Assembly (NCBI GenBank): GCA_024650045.1 | Contig: JANKMU010000002.1 | Location: 42,061-106,060, forward strand | From: Mycoplasmatota bacterium | GTDB taxonomy: Bacteria; Bacillota_I; Bacilli_A; Acholeplasmatales; Acholeplasmataceae | Direction of reading: 5' to 3' | DNA length: 64,000 bases | Part shown: piece by piece, positions 1 to 64,000 of the stretch | Numbering within the stretch: position 1 is the stretch's first letter | How the letters are laid out: each line of letters opens with the position of its first letter | The notes under the pieces: generated by a model | The model's input: only the letters and a program-made list of their open reading frames with translations | Database searches by the model: none | What the model was told of the DNA's origin: nothing | Program-made: the position numbers and the translations under genes

Positions 1-207
1 AAGAAGTTAAAGGAAAAACAACGTATTCAAAAACAAAAAGTGGTATCACAAGCAAGAAAACAAAAGCAAGAGGAAAAACGTAAATTAAGAGAAGAACAAA
101 AGAAGTTAGAAAAAGCTTCTAAGGCAAGAGTTAAGAAAGAAACAGTAAAAGTTAAAAAGCAAATGGATGAAAAACTCAAGAAAGAAAAGGCTAAACTAAG
201 CAAATAA
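1..207 (+). CDS. C-terminal end of a highly charged coiled-coil protein (5' partial)
   Basis: The frame is open from the first base and ends in TAA at 205-207. The 68 visible residues are almost all Lys, Glu, Gln, Arg and Ala in heptad-like spacing, so this is a charged coiled-coil tail. The same kind of Lys/Glu-rich tail ends the SipW-like signal peptidase at 993-1658, so this could be the cytoplasmic tail of another membrane protein of the export locus, but the domain that would show this lies outside the window. The next gene starts 21 bases downstream on the same strand, which suggests one operon. No function can be assigned. Confidence 0.6.
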   Translation, partial: KKLKEKQRIQKQKVVSQARKQKQEEKRKLREEQKKLEKASKARVKKETVKVKKQMDEKLKKEKAKLSK

Positions 208-228
208 AAGGATATAGGTGGTGATTTC

Positions 229-981
229 ATGTCAAACAAAAAATATCAGTCACTTAATCGTTTGATCATGATTTCAATCGTATATTTTATCTTATCTTTA
301 GGCATTCTAACATCTGTAATCTATGCATGGTTTACCTTGACAAATTTAAACAGAACTGATTTAGTTTCACAAATCGCAGGTGTGGAAGCAGAGTATCAGT
401 TTTATGTATATAAGGATGAATCTCATACTGGAAGTTTAAACCCAACGTTAACTGACAATGTTTGTACAATTGGTGAAGATTTATGTTATGAATATATTCC
501 TAATCCTACCTATTCACATTTGATAGACGGATATGTTGCTCCTGGTGAAAGATTTTCTTTTGCAATTCGTATTGTCAGTGTTGGTGCAGCTGGTGGAATG
601 TTAAGACTTGATTTAAGTGGATTGGTTTCTTGGGGTTTTGATATTCCAGAAAATAAAATTCAAAGAGCTTTCTTTTATGAAGTAACAAAACTAGCATATA
701 TTAATAATGATATTGAATCAGTAGATTATAAAGATCATGAACCGATTGTTTATTATGCACAACATTTTCAGTATAATCATGATGGTATTTATCCCTTAAT
801 ATCAGATGTTCCTATGGGTGTTGAAAATGCAAGTAACTCAGTTTTAATTGTATTTTTTGATCTTTATTTTGATCCAACTATATATGGACAAACAATCGAT
901 GGAATATCACATGATAATAGTAATATTTTTATGAATCAGTTATTTATAATTAACTACATATTTATGAACATTTATTCTTAA
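229..981 (+). CDS. Exported TasA/camelysin-like protein with SipW-type signal peptide
   Basis: A 250-residue protein with an N-terminal hydrophobic segment at about residues 13-33 ending in a Tyr-Ala-Trp-Phe-Thr motif. This is the hallmark of signal peptides cut by SipW-type signal peptidases, as in Bacillus TasA and camelysin. The rest is a soluble, beta-rich region with no second membrane helix, so the mature protein is probably released outside the cell or assembled on its surface. The RBS GGTGGTGA sits just before the ATG. The SipW-like peptidase starts 11 bases downstream. Cys residues near positions 79 and 86 could form a disulfide. The family assignment rests on the signal peptide and neighbours; the mature part is too divergent to place by eye. 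Confidence 0.65.
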   Translation: MSNKKYQSLNRLIMISIVYFILSLGILTSVIYAWFTLTNLNRTDLVSQIAGVEAEYQFYVYKDESHTGSLNPTLTDNVCTIGEDLCYEYIPNPTYSHLIDGYVAPGERFSFAIRIVSVGAAGGMLRLDLSGLVSWGFDIPENKIQRAFFYEVTKLAYINNDIESVDYKDHEPIVYYAQHFQYNHDGIYPLISDVPMGVENASNSVLIVFFDLYFDPTIYGQTIDGISHDNSNIFMNQLFIINYIFMNIYS

Positions 982-992
982 AGGAGTCTCAA

Positions 993-1658
993 ATGAAAAA
1001 GATAATAGCTTATACATTTACAACCATTGCCATTTTAATATTTATCTTTTCCATCGCAATTATGTTTATTGGTTCAAGAGCTATGAGAAACAATGAACCA
1101 TTGTATATTTTTGGTTATACATTCTCAATTATTCCATCAGACTCAATGATTGGTGACCAAGAAGATTCACTAGATCGTTATGATGTTGCTATTATACGAG
1201 CTGCAAACTATGATGAAATTGAAATCGGTGATGTTGTTGTTTTCCAAAGTGAAGTCAGTGGTGTTGAATTACTAATCATCCATAGAGTTATTGGGTTACA
1301 TGAAGATGGTGGTTTTGAAACACAAGGTGATAATAACGATTTTATAGATCCTAATCCCGTAACTGAAGAAAACTTTCAAGGTATTTATTATTCAAAAATT
1401 ACATTCCTTAAACCGATTGCGAGCATCGCAGCAAATTCAAGAAATTTAATTTTCGGACTATTAAGTGTTGTTTTAATTGTCTTACTTGTTACTGAAGGTA
1501 TGCATATTATTAAAACGATTAGTAGAGAAAAAAAAGCAGAATTAGAAGAAAAACATCAGCAAGAATTAGCATCATTTAAAGAAAAAGAACGACAAAAAAT
1601 TAAAGATCAAATATATGAAGAAGAAAAAGCCAAAAATAAGACTAAAAATGAGTCTTAA
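993..1658 (+). CDS. sipW: SipW-like (ER-type, S26B) signal peptidase I
   Basis: A 221-residue membrane peptidase that cleaves signal peptides of exported proteins at the outer face of the membrane. There is an N-terminal helix at residues 4-27 and a second helix near residues 150-170, followed by a charged Lys/Glu-rich tail. The Ser-Asp-Ser-Met motif places the nucleophile at Ser51. The Ile-His-Arg-Val motif gives His97 in place of the Lys used by ordinary bacterial enzymes, so this is a Ser-His type as in archaea, the ER and Bacillus SipW. A Gly-Asp-Asn-Asn motif near residue 112 follows. Three proteins with SipW-type signal peptides flank it, and they are its likely substrates. The long charged C-terminal tail is unusual. 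Confidence 0.85.
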   Translation: MKKIIAYTFTTIAILIFIFSIAIMFIGSRAMRNNEPLYIFGYTFSIIPSDSMIGDQEDSLDRYDVAIIRAANYDEIEIGDVVVFQSEVSGVELLIIHRVIGLHEDGGFETQGDNNDFIDPNPVTEENFQGIYYSKITFLKPIASIAANSRNLIFGLLSVVLIVLLVTEGMHIIKTISREKKAELEEKHQQELASFKEKERQKIKDQIYEEEKAKNKTKNES

Positions 1659-1661
1659 CTG

Positions 1662-1690
1662 TTGAAAAAATAAGCTTTTTGAAGTATAAT
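1662..1690 (+). promoter_or_regulatory. Promoter upstream of the c-di-GMP riboswitch
   Basis: TTGAAA at 1662-1667 and TATAAT at 1685-1690 are 17 bases apart, a near-consensus vegetative promoter. Transcription would start near 1697, about 30 bases before the riboswitch aptamer. This separates the following exported-protein genes from the signal peptidase upstream. Confidence 0.8.
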
Positions 1691-1724
1691 TAAATCAAGA
1701 TATATATTATATATATATCACAAA

Positions 1725-1821
1725 AAAAAGGGCAAAACTAGGGAAACCTAGTGACGCAAAGCTATAGGGCCTATAAACGGTAGCCAGTTGCATCTATTTA
1801 TTTAGATACGGCTGGCTTTTT
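1725..1821 (+). promoter_or_regulatory. Cyclic-di-GMP-I (GEMM-I) riboswitch with overlapping terminator
   Basis: The conserved parts of the GEMM-I aptamer are all readable. GGGCAAA (1730-1736) is followed by a six-base-pair hairpin closed by a GAAA tetraloop (1738-1753). Next come GACGCAAAGC (1753-1762), a second hairpin of GCTA (1761-1764) with TAGC (1781-1784), and a closing AGTTGC (1786-1791) that can pair with the 5' GCAA. An alternative stem, AGCCAG (1782-1787) with CTGGCT (1812-1817) extended by ATCTA/TAGAT, is followed by TTTTT and looks like an intrinsic terminator. Its left arm uses the 3' strands of the aptamer, so the two folds exclude each other. I therefore infer that ligand binding prevents termination (an ON switch). 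It lies directly before the exported-protein genes at 1856-10308. Confidence 0.9.
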
Positions 1822-1855
1822 GTATTTTTATAAACCAGTAAAAGGAGGCAAGTTG

Positions 1856-2512
1856 ATGAAACGTTATATATTATCAATTCTAACCATTATATTATTAATT
1901 GCATCGATTGCAACTATAACTTATGCATGGTTTACTTATGTTGAAAAAAAATCACTTGCTACATTTGAAGCTGGGGAAATATCAATTACAGCTGCTGCCA
2001 ATGATCAGTTGATTGTTGACAATATTTTGCTTGAAGATTTGGCATTTATTGATTATCAAAAAGATTTAATAGATAATCAGTCAGGACAATTTGATTTAAT
2101 GGCATCATCACTTACAATTACAATCCAAAACTCTGATCGTTCCGTATTAACCAGAAATAAGATTACTCTTAATGAACAAGGCACTCAAGATGGATTGCTT
2201 TATTTCTTAGTCTTGGATGGTGTAAATATTGGTGGCACAGCATTTATCAATACAAACTATCAATCACAGATACTATCAGTGATTTCAGGATATGCCACAA
2301 AAGAAGAACAGTTATTAGCAATTAGTAATTATAATCAACAAGTTTTAGATGAAATATATAATACGATTATTGGAGCATCAGATGTCTTAACTTTCCAAAT
2401 TGTATTTTGGGGTGACTATGATGAGTTAGTCAGTCCCGAAACTTATATGGATTCAACTTATAGTTTTAGTATTTTCATTGATACGATCAATTCAAAAGGC
2501 GAGGTGGTATAA
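1856..2512 (+). CDS. Riboswitch-controlled exported protein with SipW-type signal peptide
   Basis: A 218-residue protein. The start is ATG 1856, six bases after the strong RBS AAAGGAGG (1841-1848); an open frame upstream from 1820 runs through the riboswitch terminator and is not coding. The N-terminal hydrophobic segment ends in Tyr-Ala-Trp-Phe-Thr at about residues 24-28. A Phe-Glu-Ala-Gly-Glu-Ile motif follows, typical of the start of mature TasA/camelysin-type proteins. The remainder is soluble and lacks a membrane anchor. The last base of its stop codon is the first base of the next gene's ATG, so the two are translated together. Matrix fibre or pilin-like subunit is the likely role; this is inference from the signal peptide and the SipW-like peptidase nearby. 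Confidence 0.7.
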   Translation: MKRYILSILTIILLIASIATITYAWFTYVEKKSLATFEAGEISITAAANDQLIVDNILLEDLAFIDYQKDLIDNQSGQFDLMASSLTITIQNSDRSVLTRNKITLNEQGTQDGLLYFLVLDGVNIGGTAFINTNYQSQILSVISGYATKEEQLLAISNYNQQVLDEIYNTIIGASDVLTFQIVFWGDYDELVSPETYMDSTYSFSIFIDTINSKGEVV

Positions 2513-3195
2513 TGACATTTCGACTAAAAACAAGATTAATGACATTATCGCTTGTCTTAATATTGGTCTTATCAAGCTCGCTACTTGTTGTCTATGCTTA
2601 CTTTGTTAAGAAACAAGATCATGGCATTATTGTTGCAACCGGAGAATTTACAGTTGAAATTTTCGCATCATTTAATGATGTTGTGGTAAACACCGAAAGT
2701 CCATATTATGATGCTCAAAAGAATATTATTATTGTCAATGCATATGATCAGTTAAGCGAAAATTATATTGGCAACTTAAAAATTGACATTGGTATCACTC
2801 CAGAAGTTGCAGCACGTGTGAGAATTAAACTTCAAGACGAATGGGAACTCACCAGAATTTATTTAGATCAAAATCCTGAGTATCCAATTGACCCGGTGAT
2901 CGAAAATGTTTATCATACACCGAAAGGTAGTGGTTATTATCCGTTTTCATTACTTAAAATTAATCCAACATTTAATGGTATATATGATTTACAAGGTTAT
3001 ACATATATCAACCAAATTATTCCAAAAAACCAAACAACTATGATTCATTTTATAGACAGTGGAGATCGTTATCCAGCAAGAACAAATGAAGTTTTTTATG
3101 AAATGTGCTATGTCTATATTGATCTCATTGTTGATGTAGTTCAAGCAAATAGGTTTGTTGAAAAATGGGGAATTGAACCAGATTTCTTTGGATAG
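2512..3195 (+). CDS. Second riboswitch-controlled exported protein with SipW-type signal peptide
   Basis: A 227-residue protein with a basic N-terminus, a hydrophobic stretch at about residues 8-28 and a Tyr-Ala-Tyr-Phe motif at the expected SipW cleavage region. An Ala-Thr-Gly-Glu-Phe-Thr-Val segment follows, in the place of the AGxI/V motif of TasA-like proteins. The mature part is beta-rich and contains one Cys near residue 203. Its ATG overlaps the preceding stop by one base and the giant gene begins 30 bases after it, so the three genes form one operon behind the c-di-GMP riboswitch. Its function is probably structural at the cell surface. I do not recognise a specific family for the mature domain. 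Confidence 0.65.
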   Translation: MTFRLKTRLMTLSLVLILVLSSSLLVVYAYFVKKQDHGIIVATGEFTVEIFASFNDVVVNTESPYYDAQKNIIIVNAYDQLSENYIGNLKIDIGITPEVAARVRIKLQDEWELTRIYLDQNPEYPIDPVIENVYHTPKGSGYYPFSLLKINPTFNGIYDLQGYTYINQIIPKNQTTMIHFIDSGDRYPARTNEVFYEMCYVYIDLIVDVVQANRFVEKWGIEPDFFG

Positions 3196-3225
3196 ATAAA
3201 AAAAATTAAGAGAAGAGGTGACAGA

Positions 3226-6200
3226 ATGAAGAGAATATTATTCAAGAAAATGATATTAAGTCTTTTTATTGCTGTTGCTTTTTTGTTTTTAGTTAATCTG
3301 TTAGGGTTTCATGGAATTAAAGGTTTTGATTATCAAGAATCAAGTTCATGGACTGGTCATGACCTAGGATTTGTTCCTCAATCTGATGTCAATTTTGCAA
3401 GTCAATATGTACCTTTTGGTGATATTATTGAATCTGTCGAGTCTGTTGAATTAAATAAAAAGTATGTTATTGAATCAGCTTATGATTTATATATGTTTTC
3501 AGAACTTAGTCGTGGAGCACATAAAACAACTTATTTATCTCTTGATTACGTTCTTGGTGGAAACATTAATTACTATGAAATTGTTCAACAAAACATTAGT
3601 TATCGATATATACCTGTTGGGTTCCTAGAACCATTTACAGGTACTTTTGATGGGCAAGGTTATGAGATTACCAATCTATTTTTTCAATCAATCTTAAGCG
3701 AAGATGATTATAATAATAATTATCCTGGATTAAGATTTTTCGCTATGTTTTCTAAAGTAAGTTCAACTGGTGTCATTAAAAATTTAGGTTTGATAAACCC
3801 AATTATTATTCAACCAATTGAGTGGGGAATTATGGACCATGTAGCTATAGTCGCTGGTGAAAATTATGGCTTGATTGAAAATGTATATGTCATCGATGAA
3901 AGAGGAACGACTGCAGGACTTCATGTTGAAGGATCGTTTCGCATATCGGGATTAGTTTCAATTAATCAAGGTGTATTTAAAGATAGTTATATTGCTTCAC
4001 CTCATATTAAATCTTCAGCTGTTGTTGATAATGTTTCGACTCATGCTGTTTCATATTTAAACTTAGGAACTATCAGTCATGTTTATTATGATGAATCTAT
4101 TCTAGTCGATCAAGAAACAGTAACAACTATAGGTATAGGGTTAACAACTGAGCAATTTCAAGATGATACGTTCTTTTCTGAAGACTGGTATTTTAACGAT
4201 TCATATCATGGTCTTGCAAATGGATCTAATGGTCTAGCTTTACTAACATTAGATGATACATATCCAATTCTACAAGGTTTAAAAGTTAATGATACCAAGA
4301 TGTATATTACAAATGCTGTTGACTTTGTTTATATGAATAAACTTTTAAATACCTCAGGATACTTTAGAGATAGTCATTATCAAATAACTCATGATATTGA
4401 TATGAATCAGGTTTCAGAGACAGCTTATCAAGCAGCAAGTGTTGCCTTTACTGGGACTTTATCTAGTTCTGTTTCAAGTGAGGCGACTAGACTTTATGAA
4501 AGAAATGAAAGTCAAGGTGGCGATATCAATTATCATACCATTCTTGATTTAAGAATCACGATTGCATCAGAAGTTGGAAATTTCGCAAGTTATGCATTGT
4601 TCTCATCTTTCTTTGGTTCAGTTCAAAATCTTAATTTTGTTAATTACTCAATTCAGACAAGCGGTATTAGCAATTATACGAATAAAGTAAAAATTTTAGT
4701 AGGATCGATTGCAGGACAAATGAACTCAGGACTGATTGAAAATGTCCATGTTCACGCAAATATTTCAATTACACAATCACAAACAGATATGACAAAACTA
4801 TATGTCGGTGGTCTTGTTGGTGAAGGTAGTGGTTTGATTGATCACGCATCAACCAATGGAACATTAGTTCATGCCTTACAATCATATCATGCTAAAAGTA
4901 GTGGAAGTACAACCGGTGGATTTGTTGGACTTTCTCACGGATTAACTGTTGAATACGGATATAATGCACTTGCAATTACGGGCTTAGGATATTTAACTAC
5001 AAACACTTCTGTAACCTATATCGGTGGGTTAGTTGGTTATGGGCGAATCGACTCCATGTTAAAAGTTATTAATGAAGGTTTAATTATTTCACACGAGCAA
5101 ACTGGATATCTGCAAACATTATATGCTGGGGGAATTGTTGGATTAAGTTCTAATCAGTTAGCTACAGTTAAACAAATCTATAATGAAGGTAATGTGGATG
5201 TTGTTGTTAACAATCCAATGACACTGACGTTAGCAGGATTCGGCTTTGTTGATGGCTCTAATAAAGATATAGAATCTATATATGAATTTGTTAGTATTAC
5301 GAATAATGGACGCTTAAGAATGGTGTTGCCAACTGGAAATCAATTCAGTCAAACAGAACTAGAACAGTTTAATGTTTCACTGGCTGGTGTTATTGTAGCT
5401 GATCAAATAGATGCAGCTTTTTATGGTTTATTTAATGATAGAAACATTGGAATTGATATCAGTTTAGTTAATCAATTCGCTGGTGTTCTATCCATAACAA
5501 ATACAACTAATTCTTCAGTAACACAATCTTATAATACTGGTTTAATTAATGCTGTAACAGAGAATGTATTAACTGATGAAACAACAAAAATTTCTGGTAA
5601 CATTTTGGGTTCAAATATCGATTATAACCATCTTCGTAACGAAGGCGATATCAATATAGAGTTTAATCATAATACTGTTTATACCTCTGGAAATCTATAT
5701 GTATATGGATTGTTTGAAGAGGTTAGTCAAAACAAAACTGCCAATGAGGGCTACAATGGTGGTCATATTTCAGTTATCCAAAATCAAGCAAATACTTTAA
5801 ACTTAAATGTTTTTGTATCAGGTATTACCCATGCAAATAAAAATACCAATTATTTCCAAACACATGATATCAATCATATGACAATCGAAAATATGTCTGG
5901 TATTCATGGATCAATTGATAATGTATTAAATGATGGTAACATTTTAATTGATGGTTCATTTAATGGTTCAACAAGAGCTTCAGGTATCGTCATGATTAAC
6001 GAATCATTATTAACAACAGCAATCAATTTAGGTGATATGACTAACTATAACGATATTGCTTTAACTCATGGTGAAGTTGCTTCAGCTGGTATTGCATATT
6101 TACTTGCTGGTCAATATGCACAAGTCAAAGACTCTGCTAATTACGGAAAAATAGAAGCATTATCTTTAACATTAAATGGTTTTGCTCATGCTTCTGGTAT

Positions 6201-9200
6201 TGTTGTTAGAAATGATTTGAATGCTAACTTATCAATCGTTAGTAGTGGTACACTAAGTAAATATGCGAAAATTTTATTTAGTATTAACTATGGTGAAATC
6301 TATGCATATAGTGGAACAAGTGAATTATTATATGCAATAACCGATGAAACAAGATCTAAAGCATCTGGTATTTTTACATCTGGACTTTTGACCATTATGA
6401 ATACAATTAATTACGGAAACGTATATTCTAAATATTTGGCAGCAGGTATCTTTGGGTTCGTTTATTTAAATCGTTTTGGAACGATTCAATCCAATCAAGT
6501 TTATCTTGCAAATAATATTAATTATGGTATCACAAGAGAAATCATAGGCTATACAACTGATTATTCACTTAATCTCATTAGCACACCAACTAGAACTTCA
6601 TATAATGCATTTTCATCATTTATTGGTAAATTCCATACTGGAACAACAACTTGGGAGTTCTTATCGAACTCATCATATGCTTTATATCCTCTAGATTTAA
6701 TTAACTTTGGTTATAATCACAACTTCGATCCTATTGCAAATATGTTAGGTAATGCTCCAAGTACAACAATGGATGCTAACCTTGCAGGTGGAGAACCTAG
6801 AGGTCAAGGTAATGAATTGTTAATTGCAATTATAGAAAAATTATCTACAACAAATTTAAATGATCAATCGATGGCACCGTTTGCACCAAAAGAACTAGGG
6901 ACTCACCCTAAGGTTGCTATTTATGGGATGCCGATTCCTGAATTTGAAATGGATGATACAACAGAAGGTGTATTCCATCCGTTATTTATCTTTAGAAAAT
7001 TACCTGTAAGAACTTCAGGTCCTGATCAATATTTAAAAAATTATTTCGCTTATATGCCTTTAGATAAAGCGAACAGTGATTTAATTGATCGATTAGAAGA
7101 ACATACCAATCTAACTTATATGGGACTTTATGTATTATCAAGTAGTGAAGGCATTAATAATGGGATCTTTATTCCAGATCACATAGATTTAGATACATTA
7201 CATCCTCATCATTTAAATGAAGATCCTGATACAACATGGCTTGGTGTTAAAGAAGATACCAATAGTATTATTTATAAATTAACAACAGGCATGAGTCAAC
7301 TAGAAATCACCTATGCAACAACGATTTATGATTTAGAAATAATGCAAGTTGATTCAAACGGTAATCCTATTACGGATGGCTTAACATTAAGAAAACCTAT
7401 CATTGATGAAGACCGTGGCATGATCACTTATTACTTACCAAGTAACGCAACCATTATCAATCATGTTACATCAAGTCAAGTCTTGACGACTAGCTTTGTT
7501 GAAGCATCTGAAGGCGTGGGACGCAAAGTCCCCGATTATTATGATGCTAATTTAGGTGACTGGATTTATAAATGGGTTGGTGATTACAAAAAAGTAGGAG
7601 ACGATTTTGTAGCAATCGGTCCTTATGATACAGCGGGTACTGTTAACGTTAATTTTAGCACCACTCAGCAAACAACTGAATATAATAGAACGAATCAAAT
7701 CACAGTACCTGTATATTCAAGATCTGCAGTTTCTACAAATATTGCTGGATTGAATTATATCCATGATCATGTTGATCATATTTATAGCTGGACAGGTAAC
7801 CAAGGTAACTATCGCTATATCGGTACAGGATATACAAGAGGATCATATTCAAGTGCAAACCCAGGATATGGAGCATATCGTTTTATAACTCATACTAATC
7901 CGGGTACCAATACATTACCTTATTATATTAACGGAACATATGAATATGTAGGACCAAGTAAAGAGCTTGTTACTTACGTTGAATCAGAACAAAGTATTAA
8001 TACTGTATTTGATGATGCAGGTGTCTATTTCCAAGCTAATTTAGAACAAAGTACATATTTACTAGCTAGTGGAGCAACATTCTATGACAACGGATCACCT
8101 GTACTGACATCAGCAACCATACCTTTATCTTATGGTATTTATGACAGTTTAAATGACTCAAATGGTGATTTAATTGATAAATTGGAGTATCATTACGGTT
8201 CAGTTCGAGTCTTTTCAGAACAATATGATTCGATGAATCCAAGTACATATAGAGATTATCAAATCCGAATTATTAGAACTGCTGATCAATACTTAGATAG
8301 CTTAAATGCACTATCAGTTAATGGTATTAATGCAATGCCAACTTTTAGTGATTTTAGAGATGTTACAGCGACACAAGATATCCATTATGAAAAAAATGCT
8401 GATTTAGGTGTGATGAGCTTTTCTTACAGTATCTTAAATGCATCTAATGAATATAACGTATTACCTTTAATCAATTTATACAATGTTATAACTGATGAAG
8501 TTATCGATCCAACACTATATCAGTTGTTTAAAGGAGTTATTATCAATGAAAACCAATTTAATAACTTAACTGGTGTTTGGGGTATAGGAACAACAGTTAT
8601 TGATTTCGAGGTAACAGATAAACTTCCAAGTGGCGCTTATCGACTTGAGTTAGAACTTGTTACTGGTGAAATCGCAATGATTCATTTTAGTAAAATTGAA
8701 AGTTCTAATGGTTTCTTACTTGATATTACTTATCAAGGGAAAGTGGTTGTACCTGAAAGTGAAAATATTACATCCAATATTCCATTTGGTATTCATTATC
8801 TAGAATTAGATCAAAAAACGCATATCGTTAACTTTACGAACCTTGAGTCATTAACCAATATTTATGAAGAAGATTTAACCAATGGTTTACTTCCTGATTA
8901 TTTAGAGAATATGACGATATCTCCGTTTGCAACTCTAATATCTGTTGACTTAACGATTACAATGATAGATAGTTATCGCTATCGTTACACAATCACTTAT
9001 AACATTCAAGCAGAAGATGGAACGCCATTTACTTATACGCATATCTTAGAAGAATATGAAATATCAACAACACCTGTCTTTGTTTATCAAAATGGTGGAG
9101 AAGTAGAAAAACCTTATGGTGATTTATCCATTCGTTATAGTGAATCACCAACCATTCGCGTTGAATTAGATACAGACCATATTTATTTCCCACATGATGA

Positions 9201-10308
9201 GGTTTTAACTATGGATGCTACATTTGTTCCAGAAAATGGCACAGATGAAGCGATTGAAGATCAACATTATTTTATGAGTTTAATACCAGGTGTTGGTTAT
9301 CAAGTTGATTTTAATCAAAATACACCTATTGGATACTATTCAACTCATGCTGAATATGGACACTCCATTAGTTTATGGGGACAAACATTAAGTTGGAACT
9401 ATGTATTTGATACGATTTCAGCTCATAAACTTAAAAATGATGAAAGTATGCTAGTAAATATTACCTTTGTATCTGATACAGTATTTTCAGGGTTTAACAC
9501 GATTGTTGATACAGAAGTCATCACTGAACAAATGTATATAAATTACTTAGAATATCCAGAAACAAGAAAGATGTCAGTCTTGCCAACAACAGGTATTTAT
9601 TATGGTGATTATGCAAATTTAGCTAATTATTGGATTATTGGTCAAGTACAAAGAACTTCTTTAACTGCATATACACCAAACTTTGTTTTACCTGATGGAG
9701 CAATCATTAGAAAAGTCATCGACCAAGAAAATGTTGGCTACGAATATCAAAGTGAATCTTTAACAGCTGATTTTGAAGGAACTGATGGGGTTTTCAATTA
9801 TATTCAGTATAGAGTTTATGCACATGATTATGATGATTATCCAACAAACTATACGGATTATTTTGTTGCAGTTCAAGATGTTACGAATAATATCCGTTTT
9901 AACTTAACAGTCATTAATGAGACAACTGAAATATTTGATAAAATCTTTGTTAAAATCAATGTATGTCGTGTTCAAGAAGAAGGCGTTCCTTGTACAATTG
10001 ATGATATGATTTTAGCAATGAATGCTCTATCTTATTATGATGAAGCAACCGATAGCTATATTAATAATCAATTTCAAACAACTGCGTATGGTATCTATTT
10101 AATCTTTGTAGATCTACCAGTTGGTTATACGTTTACGGTTCAAGTGCAACAAGTATCTATCGATGGTAGTCAATTTTTCTTAGAAGATTCAATACTTCCA
10201 CGTAAGTATTATGTTACAGTAACGATTATAGAAGAAGCTTATGAAGAAGAATGGGGATATCAAGAAATTGTTGATTATGCTCCAGTAGTTGCACCTCAAG
10301 GAGATTAA
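3226..10308 (+). CDS. Giant secreted surface protein with GLUG-like beta-helix repeats
   Basis: A 2360-residue protein. Residues 1-30 form a basic-plus-hydrophobic signal sequence. Residues 130-160 contain a Gly-Thr-Phe-Asp-Gly-Gln-Gly segment typical of the start of GLUG-type beta-helices. Residues about 490-1130 repeat units of the type Gly-Gly-Leu-Val-Gly (for example near 527 and 598) and Asn-x-Gly-x-Ile/Val, as in bacterial adhesins with stacked beta-strand coils. The C-terminal half (about 1150-2360) is beta-rich and shows no clear repeats. There is no C-terminal membrane helix, no LPXTG motif and almost no Cys, so it must be released or held by partners. The RBS AGAGGTGA precedes the ATG. 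It is the last gene before a terminator. Adhesin or matrix protein is the best reading. Confidence 0.75.
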   Translation: MKRILFKKMILSLFIAVAFLFLVNLLGFHGIKGFDYQESSSWTGHDLGFVPQSDVNFASQYVPFGDIIESVESVELNKKYVIESAYDLYMFSELSRGAHKTTYLSLDYVLGGNINYYEIVQQNISYRYIPVGFLEPFTGTFDGQGYEITNLFFQSILSEDDYNNNYPGLRFFAMFSKVSSTGVIKNLGLINPIIIQPIEWGIMDHVAIVAGENYGLIENVYVIDERGTTAGLHVEGSFRISGLVSINQGVFKDSYIASPHIKSSAVVDNVSTHAVSYLNLGTISHVYYDESILVDQETVTTIGIGLTTEQFQDDTFFSEDWYFNDSYHGLANGSNGLALLTLDDTYPILQGLKVNDTKMYITNAVDFVYMNKLLNTSGYFRDSHYQITHDIDMNQVSETAYQAASVAFTGTLSSSVSSEATRLYERNESQGGDINYHTILDLRITIASEVGNFASYALFSSFFGSVQNLNFVNYSIQTSGISNYTNKVKILVGSIAGQMNSGLIENVHVHANISITQSQTDMTKLYVGGLVGEGSGLIDHASTNGTLVHALQSYHAKSSGSTTGGFVGLSHGLTVEYGYNALAITGLGYLTTNTSVTYIGGLVGYGRIDSMLKVINEGLIISHEQTGYLQTLYAGGIVGLSSNQLATVKQIYNEGNVDVVVNNPMTLTLAGFGFVDGSNKDIESIYEFVSITNNGRLRMVLPTGNQFSQTELEQFNVSLAGVIVADQIDAAFYGLFNDRNIGIDISLVNQFAGVLSITNTTNSSVTQSYNTGLINAVTENVLTDETTKISGNILGSNIDYNHLRNEGDINIEFNHNTVYTSGNLYVYGLFEEVSQNKTANEGYNGGHISVIQNQANTLNLNVFVSGITHANKNTNYFQTHDINHMTIENMSGIHGSIDNVLNDGNILIDGSFNGSTRASGIVMINESLLTTAINLGDMTNYNDIALTHGEVASAGIAYLLAGQYAQVKDSANYGKIEALSLTLNGFAHASGIVVRNDLNANLSIVSSGTLSKYAKILFSINYGEIYAYSGTSELLYAITDETRSKASGIFTSGLLTIMNTINYGNVYSKYLAAGIFGFVYLNRFGTIQSNQVYLANNINYGITREIIGYTTDYSLNLISTPTRTSYNAFSSFIGKFHTGTTTWEFLSNSSYALYPLDLINFGYNHNFDPIANMLGNAPSTTMDANLAGGEPRGQGNELLIAIIEKLSTTNLNDQSMAPFAPKELGTHPKVAIYGMPIPEFEMDDTTEGVFHPLFIFRKLPVRTSGPDQYLKNYFAYMPLDKANSDLIDRLEEHTNLTYMGLYVLSSSEGINNGIFIPDHIDLDTLHPHHLNEDPDTTWLGVKEDTNSIIYKLTTGMSQLEITYATTIYDLEIMQVDSNGNPITDGLTLRKPIIDEDRGMITYYLPSNATIINHVTSSQVLTTSFVEASEGVGRKVPDYYDANLGDWIYKWVGDYKKVGDDFVAIGPYDTAGTVNVNFSTTQQTTEYNRTNQITVPVYSRSAVSTNIAGLNYIHDHVDHIYSWTGNQGNYRYIGTGYTRGSYSSANPGYGAYRFITHTNPGTNTLPYYINGTYEYVGPSKELVTYVESEQSINTVFDDAGVYFQANLEQSTYLLASGATFYDNGSPVLTSATIPLSYGIYDSLNDSNGDLIDKLEYHYGSVRVFSEQYDSMNPSTYRDYQIRIIRTADQYLDSLNALSVNGINAMPTFSDFRDVTATQDIHYEKNADLGVMSFSYSILNASNEYNVLPLINLYNVITDEVIDPTLYQLFKGVIINENQFNNLTGVWGIGTTVIDFEVTDKLPSGAYRLELELVTGEIAMIHFSKIESSNGFLLDITYQGKVVVPESENITSNIPFGIHYLELDQKTHIVNFTNLESLTNIYEEDLTNGLLPDYLENMTISPFATLISVDLTITMIDSYRYRYTITYNIQAEDGTPFTYTHILEEYEISTTPVFVYQNGGEVEKPYGDLSIRYSESPTIRVELDTDHIYFPHDEVLTMDATFVPENGTDEAIEDQHYFMSLIPGVGYQVDFNQNTPIGYYSTHAEYGHSISLWGQTLSWNYVFDTISAHKLKNDESMLVNITFVSDTVFSGFNTIVDTEVITEQMYINYLEYPETRKMSVLPTTGIYYGDYANLANYWIIGQVQRTSLTAYTPNFVLPDGAIIRKVIDQENVGYEYQSESLTADFEGTDGVFNYIQYRVYAHDYDDYPTNYTDYFVAVQDVTNNIRFNLTVINETTEIFDKIFVKINVCRVQEEGVPCTIDDMILAMNALSYYDEATDSYINNQFQTTAYGIYLIFVDLPVGYTFTVQVQQVSIDGSQFFLEDSILPRKYYVTVTIIEEAYEEEWGYQEIVDYAPVVAPQGD

Positions 10309-10329
10309 GAAATAAAAATAGAAATAAGA

Positions 10330-10358
10330 AAAAGGACCAATTTTTGATTGGTCCTTTT
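10330..10358. terminator. Bidirectional intrinsic terminator
   Basis: A 12-base-pair perfect stem (AAAAGGACCAAT, 10330-10341, with ATTGGTCCTTTT, 10347-10358) and a 5-base loop. T-rich DNA follows on the plus strand and T-ending sequence on the minus strand. It lies between the convergent giant surface gene and the 64-residue membrane protein, and can serve both. Confidence 0.85.
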
Positions 10359-10373
10359 GTTTGTCTAAATGGA

Positions 10374-10568
10374 TTAATTTAATATCAGAATGCCACCAAT
10401 AAGAGCTGCTATACCAAAGACAAATATTAAAACATTAAAACCTGTTTTTCCCATCATTTTAATCATCATTCTCGATTTTGCATTGTTGTAGAAAAATGGG
10501 AACTGCAATAATAATCCTGCTAACATAAATACGCCATAAATAATTAAAATAATACCTACTATTTCCAT
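10374..10568 (-). CDS. Small two-helix membrane protein of unknown function
   Basis: A 64-residue protein with two predicted membrane helices, about residues 3-24 and 45-63, joined by a basic loop (Lys-Ser-Arg, Lys-Met-Met-Gly-Lys). It starts 9 bases after the stop of the ABC-2 permease at 10578-11294, with an RBS AGGAGG in the gap, so it is the last gene of the TetR/ABC operon. I do not recognise the family. Its place suggests a link to the exporter, but nothing in the sequence proves it. Confidence 0.55.
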   Translation of the reverse strand: MEIVGIILIIYGVFMLAGLLLQFPFFYNNAKSRMMIKMMGKTGFNVLIFVFGIAALIGGILILN

Positions 10569-10577
10569 AGTTTCCTC

Positions 10578-11294
10578 CTATATATTAACTCGTTTTGTAT
10601 AGAGTTTAAAAAACAATAAACCAATGATTATATTAACAACTAAACCAATTGCAAAATATATCCATGAAGAAGAAAAGAAAAATTCAATTGGTAATAATTG
10701 CATAGAAACTATTCTAGCTGTCCAAAAACCTGGAATGATACCTAAAAACAGTTCAGTCCAATTCGTTAAGAATAAAGCAGCTATTGGAACTAATAAAATA
10801 ATGCCCGATAACTTCATAAAGACAAATCCTTCGACTTTGTTCGTAGCAAGTGAGTTTATAAATAAGGCAATAATTGGGCCTTGTAAAGGTGCTAATAAAA
10901 TAATAAACAAGAAATCTAATAATGAGATTGAGTTTAAAAATCCTGTGACTAATATAAGCAATATTGTTGCTAGAACACCTAAAATATAACTTATTGATAA
11001 TTTAATCAGGACATAATATTTCACATTAATTGGTGTGATTTTTAAAGATAATAAAACCTTGTCATCTTGATCATCTAGTAATGTAAATCCTGTAATTGCA
11101 CCAAACATAAAGCTATTCATTAAAACAAAAACTAATACTACGATATCTGCAGCCAATTGACTATCAATATCTCTTAAGTATGGAACAAGAAAGTATGCAA
11201 TAAGTGCCATGATGATTGGATAAATGAGGAAAAAAGTATACATTTTATCTCTTGTCATACTCTTTAATTCATGAATAAGTACACGTTTAAACAT
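10578..11294 (-). CDS. ABC-2 type exporter permease
   Basis: A 238-residue integral membrane protein with about six helices: one near residues 20-40, one near 55-75, then pairs in the middle and the C-terminal third. The basic cytoplasmic N-terminus (Leu-Ile-His-Glu-Leu-Lys) is typical of ABC-2 permeases that work with a separate ATPase. It follows the other permease by only 2 bases and probably forms a heterodimer with it. The substrate is unknown; TetR control suggests a drug, lipid or other toxic compound. Confidence 0.75.
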   Translation of the reverse strand: MFKRVLIHELKSMTRDKMYTFFLIYPIIMALIAYFLVPYLRDIDSQLAADIVVLVFVLMNSFMFGAITGFTLLDDQDDKVLLSLKITPINVKYYVLIKLSISYILGVLATILLILVTGFLNSISLLDFLFIILLAPLQGPIIALFINSLATNKVEGFVFMKLSGIILLVPIAALFLTNWTELFLGIIPGFWTARIVSMQLLPIEFFFSSSWIYFAIGLVVNIIIGLLFFKLYTKRVNI

Positions 11295-11296
11295 GA

Positions 11297-12031
11297 TTAC
11301 ACCCCACTTTGCTTAACTGCATATGTCTTAAATTTAGGTAATATGTAGTATTTGTATCCTAATATAGATCCGCCAAGTAATAAAACAAATGCAATGATTG
11401 CTTTAGCTGAAATATCAGCACCAAAACCGACTTCAATCAGTTTAGTAGCTGATTGTGTAGGTGCGATAAGTAAGATATGTTCCCACACCGCTCCTTTAAA
11501 GATTAAACCAAAGAAATTAAGTGCTGATGGGATTAAAAATACAAATGAGTAAATCATAACACCAACAAGCATTGAAGTAAAATCTTTTGAGTGAAATGAA
11601 AAGACAAATCCGAGTAAACTATGAAAGAATATGGATAGAACTAAAGCAATGATAATGAAAACCCAATTGACTTCAACGCCTTTAACAAAGTGAAAGACTA
11701 GGATAATTAAAATTGAAGAGAATAAGTTATGTATTGTGTTTGCTACAGCCTTTGATAAAATTAATTCTTGATTGGAAACTGGTGTGACTAACATCGTTGA
11801 GAAAGTTGATTCTGTTTTTTCATAAAACATGACTGTTCCAATAAAAATGATGGACATCATGGTTGCATCGACAATAATAACAAAAGGTAACATTGTTGCT
11901 AGTATATCCATATCATCAATAAAATATAGAAGTAAAAACCATAATAAAGCAACAACAAAGCTAATGGTTGTTACATTATATTTATTCAATCTTTGTAATT
12001 CACCTTTGACTAATATTAAAAATCTACTCAT
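11297..12031 (-). CDS. ABC-2 type exporter permease
   Basis: A 244-residue membrane protein with about six helices and a basic N-terminus (Lys-Gly-Glu-Leu-Gln-Arg). A Phe-Tyr-Glu-Lys-Thr-Glu-Ser-Thr segment after the second helix, followed by Val-Thr-Pro-Val, is a common sign of ABC-2/fluoroquinolone-type permeases. It overlaps the end of the ATPase gene by 8 bases, so translation is coupled. With the permease at 10578-11294 it would make the transmembrane path of one exporter. Confidence 0.78.
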   Translation of the reverse strand: MSRFLILVKGELQRLNKYNVTTISFVVALLWFLLLYFIDDMDILATMLPFVIIVDATMMSIIFIGTVMFYEKTESTFSTMLVTPVSNQELILSKAVANTIHNLFSSILIILVFHFVKGVEVNWVFIIIALVLSIFFHSLLGFVFSFHSKDFTSMLVGVMIYSFVFLIPSALNFFGLIFKGAVWEHILLIAPTQSATKLIEVGFGADISAKAIIAFVLLLGGSILGYKYYILPKFKTYAVKQSGV

Positions 12032-12881
12032 GAGTTAAACCTACACCAGTTACATGGATAAAAATATCTTCTAATGTCGTTTCACCACTATGTAAGGTTT
12101 CAATATCTTTTGTTTGGAGTAAACTTAAAAATGATTGGTTTTGTCCAATACCATCCATAGGGAATTCTTCAATAACTGTCTTTCCATTTTCTTTATATTC
12201 AAGTTTCATGGTTCTTTTACCATATTTAATTTTTAAGTTTCTTGGGCTATCCATTTCCTTAATTTGTCCATCGACAACAAATGCTACACGATCACATAGT
12301 TGATCGATATCTGACATAATATGACTTGTAATAAAGACAGTTCCACCATCTTTCTTAAATTCTCTAATCATATCTTTTAAGATCATGGCATTCGTAGGAT
12401 CTAATCCATTGGTTGGTTCATCTAGGAAAAGCATTTCAGGAGAGTTCAACATCGCTCTGACGAAGTTCAGTCTGATTTTCATACCTTTCGAGTATTCTGA
12501 AACCATTTTGTCTCGATTTTCCCATAAACCAACACGTTTCATTAAAGTCTCAACATCGTTATTCTTCTTATAAAGTTTTAAGAAGAAGTTAATGTTTTCC
12601 ATAGCTGTCATTTTTGAAAAATGAATAGGCATTTCAAAGCTAACACCAATGTTTTCAAAGAAAGAGTCATTAAGCTCAGCAATATTTTCGTTATTATAAT
12701 ATATTGCCCCATTGTATTTATCTAGTAGTTTGATTAATATCTTTTGTGTAGTGCTCTTGCCAGCTCCGCTTGGCCCTAAAAATCCGAAGATCTCACCTTT
12801 AGCAATATCAAAAGATATTCCTTTGATCGTTTCATCTTTATTTTTTGGATACGTGAAATGTAAATTTTCTACTCTAAACAT
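12024..12881 (-). CDS. ABC exporter ATP-binding protein
   Basis: A 285-residue nucleotide-binding protein that powers the two adjacent ABC-2 permeases. It has Walker A Gly-Pro-Ser-Gly-Ala-Gly-Lys-Ser-Thr with Lys42, a signature region Tyr-Ser-Lys-Gly-Met-Lys, and Walker B Leu-Phe-Leu-Asp-Glu-Pro followed by Thr-Asn-Gly-Leu-Asp. A switch His follows in Thr-Ser-His. I chose ATG at 12881-12879 because it starts one base after the TetR stop, has an AAAGGA upstream, and gives the usual family N-terminus. An upstream TTG at 12911 would add ten residues that lie inside the tetR gene. The signature is Ser-Lys-Gly-Met rather than Ser-Gly-Gly, as in drug-exporter type ATPases. Confidence 0.88.
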   Translation of the reverse strand: MFRVENLHFTYPKNKDETIKGISFDIAKGEIFGFLGPSGAGKSTTQKILIKLLDKYNGAIYYNNENIAELNDSFFENIGVSFEMPIHFSKMTAMENINFFLKLYKKNNDVETLMKRVGLWENRDKMVSEYSKGMKIRLNFVRAMLNSPEMLFLDEPTNGLDPTNAMILKDMIREFKKDGGTVFITSHIMSDIDQLCDRVAFVVDGQIKEMDSPRNLKIKYGKRTMKLEYKENGKTVIEEFPMDGIGQNQSFLSLLQTKDIETLHSGETTLEDIFIHVTGVGLTHE

Positions 12882-12882
12882 T

Positions 12883-13491
12883 TTATTCAATTCCTTTCTT
12901 GAGGATGTCAATTAATTGATTGACAGCATTTTCTATGTTTTCAAGATGAACATCATCTTTTAAATATTCATCTAGAGTAACCTTATTCATAAATTCTAAA
13001 ATAAAGTTTGCAAGCAACTTTGAATCAATATCTTTTCTAATTCGACCAAGATTTTGATCATGCTCGATAAATCCTGCATACATTAAGACAGCCTGTTTAA
13101 GACCTTCTTTAACTCTAGGACTTGATTTATAATATTCAGAGTCCATCATTTTTTTAGCTGCTTTAACTAATTTCGGGTTTTCTTTAGCATAACTAAAACC
13201 TTTAATATAGATTTGATAGAAGCGGTCCAAAAATGGTATATCGAGGTCAGGTGTAAATAGATTACCCCAATATTTGTATTTATCAGTTGCAACATTCGTT
13301 AAAAAATAATCAAATAAGTCGCTTTTATCATTGAAATATTGATAAAAGCTTCCTCTTGGAATCTCAGATTCTCTAATGATGTTTGCAAGATTTAGACTTT
13401 CATATGTATGAACAGATAGTTCATTCAAAGTTGCATTCATAATACGGTCTTGCTTTTCTTTTGGTAAATTAAAAAATGTATCTTTTGGCAT
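12883..13491 (-). CDS. TetR-family transcriptional repressor
   Basis: A 202-residue regulator. The N-terminal helix-turn-helix lies at about residues 36-56 (Ile-Pro-Arg-Gly-Ser-Phe-Tyr-Gln-Tyr-Phe), the normal TetR form. The C-terminal part is all-helical and would bind the inducer. It is the first gene of an operon with an ABC-2 exporter, and a perfect TGACAA-CC-TTGTCA palindrome lies between its promoter and its start codon. Self-repression relieved by the exporter's substrate is the natural model. The inducer is unknown. Confidence 0.88.
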   Translation of the reverse strand: MPKDTFFNLPKEKQDRIMNATLNELSVHTYESLNLANIIRESEIPRGSFYQYFNDKSDLFDYFLTNVATDKYKYWGNLFTPDLDIPFLDRFYQIYIKGFSYAKENPKLVKAAKKMMDSEYYKSSPRVKEGLKQAVLMYAGFIEHDQNLGRIRKDIDSKLLANFILEFMNKVTLDEYLKDDVHLENIENAVNQLIDILKKGIE

Positions 13492-13506
13492 TGCTTCACC
13501 TCAATG

Positions 13507-13520
13507 TGACAACCTTGTCA
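13507..13520. promoter_or_regulatory. Probable TetR operator palindrome
   Basis: TGACAA and TTGTCA flank a central CC, giving perfect 6-base arms. On the minus strand it begins seven bases after the -10 box, so it covers the transcription start of the tetR-ABC operon. A regulator bound here would block transcription. Confidence 0.7.
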
Positions 13521-13527
13521 TAATGAT

Positions 13528-13556
13528 ATTGTACACTAAAAAATATCAGTTGTCAA
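13528..13556 (-). promoter_or_regulatory. Promoter of the tetR-ABC exporter operon
   Basis: Reading the minus strand, TTGACA (13556-13551) and TACAAT (13533-13528) are separated by 17 bases. The palindrome at 13507-13520 lies just downstream. The RBS AGGTGA precedes the tetR ATG. Confidence 0.8.
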
Positions 13557-13586
13557 TAAAAAAAGAAGAGGACTAATAAGTCCTCT
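13556..13586 (-). terminator. Terminator of the 13968/13610 unit
   Basis: On the minus strand a stem AGAGGACT/AGTCCTCT with a 4-base loop (13586-13567) is followed by a T-rich tract (13566-13556). It lies after the stop of the gene at 13610-13930. Its T tract ends within the -35 box of the tetR promoter, so the two units are very tightly packed. Confidence 0.8.
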
Positions 13587-13609
13587 AATGTAGGTGAATA
13601 ATTTTTTAA

Positions 13610-13930
13610 TTACTCTTCTTTGTTTTCTTGATCGTTACAACAATCATTATCTTCATCATGACAACACTCGTTGTGACGTTTTCTTCTAGTGACTAAGACT
13701 TTGTACAAATCGTTTTCGATTTTGAATATATCTACATTTTCGATATCTTCAAGACCGTTGACGTATTCAATCATTTCAGCCTTGTCAGTAAATAACTTAA
13801 CCTCTTTTTTTAGATGCATGCCACCATGTCTACGTTTTTTATCATAGTTAAATGGTCCATGTTCTGCAATGTCTTTAAATCTCTTTTTAAACTCTTCTTT
13901 ATCGATTTCTATGATCTTTTTCTTTTCCAT
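13610..13930 (-). CDS. Small charged protein with Cys/His/Asp-rich tail, unknown function
   Basis: A 106-residue soluble protein, strongly charged throughout. The first 85 residues look like a small alpha/beta domain. The last 20 residues hold four Cys in two Cys-Cys pairs, two His and many Asp and Glu, a composition that could bind metal ions. It lies 37 bases downstream of the membrane protein at 13968-14471 on the same strand and is followed by a terminator, so the two are probably cotranscribed. I do not recognise a family. A metal-binding role is only a suggestion from the tail. Confidence 0.65.
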   Translation of the reverse strand: MEKKKIIEIDKEEFKKRFKDIAEHGPFNYDKKRRHGGMHLKKEVKLFTDKAEMIEYVNGLEDIENVDIFKIENDLYKVLVTRRKRHNECCHDEDNDCCNDQENKEE

Positions 13931-13967
13931 AAGATCTCACGCTCTCTCTCTCACCTACACTTATATT

Positions 13968-14471
13968 TTATTTGGTTTCAGCATTGGTGTCAAGCGTATC
14001 TGTTTTTATGGTACATTTCCCATTTTTGATTTCATGGATAACCCAGGTTAAACCAATAAGAATCAAAACTAAAGAGATTAGTTTATATGGTAGTCCAGCT
14101 AAGGGAAGTGCAATAACTGAAAACGATATTCCAACAACAGCGAAAAAGGCAATAACACAAGAAGTACATCCATAGGTTAATATACCAAAGAAGACAGAGA
14201 AGAAGCCAAATTTAGTTCCTTTACCTTCTCTACCTTTTAATTCAACCATAGCTGTACTTAAGTTCATTAAAAATGCGCTGAGGAAAGACATAGTAACATT
14301 TAATATGAGATTGATAATCACCAAAGATAAACCATATGTAGATATCATATTTGCATATGACATATTGAGTCCATCAACTAAGGTATATATTAAAACAAAA
14401 GTCAAAAAAAACAAAGTACCTTGGATGATATATTTCTTTGTTTTTTGGAGTTTTAAAGCTTCTGATATCAT
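13968..14471 (-). CDS. Membrane protein with Gly-Cys-Thr-Ser-Cys motif, unknown function
   Basis: A 167-residue integral membrane protein with about four helices: residues 15-35, 44-70, 88-115 and 120-145. The third helix begins with Tyr-Gly-Cys-Thr-Ser-Cys, placing two Cys three apart at the membrane edge, a spacing seen in thiol-redox and metal-transfer membrane proteins. A further Cys lies in the C-terminal tail. The RBS AGGAG precedes the start. A palindrome TATAATG-TT-CATTATA lies just upstream. It pairs with a downstream gene whose tail is rich in Cys and His. I cannot name the family; metal or thiol handling is an inference. Confidence 0.65.
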   Translation of the reverse strand: MISEALKLQKTKKYIIQGTLFFLTFVLIYTLVDGLNMSYANMISTYGLSLVIINLILNVTMSFLSAFLMNLSTAMVELKGREGKGTKFGFFSVFFGILTYGCTSCVIAFFAVVGISFSVIALPLAGLPYKLISLVLILIGLTWVIHEIKNGKCTIKTDTLDTNAETK

Positions 14472-14484
14472 AAAAATGCTCCTT

Positions 14485-14500
14485 TATAATGTTCATTATA
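14485..14500. promoter_or_regulatory. Palindrome upstream of the Gly-Cys-Thr-Ser-Cys membrane protein
   Basis: TATAATG and CATTATA flank a central TT, giving perfect 7-base arms. It lies 14 bases before the start codon on the minus strand, next to the RBS, where a bound repressor would block expression. The core ATGAACAT occurs again at about 14557-14564 in the same divergent gap before potA. Confidence 0.45.
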
Positions 14501-14589
14501 TTCGTTAATTTAAGTATAACATAGTGTGATTATTTTTAGATGAGAATTGCTACTTGATGAACATTACATAATTATTTGATTTATTATCA

Positions 14590-14617
14590 TTGACATTCAA
14601 TTCATATCTTATATAAT
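14590..14617 (+). promoter_or_regulatory. Promoter of potABCD
   Basis: TTGACA (14590-14595) and TATAAT (14612-14617) are 16 bases apart. The 105-base leader up to potA contains two short dyads: TGTTTAT/ATAAACA near 14651-14669 and AACGCT-T-AGCGTT near 14683-14695. Either could be a regulator site; no terminator-like hairpin is present. Confidence 0.7.
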
Positions 14618-14722
14618 ATATGTGTTATGGTTTAGATAAGGTTAACGAAATGTTTATAAATAATAAACATATATATGGTTTTAACGCTTAGCGTTTAACA
14701 CAAGTAAACTTGGGGTGACGAT

Positions 14723-16021
14723 ATGGCTGCATTAATTGAGTTAAAAGATATAACAAAAGAATTTAATGGTCAAGTTGTATTACGTGGTATTGATTTAACA
14801 ATTGAACAAAATGAATTTGTAACCCTATTAGGACCTTCTGGTTGTGGGAAAACAACAACACTTAGAATTATAGGTGGTTTTGTTGACCCTAGTGCTGGAG
14901 AAGTCCTTTTTGATGGCAAAAATATATTAGACACTCCAGCACACAAAAGACCTACAAATACTGTGTTTCAACGTTATGCACTTTTTCCGCATTTAGATGT
15001 ATTCGAAAATGTTGCTTTTGGACTAAGAGTTAAAAGTGATCCTTTATCTACTTTGACACAAATTAGACTTTTACAAGATGAATATCAAGAAAAAGTTAAA
15101 GGTATTAAAGATAAAGCAGAAATACATCAGCTCAAAAAAGAACTTAATGCTGAGATTAAAATATTAAGAGATCCTAATGCTGATCGTAAAAAAGAAATTA
15201 TAAAGCTTGAGAAATCATTAAAAATAATGACTGATTTAACTGAACAAGATAAAATAAAACAAGAAATTCAAGATATTAAAAATGCTTTTGTTACTAAAAA
15301 GACAAAAGAAAAGGAAATTCAAGATAAAGTTAGTAAATATCTAAAGATGGTTGGACTTGAAGGATATGAGAATAGACCTGTCCATAAACTATCTGGCGGA
15401 CAGCAACAAAGAGTTGCTATTGCAAGAGCTTTAATTAATGAACCGAAGGTCTTACTTCTTGATGAACCTTTAGCAGCCTTAGATTTAAAATTAAGACAAG
15501 AAATGCAATATGAACTTAAAGAAATTCAAAGAAATTCAGGAATAACATTTTTGTTTGTTACTCATGATCAAGAAGAAGCATTAACAATGAGTGATAAGAT
15601 TGTTGTCATGAATCAAGGTGAAATCTATCAAATCGGTACACCTGAAGATATCTATAATGAACCAGCAAATACGTTTGTTGCAAAATTTATTGGAGAATCT
15701 AATATTATCCCAGGAATTATGAAAGATGATTACTTAGTATCATTTGATAGTAAGGATTATCCTTGTGTTGATAAGGGTTTTGCAAGAAATGAAGCAGTAG
15801 ATATTGTGATTCGTCCAGAAGATATTGATATCGTAGAAAAAGGTAAGGGACTGTTAACAGGTATTGTAGATAGTATTGCATTTAAAGGTGTGCATTATGA
15901 AATAGATGTGAAAACAAAGGATAGGATATATACGATTCATACAACAGACTATGCTGATGAAGGTACTGAAATTGATATAACCTTTGGTCCTGAAGATTTA
16001 CATGTTATGGAGAAATGGTAA
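14723..16021 (+). CDS. potA: Spermidine/putrescine ABC importer ATPase with coiled-coil insertion
   Basis: A 432-residue ATPase for polyamine uptake, longer than the usual 350-380. Walker A has Lys43. The Q-loop is [10 protein letters not shown] near residue 83, the signature Leu-Ser-Gly-Gly-Gln-Gln-Gln-Arg begins near 223, and Walker B plus Asp-Glu-Pro follow. Residues about 105-197 (15035-15313) are an extra Lys/Glu-rich helical segment with heptad spacing placed between the Q-loop and the signature, in the helical subdomain that contacts the permeases. The C-terminal TOBE-like regulatory domain is present from about residue 330. The RBS GGGGTGA precedes ATG. It overlaps potB by seven bases. 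The permeases and PotD that follow fix the polyamine role. Confidence 0.9.
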
Positions 16022-16875
16022 TGCAAACAAACACACTTCGTGTTAAGAGTAAGCCTAAGAAAAAGTTAGAGTTTTTCTTAAGTGCACCCTATTATTTTGT
16101 TTTAATAACTTTAGTTGTTATTCCAATTTTTCTACTTGTTATTTCATCTTTTCAATTAGATAATCGCAGTGGTATCTATCCAATAAGTTTTACATTTGAT
16201 CATTATCTAGATTTTTTAAGAGCAACAGCGTTTGTTAGAGCAATGACTGCATCACTTTGGATTGCAGCAGCAACAACTGTTGTTACGTTACTTATAGGGT
16301 ATCCCTTAGCTTATATACTAACTAAAATGAAGTTAAGAACACAAATTGCCTTACTTTTATTAATCAATGCACCGATGTGGATTAACATGCTTTTAAGAGT
16401 TAGAGCATTGGAACAAATTATTAGAATGTTTTTCCCTTATTTAATTGATTCAGTACCAGGTGTTGTTCTAGGTTTAGTCTATGTCTATTTACCCTTTATG
16501 GTTTTACCTATTTATGCAGTTTTGTCTAAGATAGATCCTAATTACTTAGAATCATCTGCTGATTTAGGTGCAAATAAATTTAAGACAATCATTAAAGTGA
16601 TTATTCCTTTATCATTATCTGGTGTATTAGCAGGCATTCTAATGGTATTTCTACCAGCAGCAACAACTATTATTATTCCGCAATATTTAGCACCAAGTCA
16701 AAACATCTATATGATTGGAACATTAATAGAAAAAAGCATTATCAATAACGGAAGGATTAGTTATGCATCAGCTGTAGCAATCGTCTTATCGATTGTTATC
16801 TTAGGTATTGTTTATTACATTAAAAAACTTGATCGCTACAAGGGGGTTAATCAGAATGAAAAAGAAACATATTAA
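16015..16875 (+). CDS. potB: Spermidine/putrescine ABC permease PotB
   Basis: A 286-residue permease with six membrane helices. The EAA-like coupling motif is in [11 protein letters not shown] near residue 184, where PotA docks. The N-terminal 20 residues are basic and cytoplasmic. The gene overlaps potA at its start and potC at its end by 20 bases, so the operon is translationally coupled. Type I importer permease, partner of PotC. Confidence 0.9.
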
Positions 16876-17668
16876 CCCTGCGCAAATTATCTTTATTATC
16901 TTGGTATTTTTATTTATTTATGCACCAATCATTTCAATAGCAGTCTTTTCGTTTAATGAGGCAAACTCTTTAACAAGATGGTCTGGGTTTACCTTGCAAA
17001 GATATGCTGATTTATTTACAGATCGAGAACTATTTAATTACAGCAATCCAAGAGAAAGCATCGTTTTTATGACCTTATGGATTGCATTTGTATCAACTCT
17101 TGTGTCAACAGTTTTAGGAACGTTTGCAGCTATTGCTTTAACGAAATCTAAAAAATTGATTAGGGATTTAACAATGAGTGTCAATAACATTCCAATTGTT
17201 AGTCCAGAAATTATTACTGCAGTATCATTGATTGTTTTATTTGGAGCATTACAAATTGCACCAAGTTATAATACGATGTTAATTGCACATATAGCTTTTA
17301 GTACGCCATATGTATTAATTACTGTCTATCCAAAAGTAAAGAGTTTAGATCCAAATATTGCAGATGCAGCATATGATTTAGGAGCATCACCATTTAAAGC
17401 TTTAATCAAAGTCATTTTACCGCAAATTAAAGTTGCGATTATTGCAGGAGCAGCAATCGCATTCACCATGTCATTTGATGACTTTATTATTTCATATTTT
17501 GTAGCTGGATCTTCAGGGGATAAAAATATATCGATTTATCTATATACAAATCGTTTAAGTCCCAAACCAATTATTAATGCATTATCCACAATAATTTTAG
17601 TGATTATTGGTGGTAAAATAACCTATGATTATTTCAAATCTGGGAAAAAGATGGAGGAATTAGAATGA
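16856..17668 (+). CDS. potC: Spermidine/putrescine ABC permease PotC
   Basis: A 270-residue permease with six helices and the coupling motif Ala-Ala-Tyr-Asp-Leu-Gly-Ala-Ser-Pro-Phe-Lys-Ala in the second half. I chose ATG 16856 because AGGGGG lies a few bases upstream and the product begins with the normal Met-Lys-Lys-Lys. The longer frame from 16808 would add residues inside potB. It overlaps potD by four bases (ATGA). Forms the membrane channel with PotB. Confidence 0.9.
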   Translation: MKKKHINPAQIIFIILVFLFIYAPIISIAVFSFNEANSLTRWSGFTLQRYADLFTDRELFNYSNPRESIVFMTLWIAFVSTLVSTVLGTFAAIALTKSKKLIRDLTMSVNNIPIVSPEIITAVSLIVLFGALQIAPSYNTMLIAHIAFSTPYVLITVYPKVKSLDPNIADAAYDLGASPFKALIKVILPQIKVAIIAGAAIAFTMSFDDFIISYFVAGSSGDKNISIYLYTNRLSPKPIINALSTIILVIIGGKITYDYFKSGKKMEELE

Positions 17669-18843
17669 AAAAGGGTTTATTATTAATTGCGTTATTTGCA
17701 ATAACTATTTTATTGGCATCATGTGAGTCAGGTCCTGTCTTAAGACTATATAACTGGGGTGAATATATTGATGATGAGTTGGTTGCACAGTTTGAAGAAG
17801 AAACAAGTGTTCGCGTTAAACAAATTGCTTTTGATTCCAATGAAGTAGCAATCACTCAAATCAAAGGTGGAAATCAATATGACTTAGTCATTCCTAGTGA
17901 CTATGCAATTGAGCAATTAGCAAGTGAAAGTTTAATTCTACCTATTGATTGGACTAAAATAACGACTTTTGATCCGGAAACTGATTTAGCTGATGGATTG
18001 GATTCAATATTAGATACATTAGAAAGTGGAACAAACGGTTTTGATTTATTAGAATATGCAGTTCCATATTTTTGGGGTAATGTAGGTATTTTATATAATA
18101 CTGAAGTTGTCGATGAAAATGATTTAACAGGTTGGGATGTATTGAAAAATACTGATTATAAAGTTGCATTTTATAATAGTTCAAGAGATGCATTTATGCC
18201 AGCACTCAAAGCAACAGGTGCAAGTTCAATTAATAACCCTACAACAACAGAGTTTAATCTTGCTGTTGATTGGTTAAATGAAGCTTTGACAGCTCAAACA
18301 GATGTTATTACTGATGACATCTTTGAAGCAATGCTTCATCCTGCAAGATATGATTTAGCAGTAGCTTATTCAGGTGATGCAAACTACTTGATGTATGAAA
18401 ATGAAGCATTAGGATTTTTTGTTCCTGAAGAAGGCTCTAACATTTGGGTTGATGGATTTGTTATTCCAAAAGAAGCGAATCAAGATTATGCGTATCAATT
18501 TATTAATTTTATGATGTCATATGATAGTGCATTGCAAAATACAGAGTATGTTGGTTATTCAACACCTAGAAAAGATGTTTTTGATGAAGTCTTAAGTGTA
18601 GGTGGTGAATTTGAGGATTATAGTGATTCATATGATGTAAGAATTAATGCAAATGACGAAGTTTATCGTTATAATGAAGAATTAAAACTTCAAATGGATA
18701 CCAAATGGCAAGAAATTTTAGCAAATAAAGGTTACGATGATGATGGATTAGGTTTTGGAGCAATCTTAACAATTATATTAATCGGTGTTATCGTGATTAC
18801 ATCAACAACCTATTCATTGATTAGAAGAAAAAGAAGAGTCTAA
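17665..18843 (+). CDS. potD: Spermidine/putrescine-binding lipoprotein with C-terminal membrane helix
   Basis: A 392-residue substrate-binding protein. A lipobox Leu-Leu-Ala-Ser-Cys places the lipid-bearing Cys at residue 20. Leu-Arg-Leu-Tyr-Asn-Trp-Gly-Glu-Tyr-Ile right after it is the classic start of PotD/PotF. The Trp and acidic residues that line the polyamine site are spread through the body. Unusually, residues about 363-387 form a hydrophobic helix followed by Arg-Arg-Lys-Arg-Arg, so the protein appears tethered at both ends. Last gene of the potABCD operon; a terminator follows directly. Confidence 0.9.
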   Translation: MKKGLLLIALFAITILLASCESGPVLRLYNWGEYIDDELVAQFEEETSVRVKQIAFDSNEVAITQIKGGNQYDLVIPSDYAIEQLASESLILPIDWTKITTFDPETDLADGLDSILDTLESGTNGFDLLEYAVPYFWGNVGILYNTEVVDENDLTGWDVLKNTDYKVAFYNSSRDAFMPALKATGASSINNPTTTEFNLAVDWLNEALTAQTDVITDDIFEAMLHPARYDLAVAYSGDANYLMYENEALGFFVPEEGSNIWVDGFVIPKEANQDYAYQFINFMMSYDSALQNTEYVGYSTPRKDVFDEVLSVGGEFEDYSDSYDVRINANDEVYRYNEELKLQMDTKWQEILANKGYDDDGLGFGAILTIILIGVIVITSTTYSLIRRKRRV

Positions 18844-18854
18844 TGTGTTTTATG

Positions 18855-18884
18855 AAAAGTGAGTTCTTGTGACTCGCTTTTTTT
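18855..18884 (+). terminator. Terminator after potD
   Basis: A 10-base-pair stem (18855-18864 with 18872-18881, one G-T pair) and loop TCTTGTG, running into a T tract (18878-18884). Confidence 0.85.
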
Positions 18885-18927
18885 ATTGATAAATTGTATG
18901 ACAAGGATGAATAACTCAACCATCTTT

Positions 18928-18957
18928 TTGACATCAAGAATATGAATCCCTTATAAT
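18928..18957 (+). promoter_or_regulatory. Promoter of the P-type ATPase gene
   Basis: TTGACA (18928-18933) and TATAAT (18952-18957) with an 18-base spacer. The ATG of the ATPase is 26 bases after the -10 box, preceded by GGAGG. Confidence 0.7.
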
Positions 18958-18983
18958 AGATATAAGGTAAGTGGAGGTTTTAA

Positions 18984-21695
18984 ATGTATATGATTGAAAA
19001 AGTATACCAAAAAAGTATTGATGACATTAAGAAACAATTATCAGTTAATCTAGATAAAGGCTTATCAAATAAAGAGGCTTTATTAAAACTAGAAAAAGAT
19101 GGTAAAAATAGACTGAAAAGTGCAAAAAAAGTTTCTGCTTTTAAACTGTTCATTTATCAATTTAAGAGCTTAGTTATGCTATTATTATCAGCAGCTGCGA
19201 TAGCATCTTTTTTTATTGGAGAAACAATTGAAGCAATAGCAGTATTGGTTGTTATTTTCATTACTGCATTAGTAGGTTATGTCATGGAATATAAAGCAGG
19301 TCAGGCTATTGAAGCATTAAAGAAAACAGTAAAAAATGAGACGAATGTATTAAGAGATGGAACAGTAACTACGATATTGACTGAAGATTTAGTTGTTGGT
19401 GATATTGTTGATTTAGATGAAGGTGATAAAGTTCCAGCAGATGGTAGAATTTTTGATGTCCAAGGTCTATCAGTTGATGAATCGATGTTGACTGGTGAGT
19501 CAGATATGGTAAGTAAAAATATTGACAAAATTGATGAAGATGTCCCTTTAGCTGAGAGATCTAACATGGTGTTTATGGGAACTTATATTATTAAAGGTGA
19601 TGCAAAAATGATTGTTACAGCTACTGGTTCTGATACGGAAGTAGGTAACATTGCATCATTACTCAGTGAAACAAAAGATGAAGATACACCACTAGAAAAA
19701 AGACTAGAACAAACAGGTAAGTTTTTAATTTTGATTACTATAATCATTACAGTTATCATTGCTATAGTAGGATATTTTTCTGGTTATGGTCTAGAGTTTA
19801 TGTTACGAACTGCTATAGCTTTAGCGATTGCTGCTGTACCTGAAGGTTTACCCGCAGCAGCAACAATCACACTCGCCATTGGTATGAAGAGAATGGCTAA
19901 ACATAACGCATTATTAAGAAATTTACCTGCTGTAGAAACATTAGGATCCGCTACAGTTTTATGTACAGACAAAACAGGTACGTTAACAGAAAATGAGATG
20001 ACACTACAAAAACTTGTATCATTTGACAGAAATATAGAAATTGAAGGTACTGGTTACTCACTTAAGGGTAAGTTTATCGAAAACAATGAGGAAATCAAAC
20101 CTCTCGATGATCAACTCGTTACATTAATGCTTAAGGTTGGTTTATTATGTAATGAAGCTGAGTTACAAAAAGATGATCAAGGTGATGACCAAGTTGTTGG
20201 AGATCCTACAGAAGGTGCATTGCTGGTTGCAGGTCGAAAAGCAAATCTTACAAAACAAGATTTAGAAAAAACATATGAATATATTGACTCCATTCCTTTT
20301 GATCCTGATAAGATGTTTATGGCTGTAGAGTATAAAGACTCCGATGGTCAAAGATTTATTGCATTAAAAGGAGCACCAAGCATCTTACTATCATATTCAA
20401 GTTATTATGAACAAAATGGAGCAAAGAAGCTAAAGAAAAAAGATAAACATAGATTTAAAAAATTAAATAAAAAACTTGCTAAAAATCGTTATCGAGTATT
20501 AGGTTTAGCTTATAAGATTGTTGATAATCAATCGTTAAATTTAGAGGAACTCGTTCAAAAAGACATGGTTTTCTTAGGTTTAACAGCCATGCTTGATCCA
20601 GCTCGAGAAGGCATTGAAGAAAGTATTCAAACTGCAAAACGTGCTGGTATAAAAACGATTATGCTTACTGGTGATCAAGAAGAAACAGCAATTGGAATTG
20701 GGAAGAAAATAGGATTAACAGTTGATGAAGACTTATTACTAGATGGTAAATCAATATCTGATTTATCAGAAGAAGACTTTAAAGAAACATTAAAACATAA
20801 CACAATATATGCACGTGTTACGCCTGAAGATAAATTATTGATAGTTAAAGGTTTAAAAGAAAATAATGAAATTGTCGCGATGACAGGCGATGGTGTCAAC
20901 GACGCACCAGCACTAAAAATGGCTGATATAGGTATCGCAATGGGTAAAAGAGGTACGTCAGTAGCAAAAGAAGCATCTGATATGATTTTACTAGATGATC
21001 GTTATGAAACGATTTTAGAAGCAGTCAGACAAGGACGAGTTATTTTTGATAACATTCAAAAGTTTATTCATTATTTGTTAACTTGTAATTTTAGTGAAAT
21101 CATGTTTATTTTCTTTGCACTTTTGATTGGTATACCCATACCATTAATAGCTTTGCAAATATTATGGCTAAATGTTGTAACTGGTGTTTTTCCTGCGTTA
21201 TCAATGGCATGGGAGATTCCAGAAGATCATGTTATGAATCAACCTCCTAGAATACCTGGATCACCAATCATTACGAAAGAATATAAGATAAAGATAGGTT
21301 ATCAAGGTGTGTTAATAGCTTTAGGTCCATTAATCGTTTATTTGTTTGTATTAAATCTTGGATACTCTGTTGAAATATCTAGAACAGTTGGATTTATGAC
21401 GCTAGCGATTGTTCATCTTTTACAAATCTTTAACACAAGAAGACGCAATGGTCTTGGCTTTGATCAGTCATTTATAAAAAATCGTCCATTGATACTTGCG
21501 ATGATATTGACATTTTTCCTACAAATAGTAGCTGTATATTTCCCACCTTTACAACACATATTGAAAACAGAATCATTATCTCTACTTTTATGGGTATATA
21601 TATGGATAGGTGCAATTTTACCTATTCTTATGATGCAAATAATATCATTGTTAAAATCAATAATGGGCAATGAAAATAAAAGTCAGTCAACATAA
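18984..21695 (+). CDS. P-type (P2-like) cation-transporting ATPase
   Basis: A 903-residue ion pump of the Ca2+/Na+,K+ type: actuator domain with Thr-Gly-Glu-Ser, phosphorylation motif Asp-Lys-Thr-Gly-Thr with the catalytic Asp329, nucleotide-binding domain, and the hinge Thr-Gly-Asp-Gly-Val-Asn-Asp-Ala-Pro. About ten membrane helices are visible. M4 has the ion-site motif Val-Pro-Glu-Gly-Leu-Pro. In M6 the motif reads Asn-Val-Val-Thr-Gly with Gly734 where Ca2+ pumps have a ligand Asp, so calcium is not certain. The RBS GGAGG is 6 bases before ATG. It stands alone between its own promoter and terminator. Annotation pipelines would probably call it a calcium ATPase; I leave the ion open. Confidence 0.88.
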   Translation: MYMIEKVYQKSIDDIKKQLSVNLDKGLSNKEALLKLEKDGKNRLKSAKKVSAFKLFIYQFKSLVMLLLSAAAIASFFIGETIEAIAVLVVIFITALVGYVMEYKAGQAIEALKKTVKNETNVLRDGTVTTILTEDLVVGDIVDLDEGDKVPADGRIFDVQGLSVDESMLTGESDMVSKNIDKIDEDVPLAERSNMVFMGTYIIKGDAKMIVTATGSDTEVGNIASLLSETKDEDTPLEKRLEQTGKFLILITIIITVIIAIVGYFSGYGLEFMLRTAIALAIAAVPEGLPAAATITLAIGMKRMAKHNALLRNLPAVETLGSATVLCTDKTGTLTENEMTLQKLVSFDRNIEIEGTGYSLKGKFIENNEEIKPLDDQLVTLMLKVGLLCNEAELQKDDQGDDQVVGDPTEGALLVAGRKANLTKQDLEKTYEYIDSIPFDPDKMFMAVEYKDSDGQRFIALKGAPSILLSYSSYYEQNGAKKLKKKDKHRFKKLNKKLAKNRYRVLGLAYKIVDNQSLNLEELVQKDMVFLGLTAMLDPAREGIEESIQTAKRAGIKTIMLTGDQEETAIGIGKKIGLTVDEDLLLDGKSISDLSEEDFKETLKHNTIYARVTPEDKLLIVKGLKENNEIVAMTGDGVNDAPALKMADIGIAMGKRGTSVAKEASDMILLDDRYETILEAVRQGRVIFDNIQKFIHYLLTCNFSEIMFIFFALLIGIPIPLIALQILWLNVVTGVFPALSMAWEIPEDHVMNQPPRIPGSPIITKEYKIKIGYQGVLIALGPLIVYLFVLNLGYSVEISRTVGFMTLAIVHLLQIFNTRRRNGLGFDQSFIKNRPLILAMILTFFLQIVAVYFPPLQHILKTESLSLLLWVYIWIGAILPILMMQIISLLKSIMGNENKSQST

Positions 21696-21714
21696 TAATA
21701 ACTAAATCGTTTAT

Positions 21715-21750
21715 AGATAGTTCTAAAATTGATTAGAGCTATCTTTTTTT
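21715..21750 (+). terminator. Terminator after the P-type ATPase gene
   Basis: The stem arm AGATAGTTCTA (21715-21725) pairs with TAGAGCTATCT (21734-21744), with one G-T pair, and is followed by a run of T to 21750. Confidence 0.88.
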
Positions 21751-21806
21751 ATTTATAGATTGAATTAAATATCAAAATAAGATAGAATAAGCATGACAAT
21801 AAAAAC

Positions 21807-21828
21807 AGTGTCCGAAATAACAGACACT
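21807..21828. repeat. Inverted repeat before the MATE gene
   Basis: AGTGTC (21807-21812) and GACACT (21823-21828) are perfect inverted arms 10 bases apart, 20 bases before the MATE start codon. The 11-base string AACAGTGTCCG here (21804-21814) recurs in the uxaC leader at 23388-23398. It could be an operator or a leader hairpin. Confidence 0.4.
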
Positions 21829-21847
21829 AAAAAATGAGATTATAAAT

Positions 21848-23257
21848 ATGAACATCGATAGACCATTATCAAGCAAGGAAAAACAAAAAAGAGAATATAT
21901 TTTAAATGGAAACCTGTGGAGGGTTGTTTTATATATTACTGCTCCATTAGCAGTTTATGGGTTGTTCAACTATCTATATGGTTTTTTTGATTTGTTAATG
22001 GTTTCACACATTGGTGGAAATGAAATTGCTTCTGTTGTTTTTATCGATGAAATAAAGAATGCGATTATGGCATTTGGTGGTGGTATTGCTATAGGTGGGA
22101 CCGTTATTGTTGCTAGACATTACGGAGCAGGAAAAATAGAAGAAGCAAGAAGAAATGCAGGAGCTTCTTTTAGTTTAGCGTTTGTTGTCAGTAGTATTAT
22201 AGTTTTGATTACATTATTATTTGGAAGGCAGTTATTAGAGTTATTGAATGCACCAGAAGAAATGATAGAAGCTGGTTTAGGATACTTCAATATTCAAATG
22301 ATATCAACGTCATTAATCGCTGTCAATAGTGTCTTTATCGGCTTAGAAAAGGCAAAAGGCAATACAATCTTAATTCTGGTTTTGAATGTAGTAGCGATGA
22401 TTATTAAGTTAATTTTATCAGCTATATTTGTCTTTGTATTAGGCAAAGGAGCAACTCATGTAGCATTAGCAACTTTAATTGCTCAAGGTTTACTCATGAT
22501 TGTTGCATTAGGGATAATGTTTAGTAAAAATAATGCTTTTCAAATAAGATTTAAAGAATTGGGGTTTAAAAAGATTTATATATTACCAATATTAAGTTTT
22601 TCAATTCCAGTATTTGCAGGTAAGTTTTTATTTAGTTTAGGTAAAGTGATGGTCAATAGCATGGCAGCCATTTATGGTCCTTTAGCGGTTGCAGCATTTG
22701 GGATTGCGATGAAGCTTGGTGGTGGACCAGGATCGATGGCAATTGTTTTTGGTGAAACAGAGACGAGTATCATCAGTCAAAATCTAGGAAACCAAAATTT
22801 AAAAAGAGCAATGAAAACTTATGTTATTTCACACGTGTATGCTTTAATTATAGGAGGAAGTGCATTAATATTAGTTTCATCGATGATGGACTATTTGTTA
22901 CCATTTTTCACAACAAGTACAGATCCTATTTTTAGAAAGATGATTGAGGATATTTATTTATGGGAAAAATTTTCTGTCTTAACATCTTCATCGATTGCTG
23001 TGATTACTGGATTATTTATAGGATTCAAATATTCAAAAATTGCATTTTTGTTAAATGCAGTAAGATTATTTATTTTTAGAATTCCAGTTTTATGGTTGCT
23101 TCAATATTATGGAATAGGTTATATTGCACTGGGATATGTAATGTTTATAAGCAATATTTTGACTATGATAGTGGCATTTATTGTATTATTTATTTTCTAC
23201 ATAAAAACTAAAAACTATGGATATATGGATATGCAGATGGCAGAAGTAAAAGCATAA
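21848..23257 (+). CDS. MATE-family multidrug/toxin exporter
   Basis: A 469-residue membrane protein with twelve predicted helices in two similar halves. MATE features include the N-terminal Trp-Arg-Val-Val-Leu-Tyr-Ile-Thr-Ala-Pro followed by a Gly-Leu-Phe-Asn turn, and Gly-Gly-Gly-Ile-Ala-Ile-Gly-Gly in the second helix. MATE proteins export drugs or metabolites in exchange for Na+ or H+. No adjacent regulator is present; an inverted repeat lies 20 bases upstream. Visible Shine-Dalgarno is weak (GAGAT). The substrate cannot be predicted. Confidence 0.85.
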   Translation: MNIDRPLSSKEKQKREYILNGNLWRVVLYITAPLAVYGLFNYLYGFFDLLMVSHIGGNEIASVVFIDEIKNAIMAFGGGIAIGGTVIVARHYGAGKIEEARRNAGASFSLAFVVSSIIVLITLLFGRQLLELLNAPEEMIEAGLGYFNIQMISTSLIAVNSVFIGLEKAKGNTILILVLNVVAMIIKLILSAIFVFVLGKGATHVALATLIAQGLLMIVALGIMFSKNNAFQIRFKELGFKKIYILPILSFSIPVFAGKFLFSLGKVMVNSMAAIYGPLAVAAFGIAMKLGGGPGSMAIVFGETETSIISQNLGNQNLKRAMKTYVISHVYALIIGGSALILVSSMMDYLLPFFTTSTDPIFRKMIEDIYLWEKFSVLTSSSIAVITGLFIGFKYSKIAFLLNAVRLFIFRIPVLWLLQYYGIGYIALGYVMFISNILTMIVAFIVLFIFYIKTKNYGYMDMQMAEVKA

Positions 23258-23345
23258 GTATATAAAAGTAATGATGATTATTTACTGAAACATAATGAAA
23301 ATTCTTTCTTCATAATATATTATGAAAGCGTATGTCAAAAAAATG

Positions 23346-23362
23346 TTGACAACGGTTTCATA
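23346..23362. promoter_or_regulatory. Catabolite-responsive element (cre)-like site
   Basis: The 17 bases match the Bacillus subtilis cre consensus WTGNNARCGNWWWCAWW at every defined position (TTGACAACGGTTTCATA). CcpA with phosphorylated HPr binds such sites when preferred sugars are present. The site overlaps the -35 box, so binding would repress uxaC. No ccpA gene lies in this window. Confidence 0.65.
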
Positions 23363-23374
23363 TAATGGTAAAAT
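23346..23374 (+). promoter_or_regulatory. uxaC: Promoter of uxaC
   Basis: TTGACA (23346-23351) and TAAAAT (23369-23374) with a 17-base spacer. The start point would be near 23381, giving a long leader of about 165 bases. A cre-like site covers the -35 box and part of the spacer. Confidence 0.75.
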
Positions 23375-23395
23375 AAACTTAGATATAAACAGTGT

Positions 23396-23425
23396 CCGTA
23401 TATAGAGACGGTCTAGAATATACGG
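23396..23425. repeat. Inverted repeat in the uxaC leader
   Basis: CCGTATAT (23396-23403) and ATATACGG (23418-23425) are perfect inverted arms, with AGAC/GTCT pairing again inside (23406-23409 and 23411-23414). It starts about 15 bases after the predicted transcription start. It may be an operator for a uronate regulator such as the IclR protein at 37061, or a leader hairpin; there is no T tract, so it is not a terminator. The rest of the 23258-23548 gap shows nothing else I can name. Confidence 0.5.
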
Positions 23426-23548
23426 TAATCAAAATACAAAGATTTAGGAAGAACATATAATGAATCATCAATTGGCATATATATAGCACAAGATGATTTC
23501 TTGTAATGTACCTATCTAATAATTAATAAGTGTTCAAGGAGAACAGCC

Positions 23549-24943
23549 ATGAAACCTTTTATTCACGATGATTTTTTATTGCATAATGGAGTTGCAAAAA
23601 AGCTATTTCATTCACACGCTAATAAAATGCCAATCATAGATTATCATTGTCATCTAGATCCAAAAGAGATCTATGAAGATAAAAAATTCAGAAACTTATT
23701 TGATGCTTGGTTATCAGGTGACCACTATAAGTGGCGATTAATGAGAGCAAATGGCGTTTCTGAAGATTATATAACCGGAAATAAACCAGAATACGATAAA
23801 TTTTTAAAGTGGGCAGAAGTTGTTCCAACACTTATAGGTAATCCACTTTATCATTGGACTCATTTTGAGTTAACTAGATTTTTTGGAATTGACACATTAC
23901 TTAGCCCAGAAACAGCAGAAGACATTTATAATGAAGTCAATCAAAAACTAGAAACGCTAACTTCTAGAAAATTGATTGAGATGAGTAATGTTGATGTTAT
24001 ATGTACAACAGATGATCCAATTGATTCACTAGAGTGGCATGACAAACTGAATGAAGATCAAACATTTAAGACAAAAGTATTACCTGCATTTAGACCAGAT
24101 AAAGCCATCGGAATTGATTTACCTTGGTTTCAGGAATGGGTTCTTAAGTTAAGTAAAGTTGTTGGATATTCATTATCTAGTGTTGATTTATTAAAACAAG
24201 CTCTTATAGAAAGAATAGATTTCTTTCACGAGAGAGGATGCAGACTATCTGATCATGCTCTAGATGTTGTAGCTTACGAAAAAGCAACACATGAAGAAAT
24301 TTCATTAATTTATGAAAAAGCAATGCAACATGAAGACTTAACAGCTAGAGAGATTAGAAAATATAAAGGTTATTTACTAGTGTTCTTAGGTCAAGCATAT
24401 AAAAAAAGAGACTGGGTTCAACAATATCACATTGGTGCCCTCAGAAACTTATCAGAACGTATGTTGAAAAATTTAGGACCAGATACTGGATTTGATGCGA
24501 TTAATGATGGATTTATTGCTAAACCACTTAGTCAATTGATGGATGCACTTGATGCAACAGGGGATCTCCCTAAAACGATATTATACACTTTGAATCCTAG
24601 AGATTTTGAAGTTGCAATCACAATTATGCAAGCATTTCAAGGTGGTGGTATTGCTGGAAAGATTCAATTTGGTTCAGCTTGGTGGTTCTTAGATACTATT
24701 GATGGCATTACTAAGCAAATAAAAGCTTTGGCAAATAATGGTTTATTATCAAGATTTGTTGGTATGTTAACAGACTCGAGAAGTTTCCTATCTTATCCAA
24801 GACATGAATACTTTAGAAGATTGTTATGTAACATTATTGGCGAGCAAGTAGAAATGGGATATTTCCCTGAAGATTACACGTTATTAAGTAAAATGGTTGA
24901 AGACATCTCGTATTACAATGCGAAAAACTATTTTAGCTTTTAA
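23549..24943 (+). CDS. uxaC: Uronate isomerase (D-galacturonate to D-tagaturonate)
   Basis: A 464-residue enzyme of the glucuronate isomerase family, normal in length (about 470). The metal-binding His-Cys-His-Leu-Asp-Pro-Lys-Glu motif lies near residue 33, and the C-terminal part has Leu-Thr-Asp-Ser-Arg-Ser-Phe-Leu-Ser-Tyr-Pro-Arg-His, a signature of UxaC. It converts galacturonate or glucuronate to the keto forms in the cytoplasm. The RBS is AAGGAGA. The gene is monocistronic and ends convergently on the pectinesterase, overlapping it by four bases. The following enzymes (UxaB, UxaA) are not in the window. Confidence 0.95.
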   Translation: MKPFIHDDFLLHNGVAKKLFHSHANKMPIIDYHCHLDPKEIYEDKKFRNLFDAWLSGDHYKWRLMRANGVSEDYITGNKPEYDKFLKWAEVVPTLIGNPLYHWTHFELTRFFGIDTLLSPETAEDIYNEVNQKLETLTSRKLIEMSNVDVICTTDDPIDSLEWHDKLNEDQTFKTKVLPAFRPDKAIGIDLPWFQEWVLKLSKVVGYSLSSVDLLKQALIERIDFFHERGCRLSDHALDVVAYEKATHEEISLIYEKAMQHEDLTAREIRKYKGYLLVFLGQAYKKRDWVQQYHIGALRNLSERMLKNLGPDTGFDAINDGFIAKPLSQLMDALDATGDLPKTILYTLNPRDFEVAITIMQAFQGGGIAGKIQFGSAWWFLDTIDGITKQIKALANNGLLSRFVGMLTDSRSFLSYPRHEYFRRLLCNIIGEQVEMGYFPEDYTLLSKMVEDISYYNAKNYFSF

Positions 24944-25836
24944 TCATTTATGGAGCAATTAAAGTTATCCAATATATAAAGCTTTAGTTGCTCCATCCCC
25001 TCCGTTTTTAGTTCCATGGAATACATAGATTCGATATAGGGATATTCAAAGAATCGATAATTGCTTTTCTCCCAAGTATCATATCTTTGTTTAGCAAAGT
25101 GACCTGTAAACGTAGAGTTGATAAAAATAGATGATCCATAATCTCTCCAAGGTCTTGCAAGATAAACTTCATCTATTGTTTTAGAAATGATTTGACATTC
25201 AGAAAAGATTAGACCGTATGGCATAGATTGATAGGTTGATGTTGCAGCAATATATCCTTTGGATAGTGCAACAATCGTTGATTGATGAAATAAAGCAGTA
25301 CCACTACCAAAGATAAAATCAACATCACCTTCTATATAACAATGTTTAAAATAGTGATGAAGTGGTTTAGTTTGTCTTTCCTCAATGGGTAGAAAATCAT
25401 CATAACGCTTAGTTAAATCAATTGGAAGTGGACCAACGAAAAGTGTGTCTTGGTGACCGAGTAACTTGCAGTTAATGACTCTCGTATGATTGCCATATAA
25501 AGAAAGAGCAATTGCTTGACCAATGGTCAACCCTGATCCAGCAGTATTTTCTATAGTTAGATGATTTAATTCAACATAATCACCTAAAATCATGACTGTA
25601 GGAGTACGAAACGTATTATAAAGCAATCCATCTTCATGCATTTTATAACTATAATCGTTATAGGAAATAACGGATTGTCTGGATTTAGAACCTATTATTT
25701 TTAAATGATTATGCTTTATGCGAAGTTTTTGAACATAAACTCCGGGTTCTAGATGAATCTCTAAAGTTTCGCTTAAAGGATAACCATTCATGATTTCTTG
25801 GATATTATCAGTTGGATTAAGATAGAGTTTGATCAT
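24940..25836 (-). CDS. Pectin methylesterase (CE8), cytoplasmic form
   Basis: A 298-residue enzyme that removes methyl groups from pectin, releasing methanol. The right-handed beta-helix family motifs are all present: Gly-Gln-Ala-Ile-Ala-Leu, Gly-His-Gln-Asp-Thr-Leu with the catalytic Asp, Asp-Phe-Ile-Phe-Gly with the nucleophile Asp, and Ala-Arg-Pro-Trp-Arg-Asp-Tyr. I chose the ATG at 25836 because AAAGGAGA lies 5 bases before it. A Met five codons upstream would use that RBS as coding sequence. There is no signal peptide, so it should act inside the cell on imported oligogalacturonides. It is divergent from the transporter operon with a 47-base gap. Confidence 0.92.
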   Translation of the reverse strand: MIKLYLNPTDNIQEIMNGYPLSETLEIHLEPGVYVQKLRIKHNHLKIIGSKSRQSVISYNDYSYKMHEDGLLYNTFRTPTVMILGDYVELNHLTIENTAGSGLTIGQAIALSLYGNHTRVINCKLLGHQDTLFVGPLPIDLTKRYDDFLPIEERQTKPLHHYFKHCYIEGDVDFIFGSGTALFHQSTIVALSKGYIAATSTYQSMPYGLIFSECQIISKTIDEVYLARPWRDYGSSIFINSTFTGHFAKQRYDTWEKSNYRFFEYPYIESMYSMELKTEGMEQLKLYILDNFNCSIND

Positions 25837-25861
25837 AGTATCTCCTTTCAAATCTATCTAT

Positions 25862-25890
25862 ATTATATAAAGGAGTTGTTAGTTTGACAA
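25862..25890 (-). promoter_or_regulatory. Promoter of the pectin methylesterase gene
   Basis: On the minus strand TTGTCA (25890-25885) and TATAAT (25867-25862) with a 17-base spacer. The -35 box overlaps the first codons of the divergent gene at 25884, so the two transcription units share control DNA. Confidence 0.6.
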
Positions 25891-26435
25891 TAAAGAAATT
25901 TAGAACGTTTGACTTAATTGTTCTAGCGACAGCTGCTATTATTACTGATGTATTGCTTGCATTGTTTGGCTTAATTGGTATCCGTCTATATCTAGCAATC
26001 TCTTATCCAATCATCATTTTATGTTATATTCGTTGGAGAAAATACGGAATCTATAGTCATTTGGCTGTTGTTCTCGCACATTTTATTCTTTATGGTCTGT
26101 ATTTAGATGTTGGTTGGTTAATCGCGTTAGCTCACATCTTAGCGTTAATGATGTTTGCATTCATTTTACCGTTGTTAAAAACAAAAACATTTGATAAAAA
26201 ACGTGTAGAGATGAAATATAACATTTTATTATATCTTGGAATTTATTTAATCGTATTTTTTGCAGAATGGATTTTATTTGCAGTTTTTGGATTTGGTTTA
26301 AATTTAATTAATCATGCACTGAATCATTCTCTAAATATATTATTAGGATTAGGATTAATTATGATTATGGCATATCAAAAAGATTTGATGGTCAATATGC
26401 ATCAGTATCTATTAGAAAAAGATGAGGAAAAGTAA
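25884..26435 (+). CDS. Integral membrane protein, first gene of the oligogalacturonide transport operon
   Basis: A 183-residue protein with five or six membrane helices (about residues 8-28, 30-48, 52-72, 74-94, 110-130 and 140-162) and a short charged tail. The start is TTG 25884, 8 bases after AAGGAG; no later ATG gives a reasonable N-terminus. It is separated from the first sugar permease by 3 bases. The family is not recognised. Small membrane proteins often accompany LplABC-type sugar importers; the position suggests a role in uptake or sensing. Confidence 0.65.
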   Translation: MTIKKFRTFDLIVLATAAIITDVLLALFGLIGIRLYLAISYPIIILCYIRWRKYGIYSHLAVVLAHFILYGLYLDVGWLIALAHILALMMFAFILPLLKTKTFDKKRVEMKYNILLYLGIYLIVFFAEWILFAVFGFGLNLINHALNHSLNILLGLGLIMIMAYQKDLMVNMHQYLLEKDEEK

Positions 26436-26438
26436 TAT

Positions 26439-27497
26439 ATGAACAAAGAAGATATGACTAAAAATCAAATTTCCATCGAAGAGTTAAGAAGAGAAGAACT
26501 CATCGAAGAAATGGAACGTACAAGATTCCATCGCTATTGGCAGCAAGTCAAAAAAGACTGGCCAATTTATGTGATGCTTATTCCTGTAATCCTATTTTTC
26601 TATTTCTTTAGATATCGCCCAATTGGCGGTATTATGATTGCGTTTAAAAATTATGATAATTATAGTGATACCGTGGGAAATGCTGATTTCTATGGTTTTT
26701 ATGCGTTTAGATATATTATGTTTGGACCACAAGCAACAGCTTTCTGGCAAGCATTTAGAAATACATTTACATTAAGTACATACGGTTTATTCTTTGGATT
26801 TCCAATCCCAATTATTTTAGCTTTATTATTTAGTGAAATGAAAAATGAAGCATATCGTGCAACAACTCAAATTATTTCTTATTTACCAAGATTTATCTCA
26901 ACTGTTGTTATTACATCCATCTTAGGTCTAATGCTTTCTGGTGGGAATCAAATAATGGCTCCAGGGCTACTCAATGGGATTTTCGTAAGATTAGGATGGA
27001 TTGAGTTAGGTACGCCTATGTTATCTAAACCTGAATATTTTAGGTCAATATATATATTATCTAATATTTGGGAAGGTGCGGGTTATGGATCGATTGTATA
27101 TTTTGCAGCAATTATGGCAATTAGTCCAACCAATTATGAAGCTGCTAAAATCGATGGAGCAAACAAACTCGCTCAAATTAGATATGTAACATTACCAGGT
27201 ATGGCACCTACATTAACCATTATGCTTATTTTAAGAATTGGTGAAACACTAAATGTCGGTTATGAGAAAGTAATGTTATTGACTGCTAATCGGGGAAGTG
27301 AAGTCCTAAGGACAGCAGAAGTTATCTCTACATATGTATTAAAGTTAGGTAATATTGGTATTGGTGCAAGTGCAGGATCTGCAGCAGGTGTTAATTTTGC
27401 AGCTGCAGCGGATGTATTCAACTCATTTATTGCAATGTTTTTAGTACTTGGTGCTAATTTTATTAGCCGACGTGTCTCTGACACATCGTTATTTTAG
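26439..27497 (+). CDS. ABC sugar permease, LplB/YtcP-type (first subunit)
   Basis: A 352-residue permease with a charged cytoplasmic N-terminus (about 45 residues) and six membrane helices. The coupling motif Glu-Ala-Ala-Lys-Ile-Asp-Gly-Ala-Asn-Lys near residue 238 is the EAA loop that contacts the ATPase. LplB-type permeases move oligosaccharides such as oligogalacturonides with large binding proteins. It is followed after 9 bases by the second permease. The pectin enzymes on both sides indicate oligogalacturonide as substrate. Confidence 0.9.
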   Translation: MNKEDMTKNQISIEELRREELIEEMERTRFHRYWQQVKKDWPIYVMLIPVILFFYFFRYRPIGGIMIAFKNYDNYSDTVGNADFYGFYAFRYIMFGPQATAFWQAFRNTFTLSTYGLFFGFPIPIILALLFSEMKNEAYRATTQIISYLPRFISTVVITSILGLMLSGGNQIMAPGLLNGIFVRLGWIELGTPMLSKPEYFRSIYILSNIWEGAGYGSIVYFAAIMAISPTNYEAAKIDGANKLAQIRYVTLPGMAPTLTIMLILRIGETLNVGYEKVMLLTANRGSEVLRTAEVISTYVLKLGNIGIGASAGSAAGVNFAAAADVFNSFIAMFLVLGANFISRRVSDTSLF

Positions 27498-27506
27498 GAG
27501 GCATCT

Positions 27507-28370
27507 ATGAAAAGACTAGATAAAAGTGAGTTAATCTTTAAAATATTTGCATATGTTTTAATAACACTATTTGCCTTAACAACTTTGTATCCATTTATTT
27601 ATAGTATTTCGATGGCATTAAGTGGAATTCATGCAGTTGAACAAGGTCAGGTCATTTTATGGCCAGTAGATGTTCAGTTTGATGCTTTTGGTGCACTTCT
27701 TTATGGAGCAAGGGCAAAGAGCTTTTGGATATCTTATACAAACACATTGTTTTATACCTTCTATGGTACAGCATTTAGTATTATTTTATCGATATTTGCA
27801 GCGTATGCACTTGCAAAATCGAATTTACTATTCAAACGCCAAATTGCATTCTTAATTGTATTTACGATGTGGTTTAGTGCAGGTTTAATTCCAACTTATA
27901 TTAACTATAGAGAAATGTTAGTTAATAATCGTTGGGGTATTATTTATGGTTTTGGTGTTCAAGCATTTAACATCTTATTACTTAGAAATTATTTCAATGG
28001 TATATCTAAAGAGATTGAAGAAGCAGCAATTGTTGATGGAGCTAATGAATTTCAAGTGTTGGGTAATATATATATCCCAATGTCAAAATCAGCACTTGCT
28101 ACAGTTACATTGTTCTATGCTTTAAACCGTTGGAATGGATATTTCTGGAACATGAGACTTGTTCAAGGTAATGAACATCCATTACAAGTTATCTTAAGAG
28201 GTATTACTGAGGCAGCACAAGATACCGATACGATAGTTAACTTTCCGTATTCATTATATTCATTAGCGTATGCTGCAATTATATTGTCTATTATTCCGAT
28301 CATCGTTATTTATCCTTATTTGCAGAAGTACTTTGCTAAAGGTGTTAACGTTGGTGGGGTTAAAGAATAA
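27507..28370 (+). CDS. ABC sugar permease, LplC/YtcP-type (second subunit)
   Basis: A 287-residue permease with six helices and the coupling motif Glu-Glu-Ala-Ala-Ile-Val-Asp-Gly-Ala-Asn-Glu in the second half. The RBS AGGAGG is just before the ATG. It pairs with the permease at 26439-27497 and is followed after 20 bases by the binding protein. The order permease-permease-binding protein matches lplBC-lplA type loci for complex plant sugars. Confidence 0.9.
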   Translation: MKRLDKSELIFKIFAYVLITLFALTTLYPFIYSISMALSGIHAVEQGQVILWPVDVQFDAFGALLYGARAKSFWISYTNTLFYTFYGTAFSIILSIFAAYALAKSNLLFKRQIAFLIVFTMWFSAGLIPTYINYREMLVNNRWGIIYGFGVQAFNILLLRNYFNGISKEIEEAAIVDGANEFQVLGNIYIPMSKSALATVTLFYALNRWNGYFWNMRLVQGNEHPLQVILRGITEAAQDTDTIVNFPYSLYSLAYAAIILSIIPIIVIYPYLQKYFAKGVNVGGVKE

Positions 28371-28390
28371 AAATAGAAAGGGAGAAAGAA

Positions 28391-30502
28391 ATGAAAAAGT
28401 TTTTTAGTTTTATGCTAGTTTTACTAGCGCTATTCACGATCGCTGCATGTAAAACAGACGATCCTACTGATCCTGTGGAAACACCTGTAGAAACACCTGT
28501 TGAAACACCTGTTGTCACAGATCCAGATACTATTGACTATGATTCACAAGTTACTTTAAATGTAGCTCTTAACTACACATCAGGTGGAAACTTGATGAGC
28601 ATTAGCTACCAAAAAGATGCTGCTTATGAGTCTTTCAATGGTACAACTTATACAAAAGGTGATTTATTGCCAGCTTGGGAAAGAATCGGAGAAAAATTGA
28701 ATGTCACTTTTGTTGACAGAGCAACTTCATCCGACAATAACACGAATGCACAATTCACAAGACTTCAAACTGAAGGTTTTGCTGGTGTTGACTTAGTTAA
28801 CGGTACTGGTGCATTAATCGGTCCTGAAGGTGTTAACGGTAATTTCGTTGATATTGGTAAATACTTAAGCGTTATGCCAAATTTAAATGCATTCTTAACA
28901 GCTAACCCATCAGTTAAAGTATCAATGACTTCAGCTGACGGTGGTATTTACTTCACACCTTATTTTGATGGTTTAAATGAGTTAGAACAAATGTTCTTGG
29001 CTCGTATCGACTGGATTAAAGACATTTTAGATGTTGAAACTCCAACTTTTGATACAACAGCTGCTTTCGTTCCAACTGCATATGATCGTCGTGATGTAAC
29101 GACTCCAATCGATGTTAATATTACTGTTGCTAATGCTGACGGAACAACTCGCGTTGTAAACAAAGCATACACAGCTAATATTCTTGACGTACTTGCTGGA
29201 TTAACAAATCCAACTGGTGCAGATGTAGCAAACACGTTTAGAGCACATATGGAAAATACATATGGTGATCAAGGTTATGCTAATTTATCAGACGTATTTG
29301 CTGGTACAGATGCAGCTTATGATACTGATGAATTAATCGCATTATATTATGTTATTAAATCAAATCCTCAATACATTACGCGTCAACTAGATACTCCACT
29401 TACTGCTGTAGAAATTATATTCCCTCGTGAAGCTCGTGGAAACCGTATCCGTAATTTATTTAGAGGTATGGAAATGTTTGGTCTTCGTGGTATGCATTCT
29501 CGTCATGAATGGATTTATTTTGATGAAGATGGATTATTACAAGATGCACGTCATGATCAAGCGTTTGTTGATGGTGTCAATGATTTATCTGCATTATATG
29601 CTGATAAGCTAATCCTTCAAAATCCTGAAGAAGGTCCAGCAAACTGGCGTCAAATTTTACTAACAAATTCTTATGGATTTACAACATTTGATTACAATGC
29701 AACATCAACTGCTCAAAGTTTAATTGATGGTGGTAGAGCAAAAGATGCTGACTTTGAATTCCAAGCAATTCTTCCTCCAGTTATTGACTGGTTAGGTGAT
29801 GGTAATTATTTCCATTTCTCAGAATCAGTTCGTTCTGTGAAAAATGAAGCATGGGGTATTCCAAAGCATGTTGAAGCTAACGAAACTAAACTTTATAGAG
29901 CACTTAAACTTGTTGATGAACTATATGACTATTCAACCGATGACTCAGTAGGAACAATCCATTTATATGGACCTCAAGGTTGGACAGATGGAACGTTAGA
30001 ATATGGTACAGATTCAGTTTATAAATTAAGTGATGAAGCTAAAGGTGAAATGGTTGCTTTAGCTGGTGGTAACCACATTAACTACTTACGTCAATACGTA
30101 GGTGCTACAATGCCAATCGGACATATTCGTTCAATGGGTCTTGAGTTCCAAACATTGTCAGAAGAAGGACAAAAAGGTGTTGCTCGCATGAATACAGCTG
30201 TTGAAGCTGGTGTTTTAAAACTTGCTGGTCAAGTTGATAGCGACAATCCTTGGTATCAATTATCACCAACATTCTTCCCACTTACTAAGAGTGAAAGTGA
30301 TATGATCACTGCAGCTGCATCATTTAGAGATATTTATAATGATGACTTATTAGTAACAATGGTTAAATATGGATTCTCTGGTAACGGTGGATCATTAACT
30401 GAACAAGAATATTGGGATTCGTTCAAGATGAACAGTATTGATGTATACGATGCAATTTGGATTAAATTCTATCGTGATGCATTCGCAAGAACACAAGGAT
30501 AA
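28391..30502 (+). CDS. Oligosaccharide-binding lipoprotein (LplA-like)
   Basis: A 703-residue binding protein, larger than the usual 500-550. The lipobox ends at Cys20 (Thr-Ile-Ala-Ala-Cys). A spacer with three 12-base repeats encoding Val-Glu-Thr-Pro (28475-28510) follows, then an extracellular solute-binding domain. A Trp-Asp-Ser-Phe-Lys segment lies near the C-terminus. It should hold the oligogalacturonide at the outer membrane face for the two permeases. Codon use appears more biased (GCT, GGT, CGT), which fits strong expression. A strong hairpin without T tract follows the stop. Confidence 0.88.
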   Translation: MKKFFSFMLVLLALFTIAACKTDDPTDPVETPVETPVETPVVTDPDTIDYDSQVTLNVALNYTSGGNLMSISYQKDAAYESFNGTTYTKGDLLPAWERIGEKLNVTFVDRATSSDNNTNAQFTRLQTEGFAGVDLVNGTGALIGPEGVNGNFVDIGKYLSVMPNLNAFLTANPSVKVSMTSADGGIYFTPYFDGLNELEQMFLARIDWIKDILDVETPTFDTTAAFVPTAYDRRDVTTPIDVNITVANADGTTRVVNKAYTANILDVLAGLTNPTGADVANTFRAHMENTYGDQGYANLSDVFAGTDAAYDTDELIALYYVIKSNPQYITRQLDTPLTAVEIIFPREARGNRIRNLFRGMEMFGLRGMHSRHEWIYFDEDGLLQDARHDQAFVDGVNDLSALYADKLILQNPEEGPANWRQILLTNSYGFTTFDYNATSTAQSLIDGGRAKDADFEFQAILPPVIDWLGDGNYFHFSESVRSVKNEAWGIPKHVEANETKLYRALKLVDELYDYSTDDSVGTIHLYGPQGWTDGTLEYGTDSVYKLSDEAKGEMVALAGGNHINYLRQYVGATMPIGHIRSMGLEFQTLSEEGQKGVARMNTAVEAGVLKLAGQVDSDNPWYQLSPTFFPLTKSESDMITAAASFRDIYNDDLLVTMVKYGFSGNGGSLTEQEYWDSFKMNSIDVYDAIWIKFYRDAFARTQG

Positions 30503-30534
30503 TTACTGACACAAATATTAAGTATTAAAATTTA

Positions 30535-30577
30535 GATGATGGAGGGAAGGTAATTTTTACCTTCCTCCCACTCATCA
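30535..30577 (+). other. Strong intercistronic hairpin after the binding-protein gene
   Basis: ATGATGGAGGGAAGGTAA can pair with TTACCTTCC and flanking CATCAT around a short T loop (9 or more consecutive base pairs at the core, 30545-30565). A-rich sequence, not a T tract, follows, so it is not a complete terminator. It probably protects the 3' end of the binding-protein mRNA and lowers expression of the genes downstream. Confidence 0.65.
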
Positions 30578-30597
30578 TTTAAAAAAGAGGTTTATAC

Positions 30598-31128
30598 ATG
30601 AAGAAAGTACAATTAGCAATTCATTTACTAGGCTTATTGGTTGCAGTTTCATATTTTGTATTCACGTTAGGATTTTCAACAAATTGGGCAGTTGGACAAA
30701 TGTTTGGAGATTTTTTCCTTGAAGCACAAATTGCAAATAAAGAGATGTTTAGATGGGCTTTAGGTGGTCTTGTTTTTGCAGGGCTATGTTTGGTGTTTCG
30801 AGTACATTTAAATAGAAAATTCTTTTTAAGCAACTATATCTTATCTGGTATCTTTATCATTTATTTAATTGGTTCAGCAGTAACAACGTTATCTCATATG
30901 GAACCATTAAAGGCAATGTATTTAGAATTAGATGAGTTTATGCTAACATTAATTACTGCAATTAATTATGGCAAAATAAGCACCCAAATTTTCGATATTG
31001 GCGTGGTACTTTCGTATATTATGTTTATTCAAGCAGGTTTAGTAGCATTTATGATGGTTTATAAGTTCGTGATTAGATTAAAACGTGCTAAGGCAAAAAA
31101 ACTTAACCATATGGAGGTTGTTGCATGA
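30598..31128 (+). CDS. Four-helix membrane protein of unknown function
   Basis: A 176-residue membrane protein with helices at about residues 5-25, 55-73, 80-100 and 130-155 and a basic C-terminus. The RBS AAGAGG precedes the ATG. It overlaps the next gene by four bases (ATGA). With the gene at 31125 it forms a pair that mirrors the pair at 32687/33195 on the other side of the ATPase. The family is not recognised. It sits in the oligogalacturonide transport operon. Confidence 0.65.
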   Translation: MKKVQLAIHLLGLLVAVSYFVFTLGFSTNWAVGQMFGDFFLEAQIANKEMFRWALGGLVFAGLCLVFRVHLNRKFFLSNYILSGIFIIYLIGSAVTTLSHMEPLKAMYLELDEFMLTLITAINYGKISTQIFDIGVVLSYIMFIQAGLVAFMMVYKFVIRLKRAKAKKLNHMEVVA

Positions 31129-31616
31129 AAATTGTAAACATTAAAGCTGATAAAATGCGTTATCAGAAAAATACATCCGCATATGGCCTTGTTTTATTAT
31201 CGATTGTAACGAGTCTTGTTGCTCTATTTACAATGATTAATTATGATACATTTAGTTCTGGTGAGGGATCAATGAGAGTTGCTCCTGATTTAAGAGTTGG
31301 TTTAGAAATAGCGCTCGCTATTGTTTTAATGCTAACCACTTTTATGGCAGCTGAAAAGGTAAAGTATTATGATCCTAAATGGTCATTAATTGGACTTTTT
31401 GTTTTAGCAGGTGTTAATTTTTTAAGAATATTTAATTTACCAGTTTATGCGTTTAATAAAGGTTGGATTCCAGCTGCAACGATGAGTATCGTTATGATTG
31501 AATTTGCAGTTACTGCAGGCTTACTCGTTTTAGCAGGTATTCTTTCAACGCGTAAAGTGATTATATTACATAAACATATGAAGGAGTTGGATGCTCATGG
31601 CAACGATGCAGTTTAA
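31125..31616 (+). CDS. Four-helix membrane protein of unknown function
   Basis: A 163-residue membrane protein with helices near residues 18-38, 60-80, 88-108 and 118-142, and a His/Lys-rich tail. Its end overlaps the start of the ATPase gene by about 20 bases. It is translationally coupled to the gene before it. The family is not recognised. The repeated combination with the ATPase suggests a helper or membrane partner. Confidence 0.65.
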   Translation: MKIVNIKADKMRYQKNTSAYGLVLLSIVTSLVALFTMINYDTFSSGEGSMRVAPDLRVGLEIALAIVLMLTTFMAAEKVKYYDPKWSLIGLFVLAGVNFLRIFNLPVYAFNKGWIPAATMSIVMIEFAVTAGLLVLAGILSTRKVIILHKHMKELDAHGNDAV

Positions 31617-32703
31617 AAACCTTAATAAAATTTATGTCAATGGTGTCCAAGCAGTCTTTGATTTCAATATGGAAGTTGAAGATGGAGAATTCATTGTTTT
31701 AGTTGGACCTTCTGGTTGTGGGAAGTCAACAACATTAAGAATGGTCGCAGGTTTAGAAGAAATAACATCAGGAGACCTCATTATTGATGATGTGCGTATT
31801 AATGATAAAGCACCAAAGGATCGAGATATCGCCATGGTTTTTCAAAACTATGCATTATATTCTCATATGACGGTTTATCATAATATGGCATTCAGTTTAA
31901 TTTTAAGAAAAGAAAATACAGATTATATCCATGAGCGTGTTTTATGGGCAGCAGAAGTATTAGGACTATTGCCTTACTTAAATCGTCGTCCTGCTCATTT
32001 ATCAGGTGGTCAACGTCAAAGAGTTGCTTTAGGAAGAGCGATTGTTCGTGACCCTAAAATATTTTTGCTAGATGAACCACTTTCAAATCTTGATGCCAAA
32101 CTAAGAGGTAGCATGCGTAAAGAATTAAAGGCATTGCATCATCGCTTAGGGACAACAATGATTTATGTTACTCATGATCAGATTGAAGCATTAACTTTAG
32201 CTGATCGTATTGTTATTATGAAAGACGGATATGTGCAACAAATTGGAACTCCAGTTGAAGTATATAATGATCCTGCTAATTTGTTTGTTGCTAATTTTAT
32301 CGGCACACCACCAATGAACTTTTTCGATGCATTGATTACTAAAGATGGTAAAATAGTTGTAGCAGGAAATGAAATAGATATAAAGAAACATATTGTTTAC
32401 ACATCTTTAAAAGAAAAGAACTATTTAGGCAAAGAAGTTATTATGGGTATTCGTCCTGAATATATTCGTGTTGAAAAGAAAATATCAGGATATGATGGTT
32501 TTCCGTCAGTATGTGATATTTATGAATTGTTAGGATCAGATGCTTTAATTCACTTTGATATTGCTGATATATCTGTCACAGCTAAAATTAACGCAAGAGA
32601 AGTTATTGATCCAGGCGAAGAAATTACTTATGATTTCGATATTGAACATATTTATTTCTTTGATAAGGATACGGAGATGAGAATATATGCAAAAGACAAA
32701 TGA
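31597..32703 (+). CDS. Sugar ABC importer ATPase (MsmX/UgpC type)
   Basis: A 368-residue ATPase that energises type I sugar importers. Walker A has Lys43, followed by the Q-loop Val-Phe-Gln-Asn-Tyr-Ala-Leu-Tyr, the signature Leu-Ser-Gly-Gly-Gln-Arg-Gln-Arg, Walker B with Asp-Glu-Pro-Leu-Ser-Asn-Leu-Asp, and a C-terminal TOBE-like domain. AAGGAG at 31581 suits either ATG 31591 or ATG 31597; I prefer 31597 because it gives the family-like Met-Ala-Thr start. It is the only ATPase of the operon and probably drives the permeases at 26439 and 27507. It is flanked by two pairs of small unknown membrane proteins. Confidence 0.92.
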   Translation: MATMQFKNLNKIYVNGVQAVFDFNMEVEDGEFIVLVGPSGCGKSTTLRMVAGLEEITSGDLIIDDVRINDKAPKDRDIAMVFQNYALYSHMTVYHNMAFSLILRKENTDYIHERVLWAAEVLGLLPYLNRRPAHLSGGQRQRVALGRAIVRDPKIFLLDEPLSNLDAKLRGSMRKELKALHHRLGTTMIYVTHDQIEALTLADRIVIMKDGYVQQIGTPVEVYNDPANLFVANFIGTPPMNFFDALITKDGKIVVAGNEIDIKKHIVYTSLKEKNYLGKEVIMGIRPEYIRVEKKISGYDGFPSVCDIYELLGSDALIHFDIADISVTAKINAREVIDPGEEITYDFDIEHIYFFDKDTEMRIYAKDK

Positions 32704-33217
32704 TCGAATCACGACGTATATGGCACAACCATGGCATAAACGTTGGTATTCCTTTAATAAACAGAAGATTCCAATGATTTTTATCTTAATTGGTGTATTC
32801 TTTTTTACAGCGTTCTTAGATTTTGAAGTTCAAGGCACAGAGTTTAAACTGTTATCTCACATTGCAGCAATGCAAAAGTTTTTAAATACACCTTATAATA
32901 ATTTATCGGCATTTTATTTATTTTTATTGTATTTGATTGCTTTAATTCAAATCTTTAATACGGTATCGTTTGCTCAAAAACGTTCACCATTTTCATTAAT
33001 ATTAATTACAGTTTTAACAACTGTTCAAGTTGCTGTTACTGGATTATATACATCAATATTTTTTATAGAACAAGCAAATCGACTAGATTATACGATTGAT
33101 AGTGTGGCAAGACTAGCATACAGTGTGACCATTATTGGATCTATATTCTTTATTATAGGAACTGTATTCGCTTGGTTTTATGTGGATTGGAAATATGTCA
33201 AAGAAAAAGAAGACTAA
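32687..33217 (+). CDS. Four-helix membrane protein of unknown function
   Basis: A 176-residue membrane protein with a basic cytoplasmic N-terminus (about 30 residues) and helices near 29-46, 72-92, 103-125 and 145-167. It overlaps the ATPase gene by 17 bases and the next gene by 23 bases. GGAGATGAG lies before the ATG. The length and helix pattern are like those of the protein at 30598. No family is recognised. Confidence 0.65.
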   Translation: MQKTNDRITTYMAQPWHKRWYSFNKQKIPMIFILIGVFFFTAFLDFEVQGTEFKLLSHIAAMQKFLNTPYNNLSAFYLFLLYLIALIQIFNTVSFAQKRSPFSLILITVLTTVQVAVTGLYTSIFFIEQANRLDYTIDSVARLAYSVTIIGSIFFIIGTVFAWFYVDWKYVKEKED

Positions 33218-33713
33218 TAACAATAGAACGAATAATCCATATTTTGTGGATAAGCTTGCAAGCATACCGCCACACGTCAAAATTGGCTTTTTGAAGTTTT
33301 GGCTTGCGGGTGCTTCTTTCTTTTTAACGTTTAATGGATTACCCTATGCATTTGATTTTCTAGATCGCGCTGTCATACTATTTTTGGTCTTAATATTGGG
33401 TATTGAATATATATCAAACATGATTATTATTTGGATGCATACAGATCAAATAGATACGAAAAAGTATTTACCTCATGAGGTTGATCGAAAATCGTTTTTG
33501 TCATTTATCGCAACAGCTGGATATTTGGCTATTATGATTCTAGCGATTCATTTTACTTTAGAATTATGGGTATCGATTGGGCTACCTACAATTGGTGATA
33601 TTATGAGTGAACAAACTGCAGATCCATTTAGTTTTGCATTATTGTTTTTACTCTATGATTATATTTGGTATACAACAAGAGGTTTTATCAAAAATAGAAC
33701 AAAGAAGGTATAA
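33195..33713 (+). CDS. Four-helix membrane protein of unknown function
   Basis: A 172-residue membrane protein starting at ATG 33195 (Met-Ser-Lys-Lys-Lys-Lys). An in-frame ATG at 33180 has no RBS. Helices are near residues 37-57, 62-82, 103-125 and 147-162, with basic ends. It is followed by the polygalacturonase after 2 bases, so it shares the operon. Second member of the second pair of small membrane proteins around the sugar ATPase. The family is not recognised. Confidence 0.65.
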   Translation: MSKKKKTNNNRTNNPYFVDKLASIPPHVKIGFLKFWLAGASFFLTFNGLPYAFDFLDRAVILFLVLILGIEYISNMIIIWMHTDQIDTKKYLPHEVDRKSFLSFIATAGYLAIMILAIHFTLELWVSIGLPTIGDIMSEQTADPFSFALLFLLYDYIWYTTRGFIKNRTKKV

Positions 33714-33715
33714 AT

Positions 33716-35257
33716 ATGTTTAATCTTATTTTTAAATCAGCAAAGAGTTTATCATTTGAATTGAATAATACAGATATTTATTATGCAAGTGAAGCTTATG
33801 ATGTATATCTTGATAATGAATTGAAGTTAAAAGATGTGAAGACAAATGTATTTTCTTTATATGATTTGAACCCTAATCAACTTTATAAAGTTAGAATTGG
33901 CAAAATAGAAGTTAAAGTGACTACACTTGCAGCATCAGCAATTTTAAATGTCAAAGATTTTGGTGCTAAAGGTGATGGGAAAACTGATGATACATTGGCT
34001 ATTCAGACAGCTATTCATGCATGTCCAAAAGATGGTCTTGTTCATATTCCAGAAGGCACTTATTCAGTCTTGCCTTTATTTATGAAGAGTTATACAACAA
34101 TTGAATTAGCAAAAAATGCTATATTGTTAGGAAATACTGATCGTAACTTATATCCAATATTACCTGCTCAATTAAAAAAAGATGATGGTTCTATATTAGA
34201 ATTATCAAGCTGGGAAGGTATTCCTGAACCTACATTTGCATCAACAATAACAGGTATTGAAGTTGAACATGTAAAAATTATTGGTGAAGGTATTATTGAT
34301 GAGAATGCTCATCATTCTGATTGGTGGGTTGACCATAAAGTGATGCGTGGTGGTGCTTGGAGACCCAAAGGTGTCTTTTTATCGAATTGTCGTCATATTG
34401 GTATGCATGGTTTAACTGTTACCAATACACCATCATGGAATCTTCATCCTTACTTTTCTAGTTATATTGATTTTATTGATATGAAATTAATCAGTCCTAA
34501 AGATTCACCAAATACAGATGGATGCAATCCAGAGTCATGTGATCACGTGAATGTAATTGGTGTTAATTTTTCAGTAGGTGATGATTGTATTGCCATAAAA
34601 TCTGGTAAATATGAAATGGGTATGAAATACCGCAAACCCACATCCGATATGGTTGTTAGAAACTGTATGATGGCTTATGGCCATGGAGCTGTCGTTTTAG
34701 GCAGTGAAATGAGTGGTGGTATTAAAGATTTAACGGTTACTCAATGCTATTTTAAAGAAACCGATAGAGGGCTTAGAATTAAGACCAGAAGAGGCCGTGG
34801 AGAATCTGCAGTCATTGATGGTATTGTCTTTGAGAATGTTTATATGAAAGATGTATTGACTCCTTTAGTTATGAATATGTATTATTATTGTGACTTTGAC
34901 GGCAAAACAGAATATGTTTGGAGTAAAGAAATGCATGAAGTTGATGAACGTACACCTTATTTAGGAAGTTTTACGTTTAAAAACATGGTATGTGAAAATG
35001 TTCACGCAGCAGCAGGATTCTTTTATGGACTTCCTGAACAACCAATTAAATCCATTCAATTAGAAAATATTAGATTTACTTATGCTAAAAATCCTAAACC
35101 AGAATTACCAGCAATGATGAGTTATTTAGATCCTATGACTGGCGAAGGTTTACAGTTTAGATATGTTGATTTTGTCAGCTTAAAAAATGTAAAACTAGAA
35201 GGTCCCACAGGAAAGCCTGTTTTACTAGAAAACGTTGTTGATTTTAAAGAAGAGTAA
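33716..35257 (+). CDS. GH28 polygalacturonase, cytoplasmic form
   Basis: A 513-residue glycosidase that hydrolyses alpha-1,4 bonds of polygalacturonate. Residues 1-70 look like a fibronectin-III-type beta domain. The beta-helix follows with all four GH28 motifs: Asn-Thr-Asp near residue 267, Gly-Asp-Asp-Cys near 289, Gly-His-Gly near 321, and Arg-Ile-Lys near 358. The first 30 residues are not a signal peptide, so it should act on imported oligomers, like exo-acting GH28 enzymes that release galacturonate. The start is ATG 33716, 2 bases after the membrane protein gene. Last gene before the eda promoter. Exo action is inferred from location and length. Confidence 0.93.
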   Translation: MFNLIFKSAKSLSFELNNTDIYYASEAYDVYLDNELKLKDVKTNVFSLYDLNPNQLYKVRIGKIEVKVTTLAASAILNVKDFGAKGDGKTDDTLAIQTAIHACPKDGLVHIPEGTYSVLPLFMKSYTTIELAKNAILLGNTDRNLYPILPAQLKKDDGSILELSSWEGIPEPTFASTITGIEVEHVKIIGEGIIDENAHHSDWWVDHKVMRGGAWRPKGVFLSNCRHIGMHGLTVTNTPSWNLHPYFSSYIDFIDMKLISPKDSPNTDGCNPESCDHVNVIGVNFSVGDDCIAIKSGKYEMGMKYRKPTSDMVVRNCMMAYGHGAVVLGSEMSGGIKDLTVTQCYFKETDRGLRIKTRRGRGESAVIDGIVFENVYMKDVLTPLVMNMYYYCDFDGKTEYVWSKEMHEVDERTPYLGSFTFKNMVCENVHAAAGFFYGLPEQPIKSIQLENIRFTYAKNPKPELPAMMSYLDPMTGEGLQFRYVDFVSLKNVKLEGPTGKPVLLENVVDFKEE

Positions 35258-35273
35258 TATTTAACATATATGT

Positions 35274-35302
35274 TTGACAGCGTAACAAGAACATACTATA
35301 AT
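35274..35302 (+). promoter_or_regulatory. Promoter of the eda-kdgK-kduID operon
   Basis: TTGACA (35274-35279) and TATAAT (35297-35302) with a 17-base spacer, a full consensus promoter. The -10 box lies in the loop of an inverted repeat (35290-35315), as expected for strong repression by a dimeric regulator. Confidence 0.85.
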
Positions 35303-35315
35303 TAAGTTGTATGTT
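35290..35315. promoter_or_regulatory. Putative operator at the eda promoter
   Basis: AACATAC (35290-35296) and GTATGTT (35309-35315) are perfect inverted 7-base arms separated by 12 bases that include the -10 box. The IclR-family regulator encoded at 37061-37771 in the same operon is the likely binder (inference). Confidence 0.6.
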
Positions 35316-35372
35316 ACTATAGACACATAGGTGATATAACAAACACCGTTTATAAGAAAGAGGTATAATTTT

Positions 35373-36014
35373 ATGTTTAAACATGAAGTTTTGAAGAAAA
35401 TTACTGATGTAGGTGTTGTTGCAGTTGTAAGAGCTGAAACAAGTGAGCAAGCGATTGCGATTTCAAAAGCATGTATTCAAGGTGGTTTGCCAGCTATTGA
35501 AGTCACATTCACTGTACCTAACGCACATCGAGTCATTGAAGATCTCGTTAAAGCAATTCCTAGTGATAAGCTATTAATAGGTGCCGGGACGGTTTTAGAT
35601 AGTGAAACAGCAAGAATCGCTATTTTAGCTGGTGCTCAATATATCGTTTCTCCTGGATTTGATTTAAAGACTGCACAATTGTGTAATAGATATCAAATAC
35701 CTTATATGCCGGGCTGTTTAACAATCACTGAGATGATTGCTGCTATGGAAGCTGGTTGCGATGTGGTTAAGTTATTTCCTGGTAGTGCATTTGGTCCAAG
35801 TTATGTTAAAGCAGTTAAAGGACCGCTTCCTCATGTTAATATTATGCCTACGGGTGGTGTATCACTTGATAATGTCAAAGAATGGATTAAAAATGGTGTT
35901 GTTGCAGTTGGTGTTGGTAGTGAACTCACTGGACCAGCCAAAAATAATGATTATGAAGGCGTTGCACAAAATGCAAAAGCATTTGTTGAAGCCGTTAAAC
36001 ATGCTAGAAAATAA
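35373..36014 (+). CDS. eda: 2-keto-3-deoxy-6-phosphogluconate (KDPG) aldolase
   Basis: A 213-residue aldolase that splits KDPG into pyruvate and glyceraldehyde-3-phosphate. Class I aldolase marks: Val-Val-Arg-Ala-Glu near the N-terminus, Gly-Ala-Gly-Thr-Val-Leu, and the Schiff-base Lys in Val-Val-Lys-Leu-Phe-Pro-Gly followed by Pro-Thr-Gly-Gly-Val. The RBS is AAAGAGG. It is the first gene of the uronate operon and is followed after 27 bases by its supplier KdgK. It handles carbon from both the UxaC and the Kdu branch. Confidence 0.95.
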   Translation: MFKHEVLKKITDVGVVAVVRAETSEQAIAISKACIQGGLPAIEVTFTVPNAHRVIEDLVKAIPSDKLLIGAGTVLDSETARIAILAGAQYIVSPGFDLKTAQLCNRYQIPYMPGCLTITEMIAAMEAGCDVVKLFPGSAFGPSYVKAVKGPLPHVNIMPTGGVSLDNVKEWIKNGVVAVGVGSELTGPAKNNDYEGVAQNAKAFVEAVKHARK

Positions 36015-36041
36015 TATATTAAATATAAGGGAGATGTATTT

Positions 36042-37064
36042 ATGGCAAAAGTCGTAACGATGGGAGAAATCATGTTAAGACTTTCAACACCTGGATATCA
36101 AAGATTTGTTCAAGCAGAATCATTTGATGTCATCTATGGTGGTGGAGAAGCAAATGTTGCAGTAAGTTTAGCAAATTTTGGACATGATGCATATTTTGTA
36201 ACTAAGTTACCTGAACATGAAATCGGACAAAGTGCTATTAACCAATTAAATAAGTATCATGTCAATACAGATTACATTGCAAGAGGTGGAGATCGTATTG
36301 GTATTTATTATTTAGAAACTGGAGCAAGTATGAGACCATCTAAGGTCATTTATGACCGTGCTGGCTCAAGTATTGCTTGTGCTGATTTGAAAGATTTTGA
36401 TTTTGAAGAAATCTTTAAGGATGCAACATGGTTTCATTGGTCTGGAATTACTCCAGCTATTAGTAAGAAAGCAGCTGAATTAACAAAAAAGGCTTGCATT
36501 GAAGCTAAAAAAAGAGGGGTCACTGTTTCTGTTGATTTAAATTACCGCAAGAAATTATGGACACCTGCTGAAGCTCAAAGTGTGATGAAAGACTTAATGC
36601 AATATGTTGATGTATGCATTGGTAATGAAGAAGATGCTGAACTTGTATTAGGTTTCAAGCCTAAGCATACGGATGTATCTGCTGGAAAACTTGAAATTGA
36701 TAGTTATAAGGATATATTTAAAGAAATGAAAGAAGCTTTTGGTTTTAAAATGGTAGCAACTACCCTTAGAGAATCTTATTCTGCTACAAAAAATGGTTGG
36801 TCAGCATTATTATATGATGGAAAATCATTTTATCAATCAAAGCATTATATGATTGAGCCTATCATTGACCGTGTTGGTGGTGGTGATTCATTCTCTGGTG
36901 GTTTAATTCATGGGTTACTTACAAGAAACCCGCAAGAAGCAATAGAATTCGCGGTTGCAGCAAGTGCACTTAAGCATACGATTTTTGGTGACTTTAATCA
37001 AGTCAGCGAAAAAGAGGTTGAAGCACTTACCAAAGGCGATGCGTCAGGACGTGTACAAAGATGA
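36042..37064 (+). CDS. kdgK: 2-keto-3-deoxygluconate kinase (PfkB family)
   Basis: A 340-residue sugar kinase that makes KDPG from KDG and ATP. PfkB marks: the N-terminal Gly-Gly-Gly-Glu-Ala-Asn-Val-Ala (substrate side) and the C-terminal Arg-Val-Gly-Gly-Gly-Asp-Ser-Phe-Ser-Gly-Gly with the catalytic Asp. The RBS AAGGGAG precedes ATG. It overlaps the IclR gene by four bases. Pathway position: between KduD/UxaA and Eda. Confidence 0.93.
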   Translation: MAKVVTMGEIMLRLSTPGYQRFVQAESFDVIYGGGEANVAVSLANFGHDAYFVTKLPEHEIGQSAINQLNKYHVNTDYIARGGDRIGIYYLETGASMRPSKVIYDRAGSSIACADLKDFDFEEIFKDATWFHWSGITPAISKKAAELTKKACIEAKKRGVTVSVDLNYRKKLWTPAEAQSVMKDLMQYVDVCIGNEEDAELVLGFKPKHTDVSAGKLEIDSYKDIFKEMKEAFGFKMVATTLRESYSATKNGWSALLYDGKSFYQSKHYMIEPIIDRVGGGDSFSGGLIHGLLTRNPQEAIEFAVAASALKHTIFGDFNQVSEKEVEALTKGDASGRVQR

Positions 37065-37771
37065 AAGATAATCGATCAGTAGCTAGAACTTTAGCGATAT
37101 TAGAATTAATTGCAAAACATGACGAAGGATTAACCCTTGGTCAAATATACCGGATGCTTGATATTCCTAAAGCAACCGTTTATGACTTTCTTCAAACGCT
37201 TTATCGAGCAGATGCAATCTATTATAAAGACCCTAGACTTAAAAATTACGTGATTGGGTCTAAAATGTTTGCTATTGGCTCTGTTTATACTAAAAACTCT
37301 AATTTAATTGAGGCATCTCAATTTGAGTTAAAAGATTTTGCAGATCGTTATGGACGTACTGTCTTCATTACAAAACGCATTAATGATAAAATCGTTTATG
37401 TTTATAAATATCAGCCATCTAGTTCTAAAATTGTAACACCACAAGAAATTGGAACTGTTTCAAGAGATTTTGAACATGGACCCATTGGTAAGTGTTATGC
37501 AGTTTTCGATAAGTCTGTAAGAAATGGAAATATTGAAGGTTTTAATGAAATCAAGAAAAACAAATATGTATATAGTAGTGTTGAAGATAGTAGTCATATT
37601 TGTACACTTGCAACTCCTGTATGGAATTTTGAAAACAGAGTTGTCGGTGTATTGGTTGCTGCAGATTTAGCAATGGAAGGTGTCAAACGCGATGTCCTTG
37701 CTAAAGATTTTGTTGAGATTGCTAAAAACATTTCTAGAAGATTAGGATATTTAGGAAGTTTCGATGAATAA
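37061..37771 (+). CDS. IclR-family regulator (probable KdgR)
   Basis: A 236-residue regulator. The N-terminal winged helix-turn-helix spans about residues 7-65 (Ala-Arg-Thr-Leu-Ala-Ile-Leu-Glu-Leu-Ile, then Ile-Pro-Lys-Ala-Thr-Val-Tyr-Asp). The C-terminal effector domain has the usual IclR fold. It lies inside the eda-kdgK operon, coupled by ATGA overlap. IclR proteins of the KdgR type sense KDG and repress pectin genes. It is the likely user of the inverted repeats at 35290-35315 and maybe 23396-23425. The effector is inferred. Confidence 0.85.
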   Translation: MKDNRSVARTLAILELIAKHDEGLTLGQIYRMLDIPKATVYDFLQTLYRADAIYYKDPRLKNYVIGSKMFAIGSVYTKNSNLIEASQFELKDFADRYGRTVFITKRINDKIVYVYKYQPSSSKIVTPQEIGTVSRDFEHGPIGKCYAVFDKSVRNGNIEGFNEIKKNKYVYSSVEDSSHICTLATPVWNFENRVVGVLVAADLAMEGVKRDVLAKDFVEIAKNISRRLGYLGSFDE

Positions 37772-38582
37772 GATTGGTATTCGTGCACATGACATCGGAC
37801 AATTTAATGCAAAGACATTGTCAAACAAAGTGATGGAGCATGGATTTGATGGTGTTCAACTTGTTTTCAAAAAAGCGATTGACCGTCCGGTCAACTTCAA
37901 TGATTTGACGGAAATTAAACAATTTTTTACCAATCCCATGATTATGATGCTGGGTGCTTATTTTAATCCCATTCATCCTGACAAGAAGATTCTTGAAGAA
38001 GGTATAGAAAACTTTAAAAACCATTTAAAGATTGCAAATGATTTAAATGCGAAATATGTTGGTACTGAAACTGGATCATTAATGGGAAGTCCTTGGGGTT
38101 ATGTTGAAGAAAACCATAATGAGGCATCATTAAATACTGTCATTGATGTATTTAAAGATTTAGCTAAAACTGCCAAAAAGTATAACTCATATATCGCTAT
38201 AGAAGGCGCATATGCTCATGTTGCATATTCTCCTGTTAGAATAAAGAAGATATTAGATGAAATCAGATCTCCATACATCAAAGTCACGATTGACTTATAT
38301 AATTATCTTCATATTGGTAATTATAAAGATCGAATGAACATATTTGAAGATTGCCTAAATCTACTAAAAAATGATATCGTTATCTTTCATTTAAAAGATT
38401 TCATCGTTGAAAAAGACAACCTCGTTCAAGTTGGTCTAGGTCAGGGACTGATGGATTATCCTAAAATCATATCAAGAATAAAAGAGGTTAAACCCGATGC
38501 TTATTTAATCTTTGAAGGTGTAACCAATGATGATATAGCAAGTAGTTATAACTACATTAAAAATTTATTAGAAGGGAAGTGA
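37764..38582 (+). CDS. TIM-barrel sugar-phosphate isomerase/epimerase-like protein
   Basis: A 272-residue protein of the AP-endonuclease-2/xylose isomerase-like TIM-barrel family. Metal-site-like residues are visible: Glu in Ala-Ile-Glu-Gly-Ala-Tyr, Asp in Val-Thr-Ile-Asp-Leu-Tyr-Asn-Tyr, His in Phe-His-Leu-Lys-Asp, and Glu in Leu-Ile-Phe-Glu-Gly. It overlaps the IclR gene by 8 bases and kduI follows after 4 bases. It could isomerise a uronate or keto sugar, perhaps bypassing a missing step such as tagaturonate conversion, but the substrate cannot be read from sequence. Confidence 0.78.
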   Translation: MNKIGIRAHDIGQFNAKTLSNKVMEHGFDGVQLVFKKAIDRPVNFNDLTEIKQFFTNPMIMMLGAYFNPIHPDKKILEEGIENFKNHLKIANDLNAKYVGTETGSLMGSPWGYVEENHNEASLNTVIDVFKDLAKTAKKYNSYIAIEGAYAHVAYSPVRIKKILDEIRSPYIKVTIDLYNYLHIGNYKDRMNIFEDCLNLLKNDIVIFHLKDFIVEKDNLVQVGLGQGLMDYPKIISRIKEVKPDAYLIFEGVTNDDIASSYNYIKNLLEGK

Positions 38583-38586
38583 GATT

Positions 38587-39423
38587 GTGAAATTCAATAT
38601 TTTATACAACAATCATCCACAAGATTCAAAGACATATGACACAAAAAGATTAAGAGAAAGATATTTAATTGAAAACGTATTTGTTAAAGATGATTTATCT
38701 TTAACTTATTCGCATCATGATCGTATTATTGCTGGAGGTATCATGCCAGTCAGTCAAGAAGTAGCATTACCTGTCACCAAAGATTTAGGTACTGATTTCT
38801 TTTTAGAAAGAAGAGAGATGGGTGTTATCAATATTGGTGGAGAAGGATACATGATCCTAGATGGCAAAAAACAAAAGATGGAAACAAGAGATGGTATTTA
38901 TTTAGGTGCAGGTGTTAAAGAAGTAACATTTGGAAGTATAGATGCTAAAAAACCTGCAAAGTTTTATATCAATAGTGCACCAGCTCACAAAAGTTATCCA
39001 ACAGTTCATATTCCATTTAAAAATGCAAACCCAATGAAGTGGGGAGAAGCAAAAACATTAAATCAAAGAACGATTTATCAATATGTGCATCCAGCGGTGT
39101 GCAAATCATGTCAACTCGTGATGGGGTTAACGATCTTATCACCAGGTAGCGCATGGAATACAATGCCTTGTCATACACATGAAAGAAGAATGGAAGTATA
39201 TTTCTACTTTGATATGGAAGAAAAAACAAGAGTCTTCCATTTTATGGGAGAAAAAGATGAAACAAGACACTTGGTCATTAAAAATGAACAAGCAGTCGTT
39301 TCACCAAGTTGGTCAATTCATTCAGGTGTAGGCACATCAGATTACACATTTATTTGGGGAATGTGCGGAGAAAACAAGACATTTGACGATATGGACTTCG
39401 TTGATATGTCCGAATTAAAATAA
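38587..39423 (+). CDS. kduI: 5-keto-4-deoxyuronate isomerase
   Basis: A 278-residue cupin-type isomerase that converts 5-keto-4-deoxyuronate to 2,5-diketo-3-deoxygluconate. The zinc motif Cys-His-Thr-His-Glu-Arg-Arg-Met-Glu near residues 197-205 is complete. A TTG-GTG region precedes the start; the initiating codon is GTG 38587 with the RBS GGGAAGTGAG. It acts after unsaturated oligogalacturonides are cut. No pectate lyase is in the window, so the substrate must arise from genes elsewhere. Confidence 0.95.
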   Translation: MKFNILYNNHPQDSKTYDTKRLRERYLIENVFVKDDLSLTYSHHDRIIAGGIMPVSQEVALPVTKDLGTDFFLERREMGVINIGGEGYMILDGKKQKMETRDGIYLGAGVKEVTFGSIDAKKPAKFYINSAPAHKSYPTVHIPFKNANPMKWGEAKTLNQRTIYQYVHPAVCKSCQLVMGLTILSPGSAWNTMPCHTHERRMEVYFYFDMEEKTRVFHFMGEKDETRHLVIKNEQAVVSPSWSIHSGVGTSDYTFIWGMCGENKTFDDMDFVDMSELK

Positions 39424-39433
39424 GGAGGATGTC

Positions 39434-40204
39434 ATGTCAATATTAAATTTATTTAGTTTAGAAAACAAAGTCGCAATCGTCACAGGAGCATCAACAGGAT
39501 TAGGTCAAGGTATGGCGATAGGGCTCGCAGAAGCTGGCGCTGATATTGTTGGAGTAGATTATGTTGAATCAGATGAAACCAAAGAACTGATTGAAAAATT
39601 AGGAAGAAAATACTTAAGTGTTAAAGCAGACTTGATTAAAATTAATCCTGCAGGGTTACAAGATATCGTTGACCAAACCGTTAAAAGATTTGGCAAAGTT
39701 GATATATTAATCAATAATGCAGGAATTATTAGAAGAGAAGATTCCTTAAATTTCAGTGAAAAAGACTGGGATGAAGTCATGAACATCAATGTAAAAACTG
39801 TCTTTTTCTTCTCACAAGCAGTCGCAAAACAATTTGTAAAACAAAATACAGGCGGAAAAATCATTAGCATCGCATCGATGTTATCTTATCAAGGTGGTAT
39901 TAGAGTACCCTCATATACGGCATCTAAATCAGGTGTTAAAGGAATAACGATGACGATGGCAAACGAGTGGGCTAAATATAATATTAACGTCAATGCAATC
40001 GCACCAGGTTATATGGCAACCAATAATACAGCAGCACTCAGAGATGATGAAAAGCGTGCTGGAGAGATTCTAGAACGTATTCCTGCAGGACGATGGGGAA
40101 GCCCAAAAGATGTCGCAGGAGCAGCAGTCTTTCTAGCAAGTGATAATGCAAACTATATCAATGGTTATACATTAGCTGTTGATGGTGGCTGGTTAGGTCG
40201 CTAA
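39434..40204 (+). CDS. kduD: 2-keto-3-deoxygluconate 5-dehydrogenase (KduD, SDR family)
   Basis: A 256-residue short-chain dehydrogenase. The cofactor motif Thr-Gly-Ala-Ser-Thr-Gly-Leu-Gly-Gln-Gly lies near residues 18-27, Asn-Asn-Ala-Gly near 92, and the catalytic Tyr-Thr-Ala-Ser-Lys near 160. KduD reduces 2,5-diketo-3-deoxygluconate to KDG. It is the last gene of the operon and a terminator follows. The RBS is AGGAGG. SDR specificity is normally hard to infer; adjacency to kduI makes the call strong. Confidence 0.92.
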   Translation: MSILNLFSLENKVAIVTGASTGLGQGMAIGLAEAGADIVGVDYVESDETKELIEKLGRKYLSVKADLIKINPAGLQDIVDQTVKRFGKVDILINNAGIIRREDSLNFSEKDWDEVMNINVKTVFFFSQAVAKQFVKQNTGGKIISIASMLSYQGGIRVPSYTASKSGVKGITMTMANEWAKYNINVNAIAPGYMATNNTAALRDDEKRAGEILERIPAGRWGSPKDVAGAAVFLASDNANYINGYTLAVDGGWLGR

Positions 40205-40218
40205 AGATGATATTAACG

Positions 40219-40248
40219 TAAAAACCATCGATTTTGATGGTTTTTTTT
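40219..40248 (+). terminator. Terminator of the uronate operon
   Basis: A stem of AAAACCATC (40221-40229) with GATGGTTTT (40235-40243) and loop GATTTT-like spacer, followed by T to 40248. Confidence 0.88.
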
Positions 40249-40261
40249 ATATCTTGAATCG

Positions 40262-40290
40262 TTTCAAAATCAACTAAAATATGCTACAAT
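40262..40290 (+). promoter_or_regulatory. Promoter of nusB
   Basis: TTTCAA (40262-40267) and TACAAT (40285-40290) with a 17-base spacer. The -35 box is weak. It precedes the nusB-recN block. Confidence 0.55.
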
Positions 40291-40308
40291 ACTTATGAGG
40301 TATAGAAT

Positions 40309-40698
40309 ATGAAAGTAACTAGAAGAGAATTGCGTATTGAACTGATGAATGCATTATATCAATTTGATTTATATCAAAGCGAAAATTTGTCGTTTATTCC
40401 AAACTTTGAACTTGAAGAAGCACATGATATGTATCACCAAATTGTTGATGCATTAAAAGAAATAGATCAAACCATTGAAAGCAATTTATATGATTATAGT
40501 TTATATCGGTTAGCTTATGTGGATCGTGCAATTATTAGACTTGCTGTTTTTGAGCTTTTGAAAACCGATTTACCTAAACAAATCGTTATAGACGAAGCTG
40601 TAGAGATTACTAAAATATATAGTAATCTTGATGATGAAAAACAGCATAAATTTACTAATAAAGTTATTGATAATATCGCAAAAAAGATTAAGGGATGA
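40309..40698 (+). CDS. nusB: Transcription antitermination factor NusB
   Basis: A 129-residue all-helical protein that helps antitermination of rRNA transcription with NusE. The N-terminal Arg-Arg-Glu-Leu-Arg and the C-terminal segment Ile-Asp-Glu-Ala-Val-Glu-Ile-Thr-Lys-Ile-Tyr-Ser are family marks. First gene of a Firmicutes-type block with xseA, xseB, dxs, tlyA and recN. It ends in TGA, showing TGA is a stop here. Confidence 0.92.
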   Translation: MKVTRRELRIELMNALYQFDLYQSENLSFIPNFELEEAHDMYHQIVDALKEIDQTIESNLYDYSLYRLAYVDRAIIRLAVFELLKTDLPKQIVIDEAVEITKIYSNLDDEKQHKFTNKVIDNIAKKIKG

Positions 40699-40702
40699 TA
40701 CG

Positions 40703-42031
40703 GTGGAACAATATTTAACGGTCACAGCCTTAACTAAATATATTAAAGCGAAACTTGAAGGTGATAAACACCTTTTTTCCATATTATTAAAAGGAGAAAT
40801 CTCAAACTTTAAACATCATAGTAGAGGACATTTTTATTTCACTTTAAAAGATGAAAATGCTCAAATATCAGCGATCATGTTTTCAAGAGACGCTCAAAAG
40901 GTTCAGTTTACACCTAAAGAAGGCGATCATGTCTTAGTATCTGGAAGAATGAGTGTATATGAACCCAGTGGAACTTATAGCATTCAAGTATCAACAATGA
41001 AACCTGATGGTATCGGTGAATTGTATTTAAAATATGAAGCTTTAAAAAAAGAGTTAGAAGAAAAAGGATATTTTGATGCTACTCATAAAAAAGAGATTCC
41101 TAAGTTTCCGAGTAAAATTGGTGTGATTACATCATCAACTGGTGCAGTCATTCAAGATATTATCAATACAGTTAGTAGACGTTACTTATTAACAGAAATT
41201 CACCTATATCCTGCAGCAGTTCAAGGACCTGGTAGTTCTGAAAGTATTAGAAATCAAATCTTATTAGCAAATCAAAAAAATGAAGTTGATGTTTTAATCG
41301 TTGGTCGTGGTGGTGGTTCTATTGAAGACTTATGGGGATTTAATGAAATGCCTACGATTCAAGCAATATATGATTCAAAGATACCTATTATAACTGCTAT
41401 CGGTCATGAAACTGATTATACAATTAGTGATTTTGTAAGTGACTTAAGAGCACCTACACCAACTGCAGCTGCTGAGTTAGCTACACCAAATACTGAAGAT
41501 ATTAAGCAAAGAATAGTAGATGCTAAAGAGCAAATAGAATATCGCACAACACAATATTTTAACCAAAAGAAAACTGAGTTATTATATTTAGATCAACGTT
41601 TAGAAAGATTATCACCAGAGCATAAACTAGAACAATTAAAAATTGATTTAAAACGCATGGAATTAGATCTAAAAAAGGCGATAACTTATCAATTAGAATA
41701 TAAGAAAAACAAAATAGATAGTTTAAAAAACATGATGAAAAGTCCTGATGATAAGATTAAAAACTACCGGGAAAGACATCAGCATTTAGATCAAAGATTA
41801 AAACAAATGATTGAACAAGTTACTCAAAGAAAAAATTATCAATTTGATTTATTAAGATCGACGTTAAAGGCATTAAATCCATTAATCATTATGGATAAAG
41901 GATTTGCATTAGTTACGAAAGAAGACCAAGTGATGACTTCAGTAAAACAAATTCAATTAGATGATCAAATACATATTCAGTTTAAAGATGGAACTTTAGG
42001 TGCTAAAGTCACTGATAAAAAGGAGAAATAA
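40703..42031 (+). CDS. xseA: Exodeoxyribonuclease VII large subunit
   Basis: A 442-residue nuclease subunit. An N-terminal OB-fold (about residues 5-100, Ile-Ser-Asn-Phe...Gly-His-Phe-Tyr-Phe) binds DNA, then the catalytic domain has Gly-Arg-Gly-Gly-Gly-Ser and Ile-Gly-His-Glu-Thr-Asp, and a long coiled coil follows. I chose GTG 40703, 5 bases after nusB and preceded by AAGGGA; the frame from 40628 lies inside nusB. It works with XseB to digest single-stranded DNA. Confidence 0.93.
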   Translation: MEQYLTVTALTKYIKAKLEGDKHLFSILLKGEISNFKHHSRGHFYFTLKDENAQISAIMFSRDAQKVQFTPKEGDHVLVSGRMSVYEPSGTYSIQVSTMKPDGIGELYLKYEALKKELEEKGYFDATHKKEIPKFPSKIGVITSSTGAVIQDIINTVSRRYLLTEIHLYPAAVQGPGSSESIRNQILLANQKNEVDVLIVGRGGGSIEDLWGFNEMPTIQAIYDSKIPIITAIGHETDYTISDFVSDLRAPTPTAAAELATPNTEDIKQRIVDAKEQIEYRTTQYFNQKKTELLYLDQRLERLSPEHKLEQLKIDLKRMELDLKKAITYQLEYKKNKIDSLKNMMKSPDDKIKNYRERHQHLDQRLKQMIEQVTQRKNYQFDLLRSTLKALNPLIIMDKGFALVTKEDQVMTSVKQIQLDDQIHIQFKDGTLGAKVTDKKEK

Positions 42032-42032
42032 C

Positions 42033-42218
42033 ATGGAAAAGAAAACATTCGAACAATTACTAAAAGACCTTGAACAAGTGGTTAAAGATCTTGAAAACAA
42101 AGAAATAACACTTGATGAAGCAGTTGAAAAATACCAAAAAGGTCTTGAACTCTCAAAGGCTTGTTATCAAATGTTAGAAGATGCAGAAAAACTAATCGTA
42201 AAGGAAATTAAGGCATAA
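42033..42218 (+). CDS. xseB: Exodeoxyribonuclease VII small subunit
   Basis: A 61-residue helical protein (Phe-Glu-Gln-Leu-Leu-Lys-Asp-Leu-Glu...) that binds the XseA coiled coil. The start is ATG 42033, with AAGGAGA just before; an upstream frame from 42000 is within xseA. Its stop overlaps the dxs start by one base (TAATG). Confidence 0.92.
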   Translation: MEKKTFEQLLKDLEQVVKDLENKEITLDEAVEKYQKGLELSKACYQMLEDAEKLIVKEIKA

Positions 42219-44044
42219 TGAATCTAACAGACATCAAGGACCCTGGCTTTCTAAAAAACTTAAATCATAAAGAACTTAAGGCGTTAGCAAACGAAATACG
42301 CTTGTTTTTAATTGACTCCATTTCTAAGACAGGTGGTCATTTAAGTTCGAACCTTGGTACTGTAGAACTCATTATTGCCCTACATTATGTATTCAATAGT
42401 CCTGAAGATGTTTTTGTATTTGATGTTGGACATCAAGCTTATACACATAAAATATTAACAGGAAGAATTAATCAATTTGATACCTTAAGACAAACAAATG
42501 GTTTATCTGGATATATCAACTATGAAGAATCTGTTCATGATCAATGGGAAAGCGGTCATGCAGGCACTGCATTATCTGCTTTATTAGGTGTTTTATATGC
42601 GAAAAACATAAAAAATGAACCCGGTGAAGGTATCGCGATTATTGGCGATGCATCGGTAACCAATGGTATGGCTTTCGAAGCACTTAACTTATTAGGAAGT
42701 GATCATAACACCAAAGGTATTGTTATCTTAAATGATAATGAAATGAGTATCTCTAAAAGTGTTGGATCGATTTCTAAAGCATTAACGAAGTTTAGATCCA
42801 TGAAGGTTGTTATTAAGTGGAAACGGATATGGCAAAGTATTTTACCTCGTTTTGTTTTATCTTTTTTAAGTCGTGTAAAGCGTGGACTTAGAGGATTCTT
42901 CCAAAGACAGAATATCTTTGAAGATTTAGGTTATATGTATGTAGGACCGATTGATGGACATGACTTAAAAGGTTTGATTTATAATCTTAAGCGTATCCAA
43001 AAGATAAAGAAATCTGTTGTATTGCATATTATTACTGAAAAAGGTAAGGGACATATTGAAGCTGAAAACGACAAAGTCGGAACTTATCATGGTGTGTCTA
43101 AACCTTCAAATTCTAAAAAGATAGGCATTTCTTGGAGTGAACTTATTAGTTTAAATATGATTGAACTCCAAAAACATAAAAAAACATTTGTTGTTATGCC
43201 AGCGATGGAAGTTGGTGCTAAATTTAATGCATTTGCACAACAATTTGAAGATAGATATTTAGATGTAGGTATCGCAGAAGAACATGCAGCAACCATGGCA
43301 GCATCACTTGCACACCAAGGTATTCCTGTATTCTTACCGTTATATGCAACATTTGCTCAAAGAGCTTTTGATCAAATCTTAAATGATATCGCAAGAAGTA
43401 ATCATCATGTCGTCTTTGGAATTGATCGTGCAGGTATCGTAGGTGAAGATGGATCAACACATCAAGGTTTGTTTGATGTTTCAATGTTTTATCTAATGCC
43501 TAATATGGTTATTACCATGCCATATGATGCAAAAGAAGCTAGTGAACTTCTCTATTATGGCTTTATGTTGCAAAATAAGCCTTTCGTGATTAGATATCCT
43601 AGAGGCACTGTCTTATTCGATAAAGAAAAAGATGTGATATCCTTTAATGAGATTAAACCCGAATGGAAAATCCATGAAAATGGATCGAAATTACAAATGA
43701 TTAGTTATGGTCCTAGTCTTGATTTATTAAAACGTGTTAATCAAGAATTAAAACTTGGTGCACAAATTGTAAATGCAAGATTTATTAAACCGATGGATGA
43801 AAAAATGTTGCATGAACTATGCAAAACAAATGATCCAATCTTTGTATATGAAGAACTTGCAAATACAGGATCTCTTTATCCTCAAATACTGAAATTTATG
43901 GCGATGCATAGTTATCACAATAAAATCACCTCAATGTCAATTACAGATCAAGTTGTTGAACATGGACATTACCTGGATATGCTTACTAAGTATAATATGG
44001 ATCAAAAAGCGATTATTAAACATATAAAGGAATTTTTAAAATGA
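42218..44044 (+). CDS. dxs: 1-deoxy-D-xylulose-5-phosphate synthase
   Basis: A 608-residue thiamine-diphosphate enzyme, first step of the MEP isoprenoid pathway. Thiamine motif Gly-Asp-Ala-Ser...Asn-Asp-Asn-Glu-Met-Ser-Ile near residue 145-175, and the transketolase-like Asp-Arg-Ala-Gly-Ile-Val-Gly-Glu-Asp-Gly near 408. A little shorter than the usual 620-630. It overlaps tlyA by four bases. In many Firmicutes ispA lies between xseB and dxs; here it is missing. Confidence 0.95.
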   Translation: MNLTDIKDPGFLKNLNHKELKALANEIRLFLIDSISKTGGHLSSNLGTVELIIALHYVFNSPEDVFVFDVGHQAYTHKILTGRINQFDTLRQTNGLSGYINYEESVHDQWESGHAGTALSALLGVLYAKNIKNEPGEGIAIIGDASVTNGMAFEALNLLGSDHNTKGIVILNDNEMSISKSVGSISKALTKFRSMKVVIKWKRIWQSILPRFVLSFLSRVKRGLRGFFQRQNIFEDLGYMYVGPIDGHDLKGLIYNLKRIQKIKKSVVLHIITEKGKGHIEAENDKVGTYHGVSKPSNSKKIGISWSELISLNMIELQKHKKTFVVMPAMEVGAKFNAFAQQFEDRYLDVGIAEEHAATMAASLAHQGIPVFLPLYATFAQRAFDQILNDIARSNHHVVFGIDRAGIVGEDGSTHQGLFDVSMFYLMPNMVITMPYDAKEASELLYYGFMLQNKPFVIRYPRGTVLFDKEKDVISFNEIKPEWKIHENGSKLQMISYGPSLDLLKRVNQELKLGAQIVNARFIKPMDEKMLHELCKTNDPIFVYEELANTGSLYPQILKFMAMHSYHNKITSMSITDQVVEHGHYLDMLTKYNMDQKAIIKHIKEFLK

Positions 44045-44781
44045 GATTGGATCACTATCTTGTTGAAAAAAACTTAGCTAAATCAAGAAGTAAGGCCACG
44101 GATCTCATCAAACGTGGTCTTGTTTTAGTTGATGATGAAGTTATTTTAAAAACAGGATATGAAATCAGTGATCAAAACGTTGATGTTTTAGAAAATGAAC
44201 AGTTTGTTAGCCGTGCTGGTGAAAAATTGAAAAAAGCTTTGTTGGATTTCAATATTGACCTTCATGGTAAAATCGTCATTGATATAGGTTCATCAACAGG
44301 TGGGTTTACCGATTGTGCACTTCAACATGGAGCAAAGGAAGTTTATGCCTATGATGTAGGAACAAATCAAATGGATAAAAATCTTAAAAAAGATTCTAGA
44401 ATTCATTTATTTGAAGGAACAAATATCTTAGATGTAGATTTACCTAATTCAGATATTATTTTAATTGATGTATCTTTTACTTCCATTAAACCAATACTTA
44501 AACATCTTCAAGCTTTTGAAGGTGAAATGGTTGCATTAATAAAACCACAGTTTGAAGCTGGTCATATCCACTTCAAACAAGGTGTCTTAAAGGATTTTAA
44601 AAAACATAAAGAAATTCTAACATCTGTATTAGAAGAAGCAAGATCTTTAGGTTTTTCGATCTATGATTTAAAAAAATCCGGTTTAAAAGGTAAACAAGGC
44701 AACCAAGAATATGTTTTATATATTCAAAATACAAAAAATGAACAAAATATAAAGACATTAGTAGGAGATGTTTTATGCTAA
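44041..44781 (+). CDS. tlyA: TlyA-family rRNA methyltransferase (S4 plus FtsJ-like domain)
   Basis: A 246-residue protein. Residues 1-60 form an S4 RNA-binding domain (Arg-Leu-Asp-His-Tyr-Leu). The methyltransferase domain has the SAM motif Gly-Ser-Ser-Thr-Gly-Gly-Phe-Thr-Asp near residues 82-90 and Lys-Pro-Gln-Phe-Glu near 168. Such proteins methylate rRNA 2'-O positions; some are called hemolysin A. It overlaps dxs and recN. Confidence 0.9.
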   Translation: MRLDHYLVEKNLAKSRSKATDLIKRGLVLVDDEVILKTGYEISDQNVDVLENEQFVSRAGEKLKKALLDFNIDLHGKIVIDIGSSTGGFTDCALQHGAKEVYAYDVGTNQMDKNLKKDSRIHLFEGTNILDVDLPNSDIILIDVSFTSIKPILKHLQAFEGEMVALIKPQFEAGHIHFKQGVLKDFKKHKEILTSVLEEARSLGFSIYDLKKSGLKGKQGNQEYVLYIQNTKNEQNIKTLVGDVLC

Positions 44782-46424
44782 AAGCACTGCATGTTAAAAA
44801 TTTTGCATTAATTGATGACCTAGAAATGAATTTTGATAGTGGACTTACTGCATTAACTGGAGAGACAGGAGCAGGTAAATCGATCATTATGGAATCACTT
44901 CAACTCCTTTTTGGTAAACGTAGTGATGCACAAATGATTCGCCATGGTGAAAATAAAGCTTATGTCCATGGTCTTTTTGAGTTAAACCAAGTACAGCAAG
45001 AACTTCTTGAGTTGCCTAAAACCATTGATGTTGAACGAGAAATCGATTTAAATGGTCGTCATACGATGCGCATTAATGATCAAATCACGACATTAGCTAG
45101 ACTAAAAGAAGTGATGAACACCATTGGTAGTATCCATTCACAAAATGAGACAATGAATCTATTTGATAAATCGTTTTATTTAACTTTCATTGATCAAGTA
45201 GATCAAAAGAATGTTGATCAACTTCTCAATCAATACTTAATTGATCGTAGTCATTACTTATCCAAGAAAAAACATTTTGAATCTCTTAAAGATAAGAAAA
45301 ATCAAAGTATCGAAAAACAGTCTTTTTTAGAATATCAAGTTAAAGAGTTAAAAGGATATAATCTAGAACCTGATGAAAAAGAAGTTTTAGAAGACAAAAT
45401 AGAAAAACTAAAAAATCATGACAAGATTATGAATCAACTCAGAATGGCATATCAACAACTAGATAACGAACTGTTTCAAATCGATCAAGTTTATGAAGCA
45501 GGACGTGCCTTAGAAAAAATATCAAATCTTGATTCCGAATATAAAGAGATGAGCGAAAGACTCATTTCAGCATTTTATGATTTAGATGATGTTAAATCAA
45601 AAGTCTATCAAACCATTGAAGGACTTGATTTTGATGAAGAAGCATTCAATGCGATGCAAGAAAGAAGTTTTGAACTTATCAAAATAGAACAAAAGTATCA
45701 AAAACCAATCAATGAAGTCATTGATTACTTAAAAGAAATAGAAGAAGAATTACATCTTATAACCGATTATGATGCCTATATCGAGAGTTCATCTCAAGAA
45801 GTAAAAAAAGCCTTCCAAAAGGCTTATGAGAGTGGTTTAAAGTTATCTAAGTTAAGATCTAAGCTTGCTTTACAGTTGTCCAAAGATGTTTTAATCGAAT
45901 TAAAAGACTTAGATTTAGATAAATCAGTATTTAATATAGAGTTTGAAGCACAAGATCAAAATGATATCCAACTTTATGAAACAGGTCTTGACCAAGTTGA
46001 GTTTTATATATCACTAAATGAAGGAGAACCTGTAAAACCTTTAGCAAAAGTCGCAAGCGGTGGTGAACGTGCTCGTTTTATGTTCGCTTTAAAGAGTATT
46101 TATGCTAAAGCAAATAAACTATCCTTACTTATTTTAGATGAAATAGATATTGGAATTAGTGGAAAGACTGCAGCAAAAGTTGCTATTAAGATGAATATAT
46201 TAAGTCAAATGATGCAATTACTTGTAATAACTCACCTTCCACAGGTTGCTGCTAGAGCAGATCATCACTACGGTATTACTAAGATTAAAGAAAAAGACCG
46301 CATGGTCACAAGAATTCAAAAGTTAAATGAAGATGAACGTATTGAGATGATTGCATTGATGCTATCAGATGAAAAACTTTCACATTTCGCGATTGAACAA
46401 GCGAAAATGCTCTTAAAAAAATAA
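44775..46424 (+). CDS. recN: DNA repair protein RecN
   Basis: A 549-residue SMC-like ATPase. Walker A Gly-Glu-Thr-Gly-Ala-Gly-Lys-Ser lies near residue 30, a long coiled coil fills the middle, and the C-terminal part has the signature Ala-Ser-Gly-Gly-Glu and Walker B Leu-Ile-Leu-Asp-Glu-Ile-Asp. It overlaps tlyA by 7 bases. The last gene of the block; a weak hairpin follows. Confidence 0.95.
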   Translation: MLKALHVKNFALIDDLEMNFDSGLTALTGETGAGKSIIMESLQLLFGKRSDAQMIRHGENKAYVHGLFELNQVQQELLELPKTIDVEREIDLNGRHTMRINDQITTLARLKEVMNTIGSIHSQNETMNLFDKSFYLTFIDQVDQKNVDQLLNQYLIDRSHYLSKKKHFESLKDKKNQSIEKQSFLEYQVKELKGYNLEPDEKEVLEDKIEKLKNHDKIMNQLRMAYQQLDNELFQIDQVYEAGRALEKISNLDSEYKEMSERLISAFYDLDDVKSKVYQTIEGLDFDEEAFNAMQERSFELIKIEQKYQKPINEVIDYLKEIEEELHLITDYDAYIESSSQEVKKAFQKAYESGLKLSKLRSKLALQLSKDVLIELKDLDLDKSVFNIEFEAQDQNDIQLYETGLDQVEFYISLNEGEPVKPLAKVASGGERARFMFALKSIYAKANKLSLLILDEIDIGISGKTAAKVAIKMNILSQMMQLLVITHLPQVAARADHHYGITKIKEKDRMVTRIQKLNEDERIEMIALMLSDEKLSHFAIEQAKMLLKK

Positions 46425-46425
46425 A

Positions 46426-46444
46426 AAAAGCCATTTAAGCTTTT
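46426..46444. terminator. Weak bidirectional hairpin between recN and a small gene
   Basis: AAAAGC (46426-46431) pairs with GCTTTT (46439-46444), 6 base pairs with a 7-base loop. T-rich DNA flanks it on both strands, so it may end both convergent genes. Confidence 0.45.
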
Positions 46445-46448
46445 CTTA

Positions 46449-46631
46449 TTATGCATTACCATGAATTAGCGCTAAAACGAAACTTAATATAACTAAACCA
46501 ACCATACCAAATACAATAATCCACACAATAGCTTTACCCCACCATGTTTCAGTTGGATTTTGATAATGTTTCTTTTTGGGTGCTGTTTCTTTGCTTTCTG
46601 TTTTCTTCTTCGTTGCTTGTTGTTTTGCCAT
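46449..46631 (-). CDS. Small single-helix membrane protein, unknown function
   Basis: A 60-residue protein. Residues 1-25 are Lys/Thr/Glu-rich and residues 33-55 form one membrane helix. The RBS AGGTGA precedes ATG. It stands alone between recN (convergent) and the polymerase gene (divergent). Short charged-plus-one-helix proteins of this type are common in low-GC Gram-positives; I cannot name a function. Confidence 0.65.
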   Translation of the reverse strand: MAKQQATKKKTESKETAPKKKHYQNPTETWWGKAIVWIIVFGMVGLVILSFVLALIHGNA

Positions 46632-46698
46632 GATTTCACCTCATTTAAGTAATCATTGATATTATACTATAAATTAAGTTTTAAAGAAAGGGGTTTGT

Positions 46699-47886
46699 AT
46701 GAAAAAAGACATTAAAATAATCTTTCATATTGACCTCAATGCGTTCTTTGCAAGTTGTGCTATGATTAAAGACCCTTATTTGAAAGATAAGGTTTTTGTC
46801 GTTGGTGGTAGCTCAACAGCAAGAAGAGGAGTAGTGTCAACCGCATCTTATCCAGCACGCAAACTAGGGATTCATAGTGCGATGAATATTAATGATGCCT
46901 TAAATATTTATCCTAAGTTGATTATCGTACCTACTGAATTTAGTTTATATCAAAAATATTCAAAGTTGTTTTTCTCTTACTTGAAACAATTTTCCAATAT
47001 AATTTTAGCTGGATCGATCGATGAAGCATATGTCGATATGACAGAAGCATCTACTAAAACACATCCACTTGAACTTGCTAAGCAAATTCAAGATGGATTA
47101 ATGGAAACACATGGTCTACCTTGTTCTATTGGGATTGCTTCAACATTATTTTTAGCAAAAATGGCTTCAGATATGCAAAAACCGTTGGGGATTACTGTTT
47201 TGAGAAAAAAAGATATTGTCGATAAGCTTTTTTCATTACCGATTCAAGATATGTATGGCATCGGTAAAAAAACATATCCTAAACTGATTAGCTTGGGTGT
47301 TAAGACCATTGGTGATTTTACTAAAGATGAATATAAAAAAGATATTTTAGAAGTCATGAGTGAATCTTCTTATCTATCTTATCTTGATCATATCTTAGGT
47401 AGAAGTAGTGATGTCATTGATCCTAGAAAGTACGCAATACCAAAATCAATAAGTAATGAAACGACTCTAAATTACAATATGGATCAAAGTGAAGCAATAT
47501 TTAAAGTCATTGAAGAACTATTAGAGCAAACACATGAACGACTAGTCTCAGAAGAATTAGTTGCAAAAACTGTAGGTATAAGAATTAAAGATGCTAGTTT
47601 TGAGATGATGAACCGTAGTTTTACGTTTAATGAACACATAGACGAATACGCTTTGTTTTATGAAGCAGTAGATAGCTTATTTGAAGAAAATTACAATAAC
47701 GAACCTGTTCGTCTTGTTGGTGTTTTTTTGAGCCAAATTGTTCAAAAAAAGGATTTGAAGAAAGATTATAATTTATTTACTTATCAAGAAATGACGAAAC
47801 GTGAAGAAAATCTATATAAAGTGATTTCTGATTTGAACCAAAAATATCCTAAAAGCATTACTAAAGGAACAAAAAAGACATCATAA
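46699..47886 (+). CDS. dinB: Y-family DNA polymerase IV
   Basis: A 395-residue translesion polymerase. Palm motifs: Asp-Leu-Asn-Ala-Phe-Phe-Ala-Ser near residues 11-18 and Gly-Ser-Ile-Asp-Glu-Ala-Tyr near 101-107, which hold the catalytic acids. A helix-hairpin-helix (Met-Tyr-Gly-Ile-Gly-Lys-Lys-Thr) and little-finger domain follow. The RBS AAAGGGG precedes ATG. Its 3' end overlaps the convergent ispH by 6 bases. Confidence 0.92.
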   Translation: MKKDIKIIFHIDLNAFFASCAMIKDPYLKDKVFVVGGSSTARRGVVSTASYPARKLGIHSAMNINDALNIYPKLIIVPTEFSLYQKYSKLFFSYLKQFSNIILAGSIDEAYVDMTEASTKTHPLELAKQIQDGLMETHGLPCSIGIASTLFLAKMASDMQKPLGITVLRKKDIVDKLFSLPIQDMYGIGKKTYPKLISLGVKTIGDFTKDEYKKDILEVMSESSYLSYLDHILGRSSDVIDPRKYAIPKSISNETTLNYNMDQSEAIFKVIEELLEQTHERLVSEELVAKTVGIRIKDASFEMMNRSFTFNEHIDEYALFYEAVDSLFEENYNNEPVRLVGVFLSQIVQKKDLKKDYNLFTYQEMTKREENLYKVISDLNQKYPKSITKGTKKTS

Positions 47887-48810
47887 GATGTCTAATATGT
47901 CTAATTTTGATTCATGATCCCATGTTTTGGGGTCATCTTTTTTATATTGTTTTAAGAAGTTGATAACTTCTTCAGTAACAACAGTTGGGGTTGATGCTCC
48001 TGATGTTACACTAACACTTTCAATGCCATTTAACCATTCTAAATTAATATCTTCAACACCATTAATTAAGTAACTAGGAATGTTTTGATAATGATTACCA
48101 ACAAATGCAAGTTTATTTGAGTTTGAACTCTTTTCATCTCCAACAACGAGCATTAAATCAACTTTTTCTTGATTCTTAACAGCTTCTTGTCTAACGGTTG
48201 TTGCATTACAGATTTCATTATCAAATAAGTAATTGGGATACTTAGACTCTAAAATTTTCAAGACTGAATCAATATCATATAGACTTAGTGTTGTTTGATT
48301 TGTTACAAATACTTTCTTATCTTTTAGTTCGTTTGGAAGAAGCAGTGCATCTTTCTCATCTTCAACAAAATAGATTTTAGGATCGATATCTAAGATTGCT
48401 TCAGGTTCTGGATGATTTCTATGTCCAATATAAATAATCTCATAACCTTCAGCTAATTTTTCTTTAACTGCTTTATGAACCTTATAAACATCGCGACAAG
48501 TCGCATTTAAATAGGTTAACCCTTTCTCTTTTGCACGCTCAATGACTAAATCAGAAATACCATGCGCAGTAAAAATAACTGTTCCTTGATCGACTTGTTC
48601 TAGCATTTCAAGTCTTGTTTTTCCTTTTTGGTCTAAACTAATCACACCAAATTCTTTAAAAGCTTTGGTAATTTTTTGATTATGTACAATTTGACCTAAA
48701 ACATAAATAGGTCTTGGGTACGATTCAGTTTTTATAACCTTTTTTACGATTGCAAGGGCATTTAAAACGCCGTGGCAATAGCCTCTAGGTGTTAAATCTA
48801 TTACTTTCAT
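47881..48810 (-). CDS. ispH: 4-hydroxy-3-methylbut-2-enyl diphosphate reductase
   Basis: A 309-residue iron-sulfur enzyme, last step of the MEP pathway, making IPP and DMAPP. The three cluster Cys are visible in Gly-Tyr-Cys-His-Gly-Val (residue 12), Asn-Ala-Thr-Cys-Arg-Asp and Asn-Glu-Ile-Cys-Asn-Ala-Thr. The proton-relay Glu motif Asn-Gln-Thr-Thr-Leu-Ser also occurs. RBS GGTGATGAC precedes ATG. With dxs at 42218 it shows that this organism uses the MEP route. Confidence 0.94.
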   Translation of the reverse strand: MKVIDLTPRGYCHGVLNALAIVKKVIKTESYPRPIYVLGQIVHNQKITKAFKEFGVISLDQKGKTRLEMLEQVDQGTVIFTAHGISDLVIERAKEKGLTYLNATCRDVYKVHKAVKEKLAEGYEIIYIGHRNHPEPEAILDIDPKIYFVEDEKDALLLPNELKDKKVFVTNQTTLSLYDIDSVLKILESKYPNYLFDNEICNATTVRQEAVKNQEKVDLMLVVGDEKSSNSNKLAFVGNHYQNIPSYLINGVEDINLEWLNGIESVSVTSGASTPTVVTEEVINFLKQYKKDDPKTWDHESKLDILDIL

Positions 48811-48905
48811 GTCATCACCATTTCTATTATACTAAAATTATAACCTATTATGCTGATTTTTTTACTTTAGATGCCTTTTGATGTTATAATACAACTGGTG
48901 ATTTG

Positions 48906-50147
48906 ATGTATATAAAAGACAAATTAAAACAACTTGGTTTTGAAAAAACGACACCTATTCAAGATGGTGTTTTTAAGGCTATATCTAGTAAAAAGCATTT
49001 AGTAGGGCTTGCACCAACTGGAACAGGTAAGACACATGCATATTTGTTGCCAATCCTTGCGAATCTTGATTTTAATAAACAAGAAGTCCAAGTTGTCATT
49101 TGTGTACCTACAAATGAACTTGTCATTCAAGTTGAGAAGATGCTTAAAGAAATTGAAAAAGATATTCGTGTTAAGGCATATTATGGTGGTTCCGATAAGC
49201 AAAGAGAAAAAGAATGGTTGGAAAGACATCAGCCACAAATTGTTATTGCTACACCTCAGAGATTAAATGAATTTGTTGTTGAGTTCAATATTTTAAAGAT
49301 TCAAACAGCGAAATATTTTGTTTTAGATGAAGCAGATATGATGTTTGATTATGATTTTTTATCTTTAATTGATTCGATTTTACCTGCTATGTATCGTGCA
49401 AAATACTTATTATTTTCAGCAACCATTTATCCAGGTATGGAACCCTTTATCCAAAAGTACTTTGGAAGCTATGATTTTATTGATACAACAAAAAAACATG
49501 TATTAGATATTGAATATCAATTAATTAATATCAAATTTAACGATCGACTTGAAGCATTGAATCAAGTGATTGAACATATTAATCCTTATCTATGTTTTAT
49601 CTTTGTTAGTAAAAAAGAAAATCAAGAAGCAGTCTATCAAAGCTTATTAGAAAATAATAAGTCAGTGATTAACATTAACGCCACTTTAGGCGTTAAAGCA
49701 AGAAAGAAAATAATAGAAGACATTAATTTATTGAAATATCAATATGTTGTAACATCAGATCTAGCAGCAAGAGGTCTAGATTTTAAGATCTCTCATGTTA
49801 TACATTATGATTTACCGCATCACTTAGAATTTTTTATGCATAGAAGTGGTCGAACAGGTAGAATGTATGATAGTGGAGTAGTTATAACATTTATGAGTGT
49901 TCATGACCATCGTAAAATTGAAAAACTAAAAGAAAAAGGAATCCCTTTTAAAAACTATATTTTAACAAAAGAAGGCATTACTAAAGTATTAAAGAAACCG
50001 AATACCATATCAGAAGAAGAAAGAAATGCAATTAAAAAAATTAAAAAACCGAAAAAAGTAACACCTAACTATAAAAAGAAAAACGCTCTTAAAATAAAAA
50101 AGGCGAAACAAGAAATTAGGAGGAAACAATATGCTAAAGATCGGTAG
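48906..50147 (+). CDS. DEAD-box RNA helicase (CshB-like)
   Basis: A 413-residue helicase. Motif I Ala-Pro-Thr-Gly-Thr-Gly-Lys-Thr near residue 37, Asp-Glu-Ala-Asp near 142, Ser-Ala-Thr near 171, and the C-terminal His-Arg-Ser-Gly-Arg-Thr-Gly-Arg near 309. The C-terminus is Lys/Arg-rich, for RNA binding. I chose ATG 48906, five bases after GGTG; a TTG at 48903 sits too close to the RBS. It overlaps nfo by 17 bases. RNA unwinding in ribosome or mRNA metabolism is expected. Confidence 0.9.
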   Translation: MYIKDKLKQLGFEKTTPIQDGVFKAISSKKHLVGLAPTGTGKTHAYLLPILANLDFNKQEVQVVICVPTNELVIQVEKMLKEIEKDIRVKAYYGGSDKQREKEWLERHQPQIVIATPQRLNEFVVEFNILKIQTAKYFVLDEADMMFDYDFLSLIDSILPAMYRAKYLLFSATIYPGMEPFIQKYFGSYDFIDTTKKHVLDIEYQLINIKFNDRLEALNQVIEHINPYLCFIFVSKKENQEAVYQSLLENNKSVININATLGVKARKKIIEDINLLKYQYVVTSDLAARGLDFKISHVIHYDLPHHLEFFMHRSGRTGRMYDSGVVITFMSVHDHRKIEKLKEKGIPFKNYILTKEGITKVLKKPNTISEEERNAIKKIKKPKKVTPNYKKKNALKIKKAKQEIRRKQYAKDR

Positions 50148-51024
50148 TCATGTTTCAATGTCTGGTGATGATATGTATCTTGGATCAATTAAAGAAGCAT
50201 TAAGTTATCATGCTAATGCTTTAATGATTTATACAGGTGCACCACAAAACACAAGACGTAAAAATTTAGAGGATATGAAAATTCAAGAAGCGATAACATT
50301 TATGAAAGAAAATGATTTAGATTTCGATAATGTCGTTGTGCATGCACCATATATTATAAATTTAGGAAACCCAGATCCTGAGAGAAGAGCATTTGCAGTT
50401 TCTTTTTTAACTGAAGAAGTTAAAAGAACAGCAGCAATGCAAGTCAAACAAATCGTCTTACATCCAGGTAGTGCTGTTGGTGGTGACCGTAGGTTAGCAA
50501 CGATTTGGATTGCTGAAGGTATTAAGGAAGTTATACTTAATACAAAAGAATTAGATGTAAAAATTGCATTAGAAACCATGGCTGGTAAAGGAAATGAAAT
50601 TGGTAAGACTTTTGAAGAGTTAAAAGAAATTATTGATTTAGTTGACGAACCATCAAGAGTTAGTGTTTGTTTTGATACATGCCATACACATGATGCAGGT
50701 TATGAAATCAAAGATAACTTTGATGAGGTTATTAAGCATTTTGATGAAGTCATCGGCAAATCATATATTTCTGTATTTCATGTTAATGATTCAAAAAATC
50801 CAATGGGTGCAGCTAAAGATAGACATGAAAACTTTGGATTTGGCTATTTAGGATTTGATGCACTTATCAAAGTGATCTATCATCCTGACTTTAAAGATGT
50901 ACCTAAAATCTTAGAAACCCCTTATGTTGAAGGCAACCCTCCATATAAAGAAGAAATCGAAATGATTAAAACGATGACGTTTGACCCAACTATGGTTGAA
51001 AAATTAAAACAGAAAAATGGATAA
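50131..51024 (+). CDS. nfo: Endonuclease IV (AP endonuclease)
   Basis: A 297-residue TIM-barrel zinc nuclease that cuts DNA at abasic sites. Zinc-ligand segments: Val-Val-His-Ala-Pro-Tyr, Leu-His-Pro-Gly-Ser, Leu-Glu-Thr-Met-Ala-Gly-Lys, Cys-Phe-Asp-Thr-Cys-His and Phe-His-Val-Asn-Asp-Ser, and Leu-Glu-Thr-Pro near the end. RBS AGGAGG. It overlaps the AlkD-like gene by 8 bases, joining two base-excision repair functions. Confidence 0.95.
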   Translation: MLKIGSHVSMSGDDMYLGSIKEALSYHANALMIYTGAPQNTRRKNLEDMKIQEAITFMKENDLDFDNVVVHAPYIINLGNPDPERRAFAVSFLTEEVKRTAAMQVKQIVLHPGSAVGGDRRLATIWIAEGIKEVILNTKELDVKIALETMAGKGNEIGKTFEELKEIIDLVDEPSRVSVCFDTCHTHDAGYEIKDNFDEVIKHFDEVIGKSYISVFHVNDSKNPMGAAKDRHENFGFGYLGFDALIKVIYHPDFKDVPKILETPYVEGNPPYKEEIEMIKTMTFDPTMVEKLKQKNG

Positions 51025-51676
51025 AGCATATATCGTTTCAGTTCTGAAAAAAGAACTTGATCAGTTAAGTCCAAAAACAACACCTAAAGTTCGAGCAATA
51101 TCCCAAAAACATTATCCGCATATCAAAGATTTACCTTTAGATAAACTTTTTGAGCTTTGTGAAGCATTTTTAGAAGAAAGACGATGGGATTTAGGTGTTA
51201 TAGCTTATGACTTTGCATATCGCAAAAGAAAACTTTATAGTCTAGATACATTTAAGGTTTTTGAATCATGGTTATTTAAGTATATAAATGATTGGGGAAA
51301 TTGTGATGATTTTACAACGCATGCATTTGGTTATTTGATTCATGATTATCCTGAGTTATCGTATCAGATAGTTGAATGGACAAAACATGAGAAGTTTGCA
51401 GTTAGAAGAGCTGCAGCAACCGTCTTAATCGTCCCTATTAAAAAACATAATCAAAAAATCATCAGTCCTTTTGTCATTTCTGACTTATTGATGCACGATG
51501 ATCATTACTTAGTATTAAAAGGTTATGGATGGATGTTAAAGATATATTTATCTACACATCAAGAAGATGTTATTCAATATTTGAAGAAAAATCGAGATCA
51601 TATGCCAAGCATATCGTTTAGATACGCGATAGAAAAACTAAGTAGAGATGAGAAGATGAAATACTTCAATTTATAA
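51017..51676 (+). CDS. AlkD-like DNA alkylation repair protein
   Basis: A 219-residue HEAT-like helical-repeat protein. Trp-Gly-Asn-Cys-Asp-Asp-Phe near residue 93 and Phe-Ala-Val-Arg-Arg-Ala-Ala near 127 are the DNA-facing motifs of the AlkD family, and Lys-Gly-Tyr-Gly-Trp-Met-Leu-Lys follows near 169. Members remove bulky alkylated bases, giving the abasic sites that Nfo cuts. It overlaps nfo and ends at a bidirectional terminator. Confidence 0.85.
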   Translation: MDKAYIVSVLKKELDQLSPKTTPKVRAISQKHYPHIKDLPLDKLFELCEAFLEERRWDLGVIAYDFAYRKRKLYSLDTFKVFESWLFKYINDWGNCDDFTTHAFGYLIHDYPELSYQIVEWTKHEKFAVRRAAATVLIVPIKKHNQKIISPFVISDLLMHDDHYLVLKGYGWMLKIYLSTHQEDVIQYLKKNRDHMPSISFRYAIEKLSRDEKMKYFNL

Positions 51677-51677
51677 A

Positions 51678-51698
51678 AAAAAGGACTTGGTCCTTTTT
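51678..51698. terminator. Bidirectional terminator between alkD-like gene and glgA
   Basis: AAAAAGGAC (51678-51686) and GTCCTTTTT (51690-51698) flank a three-base loop, with T on both strands. The last bases overlap the glgA stop codon. Confidence 0.8.
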
Positions 51699-53121
51699 AT
51701 TTTTGGTTTAAGATGTTTTGATATAGTTCTTCATATTGTTTAGCCATTTTTTCTAAACTGTGATTGACATGCATAGCTTGTTTAATCAGTGCTTGCCAAG
51801 CTTCTTGATTGTGGTTATAGACCTCTAATGATTCATCTAGAGTTTCTATTAATTCATTAGCATCATAGTTTTTAAAGGTAAAACCTACACCAATACCAGT
51901 AAATTTATTATAAGGTGTTACCGTATCTTTTAGTCCACCTGTTTCTCTAACTAAAGGAAGAGATCCATATTTCATCGCGATCATATGGTTTAAGCCACAA
52001 GGTTCAAATAAACTAGGTAACATAAAGATATCGCTCGCTGCATATGCTTTTTGTGAAAGTTCTACATCGAATCCTTTTTCATAATAAACGTGATCAGAAT
52101 ACTTATCTTTTAAGTCTTTAAAGTATGATTCATACAAAGCATCACCAGAACCTATAGCAATTAAATTAAATCTTTGGTTCTGTAAATATTGTTCAAGAAC
52201 AGGCATTAATATATCTAATCCCTTTTGTCTGGCAAAACGGTTTATAAAGATGATAAGTGGCAAATCTTTGTTTTTAATTTTCAATTCGCTTAATAAAGAT
52301 GTTTTGTTTATTTTTTTACCTTCAAGAAAGTTTGATTCATCATAGTTTTGATATAAACTTGGATTAGTTAATGGATTATAGATATCTTGATCTAGTCCAT
52401 TTAGAATGCCATATAAATCTTGTCGACGTGATTTTAATGCTCCATCTAAAGAGAACCCATAAAATCTTGTTAGTATTTCATTCGTGTAATTTTCGCTAAC
52501 GGTATTGATAGCGTTCGCTCTCATTATCCCGCATTTAAGAAAATTAACACGATCAAGATGAATATAAGTAAAGTTTTTATTTCCGAATAGTTTTTCTGTT
52601 TCGATTGGATATGATCCTTGTTTTTCTAAGTTATGTATAGATAATAACGTTTTAATAGAACCGAACTTTTTATTGAGTTGACGATACTTAGCATCTAATA
52701 AAAAAGGAACCATACCGGTTTGCCAATCGTTAACATGTAAGATGTCTGGAAAATCATTGGTTAATTTAATGTATTCTAAAATAGCTAAATTAAAAAAAGT
52801 AAACCTTATCGCATCATCTTCATATCCATAATATTTAATACGGTCATATAAATCATCATTTTCTACAAATATATAAGTTACATCTTCGAAATCAATAGCA
52901 TAATAATGAGCTATTTTTTCATAATGTCCCATTTTAATAGTTGCTTGACCTAGATGTGTCATATCAACAATATGAACTTTGATTTGTTGATAAAGTGGGG
53001 TAATAATTTTTACCTGATGATTAAGTTGATTTAATGCTTTGGGTAGTGCTGCAGCAACATCAGCTAAACCTCCAGATTTACTGAAGGGATATGCTTCTCC
53101 ACTACAAAATAATATATTCAT
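51697..53121 (-). CDS. glgA: Glycogen/starch synthase (GT5)
   Basis: A 474-residue glucosyltransferase that lengthens alpha-1,4-glucan from ADP-glucose. The ADP-glucose motif Lys-Ser-Gly-Gly-Leu-Ala-Asp-Val lies near residue 15, and the C-terminal Glu-Pro-Cys-Gly-Leu-Asn and Arg-Glu-Thr-Gly-Gly-Leu-Lys-Asp-Thr motifs are complete. The start is ATG 53121; an upstream GTG belongs to the RBS region AGGTGA. No glgC, glgB or glgP is next to it in this window, so polymer precursors come from genes elsewhere. Confidence 0.93.
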   Translation of the reverse strand: MNILFCSGEAYPFSKSGGLADVAAALPKALNQLNHQVKIITPLYQQIKVHIVDMTHLGQATIKMGHYEKIAHYYAIDFEDVTYIFVENDDLYDRIKYYGYEDDAIRFTFFNLAILEYIKLTNDFPDILHVNDWQTGMVPFLLDAKYRQLNKKFGSIKTLLSIHNLEKQGSYPIETEKLFGNKNFTYIHLDRVNFLKCGIMRANAINTVSENYTNEILTRFYGFSLDGALKSRRQDLYGILNGLDQDIYNPLTNPSLYQNYDESNFLEGKKINKTSLLSELKIKNKDLPLIIFINRFARQKGLDILMPVLEQYLQNQRFNLIAIGSGDALYESYFKDLKDKYSDHVYYEKGFDVELSQKAYAASDIFMLPSLFEPCGLNHMIAMKYGSLPLVRETGGLKDTVTPYNKFTGIGVGFTFKNYDANELIETLDESLEVYNHNQEAWQALIKQAMHVNHSLEKMAKQYEELYQNILNQK

Positions 53122-53208
53122 AATTTTCACCTGACTTCATTATACATAACCTTATCTATATAGACAAGAAAATAAGTTTATTTGGTTGTTTATATCCTCG
53201 ATATTAGA

Positions 53209-53237
53209 TTGACTAAAGTTATCTTTTATGCTAAAAT
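53209..53237 (+). promoter_or_regulatory. Promoter of purA-purB
   Basis: TTGACT (53209-53214) and TAAAAT (53232-53237) with a 17-base spacer. A short dyad TGGTT/AACCA follows near 53243-53256, ahead of a T-rich stretch; it is too short to call an attenuator. No purine riboswitch or T-box elements are visible in the leader. Confidence 0.65.
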
Positions 53238-53299
53238 CATTGTGGTTGAAAAACCAATTTTTATTTTATATTTGATTTTAAATATGTGGAGGAAAACGA

Positions 53300-54565
53300 A
53301 TGAAACGCATGGTGATTGTAGGTACACAATGGGGCGATGAAGGCAAAGGTAAGATAACTGACTATTTGGCCCAAAGAGCAGATTTAGTTGTTCGATATCA
53401 AGGTGGAAATAATGCAGGACATACTGTTGTCTTTAATGGCAAAAAATATAGTTTACACTTATTACCTTCAGGTATTTTAAGTCCAAAGATTGAAAATGTT
53501 ATGGCAAATGGTATGGTGATTAATCCAAAAGCATTTGCTGAAGAGTTAGCAAAAGTTAATGATTTTAATTTACATATATCTGATCGTGCACATGTTGTGC
53601 TTCCCTATCATCAAGAATTAGATAAAGCATATGAGTTGTCTAAGGGAAGCGACAAGATAGGTACAACACATAAAGGCATAGGTCCTACATATACCGATAA
53701 AGCATCAAGAATAGGTATGCGCATATCTTCATTTGTTCATCCAACAAGATTTAAAGAAAAATTACTTGAATTAATTGAAATTAAAAATAGAGAGTTGGCA
53801 TTGTTTAACCATCCATTACTAGACTTTAATGCGATTTATGAAGAGTATCAATCCTATGCGAAGTTAATGGCACCTTATGTTACTGATACATCGTTATTCT
53901 TAAATCAAGCAATTGAAAAAGATCAAAAGATATTATTTGAAGGTGCTCAAGGTGTTATGTTATGTTTAGATCATGGGACGTATCCTTATGTGACTTCAAG
54001 TTCTCCAACTGCATCAAGTGTTCCGTTAAACACAGGAATTGCTCCTTGGTTGGTTGATGGAGCGATTGGTGTTACAAAAGCTTATACGACACGTGTTGGT
54101 AGTGGTCCAATGCCAAGTGAAATTCATGATGAGTTAGCAAATCAAATTAGAATTACAGGCAATGAATTTGGAACAACAACAGGAAGACCTAGAAGAATTG
54201 GATGGCTTGATACAGTCATATTAAGACATACGAAACGCGTTAGTGGTTTAAGTTACTTAGCAGTTACATTACTTGATGTCTTAACAGGTATTGATGAATT
54301 AAAGATTGCAGTATCATATGACTTAAACGGCGAAACGATTGATCGCATTCCTGCAGACATAGAAGATTTCATGGACTGCAAACCCAATTACATTACATTA
54401 AAGGGATGGCATCAAGATATTACGAAAGTCAAGTCATATGATGAATTGCCACAAAATACAAAAGACTACTTAAATAAAATCAGTGAACTTGTTGGCGTTC
54501 CTATTGGTATGTTTTCCGTAGGTCCTGACCGCGAGCAAACGATTATGGTAAAAGAAATATTTTAG
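53300..54565 (+). CDS. purA: Adenylosuccinate synthetase
   Basis: A 421-residue enzyme that makes adenylosuccinate from IMP, aspartate and GTP. The GTP-binding loop Gly-Asp-Glu-Gly-Lys-Gly-Lys lies near residues 11-17, Gly-Asn-Asn-Ala-Gly-His near 35, and Thr-Thr-Gly-Arg-Pro-Arg-Arg near 293. RBS TGGAGGA. purB starts 12 bases downstream, so both IMP-to-AMP steps are together. Confidence 0.96.
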   Translation: MKRMVIVGTQWGDEGKGKITDYLAQRADLVVRYQGGNNAGHTVVFNGKKYSLHLLPSGILSPKIENVMANGMVINPKAFAEELAKVNDFNLHISDRAHVVLPYHQELDKAYELSKGSDKIGTTHKGIGPTYTDKASRIGMRISSFVHPTRFKEKLLELIEIKNRELALFNHPLLDFNAIYEEYQSYAKLMAPYVTDTSLFLNQAIEKDQKILFEGAQGVMLCLDHGTYPYVTSSSPTASSVPLNTGIAPWLVDGAIGVTKAYTTRVGSGPMPSEIHDELANQIRITGNEFGTTTGRPRRIGWLDTVILRHTKRVSGLSYLAVTLLDVLTGIDELKIAVSYDLNGETIDRIPADIEDFMDCKPNYITLKGWHQDITKVKSYDELPQNTKDYLNKISELVGVPIGMFSVGPDREQTIMVKEIF

Positions 54566-54577
54566 AGGTGAAATAAA

Positions 54578-55882
54578 ATGATTGCAAGATATCAACGTGA
54601 AATAATGAAAGAACTTTGGAGTGAAGAAAACAAGTTTGATGCATTTTTAAAAGTTGAGCTTGCGTGTAGTTATGCATGGCTTAAAGAAGGTTTGTTTGAT
54701 GAATCAGTTTATGTTAAATTAGAAAAAGCTAGTTTTAAACTTGATGATATCTACCATTTTGAACAAGAGACTAAACATGATGTGATTGCATTTACCAAAG
54801 CCGTATCATTATCATTAGGTGAAGAGAAAAAATATCTTCACTATGGACTGACTTCAACAGATGTTGTCGATACTGCTCAATCTTTGATTTTAAAGAAAGT
54901 CAATCGGATTATTATTGAAGATATGCAAAAGATGATGTCAGTCTTAAAAGATAAAGCGTTACTTTATAAAGATTTACCTACTATGGGTAGAACTCATGGT
55001 ATTCATGCAGAAGTGACAAGCTTTGGATTGAAGTTTGCTTTATGGTATGAAGATTTCAAAAGAATATTCAATTTGTTTATCGAAGCAGCGAAAAACGTAG
55101 AAGTTGCAAAAATCAGTGGTGCCGTTGGCAACTACAGCGCAAATGGTCCGATGATTGAAACGATTGCTTCTAAAAAACTAGGTCTTGAATCATCTAACAT
55201 CTCAACACAAACACTACAAAGAGACCGTCATGCACATTATATGAGTGTGATTGCACTCATTGGTGCTGAACTAGATAAAATAGCGATTGAAATTAGACAT
55301 CTATCTCGTACAGAAGTTAAAGAAGTTTCTGAATATTTCTCTATTGACCAAAAAGGATCATCAGCGATGCCTCATAAGAAAAACCCAATTAGTAGTGAAA
55401 ACATATCTGGACTATCAAGAGTCTTAAAAGGATATATGGTGACAGCATTTGATAATATCGCCTTGTGGCATGAACGTGATATCTCACATTCATCTGCGGA
55501 ACGTATTATATTAGCGGATGCAACCACTTTAATTGATTATATGCTTAATCGTTATGCAAACACTTTAGATAAACTAGTTGTTCATGAATCACAGATGAAA
55601 AAGAATATTGAGTTAACTAAAGGTGTAGTTTTCGCTCAAAGTGTCTTACATCTTTTAATAGATAAAGGATTAGTTAGAGATGCAGCTTATAATATTGTCC
55701 AATCACTAGCTCATAAAGCATTAAATGAGGAAACATCATTCAAAAACCTTTTACTAAGTGATAAAGACATTAATGAGTATTTAAATAAAGATGAAATTGA
55801 AGCATGTTTTGACCTTAAGAAGCATCTTAAATATATACCAGATATCTATCAAAAGGTCTTTGGTGTAGATATTTCTTTATAA
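54578..55882 (+). CDS. purB: Adenylosuccinate lyase
   Basis: A 434-residue lyase of the fumarase superfamily. The signature Ser-Ser-Ala-Met-Pro-His-Lys-Lys-Asn-Pro near residues 262-271 is complete, as are Thr-Ser-Thr-Asp-Val-Val-Asp and Gly-Arg-Thr-His-Gly. It releases fumarate to make AMP and also acts in IMP synthesis. The RBS AGAGGTGA precedes ATG. Confidence 0.96.
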   Translation: MIARYQREIMKELWSEENKFDAFLKVELACSYAWLKEGLFDESVYVKLEKASFKLDDIYHFEQETKHDVIAFTKAVSLSLGEEKKYLHYGLTSTDVVDTAQSLILKKVNRIIIEDMQKMMSVLKDKALLYKDLPTMGRTHGIHAEVTSFGLKFALWYEDFKRIFNLFIEAAKNVEVAKISGAVGNYSANGPMIETIASKKLGLESSNISTQTLQRDRHAHYMSVIALIGAELDKIAIEIRHLSRTEVKEVSEYFSIDQKGSSAMPHKKNPISSENISGLSRVLKGYMVTAFDNIALWHERDISHSSAERIILADATTLIDYMLNRYANTLDKLVVHESQMKKNIELTKGVVFAQSVLHLLIDKGLVRDAAYNIVQSLAHKALNEETSFKNLLLSDKDINEYLNKDEIEACFDLKKHLKYIPDIYQKVFGVDISL

Positions 55883-55916
55883 TTAATAATTTAAAGCAAA
55901 AATCAGTGATTTATCA

Positions 55917-55945
55917 TTGATAAAGCAGTGGTTTTATGCTATAAT
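55917..55945 (+). promoter_or_regulatory. Promoter of the thioredoxin-like gene
   Basis: TTGATA (55917-55922) and TATAAT (55940-55945) with a 17-base spacer. Confidence 0.75.
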
Positions 55946-55974
55946 GATGAGCAGTCTAACTAGGAGGATTTACC

Positions 55975-56568
55975 ATGGCAGTCAAAAAGAAAAAAGTAAG
56001 AGTTGACAAATACAGTAAAGTTCAACCGAAAGTTCCACCATTAACACTAGGTATCATTATTGGATCCTTAGTCTTAATTTTCGCTTTAATTATTATTTTT
56101 AGACCTGATAATCAAACAACAATTTATAGATCTTATAACATTTTTGTAACTGATGAACGTTTTACTGAAGATCACCCATTTTATCAAGTTGATTATAAAA
56201 GTTCATTATTTAGCAAAGGTTTAGACAAAATTATTACTCAAGATGAAGTTGTTATTGTTTATGTAGGTTATACAGGATGCGAATCATGTTTAGTTCATAT
56301 TGCACCTTTCCAAGCTTACTATGAAAGCGAAGGCATGGATGAATATGTTGACCAAATTTATTATTTAGATCCTTCTAAGGATTCAAAAGGTTTTGAAGCT
56401 TTCAGATTAGCATTTGAAGAAGTTGGAGATGCGACTCCGCAATTAATCGTTTTCTTAAACGGTGAAATTATTGAAACATTTGATCCACAAAGCACTGAAG
56501 ATATGCAACTAGTAAATCGTAGTGTTCGTGACTTTTATAGAGCAGCAAAAGTTAAATTAGATCAATAA
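55975..56568 (+). CDS. Membrane-anchored thioredoxin-like protein
   Basis: A 197-residue protein with a basic cytoplasmic start, one membrane helix at about residues 23-44 and an extracellular thioredoxin-like domain. The redox motif Gly-Cys-Glu-Ser-Cys lies near residues 101-105 (a CxxC), followed by a Val-Tyr/Asp-rich strand and Pro-Gln-Leu-Ile-Val-Phe, the usual cis-Pro place of thioredoxin folds. The Cys-Glu-Ser-Cys pair could oxidise or reduce exported proteins. It has its own promoter and terminator. Partner enzyme not seen. Confidence 0.75.
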   Translation: MAVKKKKVRVDKYSKVQPKVPPLTLGIIIGSLVLIFALIIIFRPDNQTTIYRSYNIFVTDERFTEDHPFYQVDYKSSLFSKGLDKIITQDEVVIVYVGYTGCESCLVHIAPFQAYYESEGMDEYVDQIYYLDPSKDSKGFEAFRLAFEEVGDATPQLIVFLNGEIIETFDPQSTEDMQLVNRSVRDFYRAAKVKLDQ

Positions 56569-56590
56569 AGAAGCACTTTGTGCTTTTTTT
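56569..56590 (+). terminator. Terminator after the thioredoxin-like gene
   Basis: AAGCAC (56571-56576) and GTGCTT (56580-56585) flank TTT, followed by T to 56590. argS begins only 15 bases later. Confidence 0.75.
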
Positions 56591-56604
56591 GATAAGGTGA
56601 TTAT

Positions 56605-58278
56605 ATGATTGAAATGATTAAAAAAGAGATTAAAGAAACCATAGAAAAACAGTTCGATATCGATAGTATTGTGATTGAAGAACCAAAAAAAGGTGTAGCT
56701 GATTTAGCAATACCTTTGTTTGCTTATGCAAAGCTATGGAAAAAATCACCTATGCAAGTTTATGATCAGTTTTCTAGTATTGTAGCAAACCATTCGGCAG
56801 TTGAAAATGTTGAATTTATAAATGGCTTTTTAAATATATATTTAGAGCGTCAAAACTTATCACAAAAGATTTTAAATGAAATTTTAGAGAAAAAAGAAAA
56901 TTACGGATATCAGAATATTGGACACGAAGAACCTGTTGTTATGGATTATTCATCTCCTAATATCGCTAAAAGCTTTGGTATTGGTCATTTAAGATCTACA
57001 ATGATTGGTAATGCTTTGAATAATATTTACACGAAGTGTGGTTATAAAACCGTATCTGTCAATCACCTAGGTGATTGGGGAACTCAGTTTGGTAAAATGA
57101 TTGTTGCATATCAAAAATGGGGCAATGAAGCTCAAGTTAGAGAAAATCCAATTACTGAACTCCAAAAATTATACGTTCGTTTTCATGATGAAGAACAAAA
57201 TGATCCAACTTTAGAAAAACAAGCACGTTATGTTTTTTCTAGATTAGAAGCTAATGATGAAAAATATATTGAATTATGGAAGTGGTTTAAAGAAGAATCG
57301 CTTCGTGAGTTCATGGAAATGTATGATCTTTTAGGTGTTACCTTTGACTCTTATGATGGTGAATCTTTTTATAATGATAAAATGGAAGCCGTTGTTGAAG
57401 AGTTAGAAGAAAAAGGATTACTAAGAATCGATGAAGGTGCAACCATTGTTGATTTAGGCCAAGACTTACCACCTGCTTTAATTAAAAAATCAGATGGCGC
57501 TACTTTATATATAACAAGAGATATTGCAGCGATATTCTATCGCCAGAAAACATATAAAGCAAATAAGTTTTTATATATTGTAGGAAATGAGCAACAACTT
57601 CACTTCAAACAATTAAAGGCAGTCACTGATTTAATGGGTTATAACTTTGATGTCGTTCATGCAAACTTTGGTTTAGTCATGATTGATGGTAAAAAGATGT
57701 CAACTCGTGGTGGTAAATTTAAGCGATTAGAAGATGTTTTGAGAAAAGCAATTGATGAGTCTAGAAAAGCGATTACTGAAAAAAATCCTGACTTAAAAAA
57801 TCAAGATATGGTCGCAAAAGCTGTCGGTGTTGGAGCAATCATTTATAATGATTTAAAAAATGAAAAACATTTGAATGTCGATTTTAATTTAGAAAACATG
57901 TTAAAATTTGAAGGACAAACAGGACCTTATCTTCAATACAGTAGTGTTCGTATCGAATCTATTTTAAAAGAAAATACACTCGATATAACAAATGTAGATC
58001 CTTCATTTTACAAGGAAGATCATTATTTTGAAATCATTAAACAACTTGCAAATTTCCCTCATGTGATTTTAAAAGCAATGGAAGAAAATGCACCAAACCT
58101 TGTCGCAAGATATATTATGGGGCTTGCTCAAGGCTTTAATAGCTTTTATGGTAAACAAAGAATCAATGTTGAAAATGAACAACATAAAAATGCAAACTTA
58201 TGGTTTATTCAAATGATTCAAGTTGTTATTAATGAAGGACTAAGATTACTTGGTATTCAACCATTAAAAGAAATGTAA
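56605..58278 (+). CDS. argS: Arginyl-tRNA synthetase
   Basis: A 557-residue class I synthetase. The HIGH region reads Gly-Ile-Gly-His-Leu-Arg-Ser-Thr near residue 125, a variant of the usual His-Val-Gly-His, and the KMSKS-like loop is Lys-Lys-Met-Ser-Thr-Arg near 374. N-terminal Add1-like and C-terminal anticodon-binding domains are present (Gln-Tyr-Ser-Ser-Val-Arg near 451). RBS AAGGTGA. A weak promoter may be shared with the preceding gene; readthrough of the terminator is possible. Confidence 0.95.
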   Translation: MIEMIKKEIKETIEKQFDIDSIVIEEPKKGVADLAIPLFAYAKLWKKSPMQVYDQFSSIVANHSAVENVEFINGFLNIYLERQNLSQKILNEILEKKENYGYQNIGHEEPVVMDYSSPNIAKSFGIGHLRSTMIGNALNNIYTKCGYKTVSVNHLGDWGTQFGKMIVAYQKWGNEAQVRENPITELQKLYVRFHDEEQNDPTLEKQARYVFSRLEANDEKYIELWKWFKEESLREFMEMYDLLGVTFDSYDGESFYNDKMEAVVEELEEKGLLRIDEGATIVDLGQDLPPALIKKSDGATLYITRDIAAIFYRQKTYKANKFLYIVGNEQQLHFKQLKAVTDLMGYNFDVVHANFGLVMIDGKKMSTRGGKFKRLEDVLRKAIDESRKAITEKNPDLKNQDMVAKAVGVGAIIYNDLKNEKHLNVDFNLENMLKFEGQTGPYLQYSSVRIESILKENTLDITNVDPSFYKEDHYFEIIKQLANFPHVILKAMEENAPNLVARYIMGLAQGFNSFYGKQRINVENEQHKNANLWFIQMIQVVINEGLRLLGIQPLKEM

Positions 58279-58296
58279 TATTTTAAAGAAAAGAAA

Positions 58297-58325
58297 TTGC
58301 AATTTTAAATATTAGATGATATAAT
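58297..58325 (+). promoter_or_regulatory. Promoter of tRNA-Leu
   Basis: TTGCAA (58297-58302) and TATAAT (58320-58325) with a 17-base spacer, 35 bases before the mature tRNA. A stem AAGGTAAAG/CTTTACCTT (58331-58354) lies between promoter and tRNA and would be in the 5' leader removed by RNase P. Confidence 0.75.
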
Positions 58326-58360
58326 TTTTTAAGGTAAAGTCAAGGCTTTACCTTTATCTT

Positions 58361-58448
58361 CCCCGCGTGATGAAATTGGTAGACGTGCCAGACTCAAAAT
58401 CTGGTGGATGAATAATCCGTGCTGGTTCGAGCCCGGCCGCGGGGACCA
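58361..58448 (+). tRNA. tRNA-Leu (anticodon CAA)
   Basis: The acceptor stem is CCCCGCG (58361-58367) with CGCGGGG (58438-58444). The anticodon stem CCAGA/TCTGG encloses the loop CTCAAAA, giving anticodon CAA for the UUG codon. A long variable arm follows, as expected for leucine (class II) tRNAs, and GGTTCGAGCC forms the T arm region. The CCA end is encoded. Confidence 0.97.
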
Positions 58449-58462
58449 CAATTTAAAATATC

Positions 58463-58533
58463 AAGTTGCATATTTACTTTGAAAACGGCTTTACTATTGT
58501 GATTTTGCTGTTTCAAAGTAAGCAACTTTTTTT
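58463..58533 (+). terminator. Terminator after tRNA-Leu
   Basis: A long stem pairs AAGTTGC and TTACTTTGAAA (58463-58484) with TTTCAAAGTAA and GCAACTT (58511-58528), with a central loop, and ends in a T run to 58533. From 58534 to about 58790 I see no gene; there is only an AT-rich stretch with a possible extended -10 TGATATACT at 58687-58695. Confidence 0.85.
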
Positions 58534-58791
58534 ATTTAGTAGAACAATTTGTGAAAAAGATGTTTTGTAAAAAACCCAATTTCAAGTATTTTTGATTTAT
58601 AATGTCTAACTAGTAGTATTTTGTGCATTTACCGCATCATTAGGTTTTTCTGTATTTAAAATTTGAAATCTGTAACTTAAATTTTATGATATACTAAATA
58701 TAATTAAAGAAAAACTATCATTTTTAGTACTGTTGAAAAGCAAGAAAACAACACGAATTTATAACAATTAAGTAATTATTTAATATGATAT

Positions 58792-58815
58792 TTGTACATT
58801 ATACATGTTGTACAA
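58792..58815. promoter_or_regulatory. Inverted repeat before the FRG gene
   Basis: TTGTACA (58792-58798) and TGTACAA (58809-58815) are perfect 7-base inverted arms, 10 bases apart. It lies 107 bases before the FRG start and could be a repressor site. Runs of G (58828-58835 and 58873-58877) follow. The open frame through here reads as low-complexity and is not treated as coding. Confidence 0.5.
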
Positions 58816-58922
58816 TTAGTAAAAAATGGGGGGGGAAGTTGAACACAGCAAAAAAACTATCTAATAGATTAAGGGGGAAACTCCAGCATAAAAAAGTTGG
58901 AAAACCAAATGGAGAGATTTTT

Positions 58923-59813
58923 ATGGTTATGAATTTAAAAAACCTCTTATCATATATTGATATTATTAAGCCAAAAGAAAATGACAGAAAACTAATTTAT
59001 AGAGGTCTTTCATCTTCAAATTATTCCCCTCTACCTAGTTTCGATAGATTAGAGAAAAGTTATTTAGAAGACTATATTGTTCTAGAAACTAAGGAGATTT
59101 TTGATAAAGAAATTAGTCCTATGAACAAATGGACAATGTCACAACATTTGGGTACACCTACTAGATATCTGGACTTCACATATGATTTTTTTGTTGCACT
59201 TTATTTTGCTGTATCTAATACAAGTGATATTAATGAAGATGGAGTTATTATGGTTACAGAAGTAAAAATGAGTGATATTAATAAATACAATAACTATGTT
59301 GAATTTATATCAGAAATGCCAATTAAACTAAATGAACTTTCTAATAACCCATGTTTTTTTATTGAAAAAATTAATGGATTAAACCTTCACGGGATTAATA
59401 ACACTTATATCTTTTCAGTTCTGTGTGATGATAATGAAACAAAAAAACTGATACACAAATGGAATATATCTATAGACTTAGTAAAAAATGTATATGGTAA
59501 TCACGTCTATGTAGAATCTGACAGAAACCTTAATAGACAAATCAATCAACAGTCTGTGATGCTATTTCATCATAATTACATTATTTATGAAACTAGCAAA
59601 GGATACGCTTATGAAATCAACAGAGAATCAAATATTAATAGCGTCGATGAATTGATATTCACTTTGGATTACAAACGCTATAGTACAAAATACTATTATG
59701 ATAATTACATATTTATAGTTATACATAAATCTTTGAAAAGAGAATTAAAGGAAATGTTAGAAAAATTAAAGATAAATAAAGAATTTTTATTTCCAAATGA
59801 TGATGGCAATTGA
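58923..59813 (+). CDS. FRG-domain protein
   Basis: A 296-residue soluble protein. Tyr-Arg-Gly at residues 26-28 is the motif that names the FRG domain, and Gln-His-Leu-Gly-Thr-Pro-Thr-Arg-Tyr-Leu-Asp-Phe at about 74-85 is its second conserved block, followed by Phe-Phe-Val-Ala-Leu-Tyr-Phe-Ala. The FRG domain has no settled biochemical role. I chose ATG 58923 with GGAGAG 6 bases upstream; a longer frame from 58785 would run through an inverted repeat and G runs. The gene lies in an AT-rich insert right after a tRNA gene and is followed after 57 bases by a membrane protein. Confidence 0.78.
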   Translation: MVMNLKNLLSYIDIIKPKENDRKLIYRGLSSSNYSPLPSFDRLEKSYLEDYIVLETKEIFDKEISPMNKWTMSQHLGTPTRYLDFTYDFFVALYFAVSNTSDINEDGVIMVTEVKMSDINKYNNYVEFISEMPIKLNELSNNPCFFIEKINGLNLHGINNTYIFSVLCDDNETKKLIHKWNISIDLVKNVYGNHVYVESDRNLNRQINQQSVMLFHHNYIIYETSKGYAYEINRESNINSVDELIFTLDYKRYSTKYYYDNYIFIVIHKSLKRELKEMLEKLKINKEFLFPNDDGN

Positions 59814-59870
59814 GTATCCTTATTGTTTTAAAATTTCTAAAAATATATTTAGTGAAAACCAGGTGTTAAG

Positions 59871-60506
59871 ATGAAAAATGTTAAGAACAAATTAGACAAA
59901 AATGACGAGTATTATAATGTATATAAAATATCCAAATGGTTATATGTGTTTATTATAATAATTGGATTACTAAAGTTTGCACCATATCTATTTAAAAATG
60001 AGATTGAATTTTTGCAATCCATGCATGAATATTTGATGAATATAATAGATATACTGATTTTTTTTGTTTTTGTAGCACAATTAGCCAACACTTTAAAAAT
60101 GATTAAAATAGCTGAAACTCAAATGAAACAAAATCAAGAAAATATTGAAAAGACTATTCATTCAAATGATTTTCAAAAACAAGCACATTTACATTGTGTA
60201 ATAGAGAAATATAAAAATAGTTCGACTGGGATTGAGAAAGAATTTTTTTATAGAATTAGAATTTATAATTTTGGGAACTCCACAGCATACGATTTAAAAT
60301 TTTACTGCATTAGAGAAAATAAAGAAGAAGAGCTAATCATCACCAAAAATTCACATACTTTGAAAATCAATACTGATGATTCTATTAGTTTTGACTTCTA
60401 TGATAATGATTTCGATAAAATTGTAATACTCTACTCGGATTTATTAAATAAGAAAAACACATTCGAAACAGCAAACACAAAGAATATGTGGATTGAACAG
60501 AAATAG
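59871..60506 (+). CDS. Two-helix membrane protein paired with the FRG gene, unknown function
   Basis: A 211-residue protein with membrane helices at about residues 24-41 and 56-73, a short coiled coil (about 75-95) and a C-terminal beta-rich domain with Tyr-Asn-Phe-Gly-Asn-Ser-Thr-Ala-Tyr. AGGTG precedes ATG. Very Lys/Asn/Ile-rich, like the FRG protein and unlike the genes around. The pair may form a two-gene unit such as an effector with a membrane partner; no family is recognised, so this is inference. From 60507 to 60697 no gene is seen. Confidence 0.65.
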   Translation: MKNVKNKLDKNDEYYNVYKISKWLYVFIIIIGLLKFAPYLFKNEIEFLQSMHEYLMNIIDILIFFVFVAQLANTLKMIKIAETQMKQNQENIEKTIHSNDFQKQAHLHCVIEKYKNSSTGIEKEFFYRIRIYNFGNSTAYDLKFYCIRENKEEELIITKNSHTLKINTDDSISFDFYDNDFDKIVILYSDLLNKKNTFETANTKNMWIEQK

Positions 60507-60697
60507 AGGATTAGCCTATGTTTTCGCTCAATTTCGACTAGAAATATAAAATATTATAGGCAATTTATCAGACCTAAATATATGCATGATCATGTGTCAT
60601 AAATATACAAAAGTGGATAAGGGGAGGTTTAATTTTCTTTATTTTAAAAAATAAGCAGTGAAATATTATTATAATTTTGAAACATAGCATAAAATCC

Positions 60698-60726
60698 ATG
60701 ACATTCAAGCCTTTTTGTTTTATAAT
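60698..60726 (+). promoter_or_regulatory. Promoter of the EIIC-like gene
   Basis: ATGACA (60698-60703) and TATAAT (60721-60726) with a 17-base spacer, followed by a 110-base leader that shows an AGTGT/ACACT pair but no recognisable riboswitch. Confidence 0.65.
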
Positions 60727-60845
60727 AAGAGAGGATTGAATGAAGACATCTTGAAGTAAAGTGTTTATTCAAACTAGATGACACTATAGATATAGGTTAT
60801 ACTTATCGTATGAGTGTTAAAAATCACTGAAAGAGAGATTATAAC

Positions 60846-61922
60846 ATGAGTAAAGAAAAAGAAGTACAGCAAGAAAAGGTTTCAGTAACAAATATTAAGC
60901 CTGTCAAAAACTTTGTGATGACCACAATGAATGGTATGGTTTATGGTTTATTTGCTACCTTAATTATTGGGGTTATCTTCCAACAGTTTGGTAGATTGTT
61001 AGGTATTGATATCATTGAGTTTACGCTTTATGAAACCTTAAGAGGTTTAATGGGTATTGGTATCGGTATTGGTATTGCTTTAAGTTTAAAGATGGATGGA
61101 TTGAAACTTGTTGTTGCATCCGTTATTGGTGGTATCGCAACTAGCTTTAAATATAGCTTTGGAGATGGTATTGTTATTGGATTAAATAATGATCCTGTTA
61201 CCGTTTATCTAGTAGTTATATTTGGTATTCTGGCAATGCGTTATGTCTTAGTAAGAAGAACACCAGTTGACATCTTGTTAGTGCCATTATTTGGGTCTTT
61301 GGTTGCTGTTATATTAACCTTAATCCTAAGCGGACCTGTTGGTTTTGTTTTAACTTATATTTCTAGTGGGATTCATTCAGCTACAGCACTCGCTCCATTT
61401 CCTATGAGTATTGTTATTGCAGTTGTGATGGGGATGTTACTTACATCACCAATATCAAGTGCAGCAATCGCTATTGCCATTAATTTAAATGGTATTGCAG
61501 GTGGTGCAGCAGTCATTGGTTGTACGACTCAAATGATTGGGTTTGCTGTTCAGTCTAGAAAAGATAATAATATTGGTATGGTCTTATCAATAGCATTTGG
61601 AACATCGATGCTACAGTTTAAAAATATTTTAAGAAAACCGGTGATTTGGTTGCCTACGATAATTGCTTCTGCAATTTTAGGCCCGATCTTTGTTTTAGTT
61701 GTTGGAACAGAAACATCAAGATTTGGTGCAGGTATGGGTAGTTCAGCACTAGTTGGACAACTTCAAACACTCGATTATATGGGTTATTCATTCGCATCCT
61801 GGTTAAGTGTTTTACTCATGTTAACTGTGTCAGCAGTTTTAGTTTTTGCATTTGATATTCTTTTTAGAAAAAAGAACTGGATCGTTCTTGGTGATTTAGC
61901 AGTCAATAGAGACATTAACTAA
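60846..61922 (+). CDS. PTS EIIC-like membrane protein (EIIC_2 type)
   Basis: A 358-residue membrane protein with about nine or ten helices. Gly-rich pairs such as Gly-Ile-Gly-Ile-Gly-Ile-Ala-Leu, the Met-Val-Tyr-Gly-Leu-Phe-Ala-Thr start of the first helix, and Gly-Asn/Asp spacing resemble the PTS_EIIC_2 family, members of which often stand alone without EIIA or EIIB. No phosphorylation Cys or His domain is present here, so transport with a PTS cascade is doubtful; a channel, regulator or uniporter is equally possible. Weak RBS (GAGAG). Confidence 0.7.
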   Translation: MSKEKEVQQEKVSVTNIKPVKNFVMTTMNGMVYGLFATLIIGVIFQQFGRLLGIDIIEFTLYETLRGLMGIGIGIGIALSLKMDGLKLVVASVIGGIATSFKYSFGDGIVIGLNNDPVTVYLVVIFGILAMRYVLVRRTPVDILLVPLFGSLVAVILTLILSGPVGFVLTYISSGIHSATALAPFPMSIVIAVVMGMLLTSPISSAAIAIAINLNGIAGGAAVIGCTTQMIGFAVQSRKDNNIGMVLSIAFGTSMLQFKNILRKPVIWLPTIIASAILGPIFVLVVGTETSRFGAGMGSSALVGQLQTLDYMGYSFASWLSVLLMLTVSAVLVFAFDILFRKKNWIVLGDLAVNRDIN

Positions 61923-61937
61923 AAATTATAAATATCA

Positions 61938-61965
61938 TTACAATTTCCTTAATTTGTGATACAAT
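61938..61965 (+). promoter_or_regulatory. Promoter of the 62005 gene
   Basis: TTACAA (61938-61943) and TACAAT (61960-61965) with a 16-base spacer. Confidence 0.55.
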
Positions 61966-62004
61966 ATACTATGTATAGATTTTTTATAGAAAGTGGTGGG
62001 TTTT

Positions 62005-62700
62005 GTGAATAAGAGAGTTTACAATGGTCCTTTTGGTAAAATCGTTAGAACCTTAGGTTTCTTATTGGTTTTAGGAGCATCCGTATTTTTAGCTACAGCT
62101 TTAATCCTTGAAAATGATAGTTTACCCTTTATCGATAATTTAACACCTTTTGCAGATTTGCTAAATAATATGTTAGCAGGTATGCCAATCGTTAGTGAAT
62201 ATGCAGGTATTGCATTAATTGCTGGTTTAATCATGTTATTATGGGCAATCAGAAGAGGATTAGTTCTTAGAATTGTATTAACAACGGTTTTACTATTTGT
62301 ATTTATTGAAAGTTCTATTTCAGGAACTTCACCAATTGTACCAATCGTTTTACCTTCACCAGCTTGGTTAACATCTGTTTTAAGTAGTGTTGCTGGGTTG
62401 ATCAATCAATTGACAGCAATTAGTCCATTTATTGTACCTGGCGCTGGTATCGCTGCTCCGTTCTTGTTATGGGTATTGTTTGCTACAAAGAAACCTGGAA
62501 GATTATCAATCTTTATGCTTAGAGTAGGTAGTACAACATTATTCTTAGCAGCACTAATGGCAGCAGTTGCAAATGTTTTTGTAACGTCATTATTAACAGT
62601 TGATATTTATAGTACAATCACAATAGCATTTTATATTGTTACCTATTTATTCTTTATCTTAGGTGGCGCATTTGGAGTCTTAGGATTCGCAAGAAAATAA
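62005..62700 (+). CDS. Polytopic membrane protein of unknown function
   Basis: A 231-residue protein with about six membrane helices and a short basic N-terminus. I chose GTG 62005 because GTGGTGG lies just before it; an in-frame GTG at 61993 sits inside that RBS. It has its own promoter and terminator. Many Gly, Ala, Leu and Ile residues; no charged catalytic residues are visible within the helices. The family is not recognised. Confidence 0.65.
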   Translation: MNKRVYNGPFGKIVRTLGFLLVLGASVFLATALILENDSLPFIDNLTPFADLLNNMLAGMPIVSEYAGIALIAGLIMLLWAIRRGLVLRIVLTTVLLFVFIESSISGTSPIVPIVLPSPAWLTSVLSSVAGLINQLTAISPFIVPGAGIAAPFLLWVLFATKKPGRLSIFMLRVGSTTLFLAALMAAVANVFVTSLLTVDIYSTITIAFYIVTYLFFILGGAFGVLGFARK

Positions 62701-62705
62701 ATTTT

Positions 62706-62732
62706 AACATCACTTCGGTGGTGTTTTTTTTT
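62706..62732 (+). terminator. Terminator after the 62005 gene
   Basis: AACATCAC (62706-62713), loop TTCG and GTGGTGTT (62718-62725), followed by T to 62732. The TTCG tetraloop is especially stable. Confidence 0.88.
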
Positions 62733-62740
62733 GATCAAAT

Positions 62741-62768
62741 AAAAAAAGTTCCTGATTGGAACTTTTTC
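62741..62768 (-). terminator. Terminator of cls
   Basis: AAAAAGTTCC (62743-62752) and GGAACTTTTT (62758-62767) flank TGATT; read on the minus strand the stem ends in T. It lies 2 bases beyond the cls stop. Confidence 0.85.
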
Positions 62769-62769
62769 A

Positions 62770-64000
62770 TTACATAATACTTGAAAATCCTCGGAATATA
62801 ATTTGAAATAGTTTATAAACTAAATTCCTTTTTCCTGTTTCTGTTATACAAATGCTTTTTGCTATCGTTTCATCAATAAACGTATTCATATCTTTGATTG
62901 AAGATGTATTGTCTAAGTAAACTGTGTTCTCAAAATGTAGGTATAAACTTCTAAAATCAAAGTTTGCAGTCCCAATGACTGCTTTTTGTCCATCAATAAT
63001 CATCATTTTTGAATGAATAAAACCTGGCTCATACCGATAAACCTTAGCTCCAGCAGCAATTAATTCAGGAACGTATGATTCAGTGACCATAAAAACTATT
63101 TTTTTATCTGGTACGTAGGGAATAATGATTTTAATATCAATACCTGATTTAGCTGCAAAAGTAAATGCAGTCGTAAGTTCGTGATCAATAATTAAATAAG
63201 GTGTTGTGATATAAATAGATTTCTTTGCTGAATAGATTAAAGATAAGAAAATATTTTTAGTGGTAAGTTCTCTATCAAGTGGTGTATCTGAAAATGGAGC
63301 AACATATCCATCAGATTCCAATTCTAGATCACCTTTATAATCTAAATAATCGATTTCTTGATGACTAACAAATTGATAGGTTTCCAAAAATGAGATGACT
63401 AAAGTCCATACAGCTCGACCCTCTAGACGAATACCTGCATCCAACCAATGACCAAATGGTTTAGTCTTATTAATATACTCATCACCAATATTGATACCAC
63501 CGGTATAACCGATGTTTCCATCGATGACGACGATTTTACGGTGATCACGGTAATTCATAGCAAAGTTAAGATGAATACGCATAGGATTGAAGTTTAGGGC
63601 ATCTATGCCCATCTTTCTAAGATGTTTTGTATAGCGATATGGTAATGTTGAACTTCCAAAGTCATCATAGATAATCTTAACATCAATACCTGCTTTAGCT
63701 TTTTGTTTTAAAACATTTAAAATAGCATCCCACATATAACCTTTACTAATAATAAAGAATTCCATAAAAATATATTTTTTTGCGTTTTTCAAATCTTCTA
63801 AAAGCTTTTCAAACATTAACTCGCCAGATCCTAGAAAATCTGATTTGGTATGTTGATAAGTAGGATAACCTTGTTGGTGTAGGTAGACAGTATCTTGAAA
63901 TGGTTTTGGAATCTTTGTATCTTTAACATAGATTTCTCTTTGTTTTTCAATTTCTAGTTCTCTTTGAATAACTTTTTTACTAAAATTTCTATTACGATAG
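62770..64000 (-). CDS. cls: Cardiolipin synthase, C-terminal part (5' end outside window)
   Basis: The frame is open through the window end at 64000 with no stop, so the gene starts further right; at least 409 residues are visible. A Met at 63816 is internal, because Phe-Leu-Gly-Ser-Gly-Glu-Leu lies in frame before it and belongs to the domain. Two HKD motifs are present, His-Arg-Lys-Ile-Val-Val-Ile-Asp and His-Ser-Lys-Met-Met-Ile-Ile-Asp, typical of phospholipase-D-type cardiolipin synthases. It joins two phosphatidylglycerol molecules in the membrane. The N-terminal membrane helices are not in the window. Confidence 0.93.
   Translation of the reverse strand, partial: YRNRNFSKKVIQRELEIEKQREIYVKDTKIPKPFQDTVYLHQQGYPTYQHTKSDFLGSGELMFEKLLEDLKNAKKYIFMEFFIISKGYMWDAILNVLKQKAKAGIDVKIIYDDFGSSTLPYRYTKHLRKMGIDALNFNPMRIHLNFAMNYRDHRKIVVIDGNIGYTGGINIGDEYINKTKPFGHWLDAGIRLEGRAVWTLVISFLETYQFVSHQEIDYLDYKGDLELESDGYVAPFSDTPLDRELTTKNIFLSLIYSAKKSIYITTPYLIIDHELTTAFTFAAKSGIDIKIIIPYVPDKKIVFMVTESYVPELIAAGAKVYRYEPGFIHSKMMIIDGQKAVIGTANFDFRSLYLHFENTVYLDNTSSIKDMNTFIDETIAKSICITETGKRNLVYKLFQIIFRGFSSIM

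Follow-up and report, generated by a model that had tools for sequence, protein, structure and literature searches.

A c-di-GMP-I riboswitch at the second of two checkpoints in a SipW-type export locus of Acholeplasmatales

Results

Genes and leader elements in the window

The window, by which we mean the whole 64,000-nucleotide stretch under analysis, opens in the closing genes of one operon and continues, from position 1662, with the leader and genes of another. The features of this region are the following.

1..207, + strand: 3′ end of the gene for a DUF2357 coiled-coil (McrC-like) protein, with its gene start at L007:18344
229..981, + strand: T250, SipW-type exported protein of 250 aa, YAWFT motif
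993..1658, + strand: SipWb, SipW-like archaeal-type signal peptidase I (TIGR02228, 60.3 bits, cut-off 51.85)
1662..1690, + strand: sigma-70-type promoter, TTGAAA-17-TATAAT
1699..1719, + strand: AT-rich hairpin that opens the leader, from the fold of 1690–1835
1721..1795, + strand: c-di-GMP-I (GEMM-I) aptamer, RF01051
1782..1821, + strand: intrinsic terminator with U run, its left arm (from 1782) being the 3′ strand of the aptamer
1841..1848, + strand: Shine-Dalgarno sequence AAAGGAGG, read from the sequence
1856..2512, + strand: T218, SipW-type exported protein of 218 aa, YAWFT motif
2512..3195, + strand: T227, SipW-type exported protein of 227 aa, YAYF motif
3226..10308, + strand: giant exported adhesin-like protein of 2360 aa, no Pfam match

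SipWb is the last gene of an upstream riboswitch-controlled operon. The genes beyond the leader fit the preliminary description of this DNA, which had placed two SipW-type exported proteins and then a giant surface protein downstream of the riboswitch: T218, T227 and the 2360-residue protein each begin with a hydrophobic N-terminal signal sequence, with the SipW-type YAWF/YAYF motif in the first two. T218 scored 16.9 bits against TIGR04088, below the cut-off of 19, and its start is likely the ATG at 1856, behind AAAGGAGG, rather than the TTG at 1820.

The promoter matches 11 of the 12 consensus bases, in keeping with its earlier characterization as near-perfect, and is the best of 13 promoter-like sites between 1500 and 3300; because that number of sites matches the expectation from shuffled sequence (11.1 ± 3.7), it is only the quality and position of this site that argue for it. 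The 146-nucleotide leader folded better than 200 of 200 shuffles (z = −5.4).

At 1721–1795, on the + strand, the Rfam model RF01051 aligned over its full length (model positions 1–87) with a score of 63.7 bits and an E value of 3.8e-10 for the whole window, well above the gathering score of 35 bits, which upholds the identification of a GEMM-I aptamer first made from the sequence alone. The GNRA loop reported with it is a GAAA tetraloop at 1743–1746. By alignment, the canonical ligand-contact bases are G1732, A1759 and C1791, which we take to be G20, A47 and C92 in Vc2 numbering, and the window riboswitch is an ordinary member of the RF01051 family. A chance match is ruled out by the E value together with the orthologous positions of such elements in dozens of genomes.

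The 3′ strand of the aptamer forms the left arm of a terminator

The terminator hairpin, AGCCAGUUGCAUCU...AGAUACGGCUGGCU at 1782–1817 with a U run to 1821 (−18.4 kcal/mol), was the dominant structure when the leader was folded. A simple terminator scan reported none, which we do not count against the hairpin because its bulged stem falls outside the rules of the scan. The left arm takes in aptamer bases 1782–1791, among them the counterpart of Vc2 C92 in the alignment, as the preliminary description had proposed when it drew the terminator from the aptamer's 3′ strands. In the folding model, the C1784–G1815 pair of the terminator formed with a probability of 0.999 without ligand, and forcing the aptamer helices P2 and P3 abolished the terminator. 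Because the left arm is the 3′ strand of the aptamer, the pair is so probable and P2/P3 remove the hairpin, the terminator and the ligand-bound aptamer would be mutually exclusive, with OFF as the predicted default state. The model, which includes neither ligand nor tertiary contacts, favors the terminator over the aptamer fold by ~12 kcal/mol; switching must therefore depend on co-transcriptional kinetics and ligand.

The mutually exclusive folds predict an ON switch, in the window as in most relatives. In 95 of 103 elements of the order we found a U-run hairpin whose 5′ arm begins inside the aptamer (an approximate count, since some of the predicted hairpins are long and composite), and most of the overlapping terminators begin at an identical AGCC. 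We think it very unlikely that the element is instead an OFF switch or a translational control through which c-di-GMP would lower surface-protein expression. Riboswitches of the c-di-GMP-I class are known in either sign, and the Shine-Dalgarno sequence lies just 20 bases past the terminator, but that sequence falls outside both alternative folds, and the use of the aptamer 3′ strand as the terminator left arm, repeated in most of the 103 elements, points to ON logic. The same ON logic was proposed and reporter-tested for Bc3-5 of B. thuringiensis, and tandem c-di-GMP-I elements built on it made ON control stricter and more digital in reporters (PMC4759541).

Two riboswitch checkpoints in one locus

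The genome carries five c-di-GMP-I aptamers. Two of them (C22:35015 and C22:35150) stand in tandem ~8.8 kb upstream of the window element, outside the window, each with its own overlapping terminator. From this pair the locus runs through the genes for the signal-bearing proteins T235, T305 and T322, a SipW-like peptidase and a 511-residue membrane McrB-like protein, and then through those for a ~620-residue DUF2357 coiled-coil protein, T250 and a second SipW-like peptidase to the window element. The locus has two riboswitch checkpoints, and the window element is the second of them.

A possibility that we take seriously, while leaning against it, is that this second checkpoint serves mainly as an intra-operon attenuator, transcripts of the cargo continuing from the upstream promoter and the window promoter contributing little. 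The second aptamer of several relatives starts 0–16 bases past the SipWb stop codon, too close for an intergenic promoter to fit, but in the window a good promoter stands between SipWb and the aptamer. Because of those closely set aptamers, species may differ in whether the second operon uses its own promoter or read-through.

The remaining aptamers, C39:53043 and C11:95335, also stand ahead of SipW-type exported proteins, and each of the genome's four aptamer-led units opens with signal-bearing exported proteins. Behind aptamer clusters, an ad hoc SipW-type signal pattern occurred within the first four co-directional genes in 66 of 82 cases; among 50 other genes of the window it occurred in none. 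The operon on C39 (L008:7044–13342), which is kept in relatives, encodes two AYW-type exported proteins, a CBM_5_12 protein and two SipW-like peptidases. On C11 (L009:7336–8632) the aptamer, whose terminator is weaker or built differently, precedes a single GLUG-motif exported protein (FAFWAS). The genome also has a lysine riboswitch aptamer, at L006:5815–5962 (64.2 bits).

The arrangement is conserved across the order

The order [1–4 aptamers]–T235–T305–T322–SipWa–McrB-like–DUF2357–(T250)–SipWb–[1–3 aptamers]–cargo is conserved across genera and families. Its machinery is constant, whereas the cargo of the second checkpoint varies: a giant protein in some genomes, proteins of 277 and 628 residues or others elsewhere. 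In 80 loci of McrB-like relatives there were 113 matches to a model built from 46 aptamers, every one on the same strand as the gene; loci of the cultured carriers Peloplasma aerotolerans, Acholeplasma oculi, A. granularum and Paracholeplasma vituli were included. An aptamer lay upstream in 31 of the 43 loci with at least 8 kb of upstream sequence, and the remaining 12 were mostly riboswitch-free sister copies. Across 61 genomes of the order, 37 had both the aptamer and a full-length McrB-like gene, 4 the aptamer only, 0 the gene only and 20 neither (p = 1.7e-12, in a test that ignores shared ancestry). The GGDEF median was 15 in aptamer carriers versus 2 in the other genomes, again with a p-value that ignores shared ancestry.

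GEMM-I control of TasA-like proteins in a probably wall-less organism had been called unusual at the outset. The literature we searched contained no c-di-GMP riboswitch ahead of a SipW-type locus. The pairing of aptamer and SipW-type locus is no lone oddity: it is the rule in Acholeplasmatales. An Acholeplasma-type McrB-like gene (64% identity) also turned up on JAKQLT010000168.1 (L134), probably a contaminating contig, in a metagenome-assembled genome labeled Candidatus Omnitrophota.

The McrB-like and DUF2357 proteins resemble CoCoPALMs

By profile, the 511-residue protein matched E. coli McrB structures (E = 2.5e-4), and all 80 of 80 McrB-like homologues carried a shortened NxD motif, GTAN(K/R)DDS, in place of NxxD. 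The protein has one transmembrane segment (residues 58–76) followed by a charged helical stretch. DUF2357 was detected in 11 of 14 partner proteins (best E = 1.9e-12), the coiled coil of the partner being judged only from its Lys/Glu-rich C-terminal sequence, and signal peptidases are linked to the McrB-like/DUF2357 genes and conserved in relatives. The CoCoPALM clade, named in 2024 in the CoCoNuT paper and deferred there to a later one, combines an NxD GTPase that has an FtsB-like transmembrane part with coiled coils and linked signal peptidases, and its discoverers drew a link to signal peptidases and pilus assembly (PMC11090510). Judged by these sequence features, the locus matches the CoCoPALM type, with an NxD McrB-like protein bearing a transmembrane segment, a DUF2357 coiled-coil partner and linked signal peptidases; it differs in its link to riboswitches and c-di-GMP, which is absent from that paper, where the word riboswitch does not occur (PMC11090510).

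Type IV restriction is where McrB and DUF2357 domains typically occur (PMC11090510), and the pair might on that account be a defense system that merely shares the operon and has no part in surface assembly. We consider this unlikely, since the pair holds an order-wide fixed place between two SipW-like peptidases and exported proteins, the partner shows DUF2357 only, a nuclease domain not being found in it, and CoCoPALMs were tied to peptidases and pilus assembly by their discoverers. We infer that the McrB-like protein has a role in assembly. A second, distant McrB-like protein of ~900 residues (G000:C1:24133–25140; E = 1e-74) occurs in many relatives, some of which are without the riboswitch locus.

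Exported proteins and peptidases

Both peptidases scored above the TIGR02228 cut-off of 51.85, which places them in the archaeal-type family (60.3 and 66.8 bits), and below that of the NCBI SipW equivalog NF046067 (59.7 and 81.9 versus 190 bits). The exported proteins of the locus have SipW-type signals in common and no Pfam family, and the Pfam TasA/camelysin domain had no match in T218, T227 or T250. AlphaFold2 models of T227 and T322 reached a pLDDT of ~82 each. A fold search of the PDB returned no significant match for T227 and none for T322, the TasA fiber 8aur coming third for T322 (E = 0.037, probability 0.44, TM 0.23–0.29) with several donor-strand pilins ranked below it. TasA identity found no support from Pfam, from profile comparison with solved structures or from Foldseek, and we therefore drop the TasA-like label of the preliminary description, which reflected the signal peptide alone. 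A fiber function of the exported proteins is plausible. Like the tapA-sipW-tasA locus of B. subtilis, the locus joins SipW-type signal peptides to a dedicated archaeal-type signal peptidase; unlike it, the locus gave no Pfam or significant TasA fold match and includes McrB-like/DUF2357 genes and riboswitches.

The host has c-di-GMP enzymes and is very probably wall-less

The genome (1.89 Mb, 99.94% complete) encodes an McrB-like protein 96% identical to its counterpart in Peloplasma aerotolerans M4Ah, and the source organism belongs to the same genus as that species, in Acholeplasmatales. We searched the genome for diguanylate cyclases, a check that had been proposed along with the riboswitch, and found 15 GGDEF domains together with 5 EAL domains. 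A lack of c-di-GMP enzymes is thereby ruled out, and c-di-GMP can therefore be made and degraded.

PBP-transpeptidase and FtsW/RodA families were not found in this 99.94% complete genome; the same searches found them in 10 of 14 control genomes. Because these genes are missing the host is very probably wall-less, as had been guessed from the window, and electron microscopy has shown the congener P. aerotolerans to lack a wall (PMC11122141). The Peloplasma description makes no mention of c-di-GMP signaling (PMC11122141).

A model for joint control of machinery and cargo

We read the window element as a canonical class-I c-di-GMP riboswitch that acts as an antitermination ON switch and is the second of two checkpoints, so that machinery and surface cargo are switched together (probability roughly 0.85). 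Without ligand, the downstream strand would capture the aptamer 3′ strand (1782–1791) and form the terminator ahead of the coding region. c-di-GMP made by GGDEF proteins would bind the nascent aptamer and keep 1782–1791 out of the terminator, and at high c-di-GMP the polymerase would read on into T218, T227 and the giant adhesin-like protein. The upstream tandem array would act likewise on the machinery operon. A rise in c-di-GMP would thus turn on the processing and assembly machinery and its cargo together, giving the wall-less cell a surface layer or fiber.

With Bc3-5 and RF01051 the system shares the aptamer fold, the contact bases, a terminator formed from the aptamer 3′ strand and the placing of tandem complete riboswitches ahead of some operons (PMC4759541). 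It differs in its wall-less mollicute host, in having two separate riboswitch sites per locus, in targeting a SipW-type export locus rather than cspABCDE, and in the U that first-operon aptamers often carry at the C92 position. In the B. cereus group, too, a c-di-GMP-I element lies upstream of surface adhesins, the collagen adhesins (PMC4933901, PMC7423583); there the targets are adhesin genes in walled cells, whereas here export machinery and cargo are both gated.

c-di-GMP signaling has been little treated for Mollicutes, and here an order of wall-less bacteria has retained as many as two dozen GGDEF genes along with a riboswitch regulon directed largely at SipW-type surface proteins. What is new is that riboswitches are tied, across an order of wall-less bacteria, to a CoCoPALM-type export locus. 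This link provides a first regulatory input for CoCoPALM-type McrBC derivatives and suggests the hypothesis that c-di-GMP induces the assembly of a surface structure.

Ligand-pairing bases and a sister locus

First-operon aptamers had U at the C92 position in 37 of 43 cases by one count and 34 of 54 by another, as do those at L007:12955–13028 and L007:13090–13163, whereas second-operon aptamers had C throughout (27 of 27 and 40 of 40). G20 was invariant across 46 aligned elements. C92 mutants of Vc2 have been crystallized, mutants at G20/C92 have a changed ligand preference, and the G20A/C92U double mutant binds c-di-AMP (PMC9049102, PMC7288161). Because that double mutant does so, it is possible, by analogy, that the U92 aptamers have a changed affinity or specificity. 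It is highly improbable, in our judgment, that the window or first-operon aptamers sense another cyclic dinucleotide such as 3′,3′-cGAMP: the U in most first-operon aptamers and the shifted preference of the Vc2 mutants (PMC9049102, PMC7288161) speak for this, but the window element has both G20 and C92, G20 does not vary among the aligned elements, and GGDEF genes are more numerous in aptamer carriers.

A paralogous sister locus lies directly upstream (C22 ~20,480–34,731, corresponding to L006:14042–20000 and L007:1–12671). It is without an aptamer, a DUF2357 gene and SipWb, and it stands behind two GGDEF-EAL genes, an arrangement conserved in seven further genomes. One of these genes has a degenerate GGDEF site and the full set of EAL catalytic motifs, and the other is missing the second aspartate of DDFG; going by these motifs, one protein is likely an active phosphodiesterase and the other degenerate. 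A hidden or decayed aptamer ahead of the sister locus was rejected, as Rfam gave none there and our own unfiltered model reached 9.4 bits at best.

More speculatively, and with considerable doubt, we suggest that the two checkpoints are tuned differently, by U versus C at the ligand-pairing base, and that the sister and riboswitch loci are alternative surface systems. If so, machinery and cargo would respond at different concentrations during a single rise in c-di-GMP or, alternatively, the first operon would partly answer another cyclic dinucleotide, and the sister-linked 861-residue EAL protein could deplete c-di-GMP and thereby shut off the riboswitch locus.

In the sister leader, a terminator follows the GGDEF-EAL pair, separating it from the sister operon, and a promoter-like TGATA(T/G)AAT is conserved. 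With TTAAT-type repeats at L006:18300–18484, this motif is possibly the site of a regulator.
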